Source: an uncultured Clostridia bacterium (GTDB taxonomy: Bacteria > Bacillota > Clostridia > Lutisporales > Lutisporaceae). From it: DNA of 45,290 nucleotides. Positions within the stretch are counted from its first letter, which is position 1. Every line of letters begins with the position of its first letter. The DNA lies in NCBI GenBank assembly GCA_937930535.1, contig CALGKJ010000196.1:1-45290 (forward strand). Direction: 5' to 3'. The notes below the pieces were generated by a model. It saw only the letters and a program-made list of their open reading frames with translations, was not told the DNA's origin and did not search any database. Shown one piece after another: positions 1-45,290 of the stretch. A program made the position numbers and the translations under genes.

Positions 1-196
1 ACAACTTCAAAATTAAAGCTTTCCAGTTGTTTCTCACAAAGAGATTAGCAACTCTTAACGAAAAGTATTTTGAGTTTTAGAGTTGGTTATCTATAAAGAG
101 AAACAACTTCAAAATTAAAGCTTTCCAGTTGTTTCTCACAAAGAGATTAGCAACTCTTAACGAAAAGTATTTTGAGTTTTAGAGTTGGTTATCTCT
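1..196. repeat. Two tandem copies of a 102-bp two-hairpin repeat
   Basis: The same sequence occurs twice with a period of 102 bp (for example ACAACTTCAAAATTAAAG at 1 and at 103); the first copy is cut by the window edge. Each unit holds two inverted repeats. Hairpin 1 pairs GAGAAACAACT with AGTTGTTTCTC. Hairpin 2 pairs GATTAGCAACTCT with AGAGTTGGTTATC, with a few mismatches. Related copies lie at about 15.2, 33.3, 39.4 and 45.2 kb, with fragments elsewhere. There is no open reading frame of note in it, and it lies directly upstream of purR. Confidence 0.9.
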
Positions 197-282
197 AATA
201 AGAAGGATTTTGTTAATTTTTATAGAATCAGAATAAAAATTGTATTGACGGGCATAATATTTATATTTTAGGGGGAGACATA

Positions 283-1092
283 ATGGAGAAGCTTAAGAAA
301 AATGAGAGGGTAACAGCACTGGTAAAAATACTAAGCGACAATCCAAACCACATTTTTACACTGAGTTATTTTAGCGAGCTATTACATGCGGCTAAATCAA
401 CCATAAGCGAGGATATAAGTGCTGTAAAAAAGATAATAGAACAGATGTCTCTCGGAATCATTGAGACCATTCCTGGTGCTCAGGGCGGTGTAAGATATCG
501 GACAGAAGTTAATAATAAGCAAACTATGGAGTTTTTAAAGGATTTATGTATAAAACTTAAAGATTCCAGTAGAATAATACCAGGGAGTTTTATTTACATG
601 TCGGATATTATGTATGATCCATCATATGCTGCAAGAGTAGGTGAGATATTCGCCAGTAAATTTGCCGATAAAGCTGCCGATTACGTAGTGACAATCGAGA
701 CCAAGGGAATCATTCCTGCTATAATGACCGCAAGGGCATTAAATATACCCTTAGTAATAGCAAGGAGAGATAACAGGGTTACAGAGGGTGCTACAATCAG
801 CATAAACTATGTATCAGGTTCGTCTCATAAGATACAAACAATGTCATTGTCAAAGAGATCCCTTAAAGAGCAGTCAAGAGTGATTGTTATAGACGATTTC
901 ATGAAGGCAGGAGGCACAATAAAAGGGCTTTATGATCTTATGCACGAGTTTAGAGCTGAGGTTGTCGGAACAGGTGTAATTGTTTCTACGTTAGAACCTA
1001 AAAATAAGCTGATTGGTGAATATTACTCGTTATTTTTACTTAAAGAAGTAGATAATATAAGCAGACATATTGATATTGAAATAGGAATATAG
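283..1092 (+). CDS. purR: PurR, purine operon repressor (PRTase-fold)
   Basis: This is a DNA-binding repressor of purine biosynthesis genes whose phosphoribosyltransferase-fold domain senses PRPP rather than catalysing a reaction. The 269-residue length is normal for the Gram-positive PurR family. Residues 1-75 form a winged-helix region (KSTISEDISAVKK). The rest is a type I PRTase fold with the PRPP-binding loop VIVIDDFMKAGGT at about residues 205-217. The ATG follows a GGGGGAG ribosome binding site. It is followed by spoVG, the same neighbourhood as purR-yabJ-spoVG in Bacillus, but no yabJ is present. Function rests on family resemblance and synteny. Confidence 0.95.
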   Translation: MEKLKKNERVTALVKILSDNPNHIFTLSYFSELLHAAKSTISEDISAVKKIIEQMSLGIIETIPGAQGGVRYRTEVNNKQTMEFLKDLCIKLKDSSRIIPGSFIYMSDIMYDPSYAARVGEIFASKFADKAADYVVTIETKGIIPAIMTARALNIPLVIARRDNRVTEGATISINYVSGSSHKIQTMSLSKRSLKEQSRVIVIDDFMKAGGTIKGLYDLMHEFRAEVVGTGVIVSTLEPKNKLIGEYYSLFLLKEVDNISRHIDIEIGI

Positions 1093-1211
1093 AATTATAA
1101 CAATTATTCGTGTTTTCTGAAAATTATCTGAATAAAAAGAAGGAAAAATGTATTAAATGACGAATTATTATGCAAATGACAAAATGCTAGGCGGGAAGGT
1201 GGTGAACTAGA

Positions 1212-1472
1212 ATGCAGATAACAGACGTAAGAATAAGAAAAGTAAACACAGAAGGAAAGATGAAAGCAGTTGTTTCCGTTACTTTCGATAATGAATTCGT
1301 TGTACATGACATCAAGGTTATAGAAGGACAGGAAGGATTATTTATTGCTATGCCAAGCAGAAAGACTCCAGATGGAGAATTTAAGGATATAGCACATCCT
1401 ATCAATTCTTCTACAAGAGAAAGACTACAAACTTCAATATTAGAAGAATACGAAAAAGCAAAAAACGAATAA
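1212..1472 (+). CDS. spoVG: SpoVG, RNA/DNA-binding regulator of sporulation and septation
   Basis: This 86-residue protein matches the SpoVG family over its full length: [11 protein letters not shown] at the start, ALVSV-like core strands, then [22 protein letters not shown], the most conserved stretch. SpoVG is a small nucleic-acid-binding regulator affecting asymmetric septation and, in several Firmicutes, virulence and cell-wall genes. The ATG is preceded by GGGAAGGTGGTG. A strong hairpin terminator follows directly, so it ends its own transcript. Upstream is purR, as in Bacillus; glmU, normally next, is displaced 5 kb downstream by a coat-like gene and the nad operon. Confidence 0.97.
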
Positions 1473-1488
1473 TTTTCATTTATTGTGT

Positions 1489-1525
1489 AAAAAGCTTCAT
1501 CCCTATGGGATGGAGCTTTTTTACG
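1489..1525 (+). terminator. Rho-independent terminator of spoVG
   Basis: AAAAAGCTTCATCCC pairs with GGGATGGAGCTTTTTT around a short TAT loop. The stem is GC-bearing and followed by a T run, 17 bp after the spoVG stop codon. Confidence 0.9.
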
Positions 1526-1675
1526 TCCTAATTTATGTAATAATTCAGCAGAAAAAATATATATATTATATAGAAAGAGCTGATAGATTTATAGCAAGAT
1601 TTATCAGGGTTCAATGGTGCATATGTGACAAATATCAGTATGTTAAGGTGATAATGTATAGGAGGTAAAAATATA

Positions 1676-2230
1676 ATGTGTGACAATAAACAAGATAACT
1701 TAAAGGGACAATCGGATGAAAACAGCATATATAAGAAGCATGCATATAAAGCAGAAATGCCGTATAAGGATATGAATACAATTCATAGCCATTGGTGTCC
1801 AATGATGAATATGCAAAATATAAATCCAGTTATGACAGGATGCCCCATGATGAATCATATGCTGCCTTATCAAGCCTCCGGGTGTCCTATGCAGCAAATG
1901 CCAATGCAGCCGCCAGCAGCCCGCTACATGCCTGTACACTATGCACCCATGCACCAGATGCCAGACATGTATGCAATGGAGGATGAGATGGATTTGGCTG
2001 GCTGGTACGAGGAATTTGAAAGTGATGATCTGGAAAGTGAAAGCAGCGATGACTATAATAGCCTTGACCCCTTAAGAAGACCAAAGAAGAAGCCTAAGAA
2101 TAAGAAATTTAATAAGAAATATAATAAGCAGTTTTATAATCACAAGCATATGAATCCATTATTTTATTGGCCTCCTTATTATTTTTACAATCCTTATAGG
2201 AAAGAGGAATATTATGAGGATGAAGATTAG
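1676..2230 (+). CDS. Met/Cys/Tyr-rich putative spore coat protein
   Basis: I do not recognise this 184-residue protein as a defined family. Residues 40-100 are rich in Met, Pro and His, with three CPM motifs (CPMM, CPMM, CPMQ) spaced 14-17 residues apart. An acidic stretch follows (about 104-130, ending ESDDLESESSDD), then a Lys/Asn-rich stretch and a Tyr/Trp/Pro tail (FYWPPYYFYNPYRKEEYY). This low-complexity composition, its perfect AGGAGG ribosome binding site and its place after spoVG suggest a spore-coat or exosporium component; the Cys/Met/His motifs could bind metal. Both ideas are inference. It has its own terminator and no signal peptide. Confidence 0.75.
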   Translation: MCDNKQDNLKGQSDENSIYKKHAYKAEMPYKDMNTIHSHWCPMMNMQNINPVMTGCPMMNHMLPYQASGCPMQQMPMQPPAARYMPVHYAPMHQMPDMYAMEDEMDLAGWYEEFESDDLESESSDDYNSLDPLRRPKKKPKNKKFNKKYNKQFYNHKHMNPLFYWPPYYFYNPYRKEEYYEDED

Positions 2231-2258
2231 TAAATAATCTATTATTGAAGCTGCTGAA

Positions 2259-2295
2259 TAAAACAAAGCTCAACCGCCGGTTGAGTTTTGTTTTA
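2259..2295 (+). terminator. Terminator after the coat-like gene
   Basis: AAAACAAAGCTCAACCG pairs with CGGTTGAGTTTTGTTTT, 17 pairs with one G-U wobble and almost no loop. The A-rich left arm and T-rich right arm would terminate in both directions. Confidence 0.85.
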
Positions 2296-2620
2296 TAGAT
2301 TTATAATAAATGATATAATAAAAGGAAATAGAGTATACTATATAAATCGCAATAAATATATAACTTCAGGACCTTCGGTTGTTCTGACTCAGAAGCTAGT
2401 GCTGAACGTGAAATAAGACTGTTTTTTGGACAATAACAGGTGACTAAGTACCCATTTATCATTTTATATTGAAAAAGCTACTAATAAGTGATATAGTCTA
2501 GTATGAATAATAGTCAAAAGCTCAGTGCAATGAGCCTAATATATAGATTTTAGTTGAAGTTGTTTTCAACGTTAAAACATCTTAAATATAAGATACAAAA
2601 GAATGGAGAAGGTTGGTGCG
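2296..2620 (+). promoter_or_regulatory. nadABC promoter and unexplained leader
   Basis: This 325-bp gap has no gene. A good vegetative-type promoter is visible: TTGAAA at 2469-2474, a 17-bp spacer, and TATAGT at 2492-2497. It would give a transcript starting near 2504 with a leader of about 115 nt. The stretch 2360-2460 is less AT-rich than usual for this genome's spacers (ACTTCAGGACCTTCGG onwards) and has short possible stems (CTGTT/AACAG near 2429), but I cannot match it to a known riboswitch. Near 2555-2575 GTTGAA and TTCAAC form a small palindrome close to the NadA start. Confidence 0.5.
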
Positions 2621-3529
2621 ATGGAACATAACTTTGTAGATGAGATTAATAGGCTTAAGAGAGAAAGAAATGCAATAATACTTGCGCATAATTATCAGGT
2701 GTCCGAGGTTCAAGATATTGCAGATATCGTTGGGGACTCTTTTTCTCTAAGTAAACATGCAGCAAATACAAAACATGATGTAATAGTATTTTGCGGTGTA
2801 CATTTTATGGCAGAAAGTGCGAAGATACTTTCACCAGACAAAACAGTGATCTTACCTGTCAGAGATGCTGGCTGTCCTATGGCAGATATGGTTACGGCAG
2901 AAGGCATCAGAGAAATGAGGGAAAAGTACCCCGAAGCTGCTGTGGTTACATATGTTAACTCATCAGCCGAGGTTAAGGCAGAAAGCGATATCTGCTGTAC
3001 ATCTTCAAATGCAGTTAAAGTAGTACAAAGCATTAAAAATAAACAAATAATATTTGCACCCGATGAAAATCTGGGCAGGTATATAGCTGATAAGGTTAAA
3101 GACAAGGAAATAATACTGTGGAAGGGCTTCTGCATAACCCACAAGAGAGTAAGAACAGACGAGGTAGTGAAGATAAAGCAATATTATCCAAATGCCAAAA
3201 TACTTGTGCATCCTGAGTGCGAAGCTGAGGTTCAAAATATGGCGGACTTTTTAGGAAGTACTTCTGAGATAATACAATATGCAAAACAGATACCTGATAA
3301 AGACATAATCATAGGTACTGAGGAAGGTGTACTTCATGCATTGAAAAAACAAAACCCCGACAAAAACTTTTATCTGCTTTCACCGGGGCTGATATGTGCG
3401 AATATGAAGAAAACAAGACTTCAGGACGTATATCAAGCTCTATTAAACATGCAGTATCAAATAGAGGTAGATGCAGAAATAAGGGGAAAAGCTTTAAAGG
3501 CACTTGATGAAATGCTGAAAATAAGTTAG
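2621..3529 (+). CDS. nadA: NadA, quinolinate synthase
   Basis: This 4Fe-4S enzyme condenses iminoaspartate (from NadB) with dihydroxyacetone phosphate to give quinolinate, the second step of de novo NAD synthesis. The protein has the family's three-fold repeat architecture and its cluster cysteines in VFCGVHFMAE, in the SDICCTSSNA region and in HPECEAEV. AHNYQ near the N-terminus and GTEEGVLHAL near the C-terminus are also typical. I prefer ATG 2621, which follows GGAGAAGG, over ATG 2603, which has no ribosome binding site; the product is then 302 residues, normal for the family. It is first in a tight operon with nadB and nadC. Confidence 0.96.
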   Translation: MEHNFVDEINRLKRERNAIILAHNYQVSEVQDIADIVGDSFSLSKHAANTKHDVIVFCGVHFMAESAKILSPDKTVILPVRDAGCPMADMVTAEGIREMREKYPEAAVVTYVNSSAEVKAESDICCTSSNAVKVVQSIKNKQIIFAPDENLGRYIADKVKDKEIILWKGFCITHKRVRTDEVVKIKQYYPNAKILVHPECEAEVQNMADFLGSTSEIIQYAKQIPDKDIIIGTEEGVLHALKKQNPDKNFYLLSPGLICANMKKTRLQDVYQALLNMQYQIEVDAEIRGKALKALDEMLKIS

Positions 3530-3570
3530 CAAGAATTTATTTGTTTTTATGACAAGCAGGGGGGAAATAT

Positions 3571-5133
3571 ATGTCCTTGAGATATCTAATAAACTTTGAT
3601 AGCGGAGCTATACAATATGAGAAATTTGATGTAATAATTATCGGCAGCGGCATTGCAGGACTATATTCGGCAATACACCTGCATGATGATCTGAGTGTAT
3701 GCATAATAAGCAAGGAATCGATAGGAGAAAATAATTCCTATCTTGCACAGGGCGGCATAGCCGCAGCAGTTACTGAGGAGGATCAGCCTGAATATCATTT
3801 TGATGATACCATCAAAGCAGGGGCAGGACACTGCGATGAAGCAGCAGTAAAAGTGCTTGTAAATGAAGCACCTGTAGACATACAAACCCTATGCAATATA
3901 GGAACCAGATTTGATAGAAATCCTGACGGCACACTGACAACCACCCGAGAGGGCGGCCATGGAAGATTCAGAGTCATACACGCCCTTGGTGATGCTACAG
4001 GCAAAGAGGTTATAGATTCTCTTATCAGTGAATGTAAAAAAAGAACCAACATAAAAATTATAGAAAACTGCTTTGCAGTAGATATATTAACTATAAACAA
4101 CAAGTGCACTGGTATACTGGTTAAAAACAATACAAATATACCAGAAGAAAGCCAGCTTAAAATTTATCACAGCAGAAAAATAATATGCGCAAGCGGCGGC
4201 ATCGGACAGGTATATAAAAATACCACAAATACAGAGGTCATAACAGGCGACGGTATTGCAATGGCATTCAGGGCAGGTGCACAGCTTACAGATATGGAGT
4301 TTGTGCAGTTCCACCCTACTGCATTTTATAAAAAAGCAGACAACGAAAACAGCTTTCTGATTTCTGAGGCATTAAGAGGAGAGGGTGGAATACTCAGAAA
4401 TATAAATGGAGAGCCATTTATGAGCAGATATCATGAGATGGGTGAAATAGCACCCAGAGATATTGTTTCCAGAGCAATTTTTTCTGAAATTAAGAAAACT
4501 AATAGCGAGTTTGTATATCTGGATATAACCCACAAGGATTCTGAGCATCTGAGAAACCGCTTTCCGACAATTTATAACAGGTGTTTAAAGGCAGACATAG
4601 ATATATCAAAGGACTATATTCCTGTTGTGCCTGTACAGCATTATTTTATGGGAGGCATAAAGACCGACCTGTGGGGCAGAACCAGCATTGAGGGGCTGTA
4701 CGCCTGCGGAGAAGCAGCATGTACAGGAGTACACGGAGCAAACAGGCTTGCAAGCAATTCACTGCTTGAAGGACTAATATTTGGAAGACGCTGTGCCGAG
4801 GATATTAACAGCTCAATAAGCGAATCCAGCTTTGATGAGAATATAATCATAAATACAGCAGCACAAATTAGTCAAGCCGCAGACATAGATATTGTAAGTA
4901 TAAGAAATGAAATAAAACAAATAATGAATGATTATGCAGGTATAGAGCGTAATGAGGCAGATATGAAAAACGCAGCTCAGAGGCTTGAAAGCATAATAAG
5001 GCTGCTGGAAAGCATAGAGCTAGGAACGGTATATGTAATGGAAACAATTAATATAGCATATATAGCAGCACTAATACTAAAAAGTGCAATAAACAGAAAA
5101 CAAAGCATAGGCAGTCACTATAGAACAGACTGA
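3571..5133 (+). CDS. nadB: NadB, L-aspartate oxidase
   Basis: This flavoprotein oxidises L-aspartate to iminoaspartate for NadA; in anaerobes fumarate is the likely electron acceptor. The FAD dinucleotide-binding motif GSGIAGLYSA sits at about residues 25-34. Further family signatures are NNSYLAQGGIAAA, the active-site region TREGGHGRFRVIHALGDATG, the segment FVQFHPTAFYK, and EALRGEGGILRN with RDIVSRAI. GIKTDLWGRTSIEGLYACGE closes the FAD domain, and the C-terminal helical domain is present. At 520 residues it is full length. The ATG follows a GGGGGG-type ribosome binding site. The gene lies 41 bp after nadA and 15 bp before nadC. Confidence 0.96.
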   Translation: MSLRYLINFDSGAIQYEKFDVIIIGSGIAGLYSAIHLHDDLSVCIISKESIGENNSYLAQGGIAAAVTEEDQPEYHFDDTIKAGAGHCDEAAVKVLVNEAPVDIQTLCNIGTRFDRNPDGTLTTTREGGHGRFRVIHALGDATGKEVIDSLISECKKRTNIKIIENCFAVDILTINNKCTGILVKNNTNIPEESQLKIYHSRKIICASGGIGQVYKNTTNTEVITGDGIAMAFRAGAQLTDMEFVQFHPTAFYKKADNENSFLISEALRGEGGILRNINGEPFMSRYHEMGEIAPRDIVSRAIFSEIKKTNSEFVYLDITHKDSEHLRNRFPTIYNRCLKADIDISKDYIPVVPVQHYFMGGIKTDLWGRTSIEGLYACGEAACTGVHGANRLASNSLLEGLIFGRRCAEDINSSISESSFDENIIINTAAQISQAADIDIVSIRNEIKQIMNDYAGIERNEADMKNAAQRLESIIRLLESIELGTVYVMETINIAYIAALILKSAINRKQSIGSHYRTD

Positions 5134-5148
5134 TAAGGAAGTGAAATT

Positions 5149-5991
5149 ATGTTAGACAACTTTATAATAGATAAAATAATCAGAGCTGCACTACATGAAG
5201 ATTTAGGCTGGGGAGATGTTACCACAGACTCAATTATTAGTGATGAGGTGCAGATAGCAGGAAACTTTATAGCAAAACAAGAAGGTGTCCTTTGCGGAAT
5301 TGAGGTATGCAAAAGAGTATTCACCCTGCTTGATGACAGTATAGTATTTAATATATACAAAAAAGACGGCGAAAAAGTAGTAAAAGGCGATGTAATAGCA
5401 GATATAAAGGGAAGAGCAAGAAATATATTAAAGGGAGAGCGGGTGGCACTTAACCTTCTTCAAAGAATGTCTGGAATTGCAACACTTACAAACAGCTATA
5501 CAAAACAAGTTGAAAAACTGACCGCCAAAGTGGTTGATACCAGAAAAACTGCTCCAGGACTTAGAATACTGGATAAATACTCCGTCAAAATGGGTGGAGG
5601 ACATAATCACAGATTTAACCTGTCTGATTTAGTACTAATAAAGGATAATCATATAAAAGCAGCAGGCGGGATTACACCAGCAGTCAAGGCAGCCAAAGCC
5701 AGACTTTCTCATGCTGTAAAAATCGAGGTAGAAGTAGAAAACATGGATATGCTGAAAGAGGCTATAGCCGCAGGCGCAGATATAGTTATGCTGGACAACA
5801 TGAATTTGGAGCAGATGAGAGAGGCAGTGGCAGTATCAGAAGGCAAGGTGCTTTTAGAGGCTTCCGGCAATGTAGAGCTGGATGGTGAAAGAAATGTCAG
5901 AGCTATTGCAGAGACAGGTGTGGATATTATATCCGTAGGAGCACTTACACACTCAGTAAAAGCCATGGACATAAGCTTAAGATTTATATGA
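5149..5991 (+). CDS. nadC: NadC, nicotinate-nucleotide pyrophosphorylase (carboxylating)
   Basis: This enzyme converts quinolinate and PRPP into nicotinate mononucleotide, CO2 and pyrophosphate, the third step of de novo NAD synthesis. The 280-residue protein is full length, with family hallmarks EDLGWGDVTTD near the N-terminus, ALNLLQRMSGIAT, VDTRKTAPGLR, YSVKMGGGHNHR, LIKDNHIKAAGG, and the barrel strands VEVENMDM and IVMLDNM. The ribosome binding site is GGAAGTG. It is the last gene of nadABC; its stop codon lies inside the first of three hairpins that close the operon. Confidence 0.97.
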   Translation: MLDNFIIDKIIRAALHEDLGWGDVTTDSIISDEVQIAGNFIAKQEGVLCGIEVCKRVFTLLDDSIVFNIYKKDGEKVVKGDVIADIKGRARNILKGERVALNLLQRMSGIATLTNSYTKQVEKLTAKVVDTRKTAPGLRILDKYSVKMGGGHNHRFNLSDLVLIKDNHIKAAGGITPAVKAAKARLSHAVKIEVEVENMDMLKEAIAAGADIVMLDNMNLEQMREAVAVSEGKVLLEASGNVELDGERNVRAIAETGVDIISVGALTHSVKAMDISLRFI

Positions 5992-6160
5992 AAATAAAGC
6001 TGCGTCTGTCTTGGGTCACTTCCCTAGACTTGCTTTATTTTCGTTGATTGCTGATGAAAAGCCGTGTAGACCGTCTTTTCATTCAGGTTATATAAGTGAA
6101 GTTTATTTTTGAGCAGTACTATTGCTAAGGCTGTAGCGTACATGCTCAAAAATAAACTTT
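5990..6160 (+). terminator. Three consecutive hairpins ending the nad operon
   Basis: Hairpin 1 pairs GAAAATAAAGC (5990) with GCTTTATTTTC (to 6042) and also closes an inner stem GTCTTGGG/CCCTAGAC. Hairpin 2 pairs GATGAAAAG (6053) with CTTTTCATT (to 6083). Hairpin 3 is a perfect 17-bp stem, AAGTTTATTTTTGAGCA at 6099-6115 with its complement at 6143-6159, followed by TTTTG. The first is the likely terminator; the role of the other two is unknown. Confidence 0.7.
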
Positions 6161-6371
6161 TGTTAATATATGGATACTATAATCTATTAAGACTTAACCG
6201 TAACAAAATTTTACTTTTCTAGTGTAAACCCTGCATAGCTATGATAGAATTATAAAGAAAGTACTAAAGAATTAATTCGACTAACATATAGACTTAGTAA
6301 AGACATATTAATGATTTTGTCTTTACAATATGTACATTCAACGTAAAAAAATGTATAATAGAGGTGATATA
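6161..6371 (+). promoter_or_regulatory. glmU upstream region with a 9-bp inverted repeat
   Basis: GTAAAGACA at 6297-6305 is perfectly inverted as TGTCTTTAC at 6318-6326, 46 bp before the glmU start. It could be an operator or a leader hairpin. The rest of the gap is AT-rich with no gene visible. Confidence 0.4.
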
Positions 6372-7772
6372 TTGAGTAATGTATACAGTATTACAGACCA
6401 TATAAAAGAAGATGCTGCAAACAGCATAACAGCCATAATACTTGCAGCGGGTGAAGGCAAGAGAATGTATTCCAAAACACCCAAGGTATTGCACAAGGTT
6501 TGCGGAACTCCTTTAGTGCAGCACGTAGTAAACTGCGCCAGGGAGATCGGATGTGTAAAGCCAGTTGTAGTTGTAGGACATGGTGCAGAGCAGGTTATGG
6601 AGGCTATAGAAGGAGTCAGCTTTGCAATTCAAGCCCAGCAGCTTGGTACAGGACATGCAGTGATGCAGGCAGAAGGATATATTACAGACGGAGATGTGCT
6701 TGTACTGTATGGGGATACACCCCTGCCAAAAGCAGAAACACTGCTTAAAATGTATGAAGTGCATAAGCAGAACAACTATGGTGCAACAGTATTAACTGCT
6801 GACTTTGAAGACCCTACAGGCTACGGAAGAATTATCAGAAGCAGTGAAAACTTGATAGAAAGCATCATAGAAGAACGAGACGCTTCACCTGAAATAAAAG
6901 AAATAAAAGAAGTAAATTCAGGTATTTACTTTTTCAAGGGTGCAGATTTAAAAAGAGTATTAAGCAGACTATCCAATAATAACGATCAAGGTGAGTATTA
7001 CCTTACTGACGTAATCGGACTATTTAGACAGGACGGTCTTAAAATAGCCCCATATAAAACTAATGACACAGATGAAATAATGGGGGTAAATAATAAGCTT
7101 CAGCTTTCACAAGCAAATGAAATCATGCGTAGAAGGATTGTAACAAAGCACATGCTTAAGGGCGTTACAATTATCGATCCTTCAAACACATATATAGAAA
7201 ATACAGTTCAAATAGAACGTGACGTTACAATATATCCGGGCTGTATTTTAGAAGGCAGCACATATATAGGGGAAGACAGCATAATCGGACCACAGACCAG
7301 AATAAAAGACTGCAATATCGGCAATGGTGTAAAAATACAATATTCAGTTGCATTTGAAAGCTCCATCGGTGAAGCTACTACGGTCGGGCCTTATGCATAT
7401 TTAAGACCGGGCAACAAAATAGGAAAGCATGCAAAAATAGGGGACTTTGTGGAGATGAAAAACTCCAATTTCGGGGATTATTCAAAAGCATCGCACCTTA
7501 CATATGTAGGTGATGGCGATGTAGGAAACAATGTAAATCTGGGCTGTGGGGTCGTATTCGTCAATTACGATGGAAAGAAAAAGAACAGAACAGTTATTGA
7601 AGATAACAGCTTTGTTGGATGCAATGTAAATCTTATAGCTCCAGTAACAGTAAAAGAGAGTTCATACGTTGCAGCAGGCACTACCATAACAAAGGAAGTA
7701 CCTAAAGCAAGCCTTGCAATAGGCAGAGTAAAGCAGGACAATAAAGAGGGATGGGCAAAAAAATTTAAATAA
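6372..7772 (+). CDS. glmU: GlmU, bifunctional GlcN-1-P acetyltransferase / GlcNAc-1-P uridylyltransferase
   Basis: GlmU makes UDP-GlcNAc for peptidoglycan and teichoic acids: the C-terminal domain acetylates glucosamine-1-phosphate and the N-terminal domain transfers UMP. The nucleotidyltransferase signature LAAGEGKRM with KTPKVLHKV lies near residues 24-40, and VLYGDTPL supplies the metal-binding Asp. The C-terminal half is a left-handed beta helix of hexapeptide repeats with YLRPGNKIGKHAKIG and KNSNFGD...SHLTYVGD, typical of the acetyltransferase site. I place the start at TTG 6372 because it follows GAGGTGAT; an upstream ATG at 6330 would add 14 unconserved residues. prs follows, as in other Firmicutes. 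Confidence 0.96.
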   Translation: MSNVYSITDHIKEDAANSITAIILAAGEGKRMYSKTPKVLHKVCGTPLVQHVVNCAREIGCVKPVVVVGHGAEQVMEAIEGVSFAIQAQQLGTGHAVMQAEGYITDGDVLVLYGDTPLPKAETLLKMYEVHKQNNYGATVLTADFEDPTGYGRIIRSSENLIESIIEERDASPEIKEIKEVNSGIYFFKGADLKRVLSRLSNNNDQGEYYLTDVIGLFRQDGLKIAPYKTNDTDEIMGVNNKLQLSQANEIMRRRIVTKHMLKGVTIIDPSNTYIENTVQIERDVTIYPGCILEGSTYIGEDSIIGPQTRIKDCNIGNGVKIQYSVAFESSIGEATTVGPYAYLRPGNKIGKHAKIGDFVEMKNSNFGDYSKASHLTYVGDGDVGNNVNLGCGVVFVNYDGKKKNRTVIEDNSFVGCNVNLIAPVTVKESSYVAAGTTITKEVPKASLAIGRVKQDNKEGWAKKFK

Positions 7773-7826
7773 CCTTTAAATTTTAAATAAATCAAAAGAA
7801 TAATTATTTGGGAGGTTTCTGGTAAA

Positions 7827-8768
7827 ATGAATGTTCACGGAAAGAGCATTAAGATCCTAAGCTGCAACGCTAATAGGGATCTGGCAAGTGACATTGCCTA
7901 TAACCTTGGGCTGCCATTAGGTGACGCTCAAGCAAGTACTTTCAGTAATGGGGAAATAGGTGTAAGCATAAACGAATCTATAAGAGGTGCTGATGTATTT
8001 GTAGTGCAATCAACCTGCCAGCCTGTAAACGACAATTTAATGGAGCTTTTAATTATGATTGATGCCCTCAAAAGAGCATCAGCAGGCAGAATAAATGCAG
8101 TTATACCATTTTACGGATATGCCAGACAAGATAGAAAATCCAAGTCCAGAGAGCCGATCACAGCCAAGCTTGTTGCCAATCTTATAGAAGCGGCAGGCGC
8201 AGATCGTGTAATAACAATGGATTTGCATGCACCGCAGATACAAGGCTTTTTTGATATTCCTGTGGATCATCTATATGCAGCTCCGCTATTAATAAACTAT
8301 TTTATAAATAAAAAGCTTGATGATGTTACAGTAGTATCTCCTGACGTTGGCGGCGTAACCAGAGCCAGACAGCTTGCCGGTAAACTGGATGCTCCAATAG
8401 CAATAATAGACAAAAGAAGACCAAGACCAAATGTTTCAGAAGTAATGAACATAATAGGTGATGTAGAAGGAAGAAACTGTATAATAGTTGATGACTTAAT
8501 AGATACAGCAGGATCAGTAGCTAACGCAGGCAAGGTGCTGAGAGATATGGGGGCAAAGGACATTTATGTTGCCTGTACACATCCGGTGCTATCAGGACCT
8601 GCATACCAAAAGCTTGAGGAGTCTGTAATAAAAGAACTGGTAGTTACTAACACAATCCCATTAACAAAGACATCCGACAAAATAAAGGTGCTTTCAGTGG
8701 CTTCACTGCTGGCAGAAGCTATAAAGAGAATTTACGAAGGCTTGTCCCTAAGCAAGCTGTTCGATTAA
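7827..8768 (+). CDS. prs: Ribose-phosphate pyrophosphokinase (PRPP synthetase)
   Basis: This enzyme makes PRPP from ribose-5-phosphate and ATP, feeding purine, pyrimidine, NAD and His/Trp synthesis. The 313-residue protein carries the class I Prs hallmarks: [23 protein letters not shown], the flexible-loop sequence [35 protein letters not shown], and the PRPP-binding loop [17 protein letters not shown] precedes the ATG. It lies 54 bp after glmU and is probably cotranscribed with it. PRPP made here is a substrate of NadC and the effector of PurR, both encoded nearby. Confidence 0.97.
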
Positions 8769-8809
8769 TTTTACTATTTAAAGTATGCTGTAGGAAAATA
8801 TACAAATAT

Positions 8810-8834
8810 ACCGGGGGAGATTTCTCACCCGGTT
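8810..8834 (+). terminator. Weak hairpin after prs
   Basis: ACCGGG pairs with CCCGGT, extended by an inner GAGA/TCTC pairing. It is followed by TTATTATT rather than a clean T run, so its efficiency as a terminator is uncertain. Confidence 0.45.
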
Positions 8835-8951
8835 ATTATTCATGTTTAAAAAGTTATTATATTACCAATATTATATAAAGGGTGATAAATATTCCATATA
8901 CAGCAATAGGATACAAGCATAAGCAGTACTAAACATATACTGGAGGAAGTT

Positions 8952-9512
8952 ATGTATATTATAGTTGGGCTGGGTAACCCAGGTGATAAATATAAAAACA
9001 CAAGACACAATATTGGATTCATAACAATAGATTATTTTGCTGAAAAGCACAACATCAATGTTAATAAAATAAAGCATAAGGCTTTGGTGGGGGAAGGCAT
9101 AATAGCAGGAGAAAAGGTGGTACTTGCAAAGCCTCAGACCTATATGAACCTAAGCGGCGAAAGCGTGCTGGATCTGCTTCAATGGTATAAGATAGAAAGC
9201 ACAAAGCTTGTTTTAATATATGACGATATCGATCTTCCAACAGGTAAAGTCAGAATAAGGGGAAGCGGAAGCTCAGGAACCCATAACGGTATGAGATCCA
9301 TAATATATCTTATAAATACTCAGGATTTTCCAAGAATAAGAATAGGCGTAGGCGGCAAGCCTGAAAGAATGGACTTGGCTGATTATGTAATGACCGGCTT
9401 CAGGGGGGATGATGTCCCCATAATGGAGGAAGCAGTCAAGAAGTCTTCTGATGCCATATATGAAATAGTCACAAAGGGTATAAACTCAGCCATGAATAAA
9501 TATAATAAATAA
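8952..9512 (+). CDS. pth: Peptidyl-tRNA hydrolase (SpoVC)
   Basis: Pth releases peptides from prematurely dropped peptidyl-tRNA so the tRNA can be reused. The 186-residue protein is full length and shows the bacterial Pth signature: IVGLGNPGDKYKNTRHNIGF, with the catalytic His at residue 19 and the substrate-binding Asn at 9. KPQTYMNLSGESV, LVLIYDDIDLP and the GSSGTHNGMRSI loop are also present. The Bacillus homologue is called spoVC because a conditional allele blocks sporulation. GGAGGAAG precedes the ATG. mfd follows after 46 bp. Confidence 0.97.
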   Translation: MYIIVGLGNPGDKYKNTRHNIGFITIDYFAEKHNINVNKIKHKALVGEGIIAGEKVVLAKPQTYMNLSGESVLDLLQWYKIESTKLVLIYDDIDLPTGKVRIRGSGSSGTHNGMRSIIYLINTQDFPRIRIGVGGKPERMDLADYVMTGFRGDDVPIMEEAVKKSSDAIYEIVTKGINSAMNKYNK

Positions 9513-9558
9513 GCAAAGACGGAACATTATACGTAGTTTTTACTAGGGAGGTGAAAGC

Positions 9559-12500
9559 TTGAGCTTTGAGAACATTATAAAACCCCTCGAAGGTATGCAG
9601 GAATACAGGCTTTTGACACAGTCATTAAAGACAGGGGCAAGAATAGTTGAAGCTCATGGTATTTCGGATACACAAAAAGCTATGCTTGCTGTAGCACTAA
9701 GCGAGCTGTTTAATAAATCCTGCATTATTATAACACATAATGAGGTAGCCGCAAGAAAGATTTATGAGGATGTTGGTTTTTTCTCAAAGGATCATGCCGA
9801 ATTGTTCCCTGCCGGAGAAATGATATTTCATAGAATCGATGCAAGAAGCAATGAGATAAGACAGCAAAGACTAAAAGTAATATCCGAAGTACTAGCAAAA
9901 AAGAAAAAAATAGTATCCGCCTCCATAGAGGCACTGCTTGGAAAGCTGGCTCACCCAGACCTTTTTAACTCAATGAGCAAACAAGTTTCATTAGGCGATA
10001 ATATTGACCTAAAAAAGCTGATTCCATACTTTGTTCAAGCAGGCTACGAACGGGTAGATATGGTAGAGGGCAAAGGTCAGTTCTCTGTAAGAGGAGGCAT
10101 AATTGACTTCTATCCCCCATCACAGGAATATCCTGTAAGATTTGAACTATTTGGAGACGAGGTAGACTCCATAAGATACTTTGATGTAATAACACAAAGA
10201 TCAGTGCAAAAAACCAATACCGTAAACATCCATCCTGTAAAAGAGCTGCTATTAAGCACTGAGGAGCTTGTACATGCAGGTAATAGATTACAGGAAGAAC
10301 TGAACAAAAGATGCAAAGTACTTGCAGGGGGTAAAAAAGGCTCAGCCGCAGCCGCCGAAAAGCTGCAAAGTAATTTATCCCATGATATAGAAAGGCTGAA
10401 GCAGGGGATATACTTTGACGGTATAGAAAAATACACAAGCTTTTTCCGAGAAAGGTTCTTCAGTCTTGTTGATTATTTTGAAGACTGCATTGTGATTATT
10501 GATGAACCAAGCAGAGTCAGACAGCGCAGTGAAAACGTCGATTTAGAATTCCAAGAGCACTTTAAGCAGCTTTTGGAGTCTAACGAGGTACTGCCAGAGC
10601 AATATAATGTAATGTTTCCATATGACGAGATAGCTGCAAGGGTAAAGCAGCATAAGGTAGTCTGCTTCAGTACCCTTCTTAAGGGCAATAACGACTACAG
10701 ACCACAGAGCATAATAAGCTTTATTACAAGGACAATGCATCCCTTCCATGGCAAGGTAAACCTGTTGATAGAGGAAGTTGAGCACTGGAAAAACAAAAAA
10801 TACAGAGTATTAATATTATCAGGAACCAAGGATAAGGGAAACAGACTTACAGAGGCTCTTAGAGAAGCTGGCATAAACGCCGTATTTAAACAGGAGCTTG
10901 ATATGGAAATTCTGGAGGGGCACATAGTTGTTATTCCGGGGACTCTTCATGGAGGCTTTGAGTTTCCGTCAATTAAATACGCTGTTATAAGCGAAAGGGA
11001 GGTATATACCAGCCCAAGGAAAGCTGCCCAAAAGAAAAAAGGACGGGCAATCAAGGTATTTACAGACCTTAAGATTGGTGATTTTGTTGTCCACGACAAC
11101 CACGGTATAGGTCAGTATATAGGCATTGAGAAGCTTAAGGTAGGCGGCTTGACCAGGGACTACCTGCATATAAAATATTCAGGCAATGACAAGCTTTTTA
11201 TACCCACTGATCAAATGGATATGATTCAAAAGTTTATCGGGGGAGAAGACAAATCACCTAAGCTCAACAAGCTGGGAAGCGCGGAATGGGCAAAAGTTAA
11301 GGGCAAAGCGAAAAAAGCCATTGAGAGCATGGCAGAGGATCTGCTTAAGCTGTACGCAGAAAGGCAGCAGGCGGTAGGCTTTGCCTTTTCAAAGGATACT
11401 CGCTGGCAAAAGGAATTTGAAGATATATTTCAATATGAGGAAACCAATGACCAGCTCAGATGTATTGAGGAAATCAAGCAAAACATGGAAAGCGACAAGG
11501 TAATGGATAGACTGCTATGCGGCGACGTAGGCTACGGTAAAACAGAAGTAGCACTGAGAGCCGCCTTTAAATGCGTAATGGACAACAAACAGGTTGCCAT
11601 CCTTGTGCCTACAACCATACTGGCACAACAGCATTATAATACCTGTGTACAGAGATTTTCAAATTTCCCCATTAAGGTGGATATGCTGTCACGCTTTAGA
11701 ACAGCCGCAGAGCAGAAAAAGACCTTAAGCGATTTAAAGACAGGCAATGTAGATGTGGTCATCGGTACTCACAGACTGCTGCAAAGCGATATAGCATTTA
11801 ACGATCTTGGGCTTTTAGTAGTTGATGAGGAACAAAGGTTTGGAGTTTCCCATAAAGAAAAAATTAAGGATATAAGAAAAAATGTAGATGTATTGACCTT
11901 ATCTGCAACCCCTATTCCAAGGACACTGCACATGTCCCTTACAGGAATAAGAGATATCAGCATAATTGAAGAGCCGCCAGAGGAAAGGTATCCGGTACAG
12001 ACCTATGTAATGGAGCATAATGAGGATGTAATAAGAGATGCTATTTCAAAGGAAATAGCAAGAGGCGGACAGGTGTATTATCTGCATAACAGGGTCAGAA
12101 GCATAAGCAAGGTTGCAGCCAGACTCAGAGAGCTTGTGCCGGATGCGAAGGTTATATACGCTCATGGGCAGATGGATGAAAAACAGCTTGAAGATGCAAT
12201 GCTGGACTTTTATAATGGTGAGTATAACGTATTAGTCTGCACCACAATAATCGAAACCGGCTTGGACATACCAAACGTAAATACAATAATAATATCTGAT
12301 GCCGACAAAATGGGACTTTCTCAGCTCTATCAGCTTAGAGGACGTGTAGGACGATCAAATAGAGTAGCATACGCATACTTTACTTATCAAAAGGATAAGG
12401 TACTTAACGAAATAGCAGAAAAAAGACTTCAAGCCATAAAGGAATTTACAGAGTTCGGCTCCGGCTTTAAGATTGCCATGAGGGATTTAGAAATAAGAGG

Positions 12501-13122
12501 AACAGGAAATCTGCTGGGCAGAGAGCAGCATGGACATATGGAAGCAATCGGCTATGATTTGTACATAAAGCTTCTTGAGGATACAATAAGACAGTACAAA
12601 GGCGAGCCTGTTGCACTAGACATTGAGACCAGCATTGATCTTCAAATCAATGCACATATTCCTGAGTCCTACATACCTGATGAAAGCCAAAAAATCGAAA
12701 TATATAAGAAAATTGCTTACATTGAAGGACAAGAGGACTTGTATGATATACAGGAGGAAATCGAAGATAGATTTGGTGATATACCTGAGCCAGTGCAAAA
12801 TCTTATGAAAATTTCCTATATCAAGTATCATGCAAAAAAATGCGGTGTAGTAGCTATTACTCAAAAACCAGCGAGCAATTTAAGCATCAATAAAAATGCA
12901 AACGGCAATATAATAATAAAGTTTAAGTCAGGAGACTATATAAAGGCTGAGACCGCAATAATGATAGCCTCCGATTATAAAAACAAAATACTGTTTACTG
13001 CAAACGAACAGCCATATTTCACACTGCGGGTAGATAAAGAAAACATGGATCAGATATTAGAATGGATAAAAAAGGTTATTGAAAAAATTTATAGTTTTCA
13101 GAATAGACAAGATGTTGTATAA
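9559..13122 (+). CDS. mfd: Mfd, transcription-repair coupling factor
   Basis: Mfd is an ATP-driven translocase that removes stalled RNA polymerase and recruits the UvrA/B excision machinery. The 1187-residue protein has all expected parts. The N-terminal UvrB-like modules include VEGKGQFSVRGGIIDFYPP near 174-192. The RNA-polymerase-interacting CarD-like domain spans about 500-600 (KIGDFVVHDNHGIGQYIGI). The helicase core carries Walker A GDVGYGKTE at about 654-662, the DEEQ box at about 756, and SATPIPRTLHMSL. Motif VI is QLRGRVGRSNR, and a TRCF C-terminal domain follows. The start is TTG 9559 after GGGAGGTG. It is the largest housekeeping gene here and shows no disruption. Confidence 0.98.
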   Translation: MSFENIIKPLEGMQEYRLLTQSLKTGARIVEAHGISDTQKAMLAVALSELFNKSCIIITHNEVAARKIYEDVGFFSKDHAELFPAGEMIFHRIDARSNEIRQQRLKVISEVLAKKKKIVSASIEALLGKLAHPDLFNSMSKQVSLGDNIDLKKLIPYFVQAGYERVDMVEGKGQFSVRGGIIDFYPPSQEYPVRFELFGDEVDSIRYFDVITQRSVQKTNTVNIHPVKELLLSTEELVHAGNRLQEELNKRCKVLAGGKKGSAAAAEKLQSNLSHDIERLKQGIYFDGIEKYTSFFRERFFSLVDYFEDCIVIIDEPSRVRQRSENVDLEFQEHFKQLLESNEVLPEQYNVMFPYDEIAARVKQHKVVCFSTLLKGNNDYRPQSIISFITRTMHPFHGKVNLLIEEVEHWKNKKYRVLILSGTKDKGNRLTEALREAGINAVFKQELDMEILEGHIVVIPGTLHGGFEFPSIKYAVISEREVYTSPRKAAQKKKGRAIKVFTDLKIGDFVVHDNHGIGQYIGIEKLKVGGLTRDYLHIKYSGNDKLFIPTDQMDMIQKFIGGEDKSPKLNKLGSAEWAKVKGKAKKAIESMAEDLLKLYAERQQAVGFAFSKDTRWQKEFEDIFQYEETNDQLRCIEEIKQNMESDKVMDRLLCGDVGYGKTEVALRAAFKCVMDNKQVAILVPTTILAQQHYNTCVQRFSNFPIKVDMLSRFRTAAEQKKTLSDLKTGNVDVVIGTHRLLQSDIAFNDLGLLVVDEEQRFGVSHKEKIKDIRKNVDVLTLSATPIPRTLHMSLTGIRDISIIEEPPEERYPVQTYVMEHNEDVIRDAISKEIARGGQVYYLHNRVRSISKVAARLRELVPDAKVIYAHGQMDEKQLEDAMLDFYNGEYNVLVCTTIIETGLDIPNVNTIIISDADKMGLSQLYQLRGRVGRSNRVAYAYFTYQKDKVLNEIAEKRLQAIKEFTEFGSGFKIAMRDLEIRGTGNLLGREQHGHMEAIGYDLYIKLLEDTIRQYKGEPVALDIETSIDLQINAHIPESYIPDESQKIEIYKKIAYIEGQEDLYDIQEEIEDRFGDIPEPVQNLMKISYIKYHAKKCGVVAITQKPASNLSINKNANGNIIIKFKSGDYIKAETAIMIASDYKNKILFTANEQPYFTLRVDKENMDQILEWIKKVIEKIYSFQNRQDVV

Positions 13123-13197
13123 TTATTTATTAGATGGCAAATAAACAAAAGAAAAGTAAAAAATGTATTAAATAGCAAGGGGAGAGAGGGAAAATTG

Positions 13198-14163
13198 ATG
13201 AAAACAAAAAGAGGAATACTAGCGATAGTATTAGCATTAGTTATGACGTTCGCTTTTAGCGGATGCCAATTTGTTCAGGTAGATCCTGAGGTTGACAAGG
13301 AAACCATAGTAGCAGAGATCGGCGAGGAAAAAATTAAAAAAGAAGAATTTACTAAGCTTTTTGATAGAATCAAAAAGCAATACGATGGTCAAGTAGATAA
13401 AGAGTATTGGGAAAAAGAAACCGACGGCAAGAAAAATATAGATGTATTCAAAGAAAGAGTGTTAGAAGCGATAATAGAAAACAAAATATTACTAAATAAA
13501 GCTAAAGAAATGAATATAGCAGTTACAGATGAAGAAGTAACAGCAGAAATTGATAAGATACGTGAAGAATACTTTGATACTGAGGAACAATTCAACGAGT
13601 TTTTAACAAGTCAGAATATTACTATTGAAGAACTCAAAGAAGAAAAGAAAATGGAAATGACAGTAAATAAGCTTAGAGACAAGCTGGTAGAAGCAATACA
13701 AGTTACGGATGACGATGCGGCTGTATACTACTCAAACAATATAAACATGTTTGAAACAGTAAAGGCAAGCCATATACTTGTTGAAACAGAAGAAAAAGCA
13801 AAAGAGCTTAAGGCACAAATAGATGCAGGTAAGGACTTTGCCGCATTAGCAAAAGAAAATTCTATGGATCCCGGAACAAAGGATGCAGGCGGAGACTTGG
13901 GCTACTTCAGACGTGGAGACATGGTTGAAGAATTCGAAACAGCTGCTTTTGCATTAAAGCCAGGTGAGGTTAGTGAGATAATACCTACAAATTATGGATT
14001 CCACATTATTAAGGTTGAGGATAAGAAAGTTGAAACTCTTGAAGAAGTAAAAGAGCAGCTAAAAACTTCACTTCTTAACCAGAAAAAATCAGAAGAATAC
14101 AATAAGCTTGTAGACGAAATGGTAAAAGCTGCTAATGTAAAAAAATATCTTAACAGATTATAA
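13198..14163 (+). CDS. prsA: PrsA/SurA-type peptidyl-prolyl isomerase lipoprotein
   Basis: This is an extracytoplasmic folding chaperone. The first 25 residues form a lipoprotein signal: KTKR, a hydrophobic core, then lipobox FSGC, so the mature protein is anchored to the outer face of the membrane. A SurA-N-like helical region follows, then a parvulin (PpiC) domain from about 185 to 280, starting VKASHILVETEEKA and containing GGDLGYFRRGDMVEEFE, LKPGEVSEI and GFHIIKV. The 321-residue length is usual for the family. I use ATG 13198, next to a TTG at 13195, because it is better spaced from GGGGAGAGAGGG. PrsA is the family name; the exact clients are unknown. Confidence 0.88.
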   Translation: MKTKRGILAIVLALVMTFAFSGCQFVQVDPEVDKETIVAEIGEEKIKKEEFTKLFDRIKKQYDGQVDKEYWEKETDGKKNIDVFKERVLEAIIENKILLNKAKEMNIAVTDEEVTAEIDKIREEYFDTEEQFNEFLTSQNITIEELKEEKKMEMTVNKLRDKLVEAIQVTDDDAAVYYSNNINMFETVKASHILVETEEKAKELKAQIDAGKDFAALAKENSMDPGTKDAGGDLGYFRRGDMVEEFETAAFALKPGEVSEIIPTNYGFHIIKVEDKKVETLEEVKEQLKTSLLNQKKSEEYNKLVDEMVKAANVKKYLNRL

Positions 14164-14219
14164 AAAATACAATAAAAAGCTGTTGATGAACTTTTCAACA
14201 GCTTTTTATTGTATTTTTT
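14162..14219 (+). terminator. Perfect 25-bp terminator stem after prsA
   Basis: The left arm at 14162-14186 and the right arm at 14195-14219 are perfect complements over 25 bp with an 8-nt loop. The core is AGCTGTTGA/TCAACAGCT, flanked by A and T runs that would allow termination in both directions. The arm begins inside the prsA stop codon. Confidence 0.9.
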
Positions 14220-14229
14220 ACGAAAATCT

Positions 14230-14264
14230 ATGGAGAAACAACTTCAAAATTTACAAAAAAGTGC
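14230..14264 (+). repeat. Decayed fragment of the dispersed hairpin repeat
   Basis: GGAGAAACAACTTCAAAATT matches the left arm and loop of hairpin 1 of the 102-bp repeat, but the right arm AGTTGTTTCTC is missing. Confidence 0.6.
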
Positions 14265-14338
14265 ATAAAAAATTTTGATTGGTAAAATAATAAGCAATAC
14301 AAACGTATTTATGAAAGCTATAAAAAGGAGGATAAAAA

Positions 14339-14896
14339 GTGAAAGCGACCGGAATAGTTAGAAGAATTGATGATCTTGGAAGAGTTGTAATACCAAAAGA
14401 AATAAGACGTACGCTTAGAATCAGAGAAGGAGATCCACTTGAAATATTTACAGATAGAGAAGGCGAAGTAATACTGAAGAAATATTCTCCTATTGGCGAG
14501 TTAAGTGAATTTGCAAAAGAGTATGTGGAATCTTTACACAGCTCAATGGATCATATCACTTGCATTGCTGACAGAGACACTATCATCGCTGTTGCAGGAG
14601 CACCAAAAAAAGAGCTGCTTGAGAAAAGAGTCAGCCCAGCATTAGAGAAGGTAATGGAAGAAAAGACAACAATAATATTAGGTGCAAATACTGATAACAA
14701 AATGATAAATATTTCTGCCGATGAGGATGGACCTTCAAAATATACAACAGGTGTGGTATCTCCTATAATATCACAAGGCGATCCTATAGGTGCAGTAATA
14801 CTACTATCAAGAGAAGCGACCATTCAAATGGGAGATCTTGAAACAAAGCTGGCAGAAACAGCAGCAAGCTTCCTAGGAAAGCAGATGGAGCAATAG
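14339..14896 (+). CDS. spoVT: SpoVT, AbrB-family forespore transcription regulator
   Basis: SpoVT modulates late forespore (sigma-G) genes. Residues 1-50 form the swapped-hairpin AbrB DNA-binding domain (ATGIVRRIDDLGRVVIPKEI, then IREGDPLEIF). The remaining 130 residues are the GAF-like domain typical of SpoVT, ending in TKLAETAASFLGKQMEQ. The 185-residue length fits the family. The start is GTG 14339 after a perfect AAGGAGG. The gene sits alone between two strong hairpins, so it is probably a monocistronic unit. Upstream at about 14230 lies a fragment of the dispersed hairpin repeat. Confidence 0.96.
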   Translation: MKATGIVRRIDDLGRVVIPKEIRRTLRIREGDPLEIFTDREGEVILKKYSPIGELSEFAKEYVESLHSSMDHITCIADRDTIIAVAGAPKKELLEKRVSPALEKVMEEKTTIILGANTDNKMINISADEDGPSKYTTGVVSPIISQGDPIGAVILLSREATIQMGDLETKLAETAASFLGKQMEQ

Positions 14897-14914
14897 TAAA
14901 AATTAATACAATAT

Positions 14915-15058
14915 AAGCGAGCAGCAGTCTTATAGTTAAGAAACTTTAAAGTTAGAAGTACTTCTAACTAAAAACTTTCTAAACTATTTGGGCGAACAAA
15001 CTGGAGATCTAAAATTATGAAGTTTGTTCGCTATAAAGGACAGCTGCTTTATTTTTTT
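14915..15058 (+). terminator. Branched structured region ending spoVT
   Basis: This is a roughly 140-nt nested inverted repeat. The outer arms are AAGCGAGCAGCAGTCTTATAG and CTATAAAGGACAGCTGCTTT, pairing imperfectly. They enclose two hairpins. One at 14939-14980 is centred on the perfect palindrome GTTAGAAGTACTTCTAAC. The other pairs GCGAACAAACT (14992-15002) with AGTTTGTTCGC (15021-15031). The whole is followed by TTATTTTTTT. It can act as a terminator but is far more elaborate than needed. Confidence 0.65.
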
Positions 15059-15183
15059 GTGTATCAGTGGTTCTTGGCATACATATAAAATTTTCTATAA
15101 TAAAGTATAGAATGTAACATATTATAAATATATATTTTGCAGTACATATGTGCTAAAATATAAATGTTTGACCAAATGGAGCT

Positions 15184-15316
15184 TATTCGACGTTTAAAGT
15201 GTGTTAACTATAAAGAGAAACAACTACAAAGTTGAAAAAATCCAGTTGTTTCTCACAAATAGTTTACAGACTTTTAGCGAGAATATATTCGAGGTTTAAA
15301 GTGTGTTAACTATAAG
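15184..15316. repeat. Second 102-bp repeat locus, with diverged hairpin 2
   Basis: GTTTAAAGTGTGTTAACTAT occurs at 15192 and 15294, exactly 102 bp apart. Between them lies hairpin 1 (GAGAAACAACT...AGTTGTTTCTC), as at the window start, but hairpin 2 has different arms (AGTTTACAGACTTT with AAAGTGTGTTAACT) that still pair. It lies directly before the spoVB-like gene. Confidence 0.85.
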
Positions 15317-15340
15317 AAAGTAAAGACGGGGAGGTCCAAT

Positions 15341-16939
15341 ATGGAAACTAAGAAACAATCATTTGTAAAGGGAGCCGCCATACTAGCAGCCGCAGGAGTG
15401 GTTACAAAAATACTAGGAGCAATATATAGAATACCAATAGGTAATATTATATCCTCCGAAGGGCTTGGCTATTATCAAACAGCATATGACGTTTACGCAT
15501 GGGCACTTATATTATCAGCATATGCTATCCCCACCGCTATTTCAAAGCTTACCTCTGAAAAATACGAGATGGGCAGAGCTGATGAAGCACATAGAATTTT
15601 TAAGATTTCACTTATACTTATGACAGTGATGGGCGGAATAATGTCAATCGTAATGTACACCAATTCCGAATTTTTCGCAAGACTATTTAACAACCCCGGT
15701 GCAAGCCTTGCTATCCTTTATGTAGCACCCTCAATATTTCTTTTCTCCATTACTGGAGCATTCAGAGGCTACTTTCAGGGAATGCAGAACATGATTCCAA
15801 GTGCCGTATCCCAGATAGGAGAACAGCTAGGAAGAGTAGTATTCGGGTTTATACTTGCTTTGATGTTTGTACCCCAAGGCTATAAAGCAGCAGCAGGAGG
15901 TACAATTATAGGCACAACTATAGGCGGCTTTATCAGTGTATTAATGCTGGTTTACATATACTTCAAAAGACGACCAAAGCATACTGTAAATACAAACAGT
16001 ATATCAGGCTCTAAAGAATCAACAATGAGCATACTCAAAAGGATTGTGGAATTTTCCATACCTATTGCCATTGGCGGCAGCATAATCCCTATAATGAATC
16101 TGCTGGATTCCTTTATAGTTATGGATAGACTACAGGCAGTAGGCTTTACATATGAAGCTTCCGTAAGTCTTTTAGGTCAGCTAAAGGGAATGGCAGGCTC
16201 CTTTATAAATCTTCCTCAAGTATTGACCGTATCTCTTGCCGCTAGTATGGTTCCATCCATATCAGAATCCCTTGCAAAAAAGGATTATGAGTCCATAGGA
16301 AATAAATCAGAGCTTGGGATAAGACTAAGCGTTATTATAGGCTTACCCTCAGCAATGGGTCTGTTTGTACTAGCAAAGCCGATTATGGCAATGATGTTTC
16401 CAAACGAATCAGAAAGTCTAGGTCTGGCACTTATGTATCTTGCACCCTCGGTAATATTTTTAACACTATTTCAAACGCTTACAGCCATACTCCAAGGAAT
16501 GGGCAAGGTAAGAGTACCCCTTATAAATCTTACAATATGCGCTATTGTAAAAATAGCAATAACATACTATATGACATCAATCCCCGCTATAAATATTCGA
16601 GGTGCAGCAGTAGGCACAGTCGTAGGCTATGCAGTAGCATGTATTTTGAATATGCTGGCAATAATAAAATATCAGGTAAAAAGCTTAAATTATAGCAAAA
16701 TGTTTACCAAGCCAATTATTGCAACAGCAGCAATGACCGCAGCAGCATACTTTACATATAATCTTGCGTATAGTGCTACATCAAGAAACACAATAGCAGT
16801 ACTAGCATCCATGATGCTGGCAGCGGCAGTTTACGCAGTAGTATTGATACTGGTAAAAGGCATAACAACATCGGAGCTCCAGCTTGCACCGGGAGGCAAT
16901 AAGCTCTCCAAAGTGCTGAAAAAACGGGGTATAAAATAA
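15341..16939 (+). CDS. spoVB: SpoVB-like polysaccharide/lipid flippase (MATE/MOP superfamily)
   Basis: This integral membrane protein of 532 residues belongs to the MOP flippase superfamily. Hydrophobic segments run throughout, consistent with about 14 helices. The N-terminus SFVKGAAILAAAGVVTKILGAIYRIPIGNIISSEGLGYYQTAY is characteristic of SpoVB/YtgP-type proteins thought to flip lipid-linked cell-wall precursors, and FRGYFQGMQNMIPSAVSQI is a second family signature. In Bacillus spoVB is needed for spore cortex formation. The paralogues SpoVB, MurJ/YtgP and YabM cannot be told apart by eye; YabM occupies this locus in Bacillus. The ATG follows GGGGAGG, and yabN begins 13 bp later. Confidence 0.88.
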   Translation: METKKQSFVKGAAILAAAGVVTKILGAIYRIPIGNIISSEGLGYYQTAYDVYAWALILSAYAIPTAISKLTSEKYEMGRADEAHRIFKISLILMTVMGGIMSIVMYTNSEFFARLFNNPGASLAILYVAPSIFLFSITGAFRGYFQGMQNMIPSAVSQIGEQLGRVVFGFILALMFVPQGYKAAAGGTIIGTTIGGFISVLMLVYIYFKRRPKHTVNTNSISGSKESTMSILKRIVEFSIPIAIGGSIIPIMNLLDSFIVMDRLQAVGFTYEASVSLLGQLKGMAGSFINLPQVLTVSLAASMVPSISESLAKKDYESIGNKSELGIRLSVIIGLPSAMGLFVLAKPIMAMMFPNESESLGLALMYLAPSVIFLTLFQTLTAILQGMGKVRVPLINLTICAIVKIAITYYMTSIPAINIRGAAVGTVVGYAVACILNMLAIIKYQVKSLNYSKMFTKPIIATAAMTAAAYFTYNLAYSATSRNTIAVLASMMLAAAVYAVVLILVKGITTSELQLAPGGNKLSKVLKKRGIK

Positions 16940-16952
16940 AGGAGAGATGCAA

Positions 16953-18425
16953 ATGTCAAAAATTATAGTTGTAGGCTTAGGTTCGGGAAACTATAAGCAA
17001 TTGACCTTAGAAGCCTATGATATTATGAAAAATGCAAAAGAACTGATACTAAGAACAGAAAAGCATCCAACTGTAGAATACCTTAAAAAAACAGGTCTCA
17101 GCTACAGCACCTGTGATGATATATATGATACTCAGGAAACCTTTGAGGATACATACAGCCTCATATGCAAAAGAGTTATTGAAAGCAGCAGAAACAGCGG
17201 AGAAATAGTATACGCAGTTCCAGGACACCCGCTGGTTGCAGAAAAAAGCGTAGAACTCATAATGCAGAGTACTGATAAAAATATTGAAATAGAAATTATA
17301 CCAGCCGTAAGCTTTATAGATGCTATATTAACCGCCTTAAAGATAGATCCCGTAAACGGATTAAAAATAATAGACGGTCTTAGTCTCGACACACAAAAAC
17401 CTGATAACAAATGCGGAAACATAATAACACAGGTATACAATAGATTTGTTGCTTCAGAAGTAAAGCTGAAGCTGATGGAATACTACAAGGACGATTACGA
17501 AATATACGTCATAAGAGCAGCAGGAGTGGAAGACTTAGAAATAATCGAAAAAATAAATCTATTCGAGCTGGATAGAATCCAATGGGTGGACTACCTTACA
17601 AGCATATATATTCCTCCAGTTTCAGAACAGCCCAAATACAATACCATGGATGATCTTACAGCCCTGATGGACAGACTGCGAAGCGACAATGGCTGTCCCT
17701 GGGACAAGGAACAGACCAGAGTAACACTAAAACCGTATCTTCTGGAGGAAACCTACGAGGTTCTGGATGCCATCGAGAAAAATGACATTGATTTGCTGGT
17801 AGAAGAGCTGGGAGATTTACTGCTTCAAGTGGTATTTCATGCACAGATAGCCAAGGAGGATGGGGAATTCGATATAAATGATGTAATAACAGGCATAGTG
17901 CAAAAACTCATTATAAGGCATCCTCATGTGTTTGGAGACGTAAAGGCAACCTCAGAGAGCGGAGCCTTAAAAAGCTGGGAAGCCTCCAAACGAAAGCAAA
18001 AAGGAGTAGAAAGCTATACTCAAATGCTGAAGGACGTGCCAAAAATACTTCCTGCCCTTGTCAGAAGCTATAAGGTTCAGCAAAAAGCAGCCTTGACCGG
18101 CTTTGATTGGACTAATATTGAGGAAGTATTTGCAAAGGTTGAAGAGGAGCTTGGCGAAGTAAAGGACGTATATAACACAGGAAACAAACATATAATAGAA
18201 GAAGAAATTGGTGATTTATTATTTTCAGTTGTAAATGTGGCAAGATACCTGAAAATCCAGCCGGAGCTGGCACTAAAGGGCACTATCGACAAATTCATAA
18301 ATAGATTTAGTTTTATTGAAGAATCTGCCATAAATGAAGGCAAAAAACTCGATGAAATGACCTTACCACAGATGGATAAGCTGTGGGAAATGGCTAAAAT
18401 GCATAATTTCAGCAAAAAAGATTAA
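16953..18425 (+). CDS. yabN: YabN-like fusion: tetrapyrrole-methylase-fold domain plus MazG pyrophosphohydrolase
   Basis: Two domains are fused. Residues 1-220 resemble the SAM-dependent tetrapyrrole (corrin/porphyrin) methylase fold (KIIVVGLGSGNYKQLTLEA, VYAVPGHPLVAEKSVELI). Residues 230-490 are a MazG nucleoside triphosphate pyrophosphohydrolase, with LRSDNGCPWDKEQT, EETYEVLDAIE, EELGDLLLQVVFHAQIA and a second EEIGDLLFSVVNVARYL repeat. MazG enzymes hydrolyse (d)NTPs, probably for pool sanitation; the role of the methylase half is unknown. Length and order match Bacillus YabN. I use ATG 16953, properly spaced from AAAGGAGAG, rather than ATG 16947. Confidence 0.93.
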   Translation: MSKIIVVGLGSGNYKQLTLEAYDIMKNAKELILRTEKHPTVEYLKKTGLSYSTCDDIYDTQETFEDTYSLICKRVIESSRNSGEIVYAVPGHPLVAEKSVELIMQSTDKNIEIEIIPAVSFIDAILTALKIDPVNGLKIIDGLSLDTQKPDNKCGNIITQVYNRFVASEVKLKLMEYYKDDYEIYVIRAAGVEDLEIIEKINLFELDRIQWVDYLTSIYIPPVSEQPKYNTMDDLTALMDRLRSDNGCPWDKEQTRVTLKPYLLEETYEVLDAIEKNDIDLLVEELGDLLLQVVFHAQIAKEDGEFDINDVITGIVQKLIIRHPHVFGDVKATSESGALKSWEASKRKQKGVESYTQMLKDVPKILPALVRSYKVQQKAALTGFDWTNIEEVFAKVEEELGEVKDVYNTGNKHIIEEEIGDLLFSVVNVARYLKIQPELALKGTIDKFINRFSFIEESAINEGKKLDEMTLPQMDKLWEMAKMHNFSKKD

Positions 18426-18515
18426 AACTAGCAGGTAAAAAGAAGGATTTTTTAAAAACGTATAGAATAAGCTTATAGTGCTTAACAACATTTAATTATT
18501 GGAGGGAAACTAGAG

Positions 18516-18791
18516 ATGAATAAATCTGAACTTATTACTAAAATGGCTGAAAAAAGTGAATTAACAAAAAAAGATACTGAAAAAGCTCTGAAAGCATTTA
18601 TTGAAAGCGTAGAAGAAGCTCTAGCTGACAATGACAAGGTTCAACTTGTTGGATTTGGAACATTCGAAGTTAAAGAAAGAGCAGCAAGAATCGGAAGAAA
18701 CCCAAGAACAAGAGAAGAAATCCAGATTCCTGCATCAAAAGCTCCTGTTTTCAAACCAGGCAAAGATTTAAAGGATCTTGTAAATAAATAA
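18516..18791 (+). CDS. hup: HU-family DNA-binding protein
   Basis: This 91-residue histone-like protein dimerises and bends DNA. It is full length for HU, with [20 protein letters not shown] at the start, [33 protein letters not shown] forming the DNA-binding arms, and [14 protein letters not shown] at the end. A GGAGGG ribosome binding site and a following terminator suggest strong expression from its own unit. HU lies between yabN and the S4 protein gene in many Clostridia. Confidence 0.97.
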
Positions 18792-18810
18792 TAGATAATA
18801 AAAGTCAGAG

Positions 18811-18837
18811 AAATCAGGTCAAGGCCTGATTTTTTTA
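18811..18837 (+). terminator. Terminator after HU
   Basis: AAATCAGG pairs with CCTGATTT around TCAAGG and is followed by TTTTTATTT. The next gene's ribosome binding site follows immediately. Confidence 0.85.
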
Positions 18838-18856
18838 TTTAAAGGGAGTGAAGAAT

Positions 18857-19099
18857 ATGAGACTAGACAAATACCTTAAAAATTCCAGGCTAATAAAAAG
18901 AAGAACAGTAGCAAAGGATGCCTGTGAAGGCGAAAAGGTATACGTAAACGGCAAGCAGGCAAAACCCAGTACAGATATCAAAATAGGCGACATGGTGGAA
19001 ATAGTATACGGAGACAAATCAATCAAGGTAGAAGTACTGGAGGTTACAGATAGAGCAACAAAGGAAGCGGCAAAAGAAATGTATAAGGTGGTAGAATAA
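18857..19099 (+). CDS. yabO: YabO-like S4-domain RNA-binding protein (RqcP family)
   Basis: This 80-residue protein is essentially one S4 RNA-binding domain: MRLDKYLKNSRLIKRRTVAKDAC, then GEKVYVNGKQAKPSTDIKIGD. Bacillus YabO (RqcP) acts with RqcH in ribosome-associated quality control, adding Ala tails on stalled 50S subunits, and the position beside yabP and yabQ matches that gene. I choose ATG 18857, spaced correctly from GGGAG, over GTG 18848. The stop codon lies inside a 21-bp perfect hairpin, so the end of this mRNA is buried in structure. Confidence 0.92.
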   Translation: MRLDKYLKNSRLIKRRTVAKDACEGEKVYVNGKQAKPSTDIKIGDMVEIVYGDKSIKVEVLEVTDRATKEAAKEMYKVVE

Positions 19100-19144
19100 G
19101 ATAAGGAGGTAAGACCAGTAAAGCTTACCTCCTTATCTTATTCT
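19093..19144 (+). promoter_or_regulatory. 21-bp perfect inverted repeat carrying SD and anti-SD sequences
   Basis: The left arm (19093-19113) and right arm (19124-19144) are perfect complements over 21 bp with a 10-nt loop. The left arm contains AAGGAGGT, a perfect Shine-Dalgarno sequence; the right arm contains ACCTCCTT, its exact complement. The arms start within the last codons of the S4 protein gene. No T run follows, so it is not a standard terminator. Confidence 0.8.
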
Positions 19145-19269
19145 GCCAGCAAGTCCCCCAATCATATTTCCCTGCTCACAGCATATATATAAAAAATAAG
19201 GGTATGGTGAGGCAGTCACCAAGCAGAAATTACCGTAAGATGCTGATAGATAATATAGGGGGGTTACTT

Positions 19270-19557
19270 ATGGAAGATAAGAAAGTCATTAAATCTAAGA
19301 CACAAAACATTTTTATTGAAGGCAGAGAAAAAATGACATTAACCGGAGTTAAGGACGTAAGCAGCTTTGATGAAAATACAATAATACTAGATACAGAAAT
19401 GGGAGGCTTGGTAATTAAAGGTACAAACATGCATATAAACAAGCTGAACGTTGATGATGGGAATTTGAATATAGAAGGCTTTATAATATCCTGCTCATAC
19501 ACAGAAAAAAGTACAAGCAAAAAGAACGGAAGCTTCCTAAGCAGTATATTCAAATAA
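19270..19557 (+). CDS. yabP: YabP, sporulation protein
   Basis: This 95-residue protein belongs to the YabP/YqfC sporulation family: small beta-rich proteins with KTQNIFIEGREKMTLTGVKDV, FDENTIILDTEMGGLVIKG, then the conserved LNVDDGNLNIEG and a short Lys-rich tail. YabP is made in the mother cell and with YabQ supports spore formation; its biochemical role is not known. I start it at ATG 19270, directly after AGGGGGG; in-frame codons run upstream to 19204, but that extension is not conserved in character. yabQ follows. Confidence 0.92.
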   Translation: MEDKKVIKSKTQNIFIEGREKMTLTGVKDVSSFDENTIILDTEMGGLVIKGTNMHINKLNVDDGNLNIEGFIISCSYTEKSTSKKNGSFLSSIFK

Positions 19558-19596
19558 GTCTATAGCACGGAGAATAGGCACGAAATGGGGGATGAC

Positions 19597-20127
19597 ATGG
19601 AAACCAAAGAGTTTCAGAGCTTTGTATTTCTGTACACACTTTATGGCGGTATAATTATAGGAATCGCCTATGATATATATAGAGTGCTAAGAGGAACACG
19701 GAAAAAAGAAAAGCTCGTAACTTCCTTGTGGGATTTAACATTTCTGGGTTTTGTTTTATTTGTACTGATTTGGACAATTTTTTCCAGCAACTACGGTGAG
19801 CTGCGAGCATATGTATTTATCGGCTTTACAGTGGGTTTTTTCCTTTATGAAAAAATATTAAGCAGATTGGCAGTCGCTATCTTTCTACACATAAAACGAA
19901 GTCTCATACATTTCTTTAAAACTACAAACAGCTTGCTGCTGCTTCCGTTTAAGTTTCTCTTTAATTTGATATGGTATCCTGTCAGCAAGCTGTTCAGCTA
20001 TATCGCTAAAAAGGCAAAAAAAATAAAAAAGATAAAAAAGCTGCCAAAGGCAATTATCTCACAAAATAAAAAGTATTTTAATTTGATTATTAAAAAAAAT
20101 AAGAACAAGGATAAAAAGGATATTTAA
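19597..20127 (+). CDS. yabQ: YabQ, sporulation membrane protein
   Basis: This protein of about 176 residues has an N-terminal membrane part. FQSFVFLYTLYGGIIIGIAYDIYRVLRG is the family's most recognisable segment, followed by LTFLGFVLFVLIWTIF and a third hydrophobic stretch. The tail is very Lys-rich (KAKKIKKIKKLPKAI, KKNKNKDKKD). Bacillus YabQ localises to the forespore membrane and is needed for cortex formation. The start ATG 19597 is better spaced from GGGGG than the in-frame ATG at 19585. It sits between yabP and divIC, as in related genomes. Confidence 0.93.
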   Translation: METKEFQSFVFLYTLYGGIIIGIAYDIYRVLRGTRKKEKLVTSLWDLTFLGFVLFVLIWTIFSSNYGELRAYVFIGFTVGFFLYEKILSRLAVAIFLHIKRSLIHFFKTTNSLLLLPFKFLFNLIWYPVSKLFSYIAKKAKKIKKIKKLPKAIISQNKKYFNLIIKKNKNKDKKDI

Positions 20128-20184
20128 AGAATACGTCGAATAAATACAAAAAGCAGAAGATAAGTGGTAAATGAGGTATATATT

Positions 20185-20496
20185 ATGAAAAAGAAAAAAA
20201 TTAATATTACACGGATACTTATAACCATTTTTATAATATACACTATTATAACACTAGTAAATCAACAATTTAAAATAATAAATGCAAGACGTAATAATAA
20301 TATCCTTGAAGCCCAGATAAAAGAAGTTGAAAGAGAAAACGAGAGATTAAAAGCTACCTTAGAAGGCGTTGCTTCTGCTGAATATCTTGAAAAGGCTGCT
20401 AGAGAGCAATTAGGCTTAGTAAAACCCGGCGAAAGGGTATACATAAACCAACAGGTACAGGAAACTGTAACGGAAGAAGGGGGTAATCAGCAATAA
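20185..20496 (+). CDS. divIC: DivIC/FtsB-like septum formation initiator
   Basis: This small bitopic division protein has a short Lys-rich cytoplasmic start (MKKKKIN), one transmembrane helix (ITRILITIFIIYTIITLV), and a coiled coil (ILEAQIKEVERENERLKATLEG). It ends with the conserved EYLEKAAREQLGLVKPGERVY of the FtsB/DivIC family. It would join FtsL and DivIB in the divisome. I take ATG 20185 with GAGG eight bases upstream; GTG 20164 gives an unlikely N-terminal extension. The next gene has its own promoter a few bases after the stop. Confidence 0.93.
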   Translation: MKKKKINITRILITIFIIYTIITLVNQQFKIINARRNNNILEAQIKEVERENERLKATLEGVASAEYLEKAAREQLGLVKPGERVYINQQVQETVTEEGGNQQ

Positions 20497-20498
20497 TA

Positions 20499-20527
20499 TT
20501 GACACTTTTGCTGTTTTAATATATTAT
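20499..20527 (+). promoter_or_regulatory. Vegetative-type promoter for the S1-domain gene
   Basis: TTGACA at 20499-20504, a 17-bp spacer and TATTAT at 20522-20527 form a near-consensus housekeeping promoter, 46 bp before the start codon of the next gene. Confidence 0.75.
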
Positions 20528-20572
20528 ATCCATAGTAGGTTTATTGAGATTTAAAGGAGGAGTATTTTTAGT

Positions 20573-21001
20573 ATGCCTATAGAGGAAGGTAAGGTAGTTG
20601 AGGGAATCGTATCAAGTATAACCAGCTTTGGGGCTTTTATTCAATTGCCCGAAGGAAAAACAGGGCTGGTACATATATCTGAGATTGCAGATACTTATGT
20701 AAAAGATATCAAGAATTTTATCAAGGAAAAAGACAAGGTAAGAGTAAAGGTACTAACCGTAGAAAAAAATGGCAAAATTAACTTATCAATAAAGCAAGCA
20801 CAGCAGATAAAAAGAGCTGTAAGACCTGCTGAAATAGATTGGAATCAGGAGTTTAGCAAGAGCCAAGCAAACTCTTTTGAAGACAGACTCGCAAAGTTTT
20901 TAAAAGACAGCGATGAAAAGCTTCAACAATTGAAGAAAAGTACTGACTCAAAAAGAAGCAGCGGCGGTTTTAGAAGAGGAGACAATTCACAGAAAGTATA
21001 A
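20573..21001 (+). CDS. yabR: YabR-like S1-domain RNA-binding protein
   Basis: Residues 1-75 form a single S1 OB-fold domain: EEGKVVEGIVSSITSFGAFIQLPEGKTGLVHISEIADTYV, then VKVLTVEKNGKINLSIKQA. A linker with EIDWNQEF and EDRLAKFLKDSDEKLQQLKKSTDSKR follows, then a basic Gly-rich tail (SSGGFRRGDN). This matches the YabR/general-stress-protein-13 type that binds ribosomes or RNA. At 142 residues it is normal for the family. GGAGG precedes the ATG. Its targets are unknown. Confidence 0.9.
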   Translation: MPIEEGKVVEGIVSSITSFGAFIQLPEGKTGLVHISEIADTYVKDIKNFIKEKDKVRVKVLTVEKNGKINLSIKQAQQIKRAVRPAEIDWNQEFSKSQANSFEDRLAKFLKDSDEKLQQLKKSTDSKRSSGGFRRGDNSQKV

Positions 21002-21077
21002 CTTAACTTGATTTTCTAAGCTGCTATAGGTTTTTGACAATTGATCTATTCACAATGCAATTATTAGTATATGTAAA

Positions 21078-21116
21078 AATAAGCTGTCGGTATACCTGAC
21101 AGCTTATTTATTTTGC
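21078..21116 (+). terminator. Terminator after yabR
   Basis: AATAAGCTGTC pairs perfectly with GACAGCTTATT around GGTATACCT, itself partly self-complementary, and is followed by TATTTTG. It ends just before the ribosome binding site of the ppx-type gene. Confidence 0.85.
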
Positions 21117-21132
21117 AGGAGGTACAAAACAA

Positions 21133-22059
21133 ATGAAAAAAATTGCTGCTATAGATATTGGTACAAACTCTATGAGACTACTGCTATGTGAATGTGACGA
21201 ATCAAATCTGTATAACAAGAGAAAATATACACAGATAACTAGAATAGGTGAAAATGTATCTAAAACAAAAAAAATATCACCAGAAGCAAAGCTGAGAAAC
21301 ATAGAGGCACTAATAAGCTTTAAAAAGCTTGCAGAAGAATATAAGGCAGAGCAGATAATAGCAATAGCCACAAGTGCTGTGAGAGATGCTCAAAATAAAG
21401 CTGAGTTTTTAGAGGAAGCAAAACAAAAAACCGGCATTTATATAAATGTAATCAGCGGAGAGGAAGAAGCAGAGCTTGGAATTACAGGGGTTTTACGGGG
21501 ATATGATAAATCAGAAAATAACCTGCTGGTTATTGACATTGGCGGAGGAAGCACAGAGCTGATATTATATGAAGGCAGAGAAAAGCTTCAGCACAGAGTC
21601 AGCATAGATGCAGGAGCAGTAAGAATGACAGAAAGCTGTATAAATAATAATCCACTCAGCAAGCAGGATAAGCAAAGCTTGGAAATGCTGGTAGAAGCTA
21701 AGTTCAAGGAGCAAATAGATTTTTTAAAAACAAAAAAAATCCATCAAGCAATAGCAATCGGCGGAACTGCCACAACCTTAGCAGCTATTTTTCATAAGCT
21801 TGGTATATATCAAACAGAAATCATACATAATACTATTATACAATACGATTATGTACAAAGCTGCTTTAACGAACTGTCAGCAATGGATTTAAGTGAGCGA
21901 TGCCAAGTAGAAGGACTTCAAAAGGAAAGAGCGGATGTTATAGTTTCGGGAATATATATTCTTCTCCATCTGATTAAGTCACTAGCCCTAAAGCAAGTAA
22001 CCGTAAGCGACAGCGATAACCTTGAAGGCACAATAATAAAAAAACTAAAAATAATTTAA
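21133..22059 (+). CDS. ppx: Ppx/GppA-family exopolyphosphatase
   Basis: This acetate-kinase/actin-superfamily phosphatase acts on polyphosphate or the alarmone pppGpp. The N-terminal phosphate loop AAIDIGTNSMRLLLCE, then IAIATSAVRDAQNKAEFLEE, VISGEEEAELGITGV, the second phosphate-binding motif VIDIGGGSTELILYEG and GGTATTLAAI are all present. At 308 residues it is the short two-domain form common in Clostridia, lacking the C-terminal HD-like domain of the E. coli enzymes. Whether it prefers polyphosphate or pppGpp cannot be read from the sequence. It ends just before the tRNA promoter. Confidence 0.93.
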   Translation: MKKIAAIDIGTNSMRLLLCECDESNLYNKRKYTQITRIGENVSKTKKISPEAKLRNIEALISFKKLAEEYKAEQIIAIATSAVRDAQNKAEFLEEAKQKTGIYINVISGEEEAELGITGVLRGYDKSENNLLVIDIGGGSTELILYEGREKLQHRVSIDAGAVRMTESCINNNPLSKQDKQSLEMLVEAKFKEQIDFLKTKKIHQAIAIGGTATTLAAIFHKLGIYQTEIIHNTIIQYDYVQSCFNELSAMDLSERCQVEGLQKERADVIVSGIYILLHLIKSLALKQVTVSDSDNLEGTIIKKLKII

Positions 22060-22067
22060 AAAAGGTA

Positions 22068-22096
22068 TTGACGTTTTGGTCAAAAGGTTATATAAT
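22068..22096 (+). promoter_or_regulatory. Strong promoter of the tRNA cluster
   Basis: TTGACG at 22068-22073, exactly 17 bp, then TATAAT at 22091-22096, 26 bp upstream of the first tRNA base. This is near consensus, as expected for stable RNA. Confidence 0.85.
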
Positions 22097-22122
22097 AATA
22101 TTTGTCGTCAAGACGATGGCTC

Positions 22123-22210
22123 GCCGAAGTGGCGGAACTGGCAGACGCACAGGACTTAAAATCCTGCGGTCCTAAAGACCGTACCGGTTCGATTCCGGTC
22201 TTCGGCACCA
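22123..22210 (+). tRNA. trnL: tRNA-Leu (TAA)
   Basis: The acceptor stem GCCGAAG pairs with CTTCGGC, the long variable arm is typical of class II tRNA, and the T arm has GGTTCGATTCC. The anticodon stem-loop GGACTTAAAATCC gives anticodon TAA. The CCA end is encoded. Length is 88 nt. Confidence 0.97.
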
Positions 22211-22220
22211 TAAATAATAT

Positions 22221-22297
<77 letters not shown>

Positions 22298-22302
22298 AAT
22301 AT

Positions 22303-22379
22303 GGCGGCGTAGCTCAGCTGGCTAGAGCACTCGGTTCATACCCGAGCGGTCGTTGGTTCGAATCTGACCGCCGCTACCA
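22303..22379 (+). tRNA. trnM: Elongator-type tRNA (CAT), Met or lysidine-modified Ile
   Basis: The cloverleaf is complete: acceptor GGCGGCG/CGCCGCT, D arm AGCTCAGCTGGCTAGAGC, anticodon arm CTCGGTTCATACCCGAG and T arm with GGTTCGAATC. The CAT anticodon with a fully paired position 1-72 excludes the initiator. Methionine is most likely; tRNA-Ile2, read through lysidine, also has CAT and cannot be excluded by eye. CCA is encoded. Confidence 0.93.
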
Positions 22380-22391
22380 ATAAAGTACTTT

Positions 22392-22425
22392 ATCTCAAGT
22401 TTGTAACTTGAGATTTTTATTTTTT
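22392..22425 (+). terminator. Terminator of the tRNA operon
   Basis: ATCTCAAGT pairs perfectly with ACTTGAGAT around TTGTA, followed by TTTTATTTTTT. Confidence 0.9.
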
Positions 22426-22676
22426 GGCTATAACACCTGATGCCTTAAGCCAGTCAATAGGTGTCTTATAAAAGCTGCCATTATTCTGCTAGGCTCCATA
22501 GGAGCAGCATACTTTGCCTGCCTCTCTTTCTTCATGTAATATCAAGTGCATTCTGTTATTAGACTTTTCTACGAAAAAATGCATAATTCAAAATATCCAG
22601 TTGTTTCATTAAAAAGGGTTTATAACATAAACATAAAAAAGAGCCAATACTGACTCTTTTTCATTACCACAATAAA
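22426..22676. other. Degenerate spacer with coding remnants and a repeat fragment
   Basis: No intact gene is visible. On the - strand, two short adjacent frames look like the decayed C-terminus of a protein: one reads KYAAPMEPSRIMAAF near 22500, the other TPIDWLKASGVIAKK ending near 22423, as if separated by a frameshift. I cannot name the family. At about 22580-22610 lies TCCAGTTGTTTCATT, the right half of hairpin 1 of the dispersed repeat. A hairpin at 22634-22662 (AAAGAG...CTCTTT) would serve as terminator for the - strand gene fragment that follows. Confidence 0.4.
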
Positions 22677-23067
22677 CTATTTAAGATAACACAGATACAA
22701 ATAGTCCCCGCCAGCAGATGCATTTAAGTCTGTAGGTATCTTAACATACCCAGCCGGAGCATCTGCATCCTTGCCCTTGATAATTTGTATATGCTTAGTA
22801 GGAGGATTGTGTTTAGGATCCTTTGTGTAGCATAAATATAAATACTTTCCGCCAGCCTTTTCATTCAAATCAATATCGATTTTTGAATACCCTGATGGAG
22901 CAGGCGCATCCTTGCCCTCAACTATTTTAAGGTCAGTAATAGGATAAGCTGTTTCCTCTGCCTTATAACACAAATATAGATAGCTTCCGCCTGCTGCATT
23001 ATTAAGGTCAGTGGGGATTTTTACAAAGTCTGCCGGTGCAGCAGCATTTTTTCCTTTTTTGAAGTTG
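22677..23067 (-). pseudogene. 5'-truncated MABP-repeat protein
   Basis: The - strand encodes three tandem repeats of about 48 residues of the form GK(D/N)A-APA-(Y/F)-KI--DLN--AGG-YLYLCY, which match the MABP (MVB12-associated beta-prism) type. The first repeat starts near 23055; the open frame upstream of it meets a TAG about 25 bases further on, with no ATG, GTG or TTG start and no ribosome binding site. The break coincides with a fragment of the dispersed hairpin repeat (GAAGTTGTTTATCTATA at about 23060). A TTG at 22973 could start a two-repeat product but has no ribosome binding site. I read it as the 3' end of a larger gene that lost its start. Confidence 0.6.
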
Positions 23068-23078
23068 TTTATCTATAT

Positions 23079-23440
23079 CATAATATGATTATACTAGCAG
23101 ACTAATAAATAAGCAGGGGTTTTCCCACGAGTGGTATAAAATAGGCTGTAAGGTACATAATGAGTCAGTTGAAATGCATATCCCCCACTAAACTCATTGT
23201 ATATTTTTTATGTTGTAGAAGTATGGCGAATTATGTTATTATTACCATAAGTCATATAAAAATCAATCTATTATGCTAGATTAATAAACAATTTACACAA
23301 ATAGCTGCAAATAAATTACTATAGAAGCCATATTCTGTGTATAAGATGTTGCATGTGCAACAACTTATACACAAAGATTAATCCAAAATTTTTTTACCCT
23401 TTTTTACAACAAACGACAAAACAGCGGAAGGAGAATGTAC
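23079..23440 (+). promoter_or_regulatory. Upstream region of the biosynthetic cluster with a 38-bp palindrome
   Basis: There is no gene here. At 23336-23373 lies a near-perfect palindrome: TGTGTATAAGATGTTGCA, a TG centre, then TGCAACAACTTATACACA, 18-bp arms with one mismatch. It ends 67 bp before the PKS start codon and is the best candidate operator or leader hairpin for the cluster. No convincing -35/-10 pair stands out beside it; TTTACA at about 23291 with TACTAT 19 bp later is a weak possibility. Confidence 0.6.
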
Positions 23441-26400
23441 ATGGATTCAAAAGAAATTTTACGTGCCATACAAGCAGGTAAAATGAAACCAGAAGATGCA
23501 AGAAAAGAGCTGTTAAATATACTAAAATCAGGAGCAGCACAGAATCCGGCACCTGATTTGCCAGTTGAACCTAAAACAAGTCATACCACATCACCAAAAT
23601 CAAATGAAGTAAATATGCAAATAAAAGACAACGCACACAAATCAGTACAAAAAAAGCTAAACCATATAGAAAACACAGGAATTTCCTACACCCCGGACAA
23701 CAAGCTGCACCTAGACGGCATAGCCGTTATCGGCATGGCAGGACAACTTCCCAAATCAAAAAACCTAGATGAATACTGGAATAATATTTCCAATGGAATA
23801 GATTGTATCTCGGAAATCCCATCGACCCGCTGGCATATAGATGAGCTTTATGACCCAGACCCAAGAGCAGTAAACAAAACCTGCTGCAAATGGGGAGGAC
23901 TTATAGAGGACTATGACAAGTTTGATCCTCAGTTTTTTAACATTGCACCATCAGAAGCAGAGCTGATGGATCCCCAACAGCGTTTGTTCTTAGAAAGCTG
24001 CTGGCACTGCATGGAAGACGCAGGCTTAACCTCACAGACCCTGTCACAAAGCCGATGCGGAGTATTTGTAGGCTGCACTACTGGTGACTATAGTCAAAAC
24101 ATAGGAGACAAAGGACTAAATGCCCAAGGATTGACTGGAAATTCTGTTGCTATTCTCGCAGGAAGAGTTTCATATCTGCTTAATTTGCAAGGCCCCTGCC
24201 TATCCATAGACACCGCCTGCTCATCATCTCTGGTTGCCGTAGCAGAAGCCTGCAACAACCTGAGTCTGGGTAACTGTGATCTTGCCATAGCCGCTGGTGT
24301 ATCCTCCCTGACAGGACCATCCATGTACATAATGTGCAGTAAAGCGGGTATGCTGTCCCCAGACGGAAAATGCTTTGCCTTTGATACACGGGCAAGCGGA
24401 TTTGTACCCGGAGAGGGAGTCGGAGTTGTTTTGCTGAAAAGACTCAAGGATGCTGTCAGAGACAAGGATCATATATATGCAGTTATTCGAGGCTGGGGAG
24501 TAAATCAAGATGGCAAAACCAACGGAATCACCGCACCAAGCGTAAAATCTCAAATTGCCTTGGAAAAAGACGTATACAGCCGTTTTCACATAAACCCCGA
24601 AACTATTTCAATAATCGAAGCACAGGGTACAGGCTCAAGACTTGGCGATCCAATAGAAGTAGAAGCCCTTACAGAAGTATACAACAACTACACCAACAAA
24701 AAAAATTACTGTGCGCTGGGATCAGTAAAAAGCAATATAGGACATCTGTTTGGAGCAAGCGGAATAGCAGGCTTTATTAAGCTTACCCTTTCACTGCACA
24801 AACAAATGCTTCCCCCAACTATAAATTTTGAAAAACTAAACGAACATATCAATATAGAGGGCAGTCCCTTCTATATAAACACCAAGCTCCAGTCATGGGA
24901 TACAGCACAGGCTGTCCCAAGGCGTGGGGCTGTCAGTGCTTTCGGCTTCAGCGGTACAAACGCACACATAGTACTGGAAGAATATGCGGCGGAAAATAAT
25001 TCTAGCAAAATGCTCAAAATTAACCCTGACAATCCAATATTATTTGTGCTGTCTGCCAAAACAGAAGGACGCCTGAAAGCCTACGCACAGCATATGCAAA
25101 GCTACATCAAGTCCCAAGCTGATCTGAACCTTAAAAACATGGCATACACACTAATGACAGGACGTGACGAAATGGACTGGCGGCTTGCCTTTACAGCCGG
25201 CAGTACACAAGAAATCCTGCAAAAGCTGGACGGATTTATCCGCCATGACACATCCTGCGGCATTACAGCCAATAAAATAAACAAAAAACAAATAGACTCC
25301 AACCTAAGAAACAAAGAAAACACAAGCTCAATACTGCAAAGCCTTAACAGCAAAGATATGCTTTTAAAAGCAGCCGAAATGTGGATAAAAGGTGCAAGCA
25401 TTGATTGGAATACATTATACACAGAAGAAAAGCCAAGGCGAATCAGTCTGCCCAAATACCCCTTTGAAAGAACACGCTGCTGGATAGAACAAGTCAAAGC
25501 AATAGACTCTGACGGCAGTCAGCCAATACACATACACAGCACTGATGAAGCAATGGACTCAGACGTTACATATGAAAATCTAACACTAGAAACAATCACT
25601 GAAAAAATACACAAAATAGCCGCAAAGGTATTAGGAATACCAAAAGAAGACATAGACGCCGAGCAGGAGCTGACAAAATACGGCTTACATTCAATAAACG
25701 GCATGAACCTGATAGATGCAGTAAAAAAACAATATGGAGTGCAGCTAACCTCAAAAGAAATCTATGAAAACAACTCAGTAAACCAACTGGCTCAATACCT
25801 GCTTACCCAAAAGGGCTTAAAACAAAGAATAAATATAACCCAGGAAAAACCAAAAACACCAGTACACATAGAAAGGCAAAAGCCCTCAAGCTTTCCACTA
25901 TCACTAACCCAAAAAAGCTTGTGGATACTGCACCAGTGGAAGCCGGACAACTATGCATACAATCTTCCTGTTGCTTTTAAAATTAAAAAGGAGATTAATA
26001 TAGAAGCCCTGAAATCCGCCTTTAAAAAGCTTATTATGCGTCATCCTCTGCTGGGTGCAAGAATAACTTTGAAAGAACATGAACCAATCTGCATAATACA
26101 AGACGAAAACAACTTCTGCTTTTCAGCAGAAAGACTGACCAACCTATCAGAGACAGACTTAAACAATTACCTTGTAGAAATAGCAAGGCAGCCCTTTGAC
26201 TTGGAAAAAGGACCTTTAATGAAGGTTTACCTGTTTTCAACAACAGATAATCAATACATTTTATTTATAAACATTCACCACATAGTATTTGATGGAAGCT
26301 CTATGCCCATTCTGGTAAATGAGCTGCCACACTTCTATGAAGCCGAAATAACAAACAGAGAAAACACGCTTCCGCAGCTTACTGCCTCCTATGCTGACTA

Positions 26401-27334
26401 TGTAGACTGGCAGTACAAATTGGTTGAAAGCAGTGAGGGACAAAAGCTTAAGGAATACTGGCTGAGCAAGCTAAAGGGTGAGCTGCCAGTGCTTAAACTG
26501 CCTGTCAAGGCAGAAAGAACAGAAAACACCTCCTTCAAGGGGACAACCTATTCAAAGGATATAAGCTGTGAACTGACAGAAAAGCTTCAAGAGCTGAGTC
26601 TGCAAAAAAAAGTATCACCCTTTGTGCTGATGCTCTCAGTTTTCAACGTCCTGCTATACAAATACACCAATCAAGAAGATCTAATAGTAGGAACAGTATT
26701 ACAAGGAAGACCCGAATCAACATATGCAGACTTAATAGGACTATTTACAAATGCAGTAATTATCAGATCAACCCTGAATGCAGGGGCAGCCTTTGACGAG
26801 CTGCTGAGACAAATTCAAAATAGCGTATTTGAAGCCTTAGAGCATGGAAACTATCCATTTTCAGAAATAAGCAAGGTTAAAGGCAGTCAAAATAGAAGCA
26901 ATACCCCTTTAATACAAATAATGTTCCTTTTCCAGAACTGGATGAAGGACACCAGCCAGTTTTCGACATCCAAGCAGACAGAAGAGGCGGATAATACCCT
27001 AAGCTTGGAGCATATGCCAGAGATACATCAGGAAGGAGAGTTTGAAATAACCCTTGAAATAATGATGAGCAGCAGCACATACAAAATGCTGTTCAAATAC
27101 AATGACGAGCTGTTTGAAAGAGAGTTTATCGAAAGCATGTGCGACAGCTATATAGAAGCCTTAAACTCAATCACTGCCAATAGTGAAACCAAGCTTGAAC
27201 AAATAAACTGCATTAAGGATATTGACAAATGGGGAATAAACAAAACCGCTGAATACAACAATGACCAGCAACAAAAAGCTCAGCAAGCCAAAGCGAAAAG
27301 CAAGGTCAAATCAGTTTACAAGGTACGTACCTAA
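23441..27334 (+). CDS. Hybrid PKS-NRPS protein: KS(H to Q)-ACP-C, no acyltransferase
   Basis: This first enzyme of the cluster is an assembly-line protein of 1297 residues. An N-terminal segment (DSKEILRAIQAGKMKPEDARKELL) resembles helices preceding trans-AT-type ketosynthases. The KS spans about 90-515, with the active Cys at 260 in DTACSSS and His435 in NIGH. The first catalytic His is replaced by Gln395 (EAQGTG for EAHGTG; codon CAG at 24623), so decarboxylative condensation is unlikely. A post-KS linker follows. The carrier domain spans about 705-795 with phosphopantetheine Ser751 in GLHSING. A condensation domain runs from about 825 to the end, with an intact HHIVFDG (946-952). No AT, KR, DH or adenylation domain is present. 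ATG 23441 is correctly spaced from GGAGA. I infer acyl loading by the KS0 and amide formation by C with the next protein's substrate. Confidence 0.93.
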   Translation: MDSKEILRAIQAGKMKPEDARKELLNILKSGAAQNPAPDLPVEPKTSHTTSPKSNEVNMQIKDNAHKSVQKKLNHIENTGISYTPDNKLHLDGIAVIGMAGQLPKSKNLDEYWNNISNGIDCISEIPSTRWHIDELYDPDPRAVNKTCCKWGGLIEDYDKFDPQFFNIAPSEAELMDPQQRLFLESCWHCMEDAGLTSQTLSQSRCGVFVGCTTGDYSQNIGDKGLNAQGLTGNSVAILAGRVSYLLNLQGPCLSIDTACSSSLVAVAEACNNLSLGNCDLAIAAGVSSLTGPSMYIMCSKAGMLSPDGKCFAFDTRASGFVPGEGVGVVLLKRLKDAVRDKDHIYAVIRGWGVNQDGKTNGITAPSVKSQIALEKDVYSRFHINPETISIIEAQGTGSRLGDPIEVEALTEVYNNYTNKKNYCALGSVKSNIGHLFGASGIAGFIKLTLSLHKQMLPPTINFEKLNEHINIEGSPFYINTKLQSWDTAQAVPRRGAVSAFGFSGTNAHIVLEEYAAENNSSKMLKINPDNPILFVLSAKTEGRLKAYAQHMQSYIKSQADLNLKNMAYTLMTGRDEMDWRLAFTAGSTQEILQKLDGFIRHDTSCGITANKINKKQIDSNLRNKENTSSILQSLNSKDMLLKAAEMWIKGASIDWNTLYTEEKPRRISLPKYPFERTRCWIEQVKAIDSDGSQPIHIHSTDEAMDSDVTYENLTLETITEKIHKIAAKVLGIPKEDIDAEQELTKYGLHSINGMNLIDAVKKQYGVQLTSKEIYENNSVNQLAQYLLTQKGLKQRINITQEKPKTPVHIERQKPSSFPLSLTQKSLWILHQWKPDNYAYNLPVAFKIKKEINIEALKSAFKKLIMRHPLLGARITLKEHEPICIIQDENNFCFSAERLTNLSETDLNNYLVEIARQPFDLEKGPLMKVYLFSTTDNQYILFINIHHIVFDGSSMPILVNELPHFYEAEITNRENTLPQLTASYADYVDWQYKLVESSEGQKLKEYWLSKLKGELPVLKLPVKAERTENTSFKGTTYSKDISCELTEKLQELSLQKKVSPFVLMLSVFNVLLYKYTNQEDLIVGTVLQGRPESTYADLIGLFTNAVIIRSTLNAGAAFDELLRQIQNSVFEALEHGNYPFSEISKVKGSQNRSNTPLIQIMFLFQNWMKDTSQFSTSKQTEEADNTLSLEHMPEIHQEGEFEITLEIMMSSSTYKMLFKYNDELFEREFIESMCDSYIEALNSITANSETKLEQINCIKDIDKWGINKTAEYNNDQQQKAQQAKAKSKVKSVYKVRT

Positions 27335-27388
27335 AGCAAGTATACACCATACAAGACTTAACATTCGCTGTGAAGTGGAGGGAATATA

Positions 27389-29221
27389 GTGGATAAAACT
27401 TACAAGGAGCAACAACAAACAGAACAAACAATAGTAAAGCAATTTGAAGAACAAGCTGTCAAGCACTCAGAAAAAATAGCAGTAAAATCCTGCAGCAAAG
27501 AACTCACATACAAAGAGCTGAACAATACAGCAAACAAATTCGCAAGACTAATAGCAATGAAGCAGAAGCCCCAAAGCACAGTTGCTTTACTATACGAGCA
27601 TGAAGCAGATATGATCATAGGCATACTAAGCGCACTAAAAACAGGCTCAATATATGTACCCCTAGATCCCACATACCCAGAAAACAGACTGCAATACATG
27701 CTCCAAGACTCAGCCGCAGCCATAATAGTTACAAATAACAAAAACATAAATCTAGCACAAAAGCTTGCGGAAAAATCAGAAACCAATATAAGCATCATTA
27801 ATACAGATTTCATAGATAATGGATCAGAAGATGAAAACCTCAATATAAATATACGTCCAGACCAGACCGCATATATAATATACACCTCAGGCTCCACAGG
27901 GAACCCAAAGGGAGTAATGCAGAGTCATAAAAATGTAGTATTTCACGTAAATGCATTTATAAAGGGATTACATATGACCCATTCAGACAAGCTTGCTTTG
28001 TTTACCTCCTACAGCCATACAGTAGGAATATTAGATATCCTTGGTATGCTATTCTGCGGAGGAACAGTATACCCCTATGATATAAAAAAGGACGACAGCC
28101 TGAAGAATATGTCAAATTGGCTTAAAACAGAAGAAATAACAATATTCCATTCAGTACCCACACTATTCCGTCATTTTACCAAAATGCTTGGAAAGCAAGA
28201 CACCTTTGAAAAAATGCGAATCATAATGCTGGGTGGAGAAGCCGTATACAACAGAGACTTTGAGCTGTACAAAGCCTATTTCTCAGACAACTGCAAATTC
28301 GTAAATATACTAGGCTCAACAGAAGTTATGGTAACAACCTTCGATATCTCAGACAAGCAGGCACAGCTGTCAAGCACAGCAGTACCAGCAGGCTATCCAA
28401 TCCAAGGAGTAGATATATTACTGCTGGACGACAACGATAAACAGGTATCAGAACAAGAAATAGGAGAGCTTGTATACAAAAGCCAATATCTGGCGCAAGG
28501 CTATAACAATCTGACAGAAAAAACCAACGAGGTATTTACACCAGACCCCATAACAGGAGAAGGGCGGGTATACAGAAGCGGCGATATAGGGCGGATATTG
28601 GCAGACGGCAGACTAGAATATCTAGGGAGAAAGGACTCCCAAATAAAAATCAGAGGCTACCGCATAGAACCCGGAGAAATAGAAAACAAAATACTAAAAC
28701 ACCAAAAGGTCAAAGAAGCTGTAGTAGTAGCAAAAGAAGATGCAAACGGAGACAAATATCTCTGTTCCTATATAGTCACAGAGGATGACCTTGATATACA
28801 AGAGCTGGCTGACAGCTTAGGGGTGGAACTGCCAAGCTATATGCTGCCTGCATACTTTGTAGAGCTTGAGGAAATGCCCCTTACAGCAAACGGCAAAATA
28901 GACATCAAGGCACTGCCCGAGGTTGAGGAGCATTCAGCAACCGCAGAATACGAAGCCCCAAGAAACTATATAGAAGAAAAACTTGCAGAAATATGGAGCA
29001 GTGTACTAAGCGTAGAAAAAGTCGGAATACACGATGACTTTTTTGCACTGGGAGGAAGCTCTATAAACTCACTCCGCATAGTATCAAAGGCAGCCGAATA
29101 TAACATCAAAATAACAGTCGGAGATATATTAAACAACAAGACCATAGCAAATATAGTAAAAATGCTTAACCTAGGCAAAGCACAGGACAACAATCAAGAC
29201 GAAGAAACAATACTATTCTAA
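27389..29221 (+). CDS. NRPS adenylation-carrier (A-PCP) protein, probable aryl-acid loading
   Basis: This protein of 610 residues has an adenylation domain (about 15-515), with YTSGSTGNPKGVM, GSTE, GYPIQGVDI, YRSGDIGR, YLGRKDSQIKIRGYRIEPGEIE and the catalytic Lys region TANGKIDIKALP. A carrier domain follows (about 530-600, Ser558 in LGGSSINSL). Aligned by eye to GrsA, the ten pocket positions read roughly T-V-L-H-M-G-I-V-T-K. Asp235, which holds the alpha-amino group of amino acids, is absent, pointing to a substrate without an alpha-amino group, such as an aminohydroxybenzoate. It begins at GTG 27389 after GGAGGG. With the C domain of the preceding protein it completes one split C-A-PCP module. 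Confidence 0.94.
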   Translation: MDKTYKEQQQTEQTIVKQFEEQAVKHSEKIAVKSCSKELTYKELNNTANKFARLIAMKQKPQSTVALLYEHEADMIIGILSALKTGSIYVPLDPTYPENRLQYMLQDSAAAIIVTNNKNINLAQKLAEKSETNISIINTDFIDNGSEDENLNINIRPDQTAYIIYTSGSTGNPKGVMQSHKNVVFHVNAFIKGLHMTHSDKLALFTSYSHTVGILDILGMLFCGGTVYPYDIKKDDSLKNMSNWLKTEEITIFHSVPTLFRHFTKMLGKQDTFEKMRIIMLGGEAVYNRDFELYKAYFSDNCKFVNILGSTEVMVTTFDISDKQAQLSSTAVPAGYPIQGVDILLLDDNDKQVSEQEIGELVYKSQYLAQGYNNLTEKTNEVFTPDPITGEGRVYRSGDIGRILADGRLEYLGRKDSQIKIRGYRIEPGEIENKILKHQKVKEAVVVAKEDANGDKYLCSYIVTEDDLDIQELADSLGVELPSYMLPAYFVELEEMPLTANGKIDIKALPEVEEHSATAEYEAPRNYIEEKLAEIWSSVLSVEKVGIHDDFFALGGSSINSLRIVSKAAEYNIKITVGDILNNKTIANIVKMLNLGKAQDNNQDEETILF

Positions 29222-29241
29222 GAAGCGGGGTGAATACGAAC

Positions 29242-31842
29242 ATGAACCAACTTATGCAATATTTACAATACTGTGCATACACCTCCCAGCATCCAATCAC
29301 ATTTTCGGGAGACAGACCAAACGTACTAAACAGATGGCTTGTAAAAAAAGAGCAGATAAACGGGAGCTTAGAAGAAAGCACTCAACCATACATAAAACCT
29401 GACTTTAATATATTTGCACCGCCCAGTGAAAACCACAAAAACTGGAGGTACTACACCTCCAGCCATGAAGCCTCATCCTACTATCAAAATAATGCAGAGG
29501 AACTTTTTACTGAGGACGAAGACAAATGCATATATTATATGTGCAATGTTTTCTGCAAAGAGGACAAAAACCTGATCGCCTATATATGGCGCTTTAACAC
29601 CCCCATGAGAGTATGGATAAACGGAGAACTGGTTGTCAACTACTCATACACCTTTAACAACCACTCCAACCTGTTTATATACAACTTCAAAAAAGGAGAC
29701 AACATAATACTTGTTGAAAGACAAGTTTACCCAAAATACAAAAGTCTGGGAGTATTCTGTGAAGGCTTCGAGTTTACCTTTAAACCCGTTGACTACTACA
29801 AAACCCAAGAGCCGGAAGACATATACGACGAAAACGTTATAGAAGCATGTTACAGCACCTACAGCATTTTACCCCACAGAGCCATATACAGCACAGCCCA
29901 GAGCATAAAGCTTATGGTACTGCCCAAATACTTTGAAAATAACAAAACAGAAGACATAAAAATAAGCATATACGACTACAAAAACACACTGATCAAAACC
30001 TTTGTTGAAACAACCTCCAAAATATTCGAGCTGGATCTGGAGCAAAGCATAAAAGGCGTAATACAAATAAAAGCAGAAAGCCTGATCAACGAAAAAAAAT
30101 GCTCCCATCTCCATATTTTCAGGGGAGACTTCATACAAGAACGAAACCAGCTAATAAAAGCTGCCGAAAACAGAAAGGATTGTAGTGAGGAGCTGCTAAG
30201 CACCTTTAAAAAGCTGGGAAAAATACCAGCACTCTGCAACACCTGCGGCGAACTGCACCAAGAATACCTATACAACTATTTATTTATAAAATACTCAGAA
30301 TTTCAAAACTATCTGGATACCAATGACAGCAACACACAAAAAAACATTTTTGATGTATTCAAAAAAAGCGCACTGCTGTTTAAAGATAATGACATAGACG
30401 ACAGCTTTATAGCCTACGGCATATATTTGCCAGAAAACTATAAGCCTGACAAAAAATACCCTCTGGTAGTAACCATGAGAAGAGGAATGCTGCTGTCAGT
30501 ATTTCCAAACCCTCGTACATACGTAGACAAGCACCAGTTTGAGGATGCCATAATCCTTAATATGCCCGGCAGAGGTGACCTGAATCTGGATTATATAAAC
30601 GAAATAAACTGCTTCGAGATAATAAAAAAGGTATGTGAGGATTTTGACATTGATAAAGACAGATTATACTTTATCGGCGAATGTGCAGGCGCAACAAAAG
30701 CCTATGGAATGCTCCTGAGAAAGCCGGATCTGGCTGCTGCTGTTTCAGTATCAGGACTGCCAAGAATAACAAGCCTTGAAGAACTGAAAAACCTCAGCAA
30801 TACAACAATACACGATATATGCAACGTCGATAACCACAAGCTTCCAAATATAGCCTCGCTATATATACTTAGGGATATGAAAAAAGCAAAAAACTGGCTT
30901 GTAACCAATCTAACACACCTTGAACTGCCGGAAATATACAACAATAGAAAAGTATTCGAAAACATCATAGCAGAAAAAAAAGACAAATATCCGAAGCTAG
31001 TACACTTTTACACAAAGGAACCCTACTACAACAAAGCTTACTGGGTAAAGCTGGACTATATCAGCGATCTAACAAAAAAAGCATATATAAAAGCAGAAAT
31101 AAAGAATAACTTGCTTATAGAGATAATCACAGAAAACATTCAGCAAATCAGCCTCTATCTCAGCAAAAAATATATGGAGCTGGAAACGGAAATAGCTGTA
31201 ATAGTTAACAATAAAAACCACAATATCACCATAAATAACTATTCAAAAGTAGAAATATCAACAAAAGAGGATATAAAAGCAAGAGTTATTGAGCTAAGCG
31301 AAGAAGAATTTGAGAAACACTATAACAGCCTTGAACTTGACCATAAGCTAATGGGCATAAAGCAGACCTATCTGAAAAAATGCATCATAATAAAGCCAGA
31401 GCAGATACAAAGCACCAGCTTTACAGACCAAATGCTGTATGCACTGCAAAACCCATTAAAGGAATTTGTCACAAACTACAAATATGAGCAGATACAAGGC
31501 GCAAAGGCTGATGCAGACCTGTTAAGCACAACCAACTATGTATATTTCAATGATGCAAGACAGCTTACCCACAATGACAGAAAGCTCTTTATCAAGGACA
31601 CAAATATATCAATAGAAGCAGATAGCATTAGCCTCAACCACAATAAGTTTGAAGGAGAATATTTTGCAGTAGTAAAATGCCCCAACCCATATAACAAGGA
31701 CAAGACAGCTTTATTTGTAATATACAACAATGAAAAGCTGGAAGCAGAGCTAAGAGGCTTCTGGGAATCCTACTACATAAATCTTATTTTCCACAGTAAT
31801 GCAGTTGTTTACAACAATGGGGAATATCACTCAATTAGGTAA
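29242..31842 (+). CDS. Large protein with alpha/beta-hydrolase domain and Cys nucleophile, probable release enzyme
   Basis: This is an 866-residue protein with a beta-rich N-terminal region (about 50-300; WRFNTPMRVWINGELVVNYSY resembles a jelly-roll module), a central alpha/beta hydrolase domain (about 385-640), and an uncharacterised C-terminal third. The hydrolase part reads IAYGIYLPENYKPDKKYPLVVTM, then ILNMPGRGDLN, and the nucleophile elbow FIGECAGATKAYGM. The canonical GxSxG serine is Cys at residue 481, as in PHA synthases and some Cys-type thioesterases. PHB-depolymerase or prolyl-oligopeptidase-type relatives are likely; no signal peptide is seen. Its place 20 bp after the A-PCP gene suggests it offloads or transacylates the PCP-bound product. 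I use ATG 29242 after GCGGGGTGA. Confidence 0.8.
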   Translation: MNQLMQYLQYCAYTSQHPITFSGDRPNVLNRWLVKKEQINGSLEESTQPYIKPDFNIFAPPSENHKNWRYYTSSHEASSYYQNNAEELFTEDEDKCIYYMCNVFCKEDKNLIAYIWRFNTPMRVWINGELVVNYSYTFNNHSNLFIYNFKKGDNIILVERQVYPKYKSLGVFCEGFEFTFKPVDYYKTQEPEDIYDENVIEACYSTYSILPHRAIYSTAQSIKLMVLPKYFENNKTEDIKISIYDYKNTLIKTFVETTSKIFELDLEQSIKGVIQIKAESLINEKKCSHLHIFRGDFIQERNQLIKAAENRKDCSEELLSTFKKLGKIPALCNTCGELHQEYLYNYLFIKYSEFQNYLDTNDSNTQKNIFDVFKKSALLFKDNDIDDSFIAYGIYLPENYKPDKKYPLVVTMRRGMLLSVFPNPRTYVDKHQFEDAIILNMPGRGDLNLDYINEINCFEIIKKVCEDFDIDKDRLYFIGECAGATKAYGMLLRKPDLAAAVSVSGLPRITSLEELKNLSNTTIHDICNVDNHKLPNIASLYILRDMKKAKNWLVTNLTHLELPEIYNNRKVFENIIAEKKDKYPKLVHFYTKEPYYNKAYWVKLDYISDLTKKAYIKAEIKNNLLIEIITENIQQISLYLSKKYMELETEIAVIVNNKNHNITINNYSKVEISTKEDIKARVIELSEEEFEKHYNSLELDHKLMGIKQTYLKKCIIIKPEQIQSTSFTDQMLYALQNPLKEFVTNYKYEQIQGAKADADLLSTTNYVYFNDARQLTHNDRKLFIKDTNISIEADSISLNHNKFEGEYFAVVKCPNPYNKDKTALFVIYNNEKLEAELRGFWESYYINLIFHSNAVVYNNGEYHSIR

Positions 31843-31910
31843 AGGCTGAAAATATACAAATAAATATTCCAAAGGGTAAATAAATAAGAAATAATATTGG
31901 AGGACTTGCG

Positions 31911-33272
31911 ATGATTAAAAGAGAATGCGGTTGTATCCGTGAATATCTTAAAACTGCAATTAGTAATTGCCATCTGCCCAGCTATATATATGGATACCCT
32001 TCAAAACGGGCATACAGAAAATTTGAAACTCCCATAGATTTGAAGGAAGTTTGGGGAAAGCAAAAAGGCAATCTGAATCTATACATACACATTCCCTTCT
32101 GCAACTATAAATGCACCTACTGCACACTGCTGTCGGCAAAAATAAACGATGAGTCCCTGATAAAAGCCTACAATCAAGCACTTATAAGAGAAATAAAAGA
32201 GTACGGAAAAATTGCCGGACACATGACAGTTGACTCCATCTACCTTGGAGGAGGAACCCCCACAATACTATCCAAGCCCCAGCTAAAAGAGCTGTTTGAC
32301 GCAGTAACAGACAATTTTCCCAATATTGCACAAGATGCAGAAATAGCTATAGAAGGCTCTCCCGAAACACTAGACTTGGATAAGGTAAGGTTTTTAAAGG
32401 AAATAGGCGTAAACAGAGTAAGCATGGGAATACAGACACTAAACAAGGAAGAACTCAAAAAAACGGGCAGACAGCACTCCATTGAAGAATCAATACAAGC
32501 CATAAACAATATAAAACAAGTAGGCTTTAAAAACTTCAATCTGGATTTAATATACGGACTGGAAAACCAAACAAAGGAAACCTGGCTGGAATCCCTGCAA
32601 AAGACCATTGAATTCAAGCCTAACTCAATGAATTTATATCCCGTAGTAATAAGACCACTGGCAGGAATACAAAAAGCAAAAGAACAAAACAGCGACAAAT
32701 TTATAACAGACGACTCCAAATACGAGCTATATGACATAAGCTGTGAATATATGTATCAGAACGGCTATCACCAAGAAACCTTCGTAAGCTTTACAAAGCT
32801 CAAAGAAGACAGCTATAAGCAGCAGGTAAGCGATTTTCAAGGCAATCCCCTGATAGGTATAGGAGCAAGCGCAAGAAGCTACACAAACACCCTCCACTAC
32901 AGCACTGACTACGTAGTAACAAAGAGATCCACCCTGAACATTATTTCCGACTACTGCCAAAAGGGCTTTGAAAACCTTATATCCCACGGCTTTGAGCTTG
33001 ACATGGACGAGCAGAAAAGGAGAAGCGCAATACTCAACCTCATAATAAGCAGACTCAACGCACACGAATACAAGAAAAAATTTGACAGCGACATATGGGA
33101 GGAATTTGGACAAGAGCTTAAAGCAATGGAAGAAGAAGGCTGTATAGAAACAAACAAACAATCCGGTCAAATAAGCCTAACCCAAAAAGGCTTCAAATAC
33201 AGCAGTATCTTAGGCAGCATATTTTATTCAGAAAAAGTAAAAGAGCTTGAAAAGAACTACACAGACAAGTAG
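31911..33272 (+). CDS. HemN/HemW-like radical SAM protein
   Basis: This radical SAM enzyme has 453 residues. The iron-sulfur motif CNYKCTYC gives Cys64, Cys68 and Cys71 in the context LYIHIPFCNYKC, typical of the HemN/HemW branch. The SAM-binding LGGGTPTIL and the strands MGIQTLNKEELKKTGRQHS and NLDLIYGLENQT are also family-typical, and a HemN C-terminal domain (about 360-440) is present. A 50-residue N-terminal extension precedes the usual start. Within a PKS-NRPS cluster such proteins are often class C radical SAM methyltransferases or cyclopropanases rather than haem enzymes; no haem genes are nearby. The assignment to tailoring is inference. Confidence 0.88.
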   Translation: MIKRECGCIREYLKTAISNCHLPSYIYGYPSKRAYRKFETPIDLKEVWGKQKGNLNLYIHIPFCNYKCTYCTLLSAKINDESLIKAYNQALIREIKEYGKIAGHMTVDSIYLGGGTPTILSKPQLKELFDAVTDNFPNIAQDAEIAIEGSPETLDLDKVRFLKEIGVNRVSMGIQTLNKEELKKTGRQHSIEESIQAINNIKQVGFKNFNLDLIYGLENQTKETWLESLQKTIEFKPNSMNLYPVVIRPLAGIQKAKEQNSDKFITDDSKYELYDISCEYMYQNGYHQETFVSFTKLKEDSYKQQVSDFQGNPLIGIGASARSYTNTLHYSTDYVVTKRSTLNIISDYCQKGFENLISHGFELDMDEQKRRSAILNLIISRLNAHEYKKKFDSDIWEEFGQELKAMEEEGCIETNKQSGQISLTQKGFKYSSILGSIFYSEKVKELEKNYTDK

Positions 33273-33303
33273 AAGCGTAAAATACCCCTTAAAGCTAAAT
33301 TAC

Positions 33304-33354
33304 TATAGAGAAACAACTTTAAAATTGAATTTTACCAGTTGGCTATCTATAAAA
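33304..33354 (+). repeat. Hybrid copy of the dispersed hairpin repeat
   Basis: AGAGAAACAACTTTAAAATT matches the left half of hairpin 1, but the right half CCAGTTGGCTATCTATAA matches the end of hairpin 2. This looks like a deletion derivative of the 102-bp unit, lying between two genes of the cluster. Confidence 0.7.
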
Positions 33355-33368
33355 ACGGAGGAATATAA

Positions 33369-34325
33369 ATGAATCAAAACAGCAGTGAACAAAACAACTC
33401 ATCAAAGATATTTTGGGAAAACAGCTACAAGGACAAAGCAATATCCACCTTTGGAGGCCCAAGCATAGAAGTATACGAAATGCTCCCATTAATAATCCCA
33501 GAACAAAAGGTAGTAGACTTAGGCTGCGGAGAAGGCAGAAATGCACTATTTCTTGCACAGCATGGCTGTAAAGCAACAGCCGTTGACATATCAAGCTCAG
33601 GTATAGAAAAAGTAAAGCTGGCAGCAAGCACCCTAGGCGTTGAAATCAACACAATGGTATGCGACCTTAATGACTATAAAGCGGATGACAGCTATGATAT
33701 AGTTTTAGCTCATACCTCAGTACATTTTCTTACAAATTCAAAATGGAGAGAGCTTCTGGGTGAGCTAAAGGAAAGAACCAACCCCGGAGGACTACATTCA
33801 TTAACCATATTTTTAGATACCCCCAAATACCCGCTGCCCTCCGAGATTCTAGCTATAGGACATAAACAGTCCTTTGCGGCAGGTGAGCTAAAGGAGTTTT
33901 ACGGCGATTGGGAAATAATCCGTTACGACGCATACTTAAAGCAGGACAAGCATCCCGGAATACCCATGCACTCCCACTATGTGGAAAAAATACTATGCAG
34001 GAAAAATACAGATATAAGTAAGCGCGGCAAGGACTATACATACAAGTCCCTATACTCAGGCGAGCACGATCTATCTATGGAGATATTCGATAAGGTTCAA
34101 ATAGGAGACGATGAACAAACAGTACGTAGAATTTGCGGCGAGCCTAAGCTGATAAATGAAGTAGATTTCGGAAAAGCAGTAGGAGCAAGAGAAATTGTAG
34201 AAACCAAATACATACTAAGGGATTTGTTCTACGGCAAAACCGCATTCCAATTAGCCAATGGCGAAGTAAAAGGAAAGTATATCTATGATACAGAGCCAAT
34301 AAGAGTACTGCCAATTGAAAAGTAA
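33369..34325 (+). CDS. Class I SAM-dependent methyltransferase with C-terminal extension
   Basis: Residues 15-215 form a class I (Rossmann) methyltransferase of the TehB/Methyltransf_11 type: KIFWENSYKD, motif I VVDLGCGEGRNALFLAQHG near 49-67, AVDISSSGIEKVKLAA, and DIVLAHTSVHFLT. A further 100 residues (about 220-318) with DLSMEIFDKVQIGDDEQTV are not part of the methyltransferase fold and I do not recognise them. In the cluster it would methylate an oxygen or nitrogen of the product, or an intermediate. The gene starts at ATG 33369 after CGGAGGAA. Confidence 0.88.
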   Translation: MNQNSSEQNNSSKIFWENSYKDKAISTFGGPSIEVYEMLPLIIPEQKVVDLGCGEGRNALFLAQHGCKATAVDISSSGIEKVKLAASTLGVEINTMVCDLNDYKADDSYDIVLAHTSVHFLTNSKWRELLGELKERTNPGGLHSLTIFLDTPKYPLPSEILAIGHKQSFAAGELKEFYGDWEIIRYDAYLKQDKHPGIPMHSHYVEKILCRKNTDISKRGKDYTYKSLYSGEHDLSMEIFDKVQIGDDEQTVRRICGEPKLINEVDFGKAVGAREIVETKYILRDLFYGKTAFQLANGEVKGKYIYDTEPIRVLPIEK

Positions 34326-34343
34326 AAAGTTGAGGTGATAATA

Positions 34344-35300
34344 GTGTCAAGCTTTCTTATTACAGGTGGTTGCGGATATGTAGGCAGTGCGTTGGCAGAA
34401 TATCTGGCAAAAAAAGGGCACAAGGTAAGATCCTTAGACTTAATAGACCCTGCAAAGCCCATAGACAAGGTTGAATACATAAAAGGAAGCATCAGCAGCA
34501 AGGAAACCATTGATAAAGCACTAAAGGATATTGATTTTGTATATCACAACGCAGTATATGTTCCCTTCTTTTCCAACAAGGAAAAGATGTATGAAATAAA
34601 CATAAAAGGTCTACAAAACCTTTTGGAAGCATGTGTAGAAAACTCCATTAATAAGGTTGTAATAACCTCAAGCAGCTGTATATTTGGAAACAAGGCGCAA
34701 ATGCCCATAAGACACAGCAGCATACCCGAGCCTACAGATAACTATGGACACATACGCCTGCTGGCAGAGGATGTAGCAGCACTATATGCCGGCAAAGGCT
34801 TAAACATAGTCACCCTTAGACCCCATTTGATTGCCAGTGCCGGCAGAGAAGGAATATTCTCCATGATATTCAGCAAAATAGCTGAAAACAAAGACTTGTG
34901 GCTTCCCGAATCCATAAAGCACCCACACCAGTTTATACACATTAATGACTTTGTAAACGCTTTATACAGTGCCTTGGAATACCAAAAGTCCGAAACCTTT
35001 AACATAGGCAGTGAAACCAAGTATACACTGGAACAGTTGATTCAGGAAAGCATACAAAAGGTTAATTCCAAATCCAAGATAAAAATAATACCAAGCTATA
35101 TACTTAAAGCAAGCCAAATGATAGACAAGCTTTTCGGCTGCTCCATATTAGGCTCACACAGCATACTTACAGCCAAAAACGGCTTTGTATTTGAAACCTA
35201 TTATGTAAAAGAACAGCTAAACTGGAAGCCGGAATACTCAGACCACGACACTTGGTTTGACTGCTTTGACTGGTTTTATGAAAACTACAAGAAGCAATAA
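34344..35300 (+). CDS. Extended SDR (NAD-dependent epimerase/dehydratase family)
   Basis: The Rossmann motif is near the N-terminus: FLITGGCGYVGSALAEYLA. The family core follows: DIDFVYHNAVYVP, INKVVITSSSCIFGN, then the catalytic region NYGHIRLLAED and TLRPHLI. The usual YxxxK reads Tyr134-G-H-I-Arg138, so the catalytic Lys is replaced by Arg, which may lower or change activity. The substrate is unknown; sugar-nucleotide, sterol-like and polyketide reductions are all possible. I choose GTG 34344 after GAGGTG rather than GTG 34335, giving 318 residues. It lies 18 bp after the methyltransferase and 26 bp before the HAD gene. Confidence 0.87.
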   Translation: MSSFLITGGCGYVGSALAEYLAKKGHKVRSLDLIDPAKPIDKVEYIKGSISSKETIDKALKDIDFVYHNAVYVPFFSNKEKMYEINIKGLQNLLEACVENSINKVVITSSSCIFGNKAQMPIRHSSIPEPTDNYGHIRLLAEDVAALYAGKGLNIVTLRPHLIASAGREGIFSMIFSKIAENKDLWLPESIKHPHQFIHINDFVNALYSALEYQKSETFNIGSETKYTLEQLIQESIQKVNSKSKIKIIPSYILKASQMIDKLFGCSILGSHSILTAKNGFVFETYYVKEQLNWKPEYSDHDTWFDCFDWFYENYKKQ

Positions 35301-35326
35301 TCAGCCTATAAAACAAGGAGACTAAA

Positions 35327-36019
35327 ATGATAAAAGCCATATTATTTGACTTCTACGGTACAATAGCAGTTTATGGAGATATGCAAAAAGCTGACGAAAA
35401 GGTATCAAGAATCATTTACGATTGCCTTATATCCAAGGATACATCCATTGAATATAAGGATTTTATTAATCAATGGAATCAAATATTCAGCTTACCCCTT
35501 ACGCTTGAAGAAAAAACAGAGGAAACAATATTCCTTACAAAAATATCAAGTATATTTAAACAATACAATATACCCTATAACACAGCAGAAATAACAGAAA
35601 CAGGAGAAAAATGTCTAAATATATGGCAGTCATATATAAGCTTTCCAGAAGATATGCACAAAACCTTTGAAGCTCTAAAAACCAAATACACACTGGCACT
35701 TATATCAAACTTTGACCACCCCAAGCATATAAGAAAGCTGCTGCAAGATACAGACATTATCCGATACTTTGACGCAATTGCTATATCCGGAGAAATAGGA
35801 ATAAGCAAACCCGATACAAGGATATTTCAAAAAATACTAAAGGAGCTTAAGCTAAAGCCCAACCAAGCGGTATTTGTGGGCGACAGTATAGCAGATGATA
35901 TAACAGGAGCACAAAATGCCGGATGCAAAACCATCCTGATAGATATGCACAACCGCTTTCAAAGCTACAGCGGAAGCAGAATATCCAAAATCTCGGATTT
36001 GATAGATTATCAGATTTAG
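35327..36019 (+). CDS. HAD-superfamily hydrolase
   Basis: This 230-residue HAD subfamily IA protein has motif I LFDFYGTI (nucleophile Asp8, with Tyr10 in place of the common second Asp, as in YjjG-like and haloacid dehalogenase-like members). Motif II is ALISNF, motif III SKPDTRIFQ, and motif IV FVGDSIADDITGAQNAG. An alpha-helical cap lies between motifs I and II. It probably removes a phosphate or halide from a small metabolite; in this cluster a phosphorylated intermediate is the simplest idea, but nothing fixes the substrate. GGAG precedes the ATG. The MITE-like element starts 45 bp downstream. Confidence 0.88.
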   Translation: MIKAILFDFYGTIAVYGDMQKADEKVSRIIYDCLISKDTSIEYKDFINQWNQIFSLPLTLEEKTEETIFLTKISSIFKQYNIPYNTAEITETGEKCLNIWQSYISFPEDMHKTFEALKTKYTLALISNFDHPKHIRKLLQDTDIIRYFDAIAISGEIGISKPDTRIFQKILKELKLKPNQAVFVGDSIADDITGAQNAGCKTILIDMHNRFQSYSGSRISKISDLIDYQI

Positions 36020-36054
36020 AACTGAAACCTTACACATTCATTATTAAACTAATT

Positions 36055-36319
36055 AAATCACTAACATATGCGTTAACTTAAGCCGGTTATACCAATATGC
36101 TGTAAATATAACTTTTCGGAAGTTGTTTACATCCACGAAGCCTAACCCGAGAGGCAGCACAGCAATTTATATGAAATACCTCAATATAATAAGCATCATA
36201 TAATGTTAGTTGTTTCATATTCTTAAGGTGCTGCTTTTGTAAACAACTGTAGAAAAATTATATTTACAGCCAGAGATTTGTAAAATTATAGCTTAAGTTA
36301 ACCCATATGAAATCACTAA
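36055..36319. mobile_element. MITE-like 245-bp inverted-repeat element with 10-bp target duplication
   Basis: The element at 36065-36309 begins CATATGCGTTAACTTAAGC and ends GCTTAAGTTAACCCATATG, 19-bp terminal inverted repeats with one mismatch. The pairing continues inward: GCTGTAAATATAACTTTTCG and GGAAGTTGTTTAC (to 36130) face GTAAACAACT and ATTATATTTACAGC (from 36239), and a further inner pairing (GGCAGCAC/GTGCTGC) is present. The flanks are AAATCACTAA at 36055-36064 and again at 36310-36319, an exact 10-bp direct repeat. There is no transposase inside. It splits the cluster between the HAD gene and the DHQ-synthase-like gene. Confidence 0.88.
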
Positions 36320-36338
36320 TAGAAAGGAAACATAAGCC

Positions 36339-37436
36339 ATGAAAAAACAAGTATGGTTTGACGCCCGTGAAACTAGCCCCCAAGACGGCGTAATTTTACC
36401 TTATATATATAACTCAAATCTAGACACTATAGTAGTAAAAGCAGAAAACAGAAGTCTATACAAAGCACCCATGAAAAGTATATTCGTTGTTGATATAAAA
36501 ACAGAAAAAGACTTGGAGCAGGTAAAAAAAGAAGACATACTGATGTCAGACAACGAAGCACTGCTGAAAAAAGCCCATGACAACGGAAACAAAACCTGTA
36601 TCTACCTGACCGTAAATGACAAGGAAAGCTTGGAAAACGCATGGAAAATAGGGCTTAACTACAACTATGTAGTAATAGAATTTGAATCAGAAACCAATAT
36701 TCCTCTGGAATTAGTTATAGCAAGACTGCAAAAAACAAACACCACCCTTTTGAAAAAGGTTGACAATGCAAGTGATGCCGAAATAGCCTTTGGTGTTATG
36801 GAGCATGGAAGCGATGGTGTAATGCTCTCTACAAAGGTATTGGAGGAAGTCGTAATGCTGCAAAAAACAATAAACAAATATCAAGCCCAAAAAGTTACTA
36901 TTCTCCCCGGAAAAGTAAAGCAGATAGAACATATAGGAATGGGACACAGAGCATGTATAGACACAACCTCACTAATGCAGCCAAACGAAGGCATGATAAT
37001 AGGCTCACTATCACAGGGCGGTATACTGGTCAGCTCAGAAACGCACTTTCTGCCATATATGAACCTAAGACCCTTTAGAGTAAATGCCGGTGCTGTACAC
37101 TCCTATGTATGGTGTCCCAACAATACAACCGAGTACATCACAGACCTGAAGTCAGGAAGCAAGGTACTGGTTATTGACAATGAAGGAAATGCACGAGAAG
37201 TATCCGTAGGCAGGATCAAAACAGAAGTAAGACCCCTTTTGAAAATAACAGTAGAAGTAAATGAAATTGAAATAAGCACAATAGTTCAAGACGATTGGCA
37301 TATACGTGTTTTGGGAATCAACGGCGAGCCATATAACGCCTCATGCCTTACACCGGGAACTATACTTGCCGCCTATGTATGTGAGCCCGGCAGACACGTA
37401 GGAATAAAGATAGATGAAAGCATACTAGAAAAGTAA
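36339..37436 (+). CDS. griH-like: DHQ synthase II-like cyclase (GriH type), 3-amino-4-hydroxybenzoate pathway
   Basis: This is a full-length (365 residues) member of the archaeal-type 3-dehydroquinate synthase II family. The diagnostic C-terminal half contains GMGHRACIDTTSLMQPNEG, GSLSQGGILVSSETH, and LRPFRVNAGAVHSYVWCP. In archaea the family closes the shikimate precursor ring; in actinobacteria the homologue GriH cyclises the GriI aldol product to 3-amino-4-hydroxybenzoate. It is paired with a GriI-type aldolase 15 bp downstream inside an NRPS cluster, in a bacterium that would normally use AroB. For that reason I favour the GriH role, making the cluster's aryl building block. GAAAGGAAA precedes the ATG. 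Confidence 0.9.
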   Translation: MKKQVWFDARETSPQDGVILPYIYNSNLDTIVVKAENRSLYKAPMKSIFVVDIKTEKDLEQVKKEDILMSDNEALLKKAHDNGNKTCIYLTVNDKESLENAWKIGLNYNYVVIEFESETNIPLELVIARLQKTNTTLLKKVDNASDAEIAFGVMEHGSDGVMLSTKVLEEVVMLQKTINKYQAQKVTILPGKVKQIEHIGMGHRACIDTTSLMQPNEGMIIGSLSQGGILVSSETHFLPYMNLRPFRVNAGAVHSYVWCPNNTTEYITDLKSGSKVLVIDNEGNAREVSVGRIKTEVRPLLKITVEVNEIEISTIVQDDWHIRVLGINGEPYNASCLTPGTILAAYVCEPGRHVGIKIDESILEK

Positions 37437-37450
37437 AGGAGGTCAGTGCA

Positions 37451-38260
37451 ATGATAGGCAAAAAAATCAGACTAAGCAATATAATCAATCCCGAAACAAA
37501 CCGTACCTGCATAATACCTATGGATCACGCAGTAACACTTGGCGCAATAGCTGGACTTGATAATAATCTGGATACAATAAAATCCGTAGCCAGAGGAGGT
37601 GCTGATGCAATAGTGCTTCACAAGGGAGTGTTTAAGCTGATTGCAGACTTACCAGAAGCTTCCAGTAAATGCAGCTTTTTATACCATATCTCTGCTTCCA
37701 CCTGCTTATCTCGTGACTCCAATAACAAACGCTTAGTCAGTACAGTTGAACAAGCAGTAAAAGCAGGTGCCGCTGGTGTTTCAATACACGTAAATCTTGG
37801 TTCAGAAACTGAAAGCGATATGCTGATAGACTTTGGCGCAGTGTCGGATGCCTGTATGGACTGGGGAATGCCCCTGCTTGTTATGATATACGTTAGAGGA
37901 AACAATCTGGATTCCTTCAGCGTACAAAACATAGCCCATGCCGCAAAGCTTGCAGAAGAGCTTGGCGCAGATATAATAAAAGTAAACAGCCCCGCAAGCC
38001 CCAAGGATATAAGCACAGTAGTAAACTGTGTAAAAACACCAGTAGTAATAGCAGGAGGAGCTAAAACCTCAATAGTCGAGCTGATAAACCATGTAAATGA
38101 GGTATTAGAAGCAGGAGCCAGCGGAGTCTCAATAGGCAGAAACATCTTCCAGACTCAGCATGTGGAAGAAACCACCAGAATACTAAGCGACCTGATACAT
38201 AATAGACTGTCATACACCGATGCAGTATTAAAGGTCAAGGAAGAATTAAGACTTGAATAA
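37451..38260 (+). CDS. griI-like: DhnA/FbaB-type class I aldolase (GriI type), 3-amino-4-hydroxybenzoate pathway
   Basis: This 269-residue TIM-barrel aldolase is of the archaeal fructose-bisphosphate aldolase / ADH synthase family. IPMDHAVTLGAIAGL is the signature near the N-terminus; the Schiff-base Lys is predicted at 177 in DIIKVNSPASP, and the phosphate-binding ends are IAGGAKTS and GASGVSIGRNIFQ. GriI condenses aspartate semialdehyde with dihydroxyacetone phosphate to start aminohydroxybenzoate synthesis; the related archaeal enzyme makes 2-amino-3,7-dideoxy-heptulosonate. Both donors come from primary metabolism. It lies 15 bp after the cyclase gene, with AAAGGAGG before the ATG, so the two are cotranscribed. 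Confidence 0.9.
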   Translation: MIGKKIRLSNIINPETNRTCIIPMDHAVTLGAIAGLDNNLDTIKSVARGGADAIVLHKGVFKLIADLPEASSKCSFLYHISASTCLSRDSNNKRLVSTVEQAVKAGAAGVSIHVNLGSETESDMLIDFGAVSDACMDWGMPLLVMIYVRGNNLDSFSVQNIAHAAKLAEELGADIIKVNSPASPKDISTVVNCVKTPVVIAGGAKTSIVELINHVNEVLEAGASGVSIGRNIFQTQHVEETTRILSDLIHNRLSYTDAVLKVKEELRLE

Positions 38261-38292
38261 AAAGCTGAGAAATATAAGAAGGGAGCAGTACT

Positions 38293-38640
38293 ATGTCAGA
38301 AAATACGGATAAATTAGTAGTACTATGGACAAGCAGTGACAGAGAAGTCGCCCTCAAAATGGTATTTATGTATACACAAAACTCAAAACTGAGAGGCTGG
38401 TGGAAGGACGTAACACTGATAGTATGGGGACCATCCTCCAAGCTCCTTAGTGAAGACAACGAGCTGCAAATGTATGTACAATCCATAAAAGGAGTAGGCG
38501 TAGAGGTAGTTGCCTGCAAAGCTTGCGCAGACGAATACGGCATTACTGCCGATCTGGAAGCCCTGAATATAGAAGTTAAATATATGGGTGAGCCTCTGAC
38601 CGCCTACCTAAAGGAAGGCTTAAAGGTCATAACCTTCTAA
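38293..38640 (+). CDS. DsrE-like small protein
   Basis: This 115-residue protein resembles the DsrE/DsrF-like fold: VVLWTSSDREVALKMVFMYT, LIVWGPSSKLLSEDNELQ, then VEVVACKACADEYGI, whose CxxC-A-G arrangement is typical, and VKYMGEPLTAYLKEG. DsrE-like proteins bind or relay sulfur through conserved cysteines, or simply bind small molecules; here Cys residues about 76 and 79 are candidates. It is the last gene of the cluster and follows the aldolase by 32 bp, so it may serve the aminohydroxybenzoate branch. Its role is unknown. Confidence 0.75.
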   Translation: MSENTDKLVVLWTSSDREVALKMVFMYTQNSKLRGWWKDVTLIVWGPSSKLLSEDNELQMYVQSIKGVGVEVVACKACADEYGITADLEALNIEVKYMGEPLTAYLKEGLKVITF

Positions 38641-38917
38641 AAAACAGCATAAAGAAACTGCCAGCAGACCTACTGCGGGCAGTTTTCTTTGCTTTGCCCA
38701 TTTTAAGCTGTTCAATGGACTTTAAAAGTTCGTTGTAATATTCAGGATTACTTCTTACATATAGATTTTCTAATAGGTTATTATACTCGGATTCTGACAT
38801 CATCACTACGTTTTCTCCACGCCCACGAGTAATAATTATTGTTTCAAAGTCATTTGTCGCTTTATCGCAGTACTCTTTAAAATGCTGTCTCACTACCGAA
38901 TAACTTGTAGCTATCAT
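38627..38917 (-). CDS. Orphan Phd/YefM-type antitoxin with altered C-terminus
   Basis: Residues 1-70 match the Phd/YefM antitoxin fold: IATSYSVVRQHFKEYCDKATNDFETIIITRGRGENVVMMSESEYNNLLENLYVRSNPEYYNELL. Such proteins bind their own operator and neutralise a YoeB-type RNase. The last 20 residues (KKTARSRSAGSFFMLFFRRL) are read through the terminator hairpin shared with the cluster and look unlike an antitoxin tail, and no toxin gene follows. I infer that the 3' end and the toxin were lost when the neighbouring cluster or its end was joined here. Expression signals remain: GGAGGTGATT before the ATG and a TGTACA-containing operator. Confidence 0.8.
   Translation of the reverse strand: MIATSYSVVRQHFKEYCDKATNDFETIIITRGRGENVVMMSESEYNNLLENLYVRSNPEYYNELLKSIEQLKMGKAKKTARSRSAGSFFMLFFRRL
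38651..38690. terminator. Shared terminator between the cluster and the convergent antitoxin
   Basis: AAAGAAACTGCC pairs with GGCAGTTTTCTTT around AGCAGACCTACTGCG. T or A runs on both sides allow bidirectional termination. It lies within the 3' end of the - strand antitoxin frame. Confidence 0.8.
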
Positions 38918-38938
38918 AAAATCACCTCCATACTTATA

Positions 38939-38954
38939 TTGTACAATTGTTCAA
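38939..38954 (-). promoter_or_regulatory. Putative YefM-type operator
   Basis: TTGTACAATTGTTCAA is a palindrome with one mismatched position, 22 bp upstream of the antitoxin start. It contains TGTACA, the hexamer known from yefM-yoeB operators. Confidence 0.55.
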
Positions 38955-39503
38955 GTTATAATATTATAAAAAACAAGCTTTCCACTATATGCACTTGCTA
39001 TAGGTACTATTATTATAAGGCTGTTATTCTATTTATCCCCCTATATGTAATCCTATACTGTAATGCGTTATAATTCGACTATTTAATATGCAAATTATAA
39101 CATATCTATTCTATTTACCATAAACATATTACAGATAACAATAAAATGTCAAAATCTGTACCGTTCCAAAGTTTCTCTCGTCAATATTCTATACAATACC
39201 TTACTAAAAACACACTTATAGCCCCCATATGCATTTCGTAGAACAAATAATCAACTATAAATGTCGCATAATATTTCACTTTGTCTAAAAGTTTTATTCA
39301 CTCCATACCTATCCTGACAAATATTTCAGTTTGTATGTGTTAGAATTTTACTACATCAGAAATCATATGCATAAACAGAAGGCAATATTCCTGCTGCTTA
39401 TAGATTAGCAACTCTAAAACTCAAAACCTTTTCCTTAAGAGTTGCTAATCTATATATATACGTAAATATTGCAAACAAAAATAAAGATCGGGTGGTGGCG
39501 CAA
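38955..39503. other. AT-rich spacer before spoIIE with a repeat hairpin
   Basis: I see no gene in this 549-bp gap. Near 39399-39454 lies an isolated hairpin 2 of the dispersed repeat. TTTGTCTAAAA at about 39280 and ATGTCGCATAA at about 39261 are near-matches to the Spo0A box (TTTGTCRAA) and could mediate Spo0A control of spoIIE, as in Bacillus, but neither is a clean match. Confidence 0.4.
39399..39454. repeat. Solitary perfect hairpin 2 of the dispersed repeat
   Basis: TATAGATTAGCAACTCT at 39399-39415 is inverted exactly (17 bp) as AGAGTTGCTAATCTATA at 39438-39454. The arm and loop sequence (CTAAAACTCAAAA) match hairpin 2 of the window-start copies in opposite orientation, without hairpin 1. 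Confidence 0.85.
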
Positions 39504-41918
39504 TTGGTTAGTAAAAGTGAAATTTTTCCTTACAGAAGATTAAAAACGACCTTTGATAGTGAGACAATTACAGGCTCGGTAAATAAGCTCCCAAAGCTGA
39601 AAGAAATATTCAACCTTGCAAGCGTGAAACAGTACGGAGCCTTCAGCATAATAGGATTCTTGCTGGGACGAGCTGTGGTACTCAATACCCTTAGTCCCTT
39701 TGGGCTGGCTTTTCTCTCTGTCTCGATACTCCATGAGCTTAATATGTCCCTTGCGGCAGTAAGCGTACTCTTGGGAGTTATAAGCATTATGCAGAAGGAA
39801 ATACTGCTTAAATATATTCTATCTACAGTACTGCTTGTAGTGCTTTATGTTGCCACAAGCAAATTCAGGATAAATAAAAAGCTTATGATATCTATATTGG
39901 CAGCCATATCAAATGCTGTAGCCGGTTATTTCATATTCTATATAAAAGACTATTTTATGTATGACCTTTTAATGGTACTTATTGAGTCAGTGCTTATAGG
40001 CGTATTTATATACGTATATGATAATGCCATTCCAGTAGTTAAAAATATTCATAAAAGAAAAATACTATCCAGCGAAGAAATTGTATCCATGTGCATACTT
40101 GCAGCCTTCTGCTTTGTAGGCGCAGACTTTAAGCTATTAACACTATCCATAAAAAACATAAGCATTATACTGCTGGTTATGATATTTTCCTATACAGGCA
40201 GTGTGGGAACAGGAGCGGCACTAGGTATAATACTAGGCTTGATACAATCCCTTTCAGGCTCTATACTTCCAGCGGCAGTAGGCGTATACGGACTATGCGG
40301 CTTAGTATGCGGAATCTTGAAAAACCTAGGCAAGGCGGCATGTCCTTTGGGCTTCATAATTGGCAATGCACTTATGACCTTTTACATTAACGGATCAACA
40401 GAGGTATTAATCAGGTTTTACGAAATTATAGCAGCAGCAGCAATTTTTATGATAATGCCCCAGGGATTTTTTCAAAACACCTTTTTCTTTAAGACAGTAT
40501 TCTCTGCTGATTACACAAGGGAAAAAACCTTCAATAAAAGACTGAAGGATCACACCAAGGACAAACTGAAGGAAATATCCGAGGTATTTAACGAGCTGGC
40601 TGTAACCCTAAAGGAAAGCGTAAAAGACAATGAGTACTTTTCACAATATGATGCGGCAAACATTATAGATCAGGTGGTAAACAAATGCTGTACAAGCTGC
40701 GGTATGTGTACTACCTGCTGGAAAAGAAATTTCTATAAGACCTATCAGCAGCTTTTCAGTATGCTTTCGACTATAGAAAACGAGGGAGAAACTGATATGA
40801 AGACTTTATGTAAAGGTATCAACGACAGATGCATGAAGCCCATAGATGTAGCTACGAGCCTTAAGCATAACTATGATATTTACAGAAACACCCTGAACTG
40901 GAAGAAAAAAATAAATGAAGGCAGACTGGTAGTATGTGATCAATTGAGAGAGGTGTCATCAGTAGTGTCAAATCTGGCTTTGCAAGTAAATACGGACATA
41001 AACTTTAATAGAGATGTAGAGGAGCTTATACTGGTTGCCCTTGACAGTGAAAGCATTGCAGTTGAAGATGTAGTAGTTGCTCAGACCGGAGGCTTTTACG
41101 AAATAGACATAAAGCTGCCTGCCTGTGGAGGCAAGAGGGAATGCATCAAGGATATAATACCTATAGTAAACAGAGTGGTTGGTAAAAAGTTTTCGAAAAA
41201 CAGCACCCTATGCAGCTTAAGTCAGAACAATACTTGCAGCATCAAGCTTAAGGAAGCACAGAAATATCAGGTAGCTACAGGCTTGGCAAAAGCAAACAAA
41301 TCGGGAGCAGTCTCAGGTGACAACTATTCCTTTGCCGAGCTGAGAGATGGAAAATTCATGGTAGCACTAAGCGACGGCATGGGAACAGGGCATAAAGCAG
41401 AGGTTGAAAGCAATACCACCATAAGACTTCTGGAAAAGTTTTTATATGCAGGCTTTGACAAGGATGTGGCAGTAAAAACAATAAACTCCCTGCTGCTGAT
41501 GAAGTCAAATGAGGAAAGCTATGCAACCATTGATATGACAGTAATAAATCAATACAATGGCGAAGTGGAATTTGTAAAGGTGGGAGCTGTATCTACCTTT
41601 ATAAAGCATCAGGATGGAATTGATATTATAAAAGTAGGATCGCTTCCGGTGGGTATACTTAATACAATAGAAATGGAATACATAAGACGAAAGCTTACGG
41701 ATGGAGAATTTATCATCATGGTATCAGACGGAATATTGGACTCAAACAAGGAGGAAATAGATAAGGAACAATGGCTGGCAGATATGATTCAAGATATAAA
41801 CACCAGAAATCCACAGAAAATGGCAGACGATATACTCAAAAAATGTCTTGAATATACTGGCGGATATGCAGGTGACGATATGACCGTAATGGTAGCAAAA
41901 ATATGGGAAACAATATAA
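39504..41918 (+). CDS. spoIIE: SpoIIE, stage II sporulation phosphatase
   Basis: SpoIIE dephosphorylates SpoIIAA-P at the polar septum to switch on sigma-F in the forespore, and helps place the septum with FtsZ. The protein (about 804 residues) has an N-terminal block of about ten membrane helices (55-340), a central regulatory region with a Cys cluster (KCCTSCGMCTTCWKR), and a C-terminal PP2C phosphatase. Phosphatase motifs are MVALSDGMGTGHKA, EESYATIDMTVIN, IMVSDGILDSN and AGDDMTVMVAKIW. I favour TTG 39504, five bases after GGGTGGTGG; GTG 39492 is the longest reading. The next gene's signals overlap its terminator. Confidence 0.96.
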   Translation: MVSKSEIFPYRRLKTTFDSETITGSVNKLPKLKEIFNLASVKQYGAFSIIGFLLGRAVVLNTLSPFGLAFLSVSILHELNMSLAAVSVLLGVISIMQKEILLKYILSTVLLVVLYVATSKFRINKKLMISILAAISNAVAGYFIFYIKDYFMYDLLMVLIESVLIGVFIYVYDNAIPVVKNIHKRKILSSEEIVSMCILAAFCFVGADFKLLTLSIKNISIILLVMIFSYTGSVGTGAALGIILGLIQSLSGSILPAAVGVYGLCGLVCGILKNLGKAACPLGFIIGNALMTFYINGSTEVLIRFYEIIAAAAIFMIMPQGFFQNTFFFKTVFSADYTREKTFNKRLKDHTKDKLKEISEVFNELAVTLKESVKDNEYFSQYDAANIIDQVVNKCCTSCGMCTTCWKRNFYKTYQQLFSMLSTIENEGETDMKTLCKGINDRCMKPIDVATSLKHNYDIYRNTLNWKKKINEGRLVVCDQLREVSSVVSNLALQVNTDINFNRDVEELILVALDSESIAVEDVVVAQTGGFYEIDIKLPACGGKRECIKDIIPIVNRVVGKKFSKNSTLCSLSQNNTCSIKLKEAQKYQVATGLAKANKSGAVSGDNYSFAELRDGKFMVALSDGMGTGHKAEVESNTTIRLLEKFLYAGFDKDVAVKTINSLLLMKSNEESYATIDMTVINQYNGEVEFVKVGAVSTFIKHQDGIDIIKVGSLPVGILNTIEMEYIRRKLTDGEFIIMVSDGILDSNKEEIDKEQWLADMIQDINTRNPQKMADDILKKCLEYTGGYAGDDMTVMVAKIWETI

Positions 41919-41931
41919 CTTTTTGAATAAC

Positions 41932-41996
41932 AACCTTCCTGATTGTCAATAATTTGTAAAAGGAGTACTAGATTATTGACGTTAGGGAGGTTTTTT
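41932..41996 (+). promoter_or_regulatory. Long hairpin joining the spoIIE terminator with the next gene's ribosome binding site
   Basis: The left arm 41932-41953 (AACCTTCCTGATTGTCAATA...) pairs with the right arm 41972-41992 over 21 pairs with one bulged T and three G-U wobbles. The right arm ends GGGAGG and runs straight into TTTTTT, then ATATG. The same bases are therefore both a classic terminator (stem plus T run) and the ribosome binding site plus spacer of the VWA gene, which would be masked when the hairpin forms. Confidence 0.8.
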
Positions 41997-41998
41997 AT

Positions 41999-42754
41999 AT
42001 GAGTGTACGAAATAATAATGGCGAGATAAAGCAAATAATAGTTATTACAGACGGCAAGTCAAATATAGGGGTAAACCCTGTAGAAGCGGCGGCAAAAGCC
42101 TTCAAAACAGGTATAGTTGTCAGCTCTATAGCCATAATTGATAAGGATAATATGGGTGATGAAAAGGATATTGAGGAGGTTGAGGGCATCGCAAAAGCAG
42201 GAGGAGGACTGTGTGAATATACTCATCTGGAAAATCTGGGAGCCACTATGCAGCTTATGACCCAAAAGACAGCACAAAAAACCATTGAGCAGATAGTAAG
42301 CAGACAGCTTAAATCAATAGTGGGCGTAGACATGAACAACCTGGAGCCTCAATCCAGATTTAAGATAGTTGATTTTATTGAAAAATACGGAGACAGCATA
42401 AACCTTAAATGTATTATTGCACTAGACACAAGCGGCAGTATGAAATACAAGCTGAATACAGCAAAAAACAGCCTGTACGATTTGCTGGCAAACCTCCAAT
42501 GCAGAAAGGGACAAAGCAGTATCGCCGTAATCAGCTATCCCGGAAACAAAAATGAGCTATGCAGTACCATATGCAGCTTTACCGACAATATTGATATTCT
42601 AAAAAGCAAGGTAGAGGATATAAAATCGGGAGGAGGAACACCAACCGGACCTGCTATAGAAATGGCGTGTGAGCTTATGCTTACTGAAAGATATGAGCTG
42701 CTTGATATGGGGGTTAAAGAGCTTCCAAATGAAATAGAAAGATACTATGTTTAG
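41999..42754 (+). CDS. yabS: YabS-like protein with two VWA half-domains in swapped order
   Basis: This 251-residue protein lies at the yabS position. The first part (about 10-85: KQIIVITDGKSNIGVNPVEAAAKAFKTGIVVSSIAI, then IAKAGGGLCEYTHLENL) resembles the second half of a von Willebrand A domain. The second part (about 138-225: IIALDTSGSMKYKLNTAKNSL, IAVISYPGN, GGGTPTGPAIEMACELML) is the first half, with the MIDAS DTSGSM and the metal-binding Thr in TPTG. A canonical VWA has these in the opposite order. It overlaps the kinase gene by 8 bp, so the two are coupled and may work together, possibly as kinase and substrate; this is inference. Confidence 0.88.
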   Translation: MSVRNNNGEIKQIIVITDGKSNIGVNPVEAAAKAFKTGIVVSSIAIIDKDNMGDEKDIEEVEGIAKAGGGLCEYTHLENLGATMQLMTQKTAQKTIEQIVSRQLKSIVGVDMNNLEPQSRFKIVDFIEKYGDSINLKCIIALDTSGSMKYKLNTAKNSLYDLLANLQCRKGQSSIAVISYPGNKNELCSTICSFTDNIDILKSKVEDIKSGGGTPTGPAIEMACELMLTERYELLDMGVKELPNEIERYYV

Positions 42755-43622
42755 TAATAAATATGATAGAGTAGCTGGAAAATGGACTAATAAAAACTAC
42801 CAGCTTCTAAAAAAGCTGGGATCCGGCGGTATAGGGGAAATATATCTGGTGCAAAGCTTGGATAATCAGACGTACGCTATGAAAATAAGCACTGATATTG
42901 TAAGCATCACCAAGGAATATAATTACCTTAAAAAATTTCAATACAAAGGAGTTTTGCCAAAGGTTTTTGAGCTGGATGATTTTGAATGGAAAGGAACCTT
43001 GTACCATTACTTTACTATGGAATATATACAAGGCTATACCCTAAAACACGCACTAAAAAAGAATATGCTTTCCCTTAATGCAAAAATAAGCCTGATATGC
43101 CTTTTAACCAAAATAATAAAGCTTATAAATGATGCAGGATATATATATTCAGATCTTAAGTATGAAAATGTTATGATAGACAAAAAGAATGGTCTGGTAC
43201 GGTTGATAGATATGGGAAGCATAACAGAGTTGGGAAGCACAGTAAAGGAGTTTACTCCCATGTATGACAGAATGTGCTGGGGCAAGGGTAACAGAGCTGC
43301 AGATAAAGCATACCAGCTTTTTACCCTTGCAATGCTTTTATTATCCCTGCTTTTAGGCAGCAGCTTTGATCCTCACAGTGACAAGCTGGAGGTGCTGCTT
43401 GCAAGACTAAAGAAGCTAAAGCTTCCCGAAAGAGTTTATGAAGCAATAGATGACAGCATCCAAGGACAAATAGACAACTGTGATGTTTTTTATACCCAGA
43501 TATCATATCAGGGAAGCAGATACTATAACCATAATAGAAGATTGAATACAGCATTAAATATTATAATAGTCGTTTTAGTATTGGCTTTGGCACTCTTAGG
43601 AACGGTTTTTGCCTGTAGATAG
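42747..43622 (+). CDS. yabT: YabT-like membrane-anchored Ser/Thr kinase
   Basis: This is a Hanks-type kinase of 291 residues with glycine loop KLGSGGIGEIYLV (24-36), ATP-binding Lys46 (YAMKIS), catalytic loop YSDLKYENV (Asp136, Lys138, Asn141; the usual His-Arg is Tyr-Ser) and DMG (Asp155) for DFG. The activation segment and lower lobe are short. A single membrane helix near the C-terminus (ALNIIIVVLVLALALLGTVFA) anchors it, with only two residues beyond, and there is no extracellular sensor. Bacillus YabT is a septum-localised, DNA-activated sporulation kinase that phosphorylates RecA; the locus and architecture match. It overlaps the VWA gene, its ATG lying inside the end of yabS. Confidence 0.92.
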   Translation: MFSNKYDRVAGKWTNKNYQLLKKLGSGGIGEIYLVQSLDNQTYAMKISTDIVSITKEYNYLKKFQYKGVLPKVFELDDFEWKGTLYHYFTMEYIQGYTLKHALKKNMLSLNAKISLICLLTKIIKLINDAGYIYSDLKYENVMIDKKNGLVRLIDMGSITELGSTVKEFTPMYDRMCWGKGNRAADKAYQLFTLAMLLLSLLLGSSFDPHSDKLEVLLARLKKLKLPERVYEAIDDSIQGQIDNCDVFYTQISYQGSRYYNHNRRLNTALNIIIVVLVLALALLGTVFACR

Positions 43623-43705
43623 CAGGTGAAAATCGTTTTATGCATGTTGACAAGTGGCGTTAATAGCATTAAAGTATATTTTAAATGGTTCAATGGGGTG
43701 TTGTT

Positions 43706-45103
43706 ATGAATAGTCTGCTGGATATAGTAAAAAATACAATTTCCAAACACAAATTAATCAGCTACGGTGCTTCCCTGGTAATAGGAGTATCTGGCGGAGC
43801 TGATTCGCTATGTTTGCTGCATGTGATCAAATCCATAAGAAATGAATGGGGACTGAAGCTATACGCCGTACATTTGAATCACATGTTTCGTGGAGCAGAG
43901 GCAGAGGAGGACGCCTTGTTTGTCAGACAGATATGCAAGGAATGGGATATACCCGCTTTTATCGAGACCTTTGATGTACCTGCCTATATAAAGCAGACAG
44001 GACTTTCACCAGAGGAAGCTGGCAGAGAAATAAGGTACAGGCTGTTTGAGGAAGTGCGCCAAAAAGTCGGTGCTGACAAAATAGCAGTAGCACAAAATCT
44101 GAATGATAATGTAGAAACAGTGCTTATGAGGTTTCTGAGAGGAACAGGCATCGAAGGCTTAAAAGGCATCGAAGCCGCCAGAGACAATATTATAAGACCA
44201 CTGCTGGAAGTAGAACGAAGCAAAATAGAAGACTACTGCAATCAAAACCAGCTTTTACCAAGAATAGACAAAACCAACCTTCAAACAATATATTCAAGAA
44301 ATAAGATCCGTCTGGAGCTTATTCCATATATAAAGCAGAATTTTAATCCAAGCATAGAAAATGCTATGACCAGACTTTCCAGTATTGTAAAGGACGAAAA
44401 CGACTATCTGGAGACTCAGGCAGAACATTATTTCAGCAAGGCTGCAGCAATCGGCAGTGAAAAGATCAGCTACAATATTAATGATATAGAAAATTGTCAT
44501 ACAGCCATAAAAAGAAGAATCATTCGCTTGGGAATACTAAGACTTACAGGCTCATTAAGAGGCTATGACAGCAAAAACATTGAGCTGGTATTGGACTTGA
44601 TAGGAAAAAAAACCGGATCTGCCATAGAGCTACCAAAAAATATTAAGGCATATATTTCATATAATCAACTAATATTGACAAAAAATGTTGAGAAGGTCAA
44701 CAAGAAGTGTTATTATAATTTAATATACGATTTTTGTACTGCTTTGTCCGATTATGGCTATAACGTTTTAGTACAAAAGAAACAGCTTGGCGAGGTAAGC
44801 TTTGATAACAGAGAATTACATACAATTTATATCGACGAAGCTAAAATAAAAAACCAACTAATTCTAAGAACTCGTCAGCAGGGAGACATTTTTTCACCCA
44901 TAGGCATGTCTGGCAGCAAAAAGCTCAAGGATTATTTCATAGATGAAAAGATACCCAAGGACATGAGAGATCAGATGCTTGTTGTAGCAGACGGCAGTGA
45001 TATTGTATGGGTAGTTGGAAAAAGAATAAGCGAAAAGTATAAAATAACTTCAAATACGAAAGATATATTAATGATAAGTATTACAAAATCCCCTGGTTTA
45101 TAA
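43706..45103 (+). CDS. tilS: TilS, tRNA(Ile)-lysidine synthase
   Basis: TilS attaches lysine to C34 of the CAT-anticodon tRNA-Ile so it reads AUA. The PP-loop ATPase domain starts LVIGVSGGADSLCLLHVI and continues with YAVHLNHMFRGAEAEEDALFV and AVAQNLNDNVETVLMRFLRGTGIEGLKGI. The substrate-binding domain and a C-terminal TilS_C domain (LILRTRQQGDIFSPIGMSGSKKLKDYFIDEKIP) are complete, giving 465 residues. I use ATG 43706 after GGGGTG rather than ATG 43685. One of the tRNAs at 22.3 kb (CAT, non-initiator) may be its substrate. Confidence 0.96.
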   Translation: MNSLLDIVKNTISKHKLISYGASLVIGVSGGADSLCLLHVIKSIRNEWGLKLYAVHLNHMFRGAEAEEDALFVRQICKEWDIPAFIETFDVPAYIKQTGLSPEEAGREIRYRLFEEVRQKVGADKIAVAQNLNDNVETVLMRFLRGTGIEGLKGIEAARDNIIRPLLEVERSKIEDYCNQNQLLPRIDKTNLQTIYSRNKIRLELIPYIKQNFNPSIENAMTRLSSIVKDENDYLETQAEHYFSKAAAIGSEKISYNINDIENCHTAIKRRIIRLGILRLTGSLRGYDSKNIELVLDLIGKKTGSAIELPKNIKAYISYNQLILTKNVEKVNKKCYYNLIYDFCTALSDYGYNVLVQKKQLGEVSFDNRELHTIYIDEAKIKNQLILRTRQQGDIFSPIGMSGSKKLKDYFIDEKIPKDMRDQMLVVADGSDIVWVVGKRISEKYKITSNTKDILMISITKSPGL

Positions 45104-45172
45104 ATCCTTCATATATGATAATTAACGCTTGCTAAACCAATTGAAATATGTGATATCTTACATTAGATATAG

Positions 45173-45220
45173 AGAGAGAAACAACTTCAAAATTAAATAT
45201 ATCCAGTTGTTTCACTATAA
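45173..45220. repeat. Hairpin 1 copy of the dispersed repeat before hpt
   Basis: GAGAGAAACAACTTCAAAAT and then CCAGTTGTTTCACTATAA reproduce hairpin 1 with its loop; hairpin 2 is absent. Confidence 0.85.
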
Positions 45221-45273
45221 TTGCAATAAAAACAACAATAATTGAATAGTAATAATATAAGGGGGACAAAAGA

Positions 45274-45290
45274 ATGCATAATGATATCGA
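45274..45290 (+). CDS. hpt: Start of a gene cut by the window edge, probably hpt
   Basis: GGGGGAC lies correctly before ATG 45274, and the frame reads MHNDI to the end of the window. Hypoxanthine phosphoribosyltransferase follows tilS in most Firmicutes and often starts with a similar Met-x-x-Asp-Ile. The name rests on synteny only. Confidence 0.5.

Follow-up and report, generated by a model that had tools for sequence, protein, structure and literature searches.

A ten-gene operon predicted to acylate 3-amino-4-hydroxybenzoate in a Clostridia genome

The window analysed here, a 45,290-nt stretch that makes up contig C196 (one of 252 in a 4.69-Mb genome), carries an inserted operon that we predict, with moderate confidence, to make an N-acylated 3-amino-4-hydroxybenzoate (3,4-AHBA) with a fatty or polyketide acyl chain on the amino group. 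Judged by its genes, the system is an AHBA-using NRPS/PKS cluster of a variant not seen before, and its product is probably new. Gene content, motifs, conserved gene order and homology were read from the sequences (Table 1); from these we infer which reactions occur, where the acyl chain comes from and where the one-carbon unit is placed. The sporulation genes and relatives of the host point to an anaerobic member of the Clostridia.

Extent and setting of the operon

Ten open reading frames, all on the plus strand and all uninterrupted, span 23435-38640. Pfam or NCBIfam families were assigned to nine of the ten proteins, the exception being the 870-aa hydrolase; E-values of 1e-20 to 1e-106 for most of the genes mean that chance matching is not an issue. 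The frames and their families confirm the ten plus-strand genes and the functions named for them in the initial annotation. We also agree with its view that the gene combination is unfamiliar: the same set was absent from the collections searched, which were a non-exhaustive sample. As it had further stated, there is no obvious transporter or regulator gene, and none was found within 23435-38640.

Sequences resembling ribosome-binding sites precede most of the frames, and the intergenic gaps measure 8-96 bp, with a sole outlier of 319 bp before the cyclase gene. This gap is largely filled by a MITE-like element of 245 bp that folds as one long hairpin and is flanked by an exact 10-bp direct duplication (AAATCACTAA), so the HAD and cyclase genes were originally close too. 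With its small gaps, the insertion in the larger one and the terminal hairpin, the gene set reads as one operon. The palindrome upstream of the first gene, a possible operator, was seen once when the window and ~180 kb of its genome were examined.

The operon lies between a group of three tRNA genes and spoIIE, which is followed by genes for a vWA protein and a kinase and by tilS. Two genomes of the same family have just about 0.3-0.4 kb between the last tRNA and the spoIIE frame; the same site holds a glycoside-hydrolase-like gene in a genome of the same genus, and a PKD-domain protein in a fourth genome. These short or different contents show the site to be variable and the operon to be inserted there. 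The sign of the GC skew changes across the operon. Among the repeats listed, none at the right border copies the tRNA end in direct orientation as an att site would, and an Rfam scan of the interval returned tRNAs only, plus one sub-threshold chance match.

Table 1. Features of the operon and its borders (positions are those of the window)
Feature	Coordinates	Strand	Remarks
tRNA-Leu, tRNA-Met, tRNA-Met, left border	22123..22379	+	order kept in four relatives
Near-perfect palindrome, possible operator	23336..23373	.	18-nt arms, 94% complementary; 60 bp upstream of gene 1
KS-ACP-C protein, 1299 aa	23435..27334	+	Pfam; KS Cys262, Gln397, His437; ACP Ser753
A-PCP didomain, 610 aa, predicted 3,4-AHBA-loading	27389..29221	+	Thr211, PCP Ser558
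Alpha/beta hydrolase-type protein, 870 aa, predicted release or acyl-transfer enzyme	29230..31842	+	candidate triad Cys485-Asp534-His563
HemN-like radical SAM enzyme (STM4012 family)	31911..33272	+	CX3CX2C at residue 64
Class I SAM methyltransferase (TehB-like), radical SAM partner	33369..34325	+	~100-aa C-terminal extension
Extended SDR (epimerase/dehydratase family)	34335..35300	+	GGCGYVG site; YxxxR replaces usual YxxxK
HAD-superfamily hydrolase	35327..36019	+	D-x-Y-G-T replaces D-x-D-G-T
MITE-like insertion	36055..36319	.	19-nt TIRs 36065-36083 / 36291-36309
3-dehydroquinate synthase II-type cyclase, GriH/ClxB-like 3,4-AHBA synthase	36339..37436	+	Pfam/NCBIfam, tree
DhnA/GriI-type aldolase, 2-amino-3,7-dideoxy-heptulosonate synthase family	37451..38260	+	Pfam (DeoC/DhnA)/NCBIfam; invariant Lys177
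DsrE-like small protein	38293..38640	+	Pfam
Terminator-like hairpin then T-run, after last gene	38657..38692	+	read directly from sequence
spoIIE, conserved right border of insertion site	39492..41918	+

Proposed loading and acylation of 3,4-AHBA

The cyclase and aldolase genes are adjacent, with 14 bp between them, and are predicted to supply the 3,4-AHBA building block. Grixazone synthesis uses the same enzyme pair (griH/griI) for 3,4-AHBA; unlike that system, the window has no genes for phenoxazinone or nitroso chemistry and provides for assembly on carrier proteins. Clostridial relatives encoded at PKS/NRPS loci share 52-55% identity with the cyclase and 45-46% with the aldolase. Across 391 genomes of the class, the cyclase family exceeded the cut-off in just three others, all of a single genus. 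In a tree of 85 cyclases, for which the best relatives were taken from a scan of all genome contigs, the window enzyme groups with seven others at modest support (91/76). Among these are enzymes from Acetivibrio straminisolvens, Chitinophaga, a KSB1 bacterium, HGW-Firmicutes-7 and two clostridial genomes in which PKS genes adjoin.

The A domain of the A-PCP protein places Thr211 where linear gramicidin synthetase holds the alpha-amino group with an Asp. The absence of an Asp at this position (no Asp235 equivalent), a mark of aryl-acid A domains, is common to its clade. This clade (support 100/100) contains seven A domains from five loci, each with an AHBA synthase: that of the window and those of Chitinophaga sp. 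Ak27 (L034), HGW-Firmicutes-7 (L035, two domains), KSB1 (L065, two domains) and A. straminisolvens (L073). Its members share the motifs SHTV..DI, HSVPT-like and GS[ST]E, and the remaining A domains of those loci fall outside it. Among plasmids, the best A-domain match, which comes from Nostoc and lies outside the clade, has neither the signature nor a nearby cyclase. Because the loci were chosen for carrying the cyclase, with a small outside control only, the linkage of this clade to AHBA synthases is an association and may be overestimated.

Gene order points in the same direction. The Chitinophaga locus reads KS-AT-KR-DH-ACP-C // A-PCP // cyclase // aldolase, and the KSB1 locus reads KS-ACP-ACP-C // A-PCP // cyclase, with the aldolase one gene further. 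The recurrence of ACP-C // A-PCP // cyclase in unrelated phyla supports N-acylation of carrier-bound 3,4-AHBA, and the layout fits a C-A-PCP module split over two proteins, in which the aryl amine would be the nucleophile. The N-acyl-aminohydroxybenzoate that the initial annotation named first among its predicted products thus gains support from both the A-domain clade and this order. The window differs from the four related loci in its radical SAM/methyltransferase pair and its SDR-HAD-DsrE set, which are absent from the stretches read there, and the KSs of the Chitinophaga and KSB1 loci retain the HGTGT His, unlike the window KS. The NRPSs of cystobactamid and albicidin likewise couple a carrier-bound acyl group with the aryl amine of an aminobenzoyl-PCP, and for cystobactamids such assembly of aminobenzoates by NRPSs is established (PMC7966384). 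Those systems, in contrast, are multimodular, use para-aminobenzoate and have no AHBA synthase or KS0-ACP. Unlike that of para-aminobenzoate, the amine of 3,4-AHBA has a hydroxyl in the ortho position and the carboxyl in the meta position, a difference that counts against the model.

In the KS-ACP-C protein, the C-domain motif HHIVFDG at residue 948 is intact. Active Cys262 and the second His437 are present in the KS, and its motif EAQGTGS has Gln397 in place of the HGTGT His, leaving the Cys-His-His set of elongating KSs incomplete. Such KSs are non-elongating (KS0) in trans-AT systems (PMC6855096), and the window protein has the same make-up by motif: a His-less KS followed by a carrier protein, with no AT. 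The Gln substitution suggests that the KS is probably non-elongating, and we infer that it hands on an acyl chain made elsewhere. Of the PKS portion originally described, the KS-ACP-C architecture stands, but with EAQGTGS rather than EAHGTGT its 'PKS' may be a non-elongating one. The closest relatives are trans-AT-type KSs of the same and another clostridial genome, and the N-terminal segment resembles that of a trans-AT PKS paralogue. The nearest paralogue in the genome (C8:54158-60544; 52% identical over KS-ACP-C) keeps the His; the PKS cluster around it includes discrete ATs and, identified by eye, HMG-CoA-synthase-like genes. EAHGTGT or a close His-bearing variant is found in nearly all other KSs examined; the exceptions are two KS-ACP-C paralogues of the same genome (EAFGSGT) and one KS of another (EAQATGT). 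Discrete acyltransferases are present in the host genome, and 156 places in it match the KS-ACP-C protein through KS or condensation domains, more than in each of six AHBA-bearing genomes searched likewise (37-94). By this measure, the genome is rich in assembly lines.

The large hydrolase has no Pfam family and matches PHB-depolymerases/esterases weakly at residues 459-532, around the motif GECAGA. Its predicted nucleophile is Cys485 within this motif, which bears out the initial description of a Cys-type hydrolase. A full-length homologue, 35-40% identical and present in the draft as three pieces of a broken frame, lies in the Acetivibrio AHBA locus and keeps Cys485, Asp534 and His563. Its occurrence in two AHBA loci ties the protein to AHBA chemistry. 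A search of 391 genomes of the class gave weak core-domain matches only, and an AlphaFold single-sequence model had a pLDDT of 30, too low to be of use.

In the pathway that we propose, the aldolase and cyclase would convert aspartate semialdehyde and dihydroxyacetone phosphate to 3,4-AHBA (step 1), which the A-PCP protein would adenylate and keep as a thioester (step 2). The KS, lacking the His for decarboxylative condensation, would move an acyl chain to its own ACP from another carrier, either a fatty acid ACP or another PKS of the genome (step 3). In the manner of para-aminobenzoate NRPSs, the C domain would then acylate AHBA-PCP at its aryl amine with this chain (step 4), the large Cys hydrolase would release the product (step 5), and the HemN-like enzyme and the methyltransferase would attach a SAM-derived one-carbon unit (step 6). 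The SDR, HAD and DsrE proteins stand outside these six steps, which counts against the N-acyl-AHBA model.

The radical SAM/methyltransferase pair

The radical SAM enzyme matches HemN (1olt, E 8.5e-43) and NocN (E 1.7e-31) and, weakly, the YtkW structure 9w6x (E 6e-7). Its CX3CX2C motif and its likeness to HemN along most of the sequence place it in the class C HemN-like enzymes; we found no paper mentioning STM4012 together with radical SAM. End to end, it is 42-43% identical, and the methyltransferase 38-40% identical, to a rhizobial pair whose genes overlap and are carried by symbiotic plasmids of Rhizobium and Cupriavidus taiwanensis. The C-terminal extension of the methyltransferase is common to the window and symbiotic-plasmid versions. 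Searches of sampled genomes from other Bacillota and from Pseudomonadota did not turn up the pair, and a profile search gave no full-length methyltransferase relative in 398 Bacillota, 398 Pseudomonadota (a sample with no positive control) and 25 named genomes.

The cyclopropanase C10P/C10Q consists of a HemN-like enzyme and a methyltransferase (PMC6050322), and a HemN-like enzyme alone is also able to methylate an aromatic (PMC9714029). The window resembles C10P/C10Q of the CC-1065 system in combining a HemN-like enzyme with a class I methyltransferase, here in adjacent genes, and in that a phenolic substrate is possible; the likeness is one of make-up, and the closest relatives are the uncharacterised rhizobial pair. 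It is conceivable, though we regard it as a long shot, that the AHBA amide, which bears a phenol, is the substrate of the pair and gains a cyclopropane or spiro-dienone by SAM-methylene addition followed by phenolate-driven closure of the ring.

Alternatively, the AHBA amide may not be the substrate of the pair, which would work with the SDR, HAD and DsrE proteins to turn a primary metabolite into a separate building block. On the Rhizobium and Cupriavidus plasmids, the pair occurs alone, with no AHBA or NRPS gene beside it and in one case with an MFS gene, so its ancestral substrate was probably not AHBA. In the window, however, it lies inside a single operon, between the hydrolase and the AHBA genes, and the two readings would be compatible if the A or C domain accepted such a block. 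We consider this alternative possible, if rather doubtful.

Other products and fates

A different role for the A-PCP protein, as a loading module that passes a 3,4-AHBA starter to the KS for extension in the manner of manumycin- or cuevaene-type assembly, appears unlikely. Starter units of this kind exist in actinomycetes, the A-PCP protein has no C domain of its own, and Cys262 and His437 of the KS are retained. Yet the HGTGT His is missing, the C domain at the end of the KS protein is intact and belongs to the ACP-C // A-PCP order that recurs at the Chitinophaga and KSB1 loci, and the cluster has no AT, KR or other extension domain.

The initial annotation had also offered a benzoxazole-type product. 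It would form, as in closoxazole, by cyclisation of N-acyl- or N-aroyl-AHBA, and an ortho-hydroxyanilide is the right precursor. Closoxazole clusters (clx of the anaerobe Clostridium cavendishii and pfx of Pyxidicoccus) use the same cyclase/aldolase pair for 3,4-AHBA, together with an amidohydrolase and PaaK-like ligases (PMC12118335). In the cyclase tree, the sister of the window group is a clade of 39 (support 100/100); in the neighbourhoods read from it, PaaK-like ligases occur at L033, L058 and L050, and an Amidohydro_2 protein lies near the cyclase at L033 and L058. The window cyclase falls outside this closoxazole-type clade, and its operon has neither the condensing amidohydrolase nor the two stand-alone PaaK-like AMP ligases, with KS-ACP-C and A-PCP proteins instead. 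With these enzymes missing from the ten genes, membership in the closoxazole type is rejected, and a benzoxazole product is weakly supported and probably wrong.

The loss of the KS His could instead reflect decay, in an operon that no longer makes its product. The Lys-to-Arg change in the SDR, the replacement of the second Asp of the HAD protein by Tyr and the MITE-like element between the HAD and cyclase genes would agree with this. The ten frames are nevertheless open, mostly with their ribosome-binding-site-like sequences, other catalytic residues are intact, and His-less KSs are a known functional trans-AT type, with two paralogues in the same genome alike. Decay therefore strikes us as quite improbable.

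An archaeal-type shikimate route, suggested by the Pfam and NCBIfam names of the cyclase and aldolase, is scarcely credible and was rejected: a canonical aroB (one PF01761 gene, on contig C165) makes the cyclase unnecessary for the shikimate pathway, and the operon context and tree position of the cyclase agree. The initial annotation would have abandoned its 3,4-AHBA proposal if the two enzymes clustered with shikimate enzymes of the archaeal type and the genome lacked aroB; with aroB present and the cyclase grouping with AHBA synthases of PKS/NRPS clusters, that proposal is supported.

The operon shares a rare radical SAM/methyltransferase unit with nodulating bacteria. Were the cyclopropane or spiro-dienone reading true, no anaerobe would have yielded such a reactive group before, and the product would be a new chemotype built on 3,4-AHBA. 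The predicted AHBA-loading A domain, found across Clostridia, Bacteroidota and KSB1, offers a handle for mining arylamide natural products.

Features within and flanking the operon

The palindrome upstream of the operon is a possible regulator site, and the MITE-like element has a predicted folding energy of -82.6 kcal/mol (z -9). Both members of the SDR and HAD gene pair carry altered motifs: YxxxR replaces YxxxK in the SDR, and DxYGT replaces DxDGT in the HAD. The short ORF that borders the insertion on its left is perhaps a gene fragment; no toxin partner is evident for the antitoxin gene on its right border.

Coordinates of features in and around the operon
Feature	Window positions	Strand	Location	Details
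Short ORF	22677-22973	(-)	insertion's left edge	MACPF beta-prism/MVB12-like repeats
Palindrome	23336-23373		upstream of operon	18+18-nt; TGTGTATAAG.TGTTGCA
SDR and HAD gene pair	34335-36019			
MITE-like element	36055-36319		between HAD and cyclase genes	19-nt inverted ends; 10-bp target duplication
Antitoxin gene	38627-38917	(-)	insertion's right edge	Phd/YefM-type

Related genes in other bacteria

Judging from three loci that were read (L033, L050 and L058) and from the tree, which places them in a 39-row cyclase clade, gene sets of the closoxazole type seem to be widespread across Bacillota, including Heliobacteria, Peptococcaceae and Metabacillus. At the HGW-Firmicutes-7 AHBA locus (L035, 1-9920), adjoining NRPS proteins contain two AHBA-type A domains, which suggests an oligo-arylamide product.

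An uncharacterised gene pair for a radical SAM protein (STM4012) and a methyltransferase recurs on symbiotic plasmids (L177, L178 at 14980-17297, L179 and L180). Genes for cbb3 oxidase lie close to the pair in all three Rhizobium loci, and none were found near it in the Cupriavidus locus.

Assembly lines elsewhere in the host genome

The 4.7-Mb host genome yielded 156 matches to KS/condensation domains, for example in C8:24066-66633. Contig C8 encodes a PKS of the trans-AT type that is accompanied by an HMG-CoA-synthase-like cassette. Two further KS-ACP-C proteins, L133 (C14:16394) and L134 (C50:2342), feature EAFGSGT and also lack the HGTGT histidine. This suggests that a KS-ACP-C protein with a non-elongating-type KS is a recurrent start of NRPS lines.
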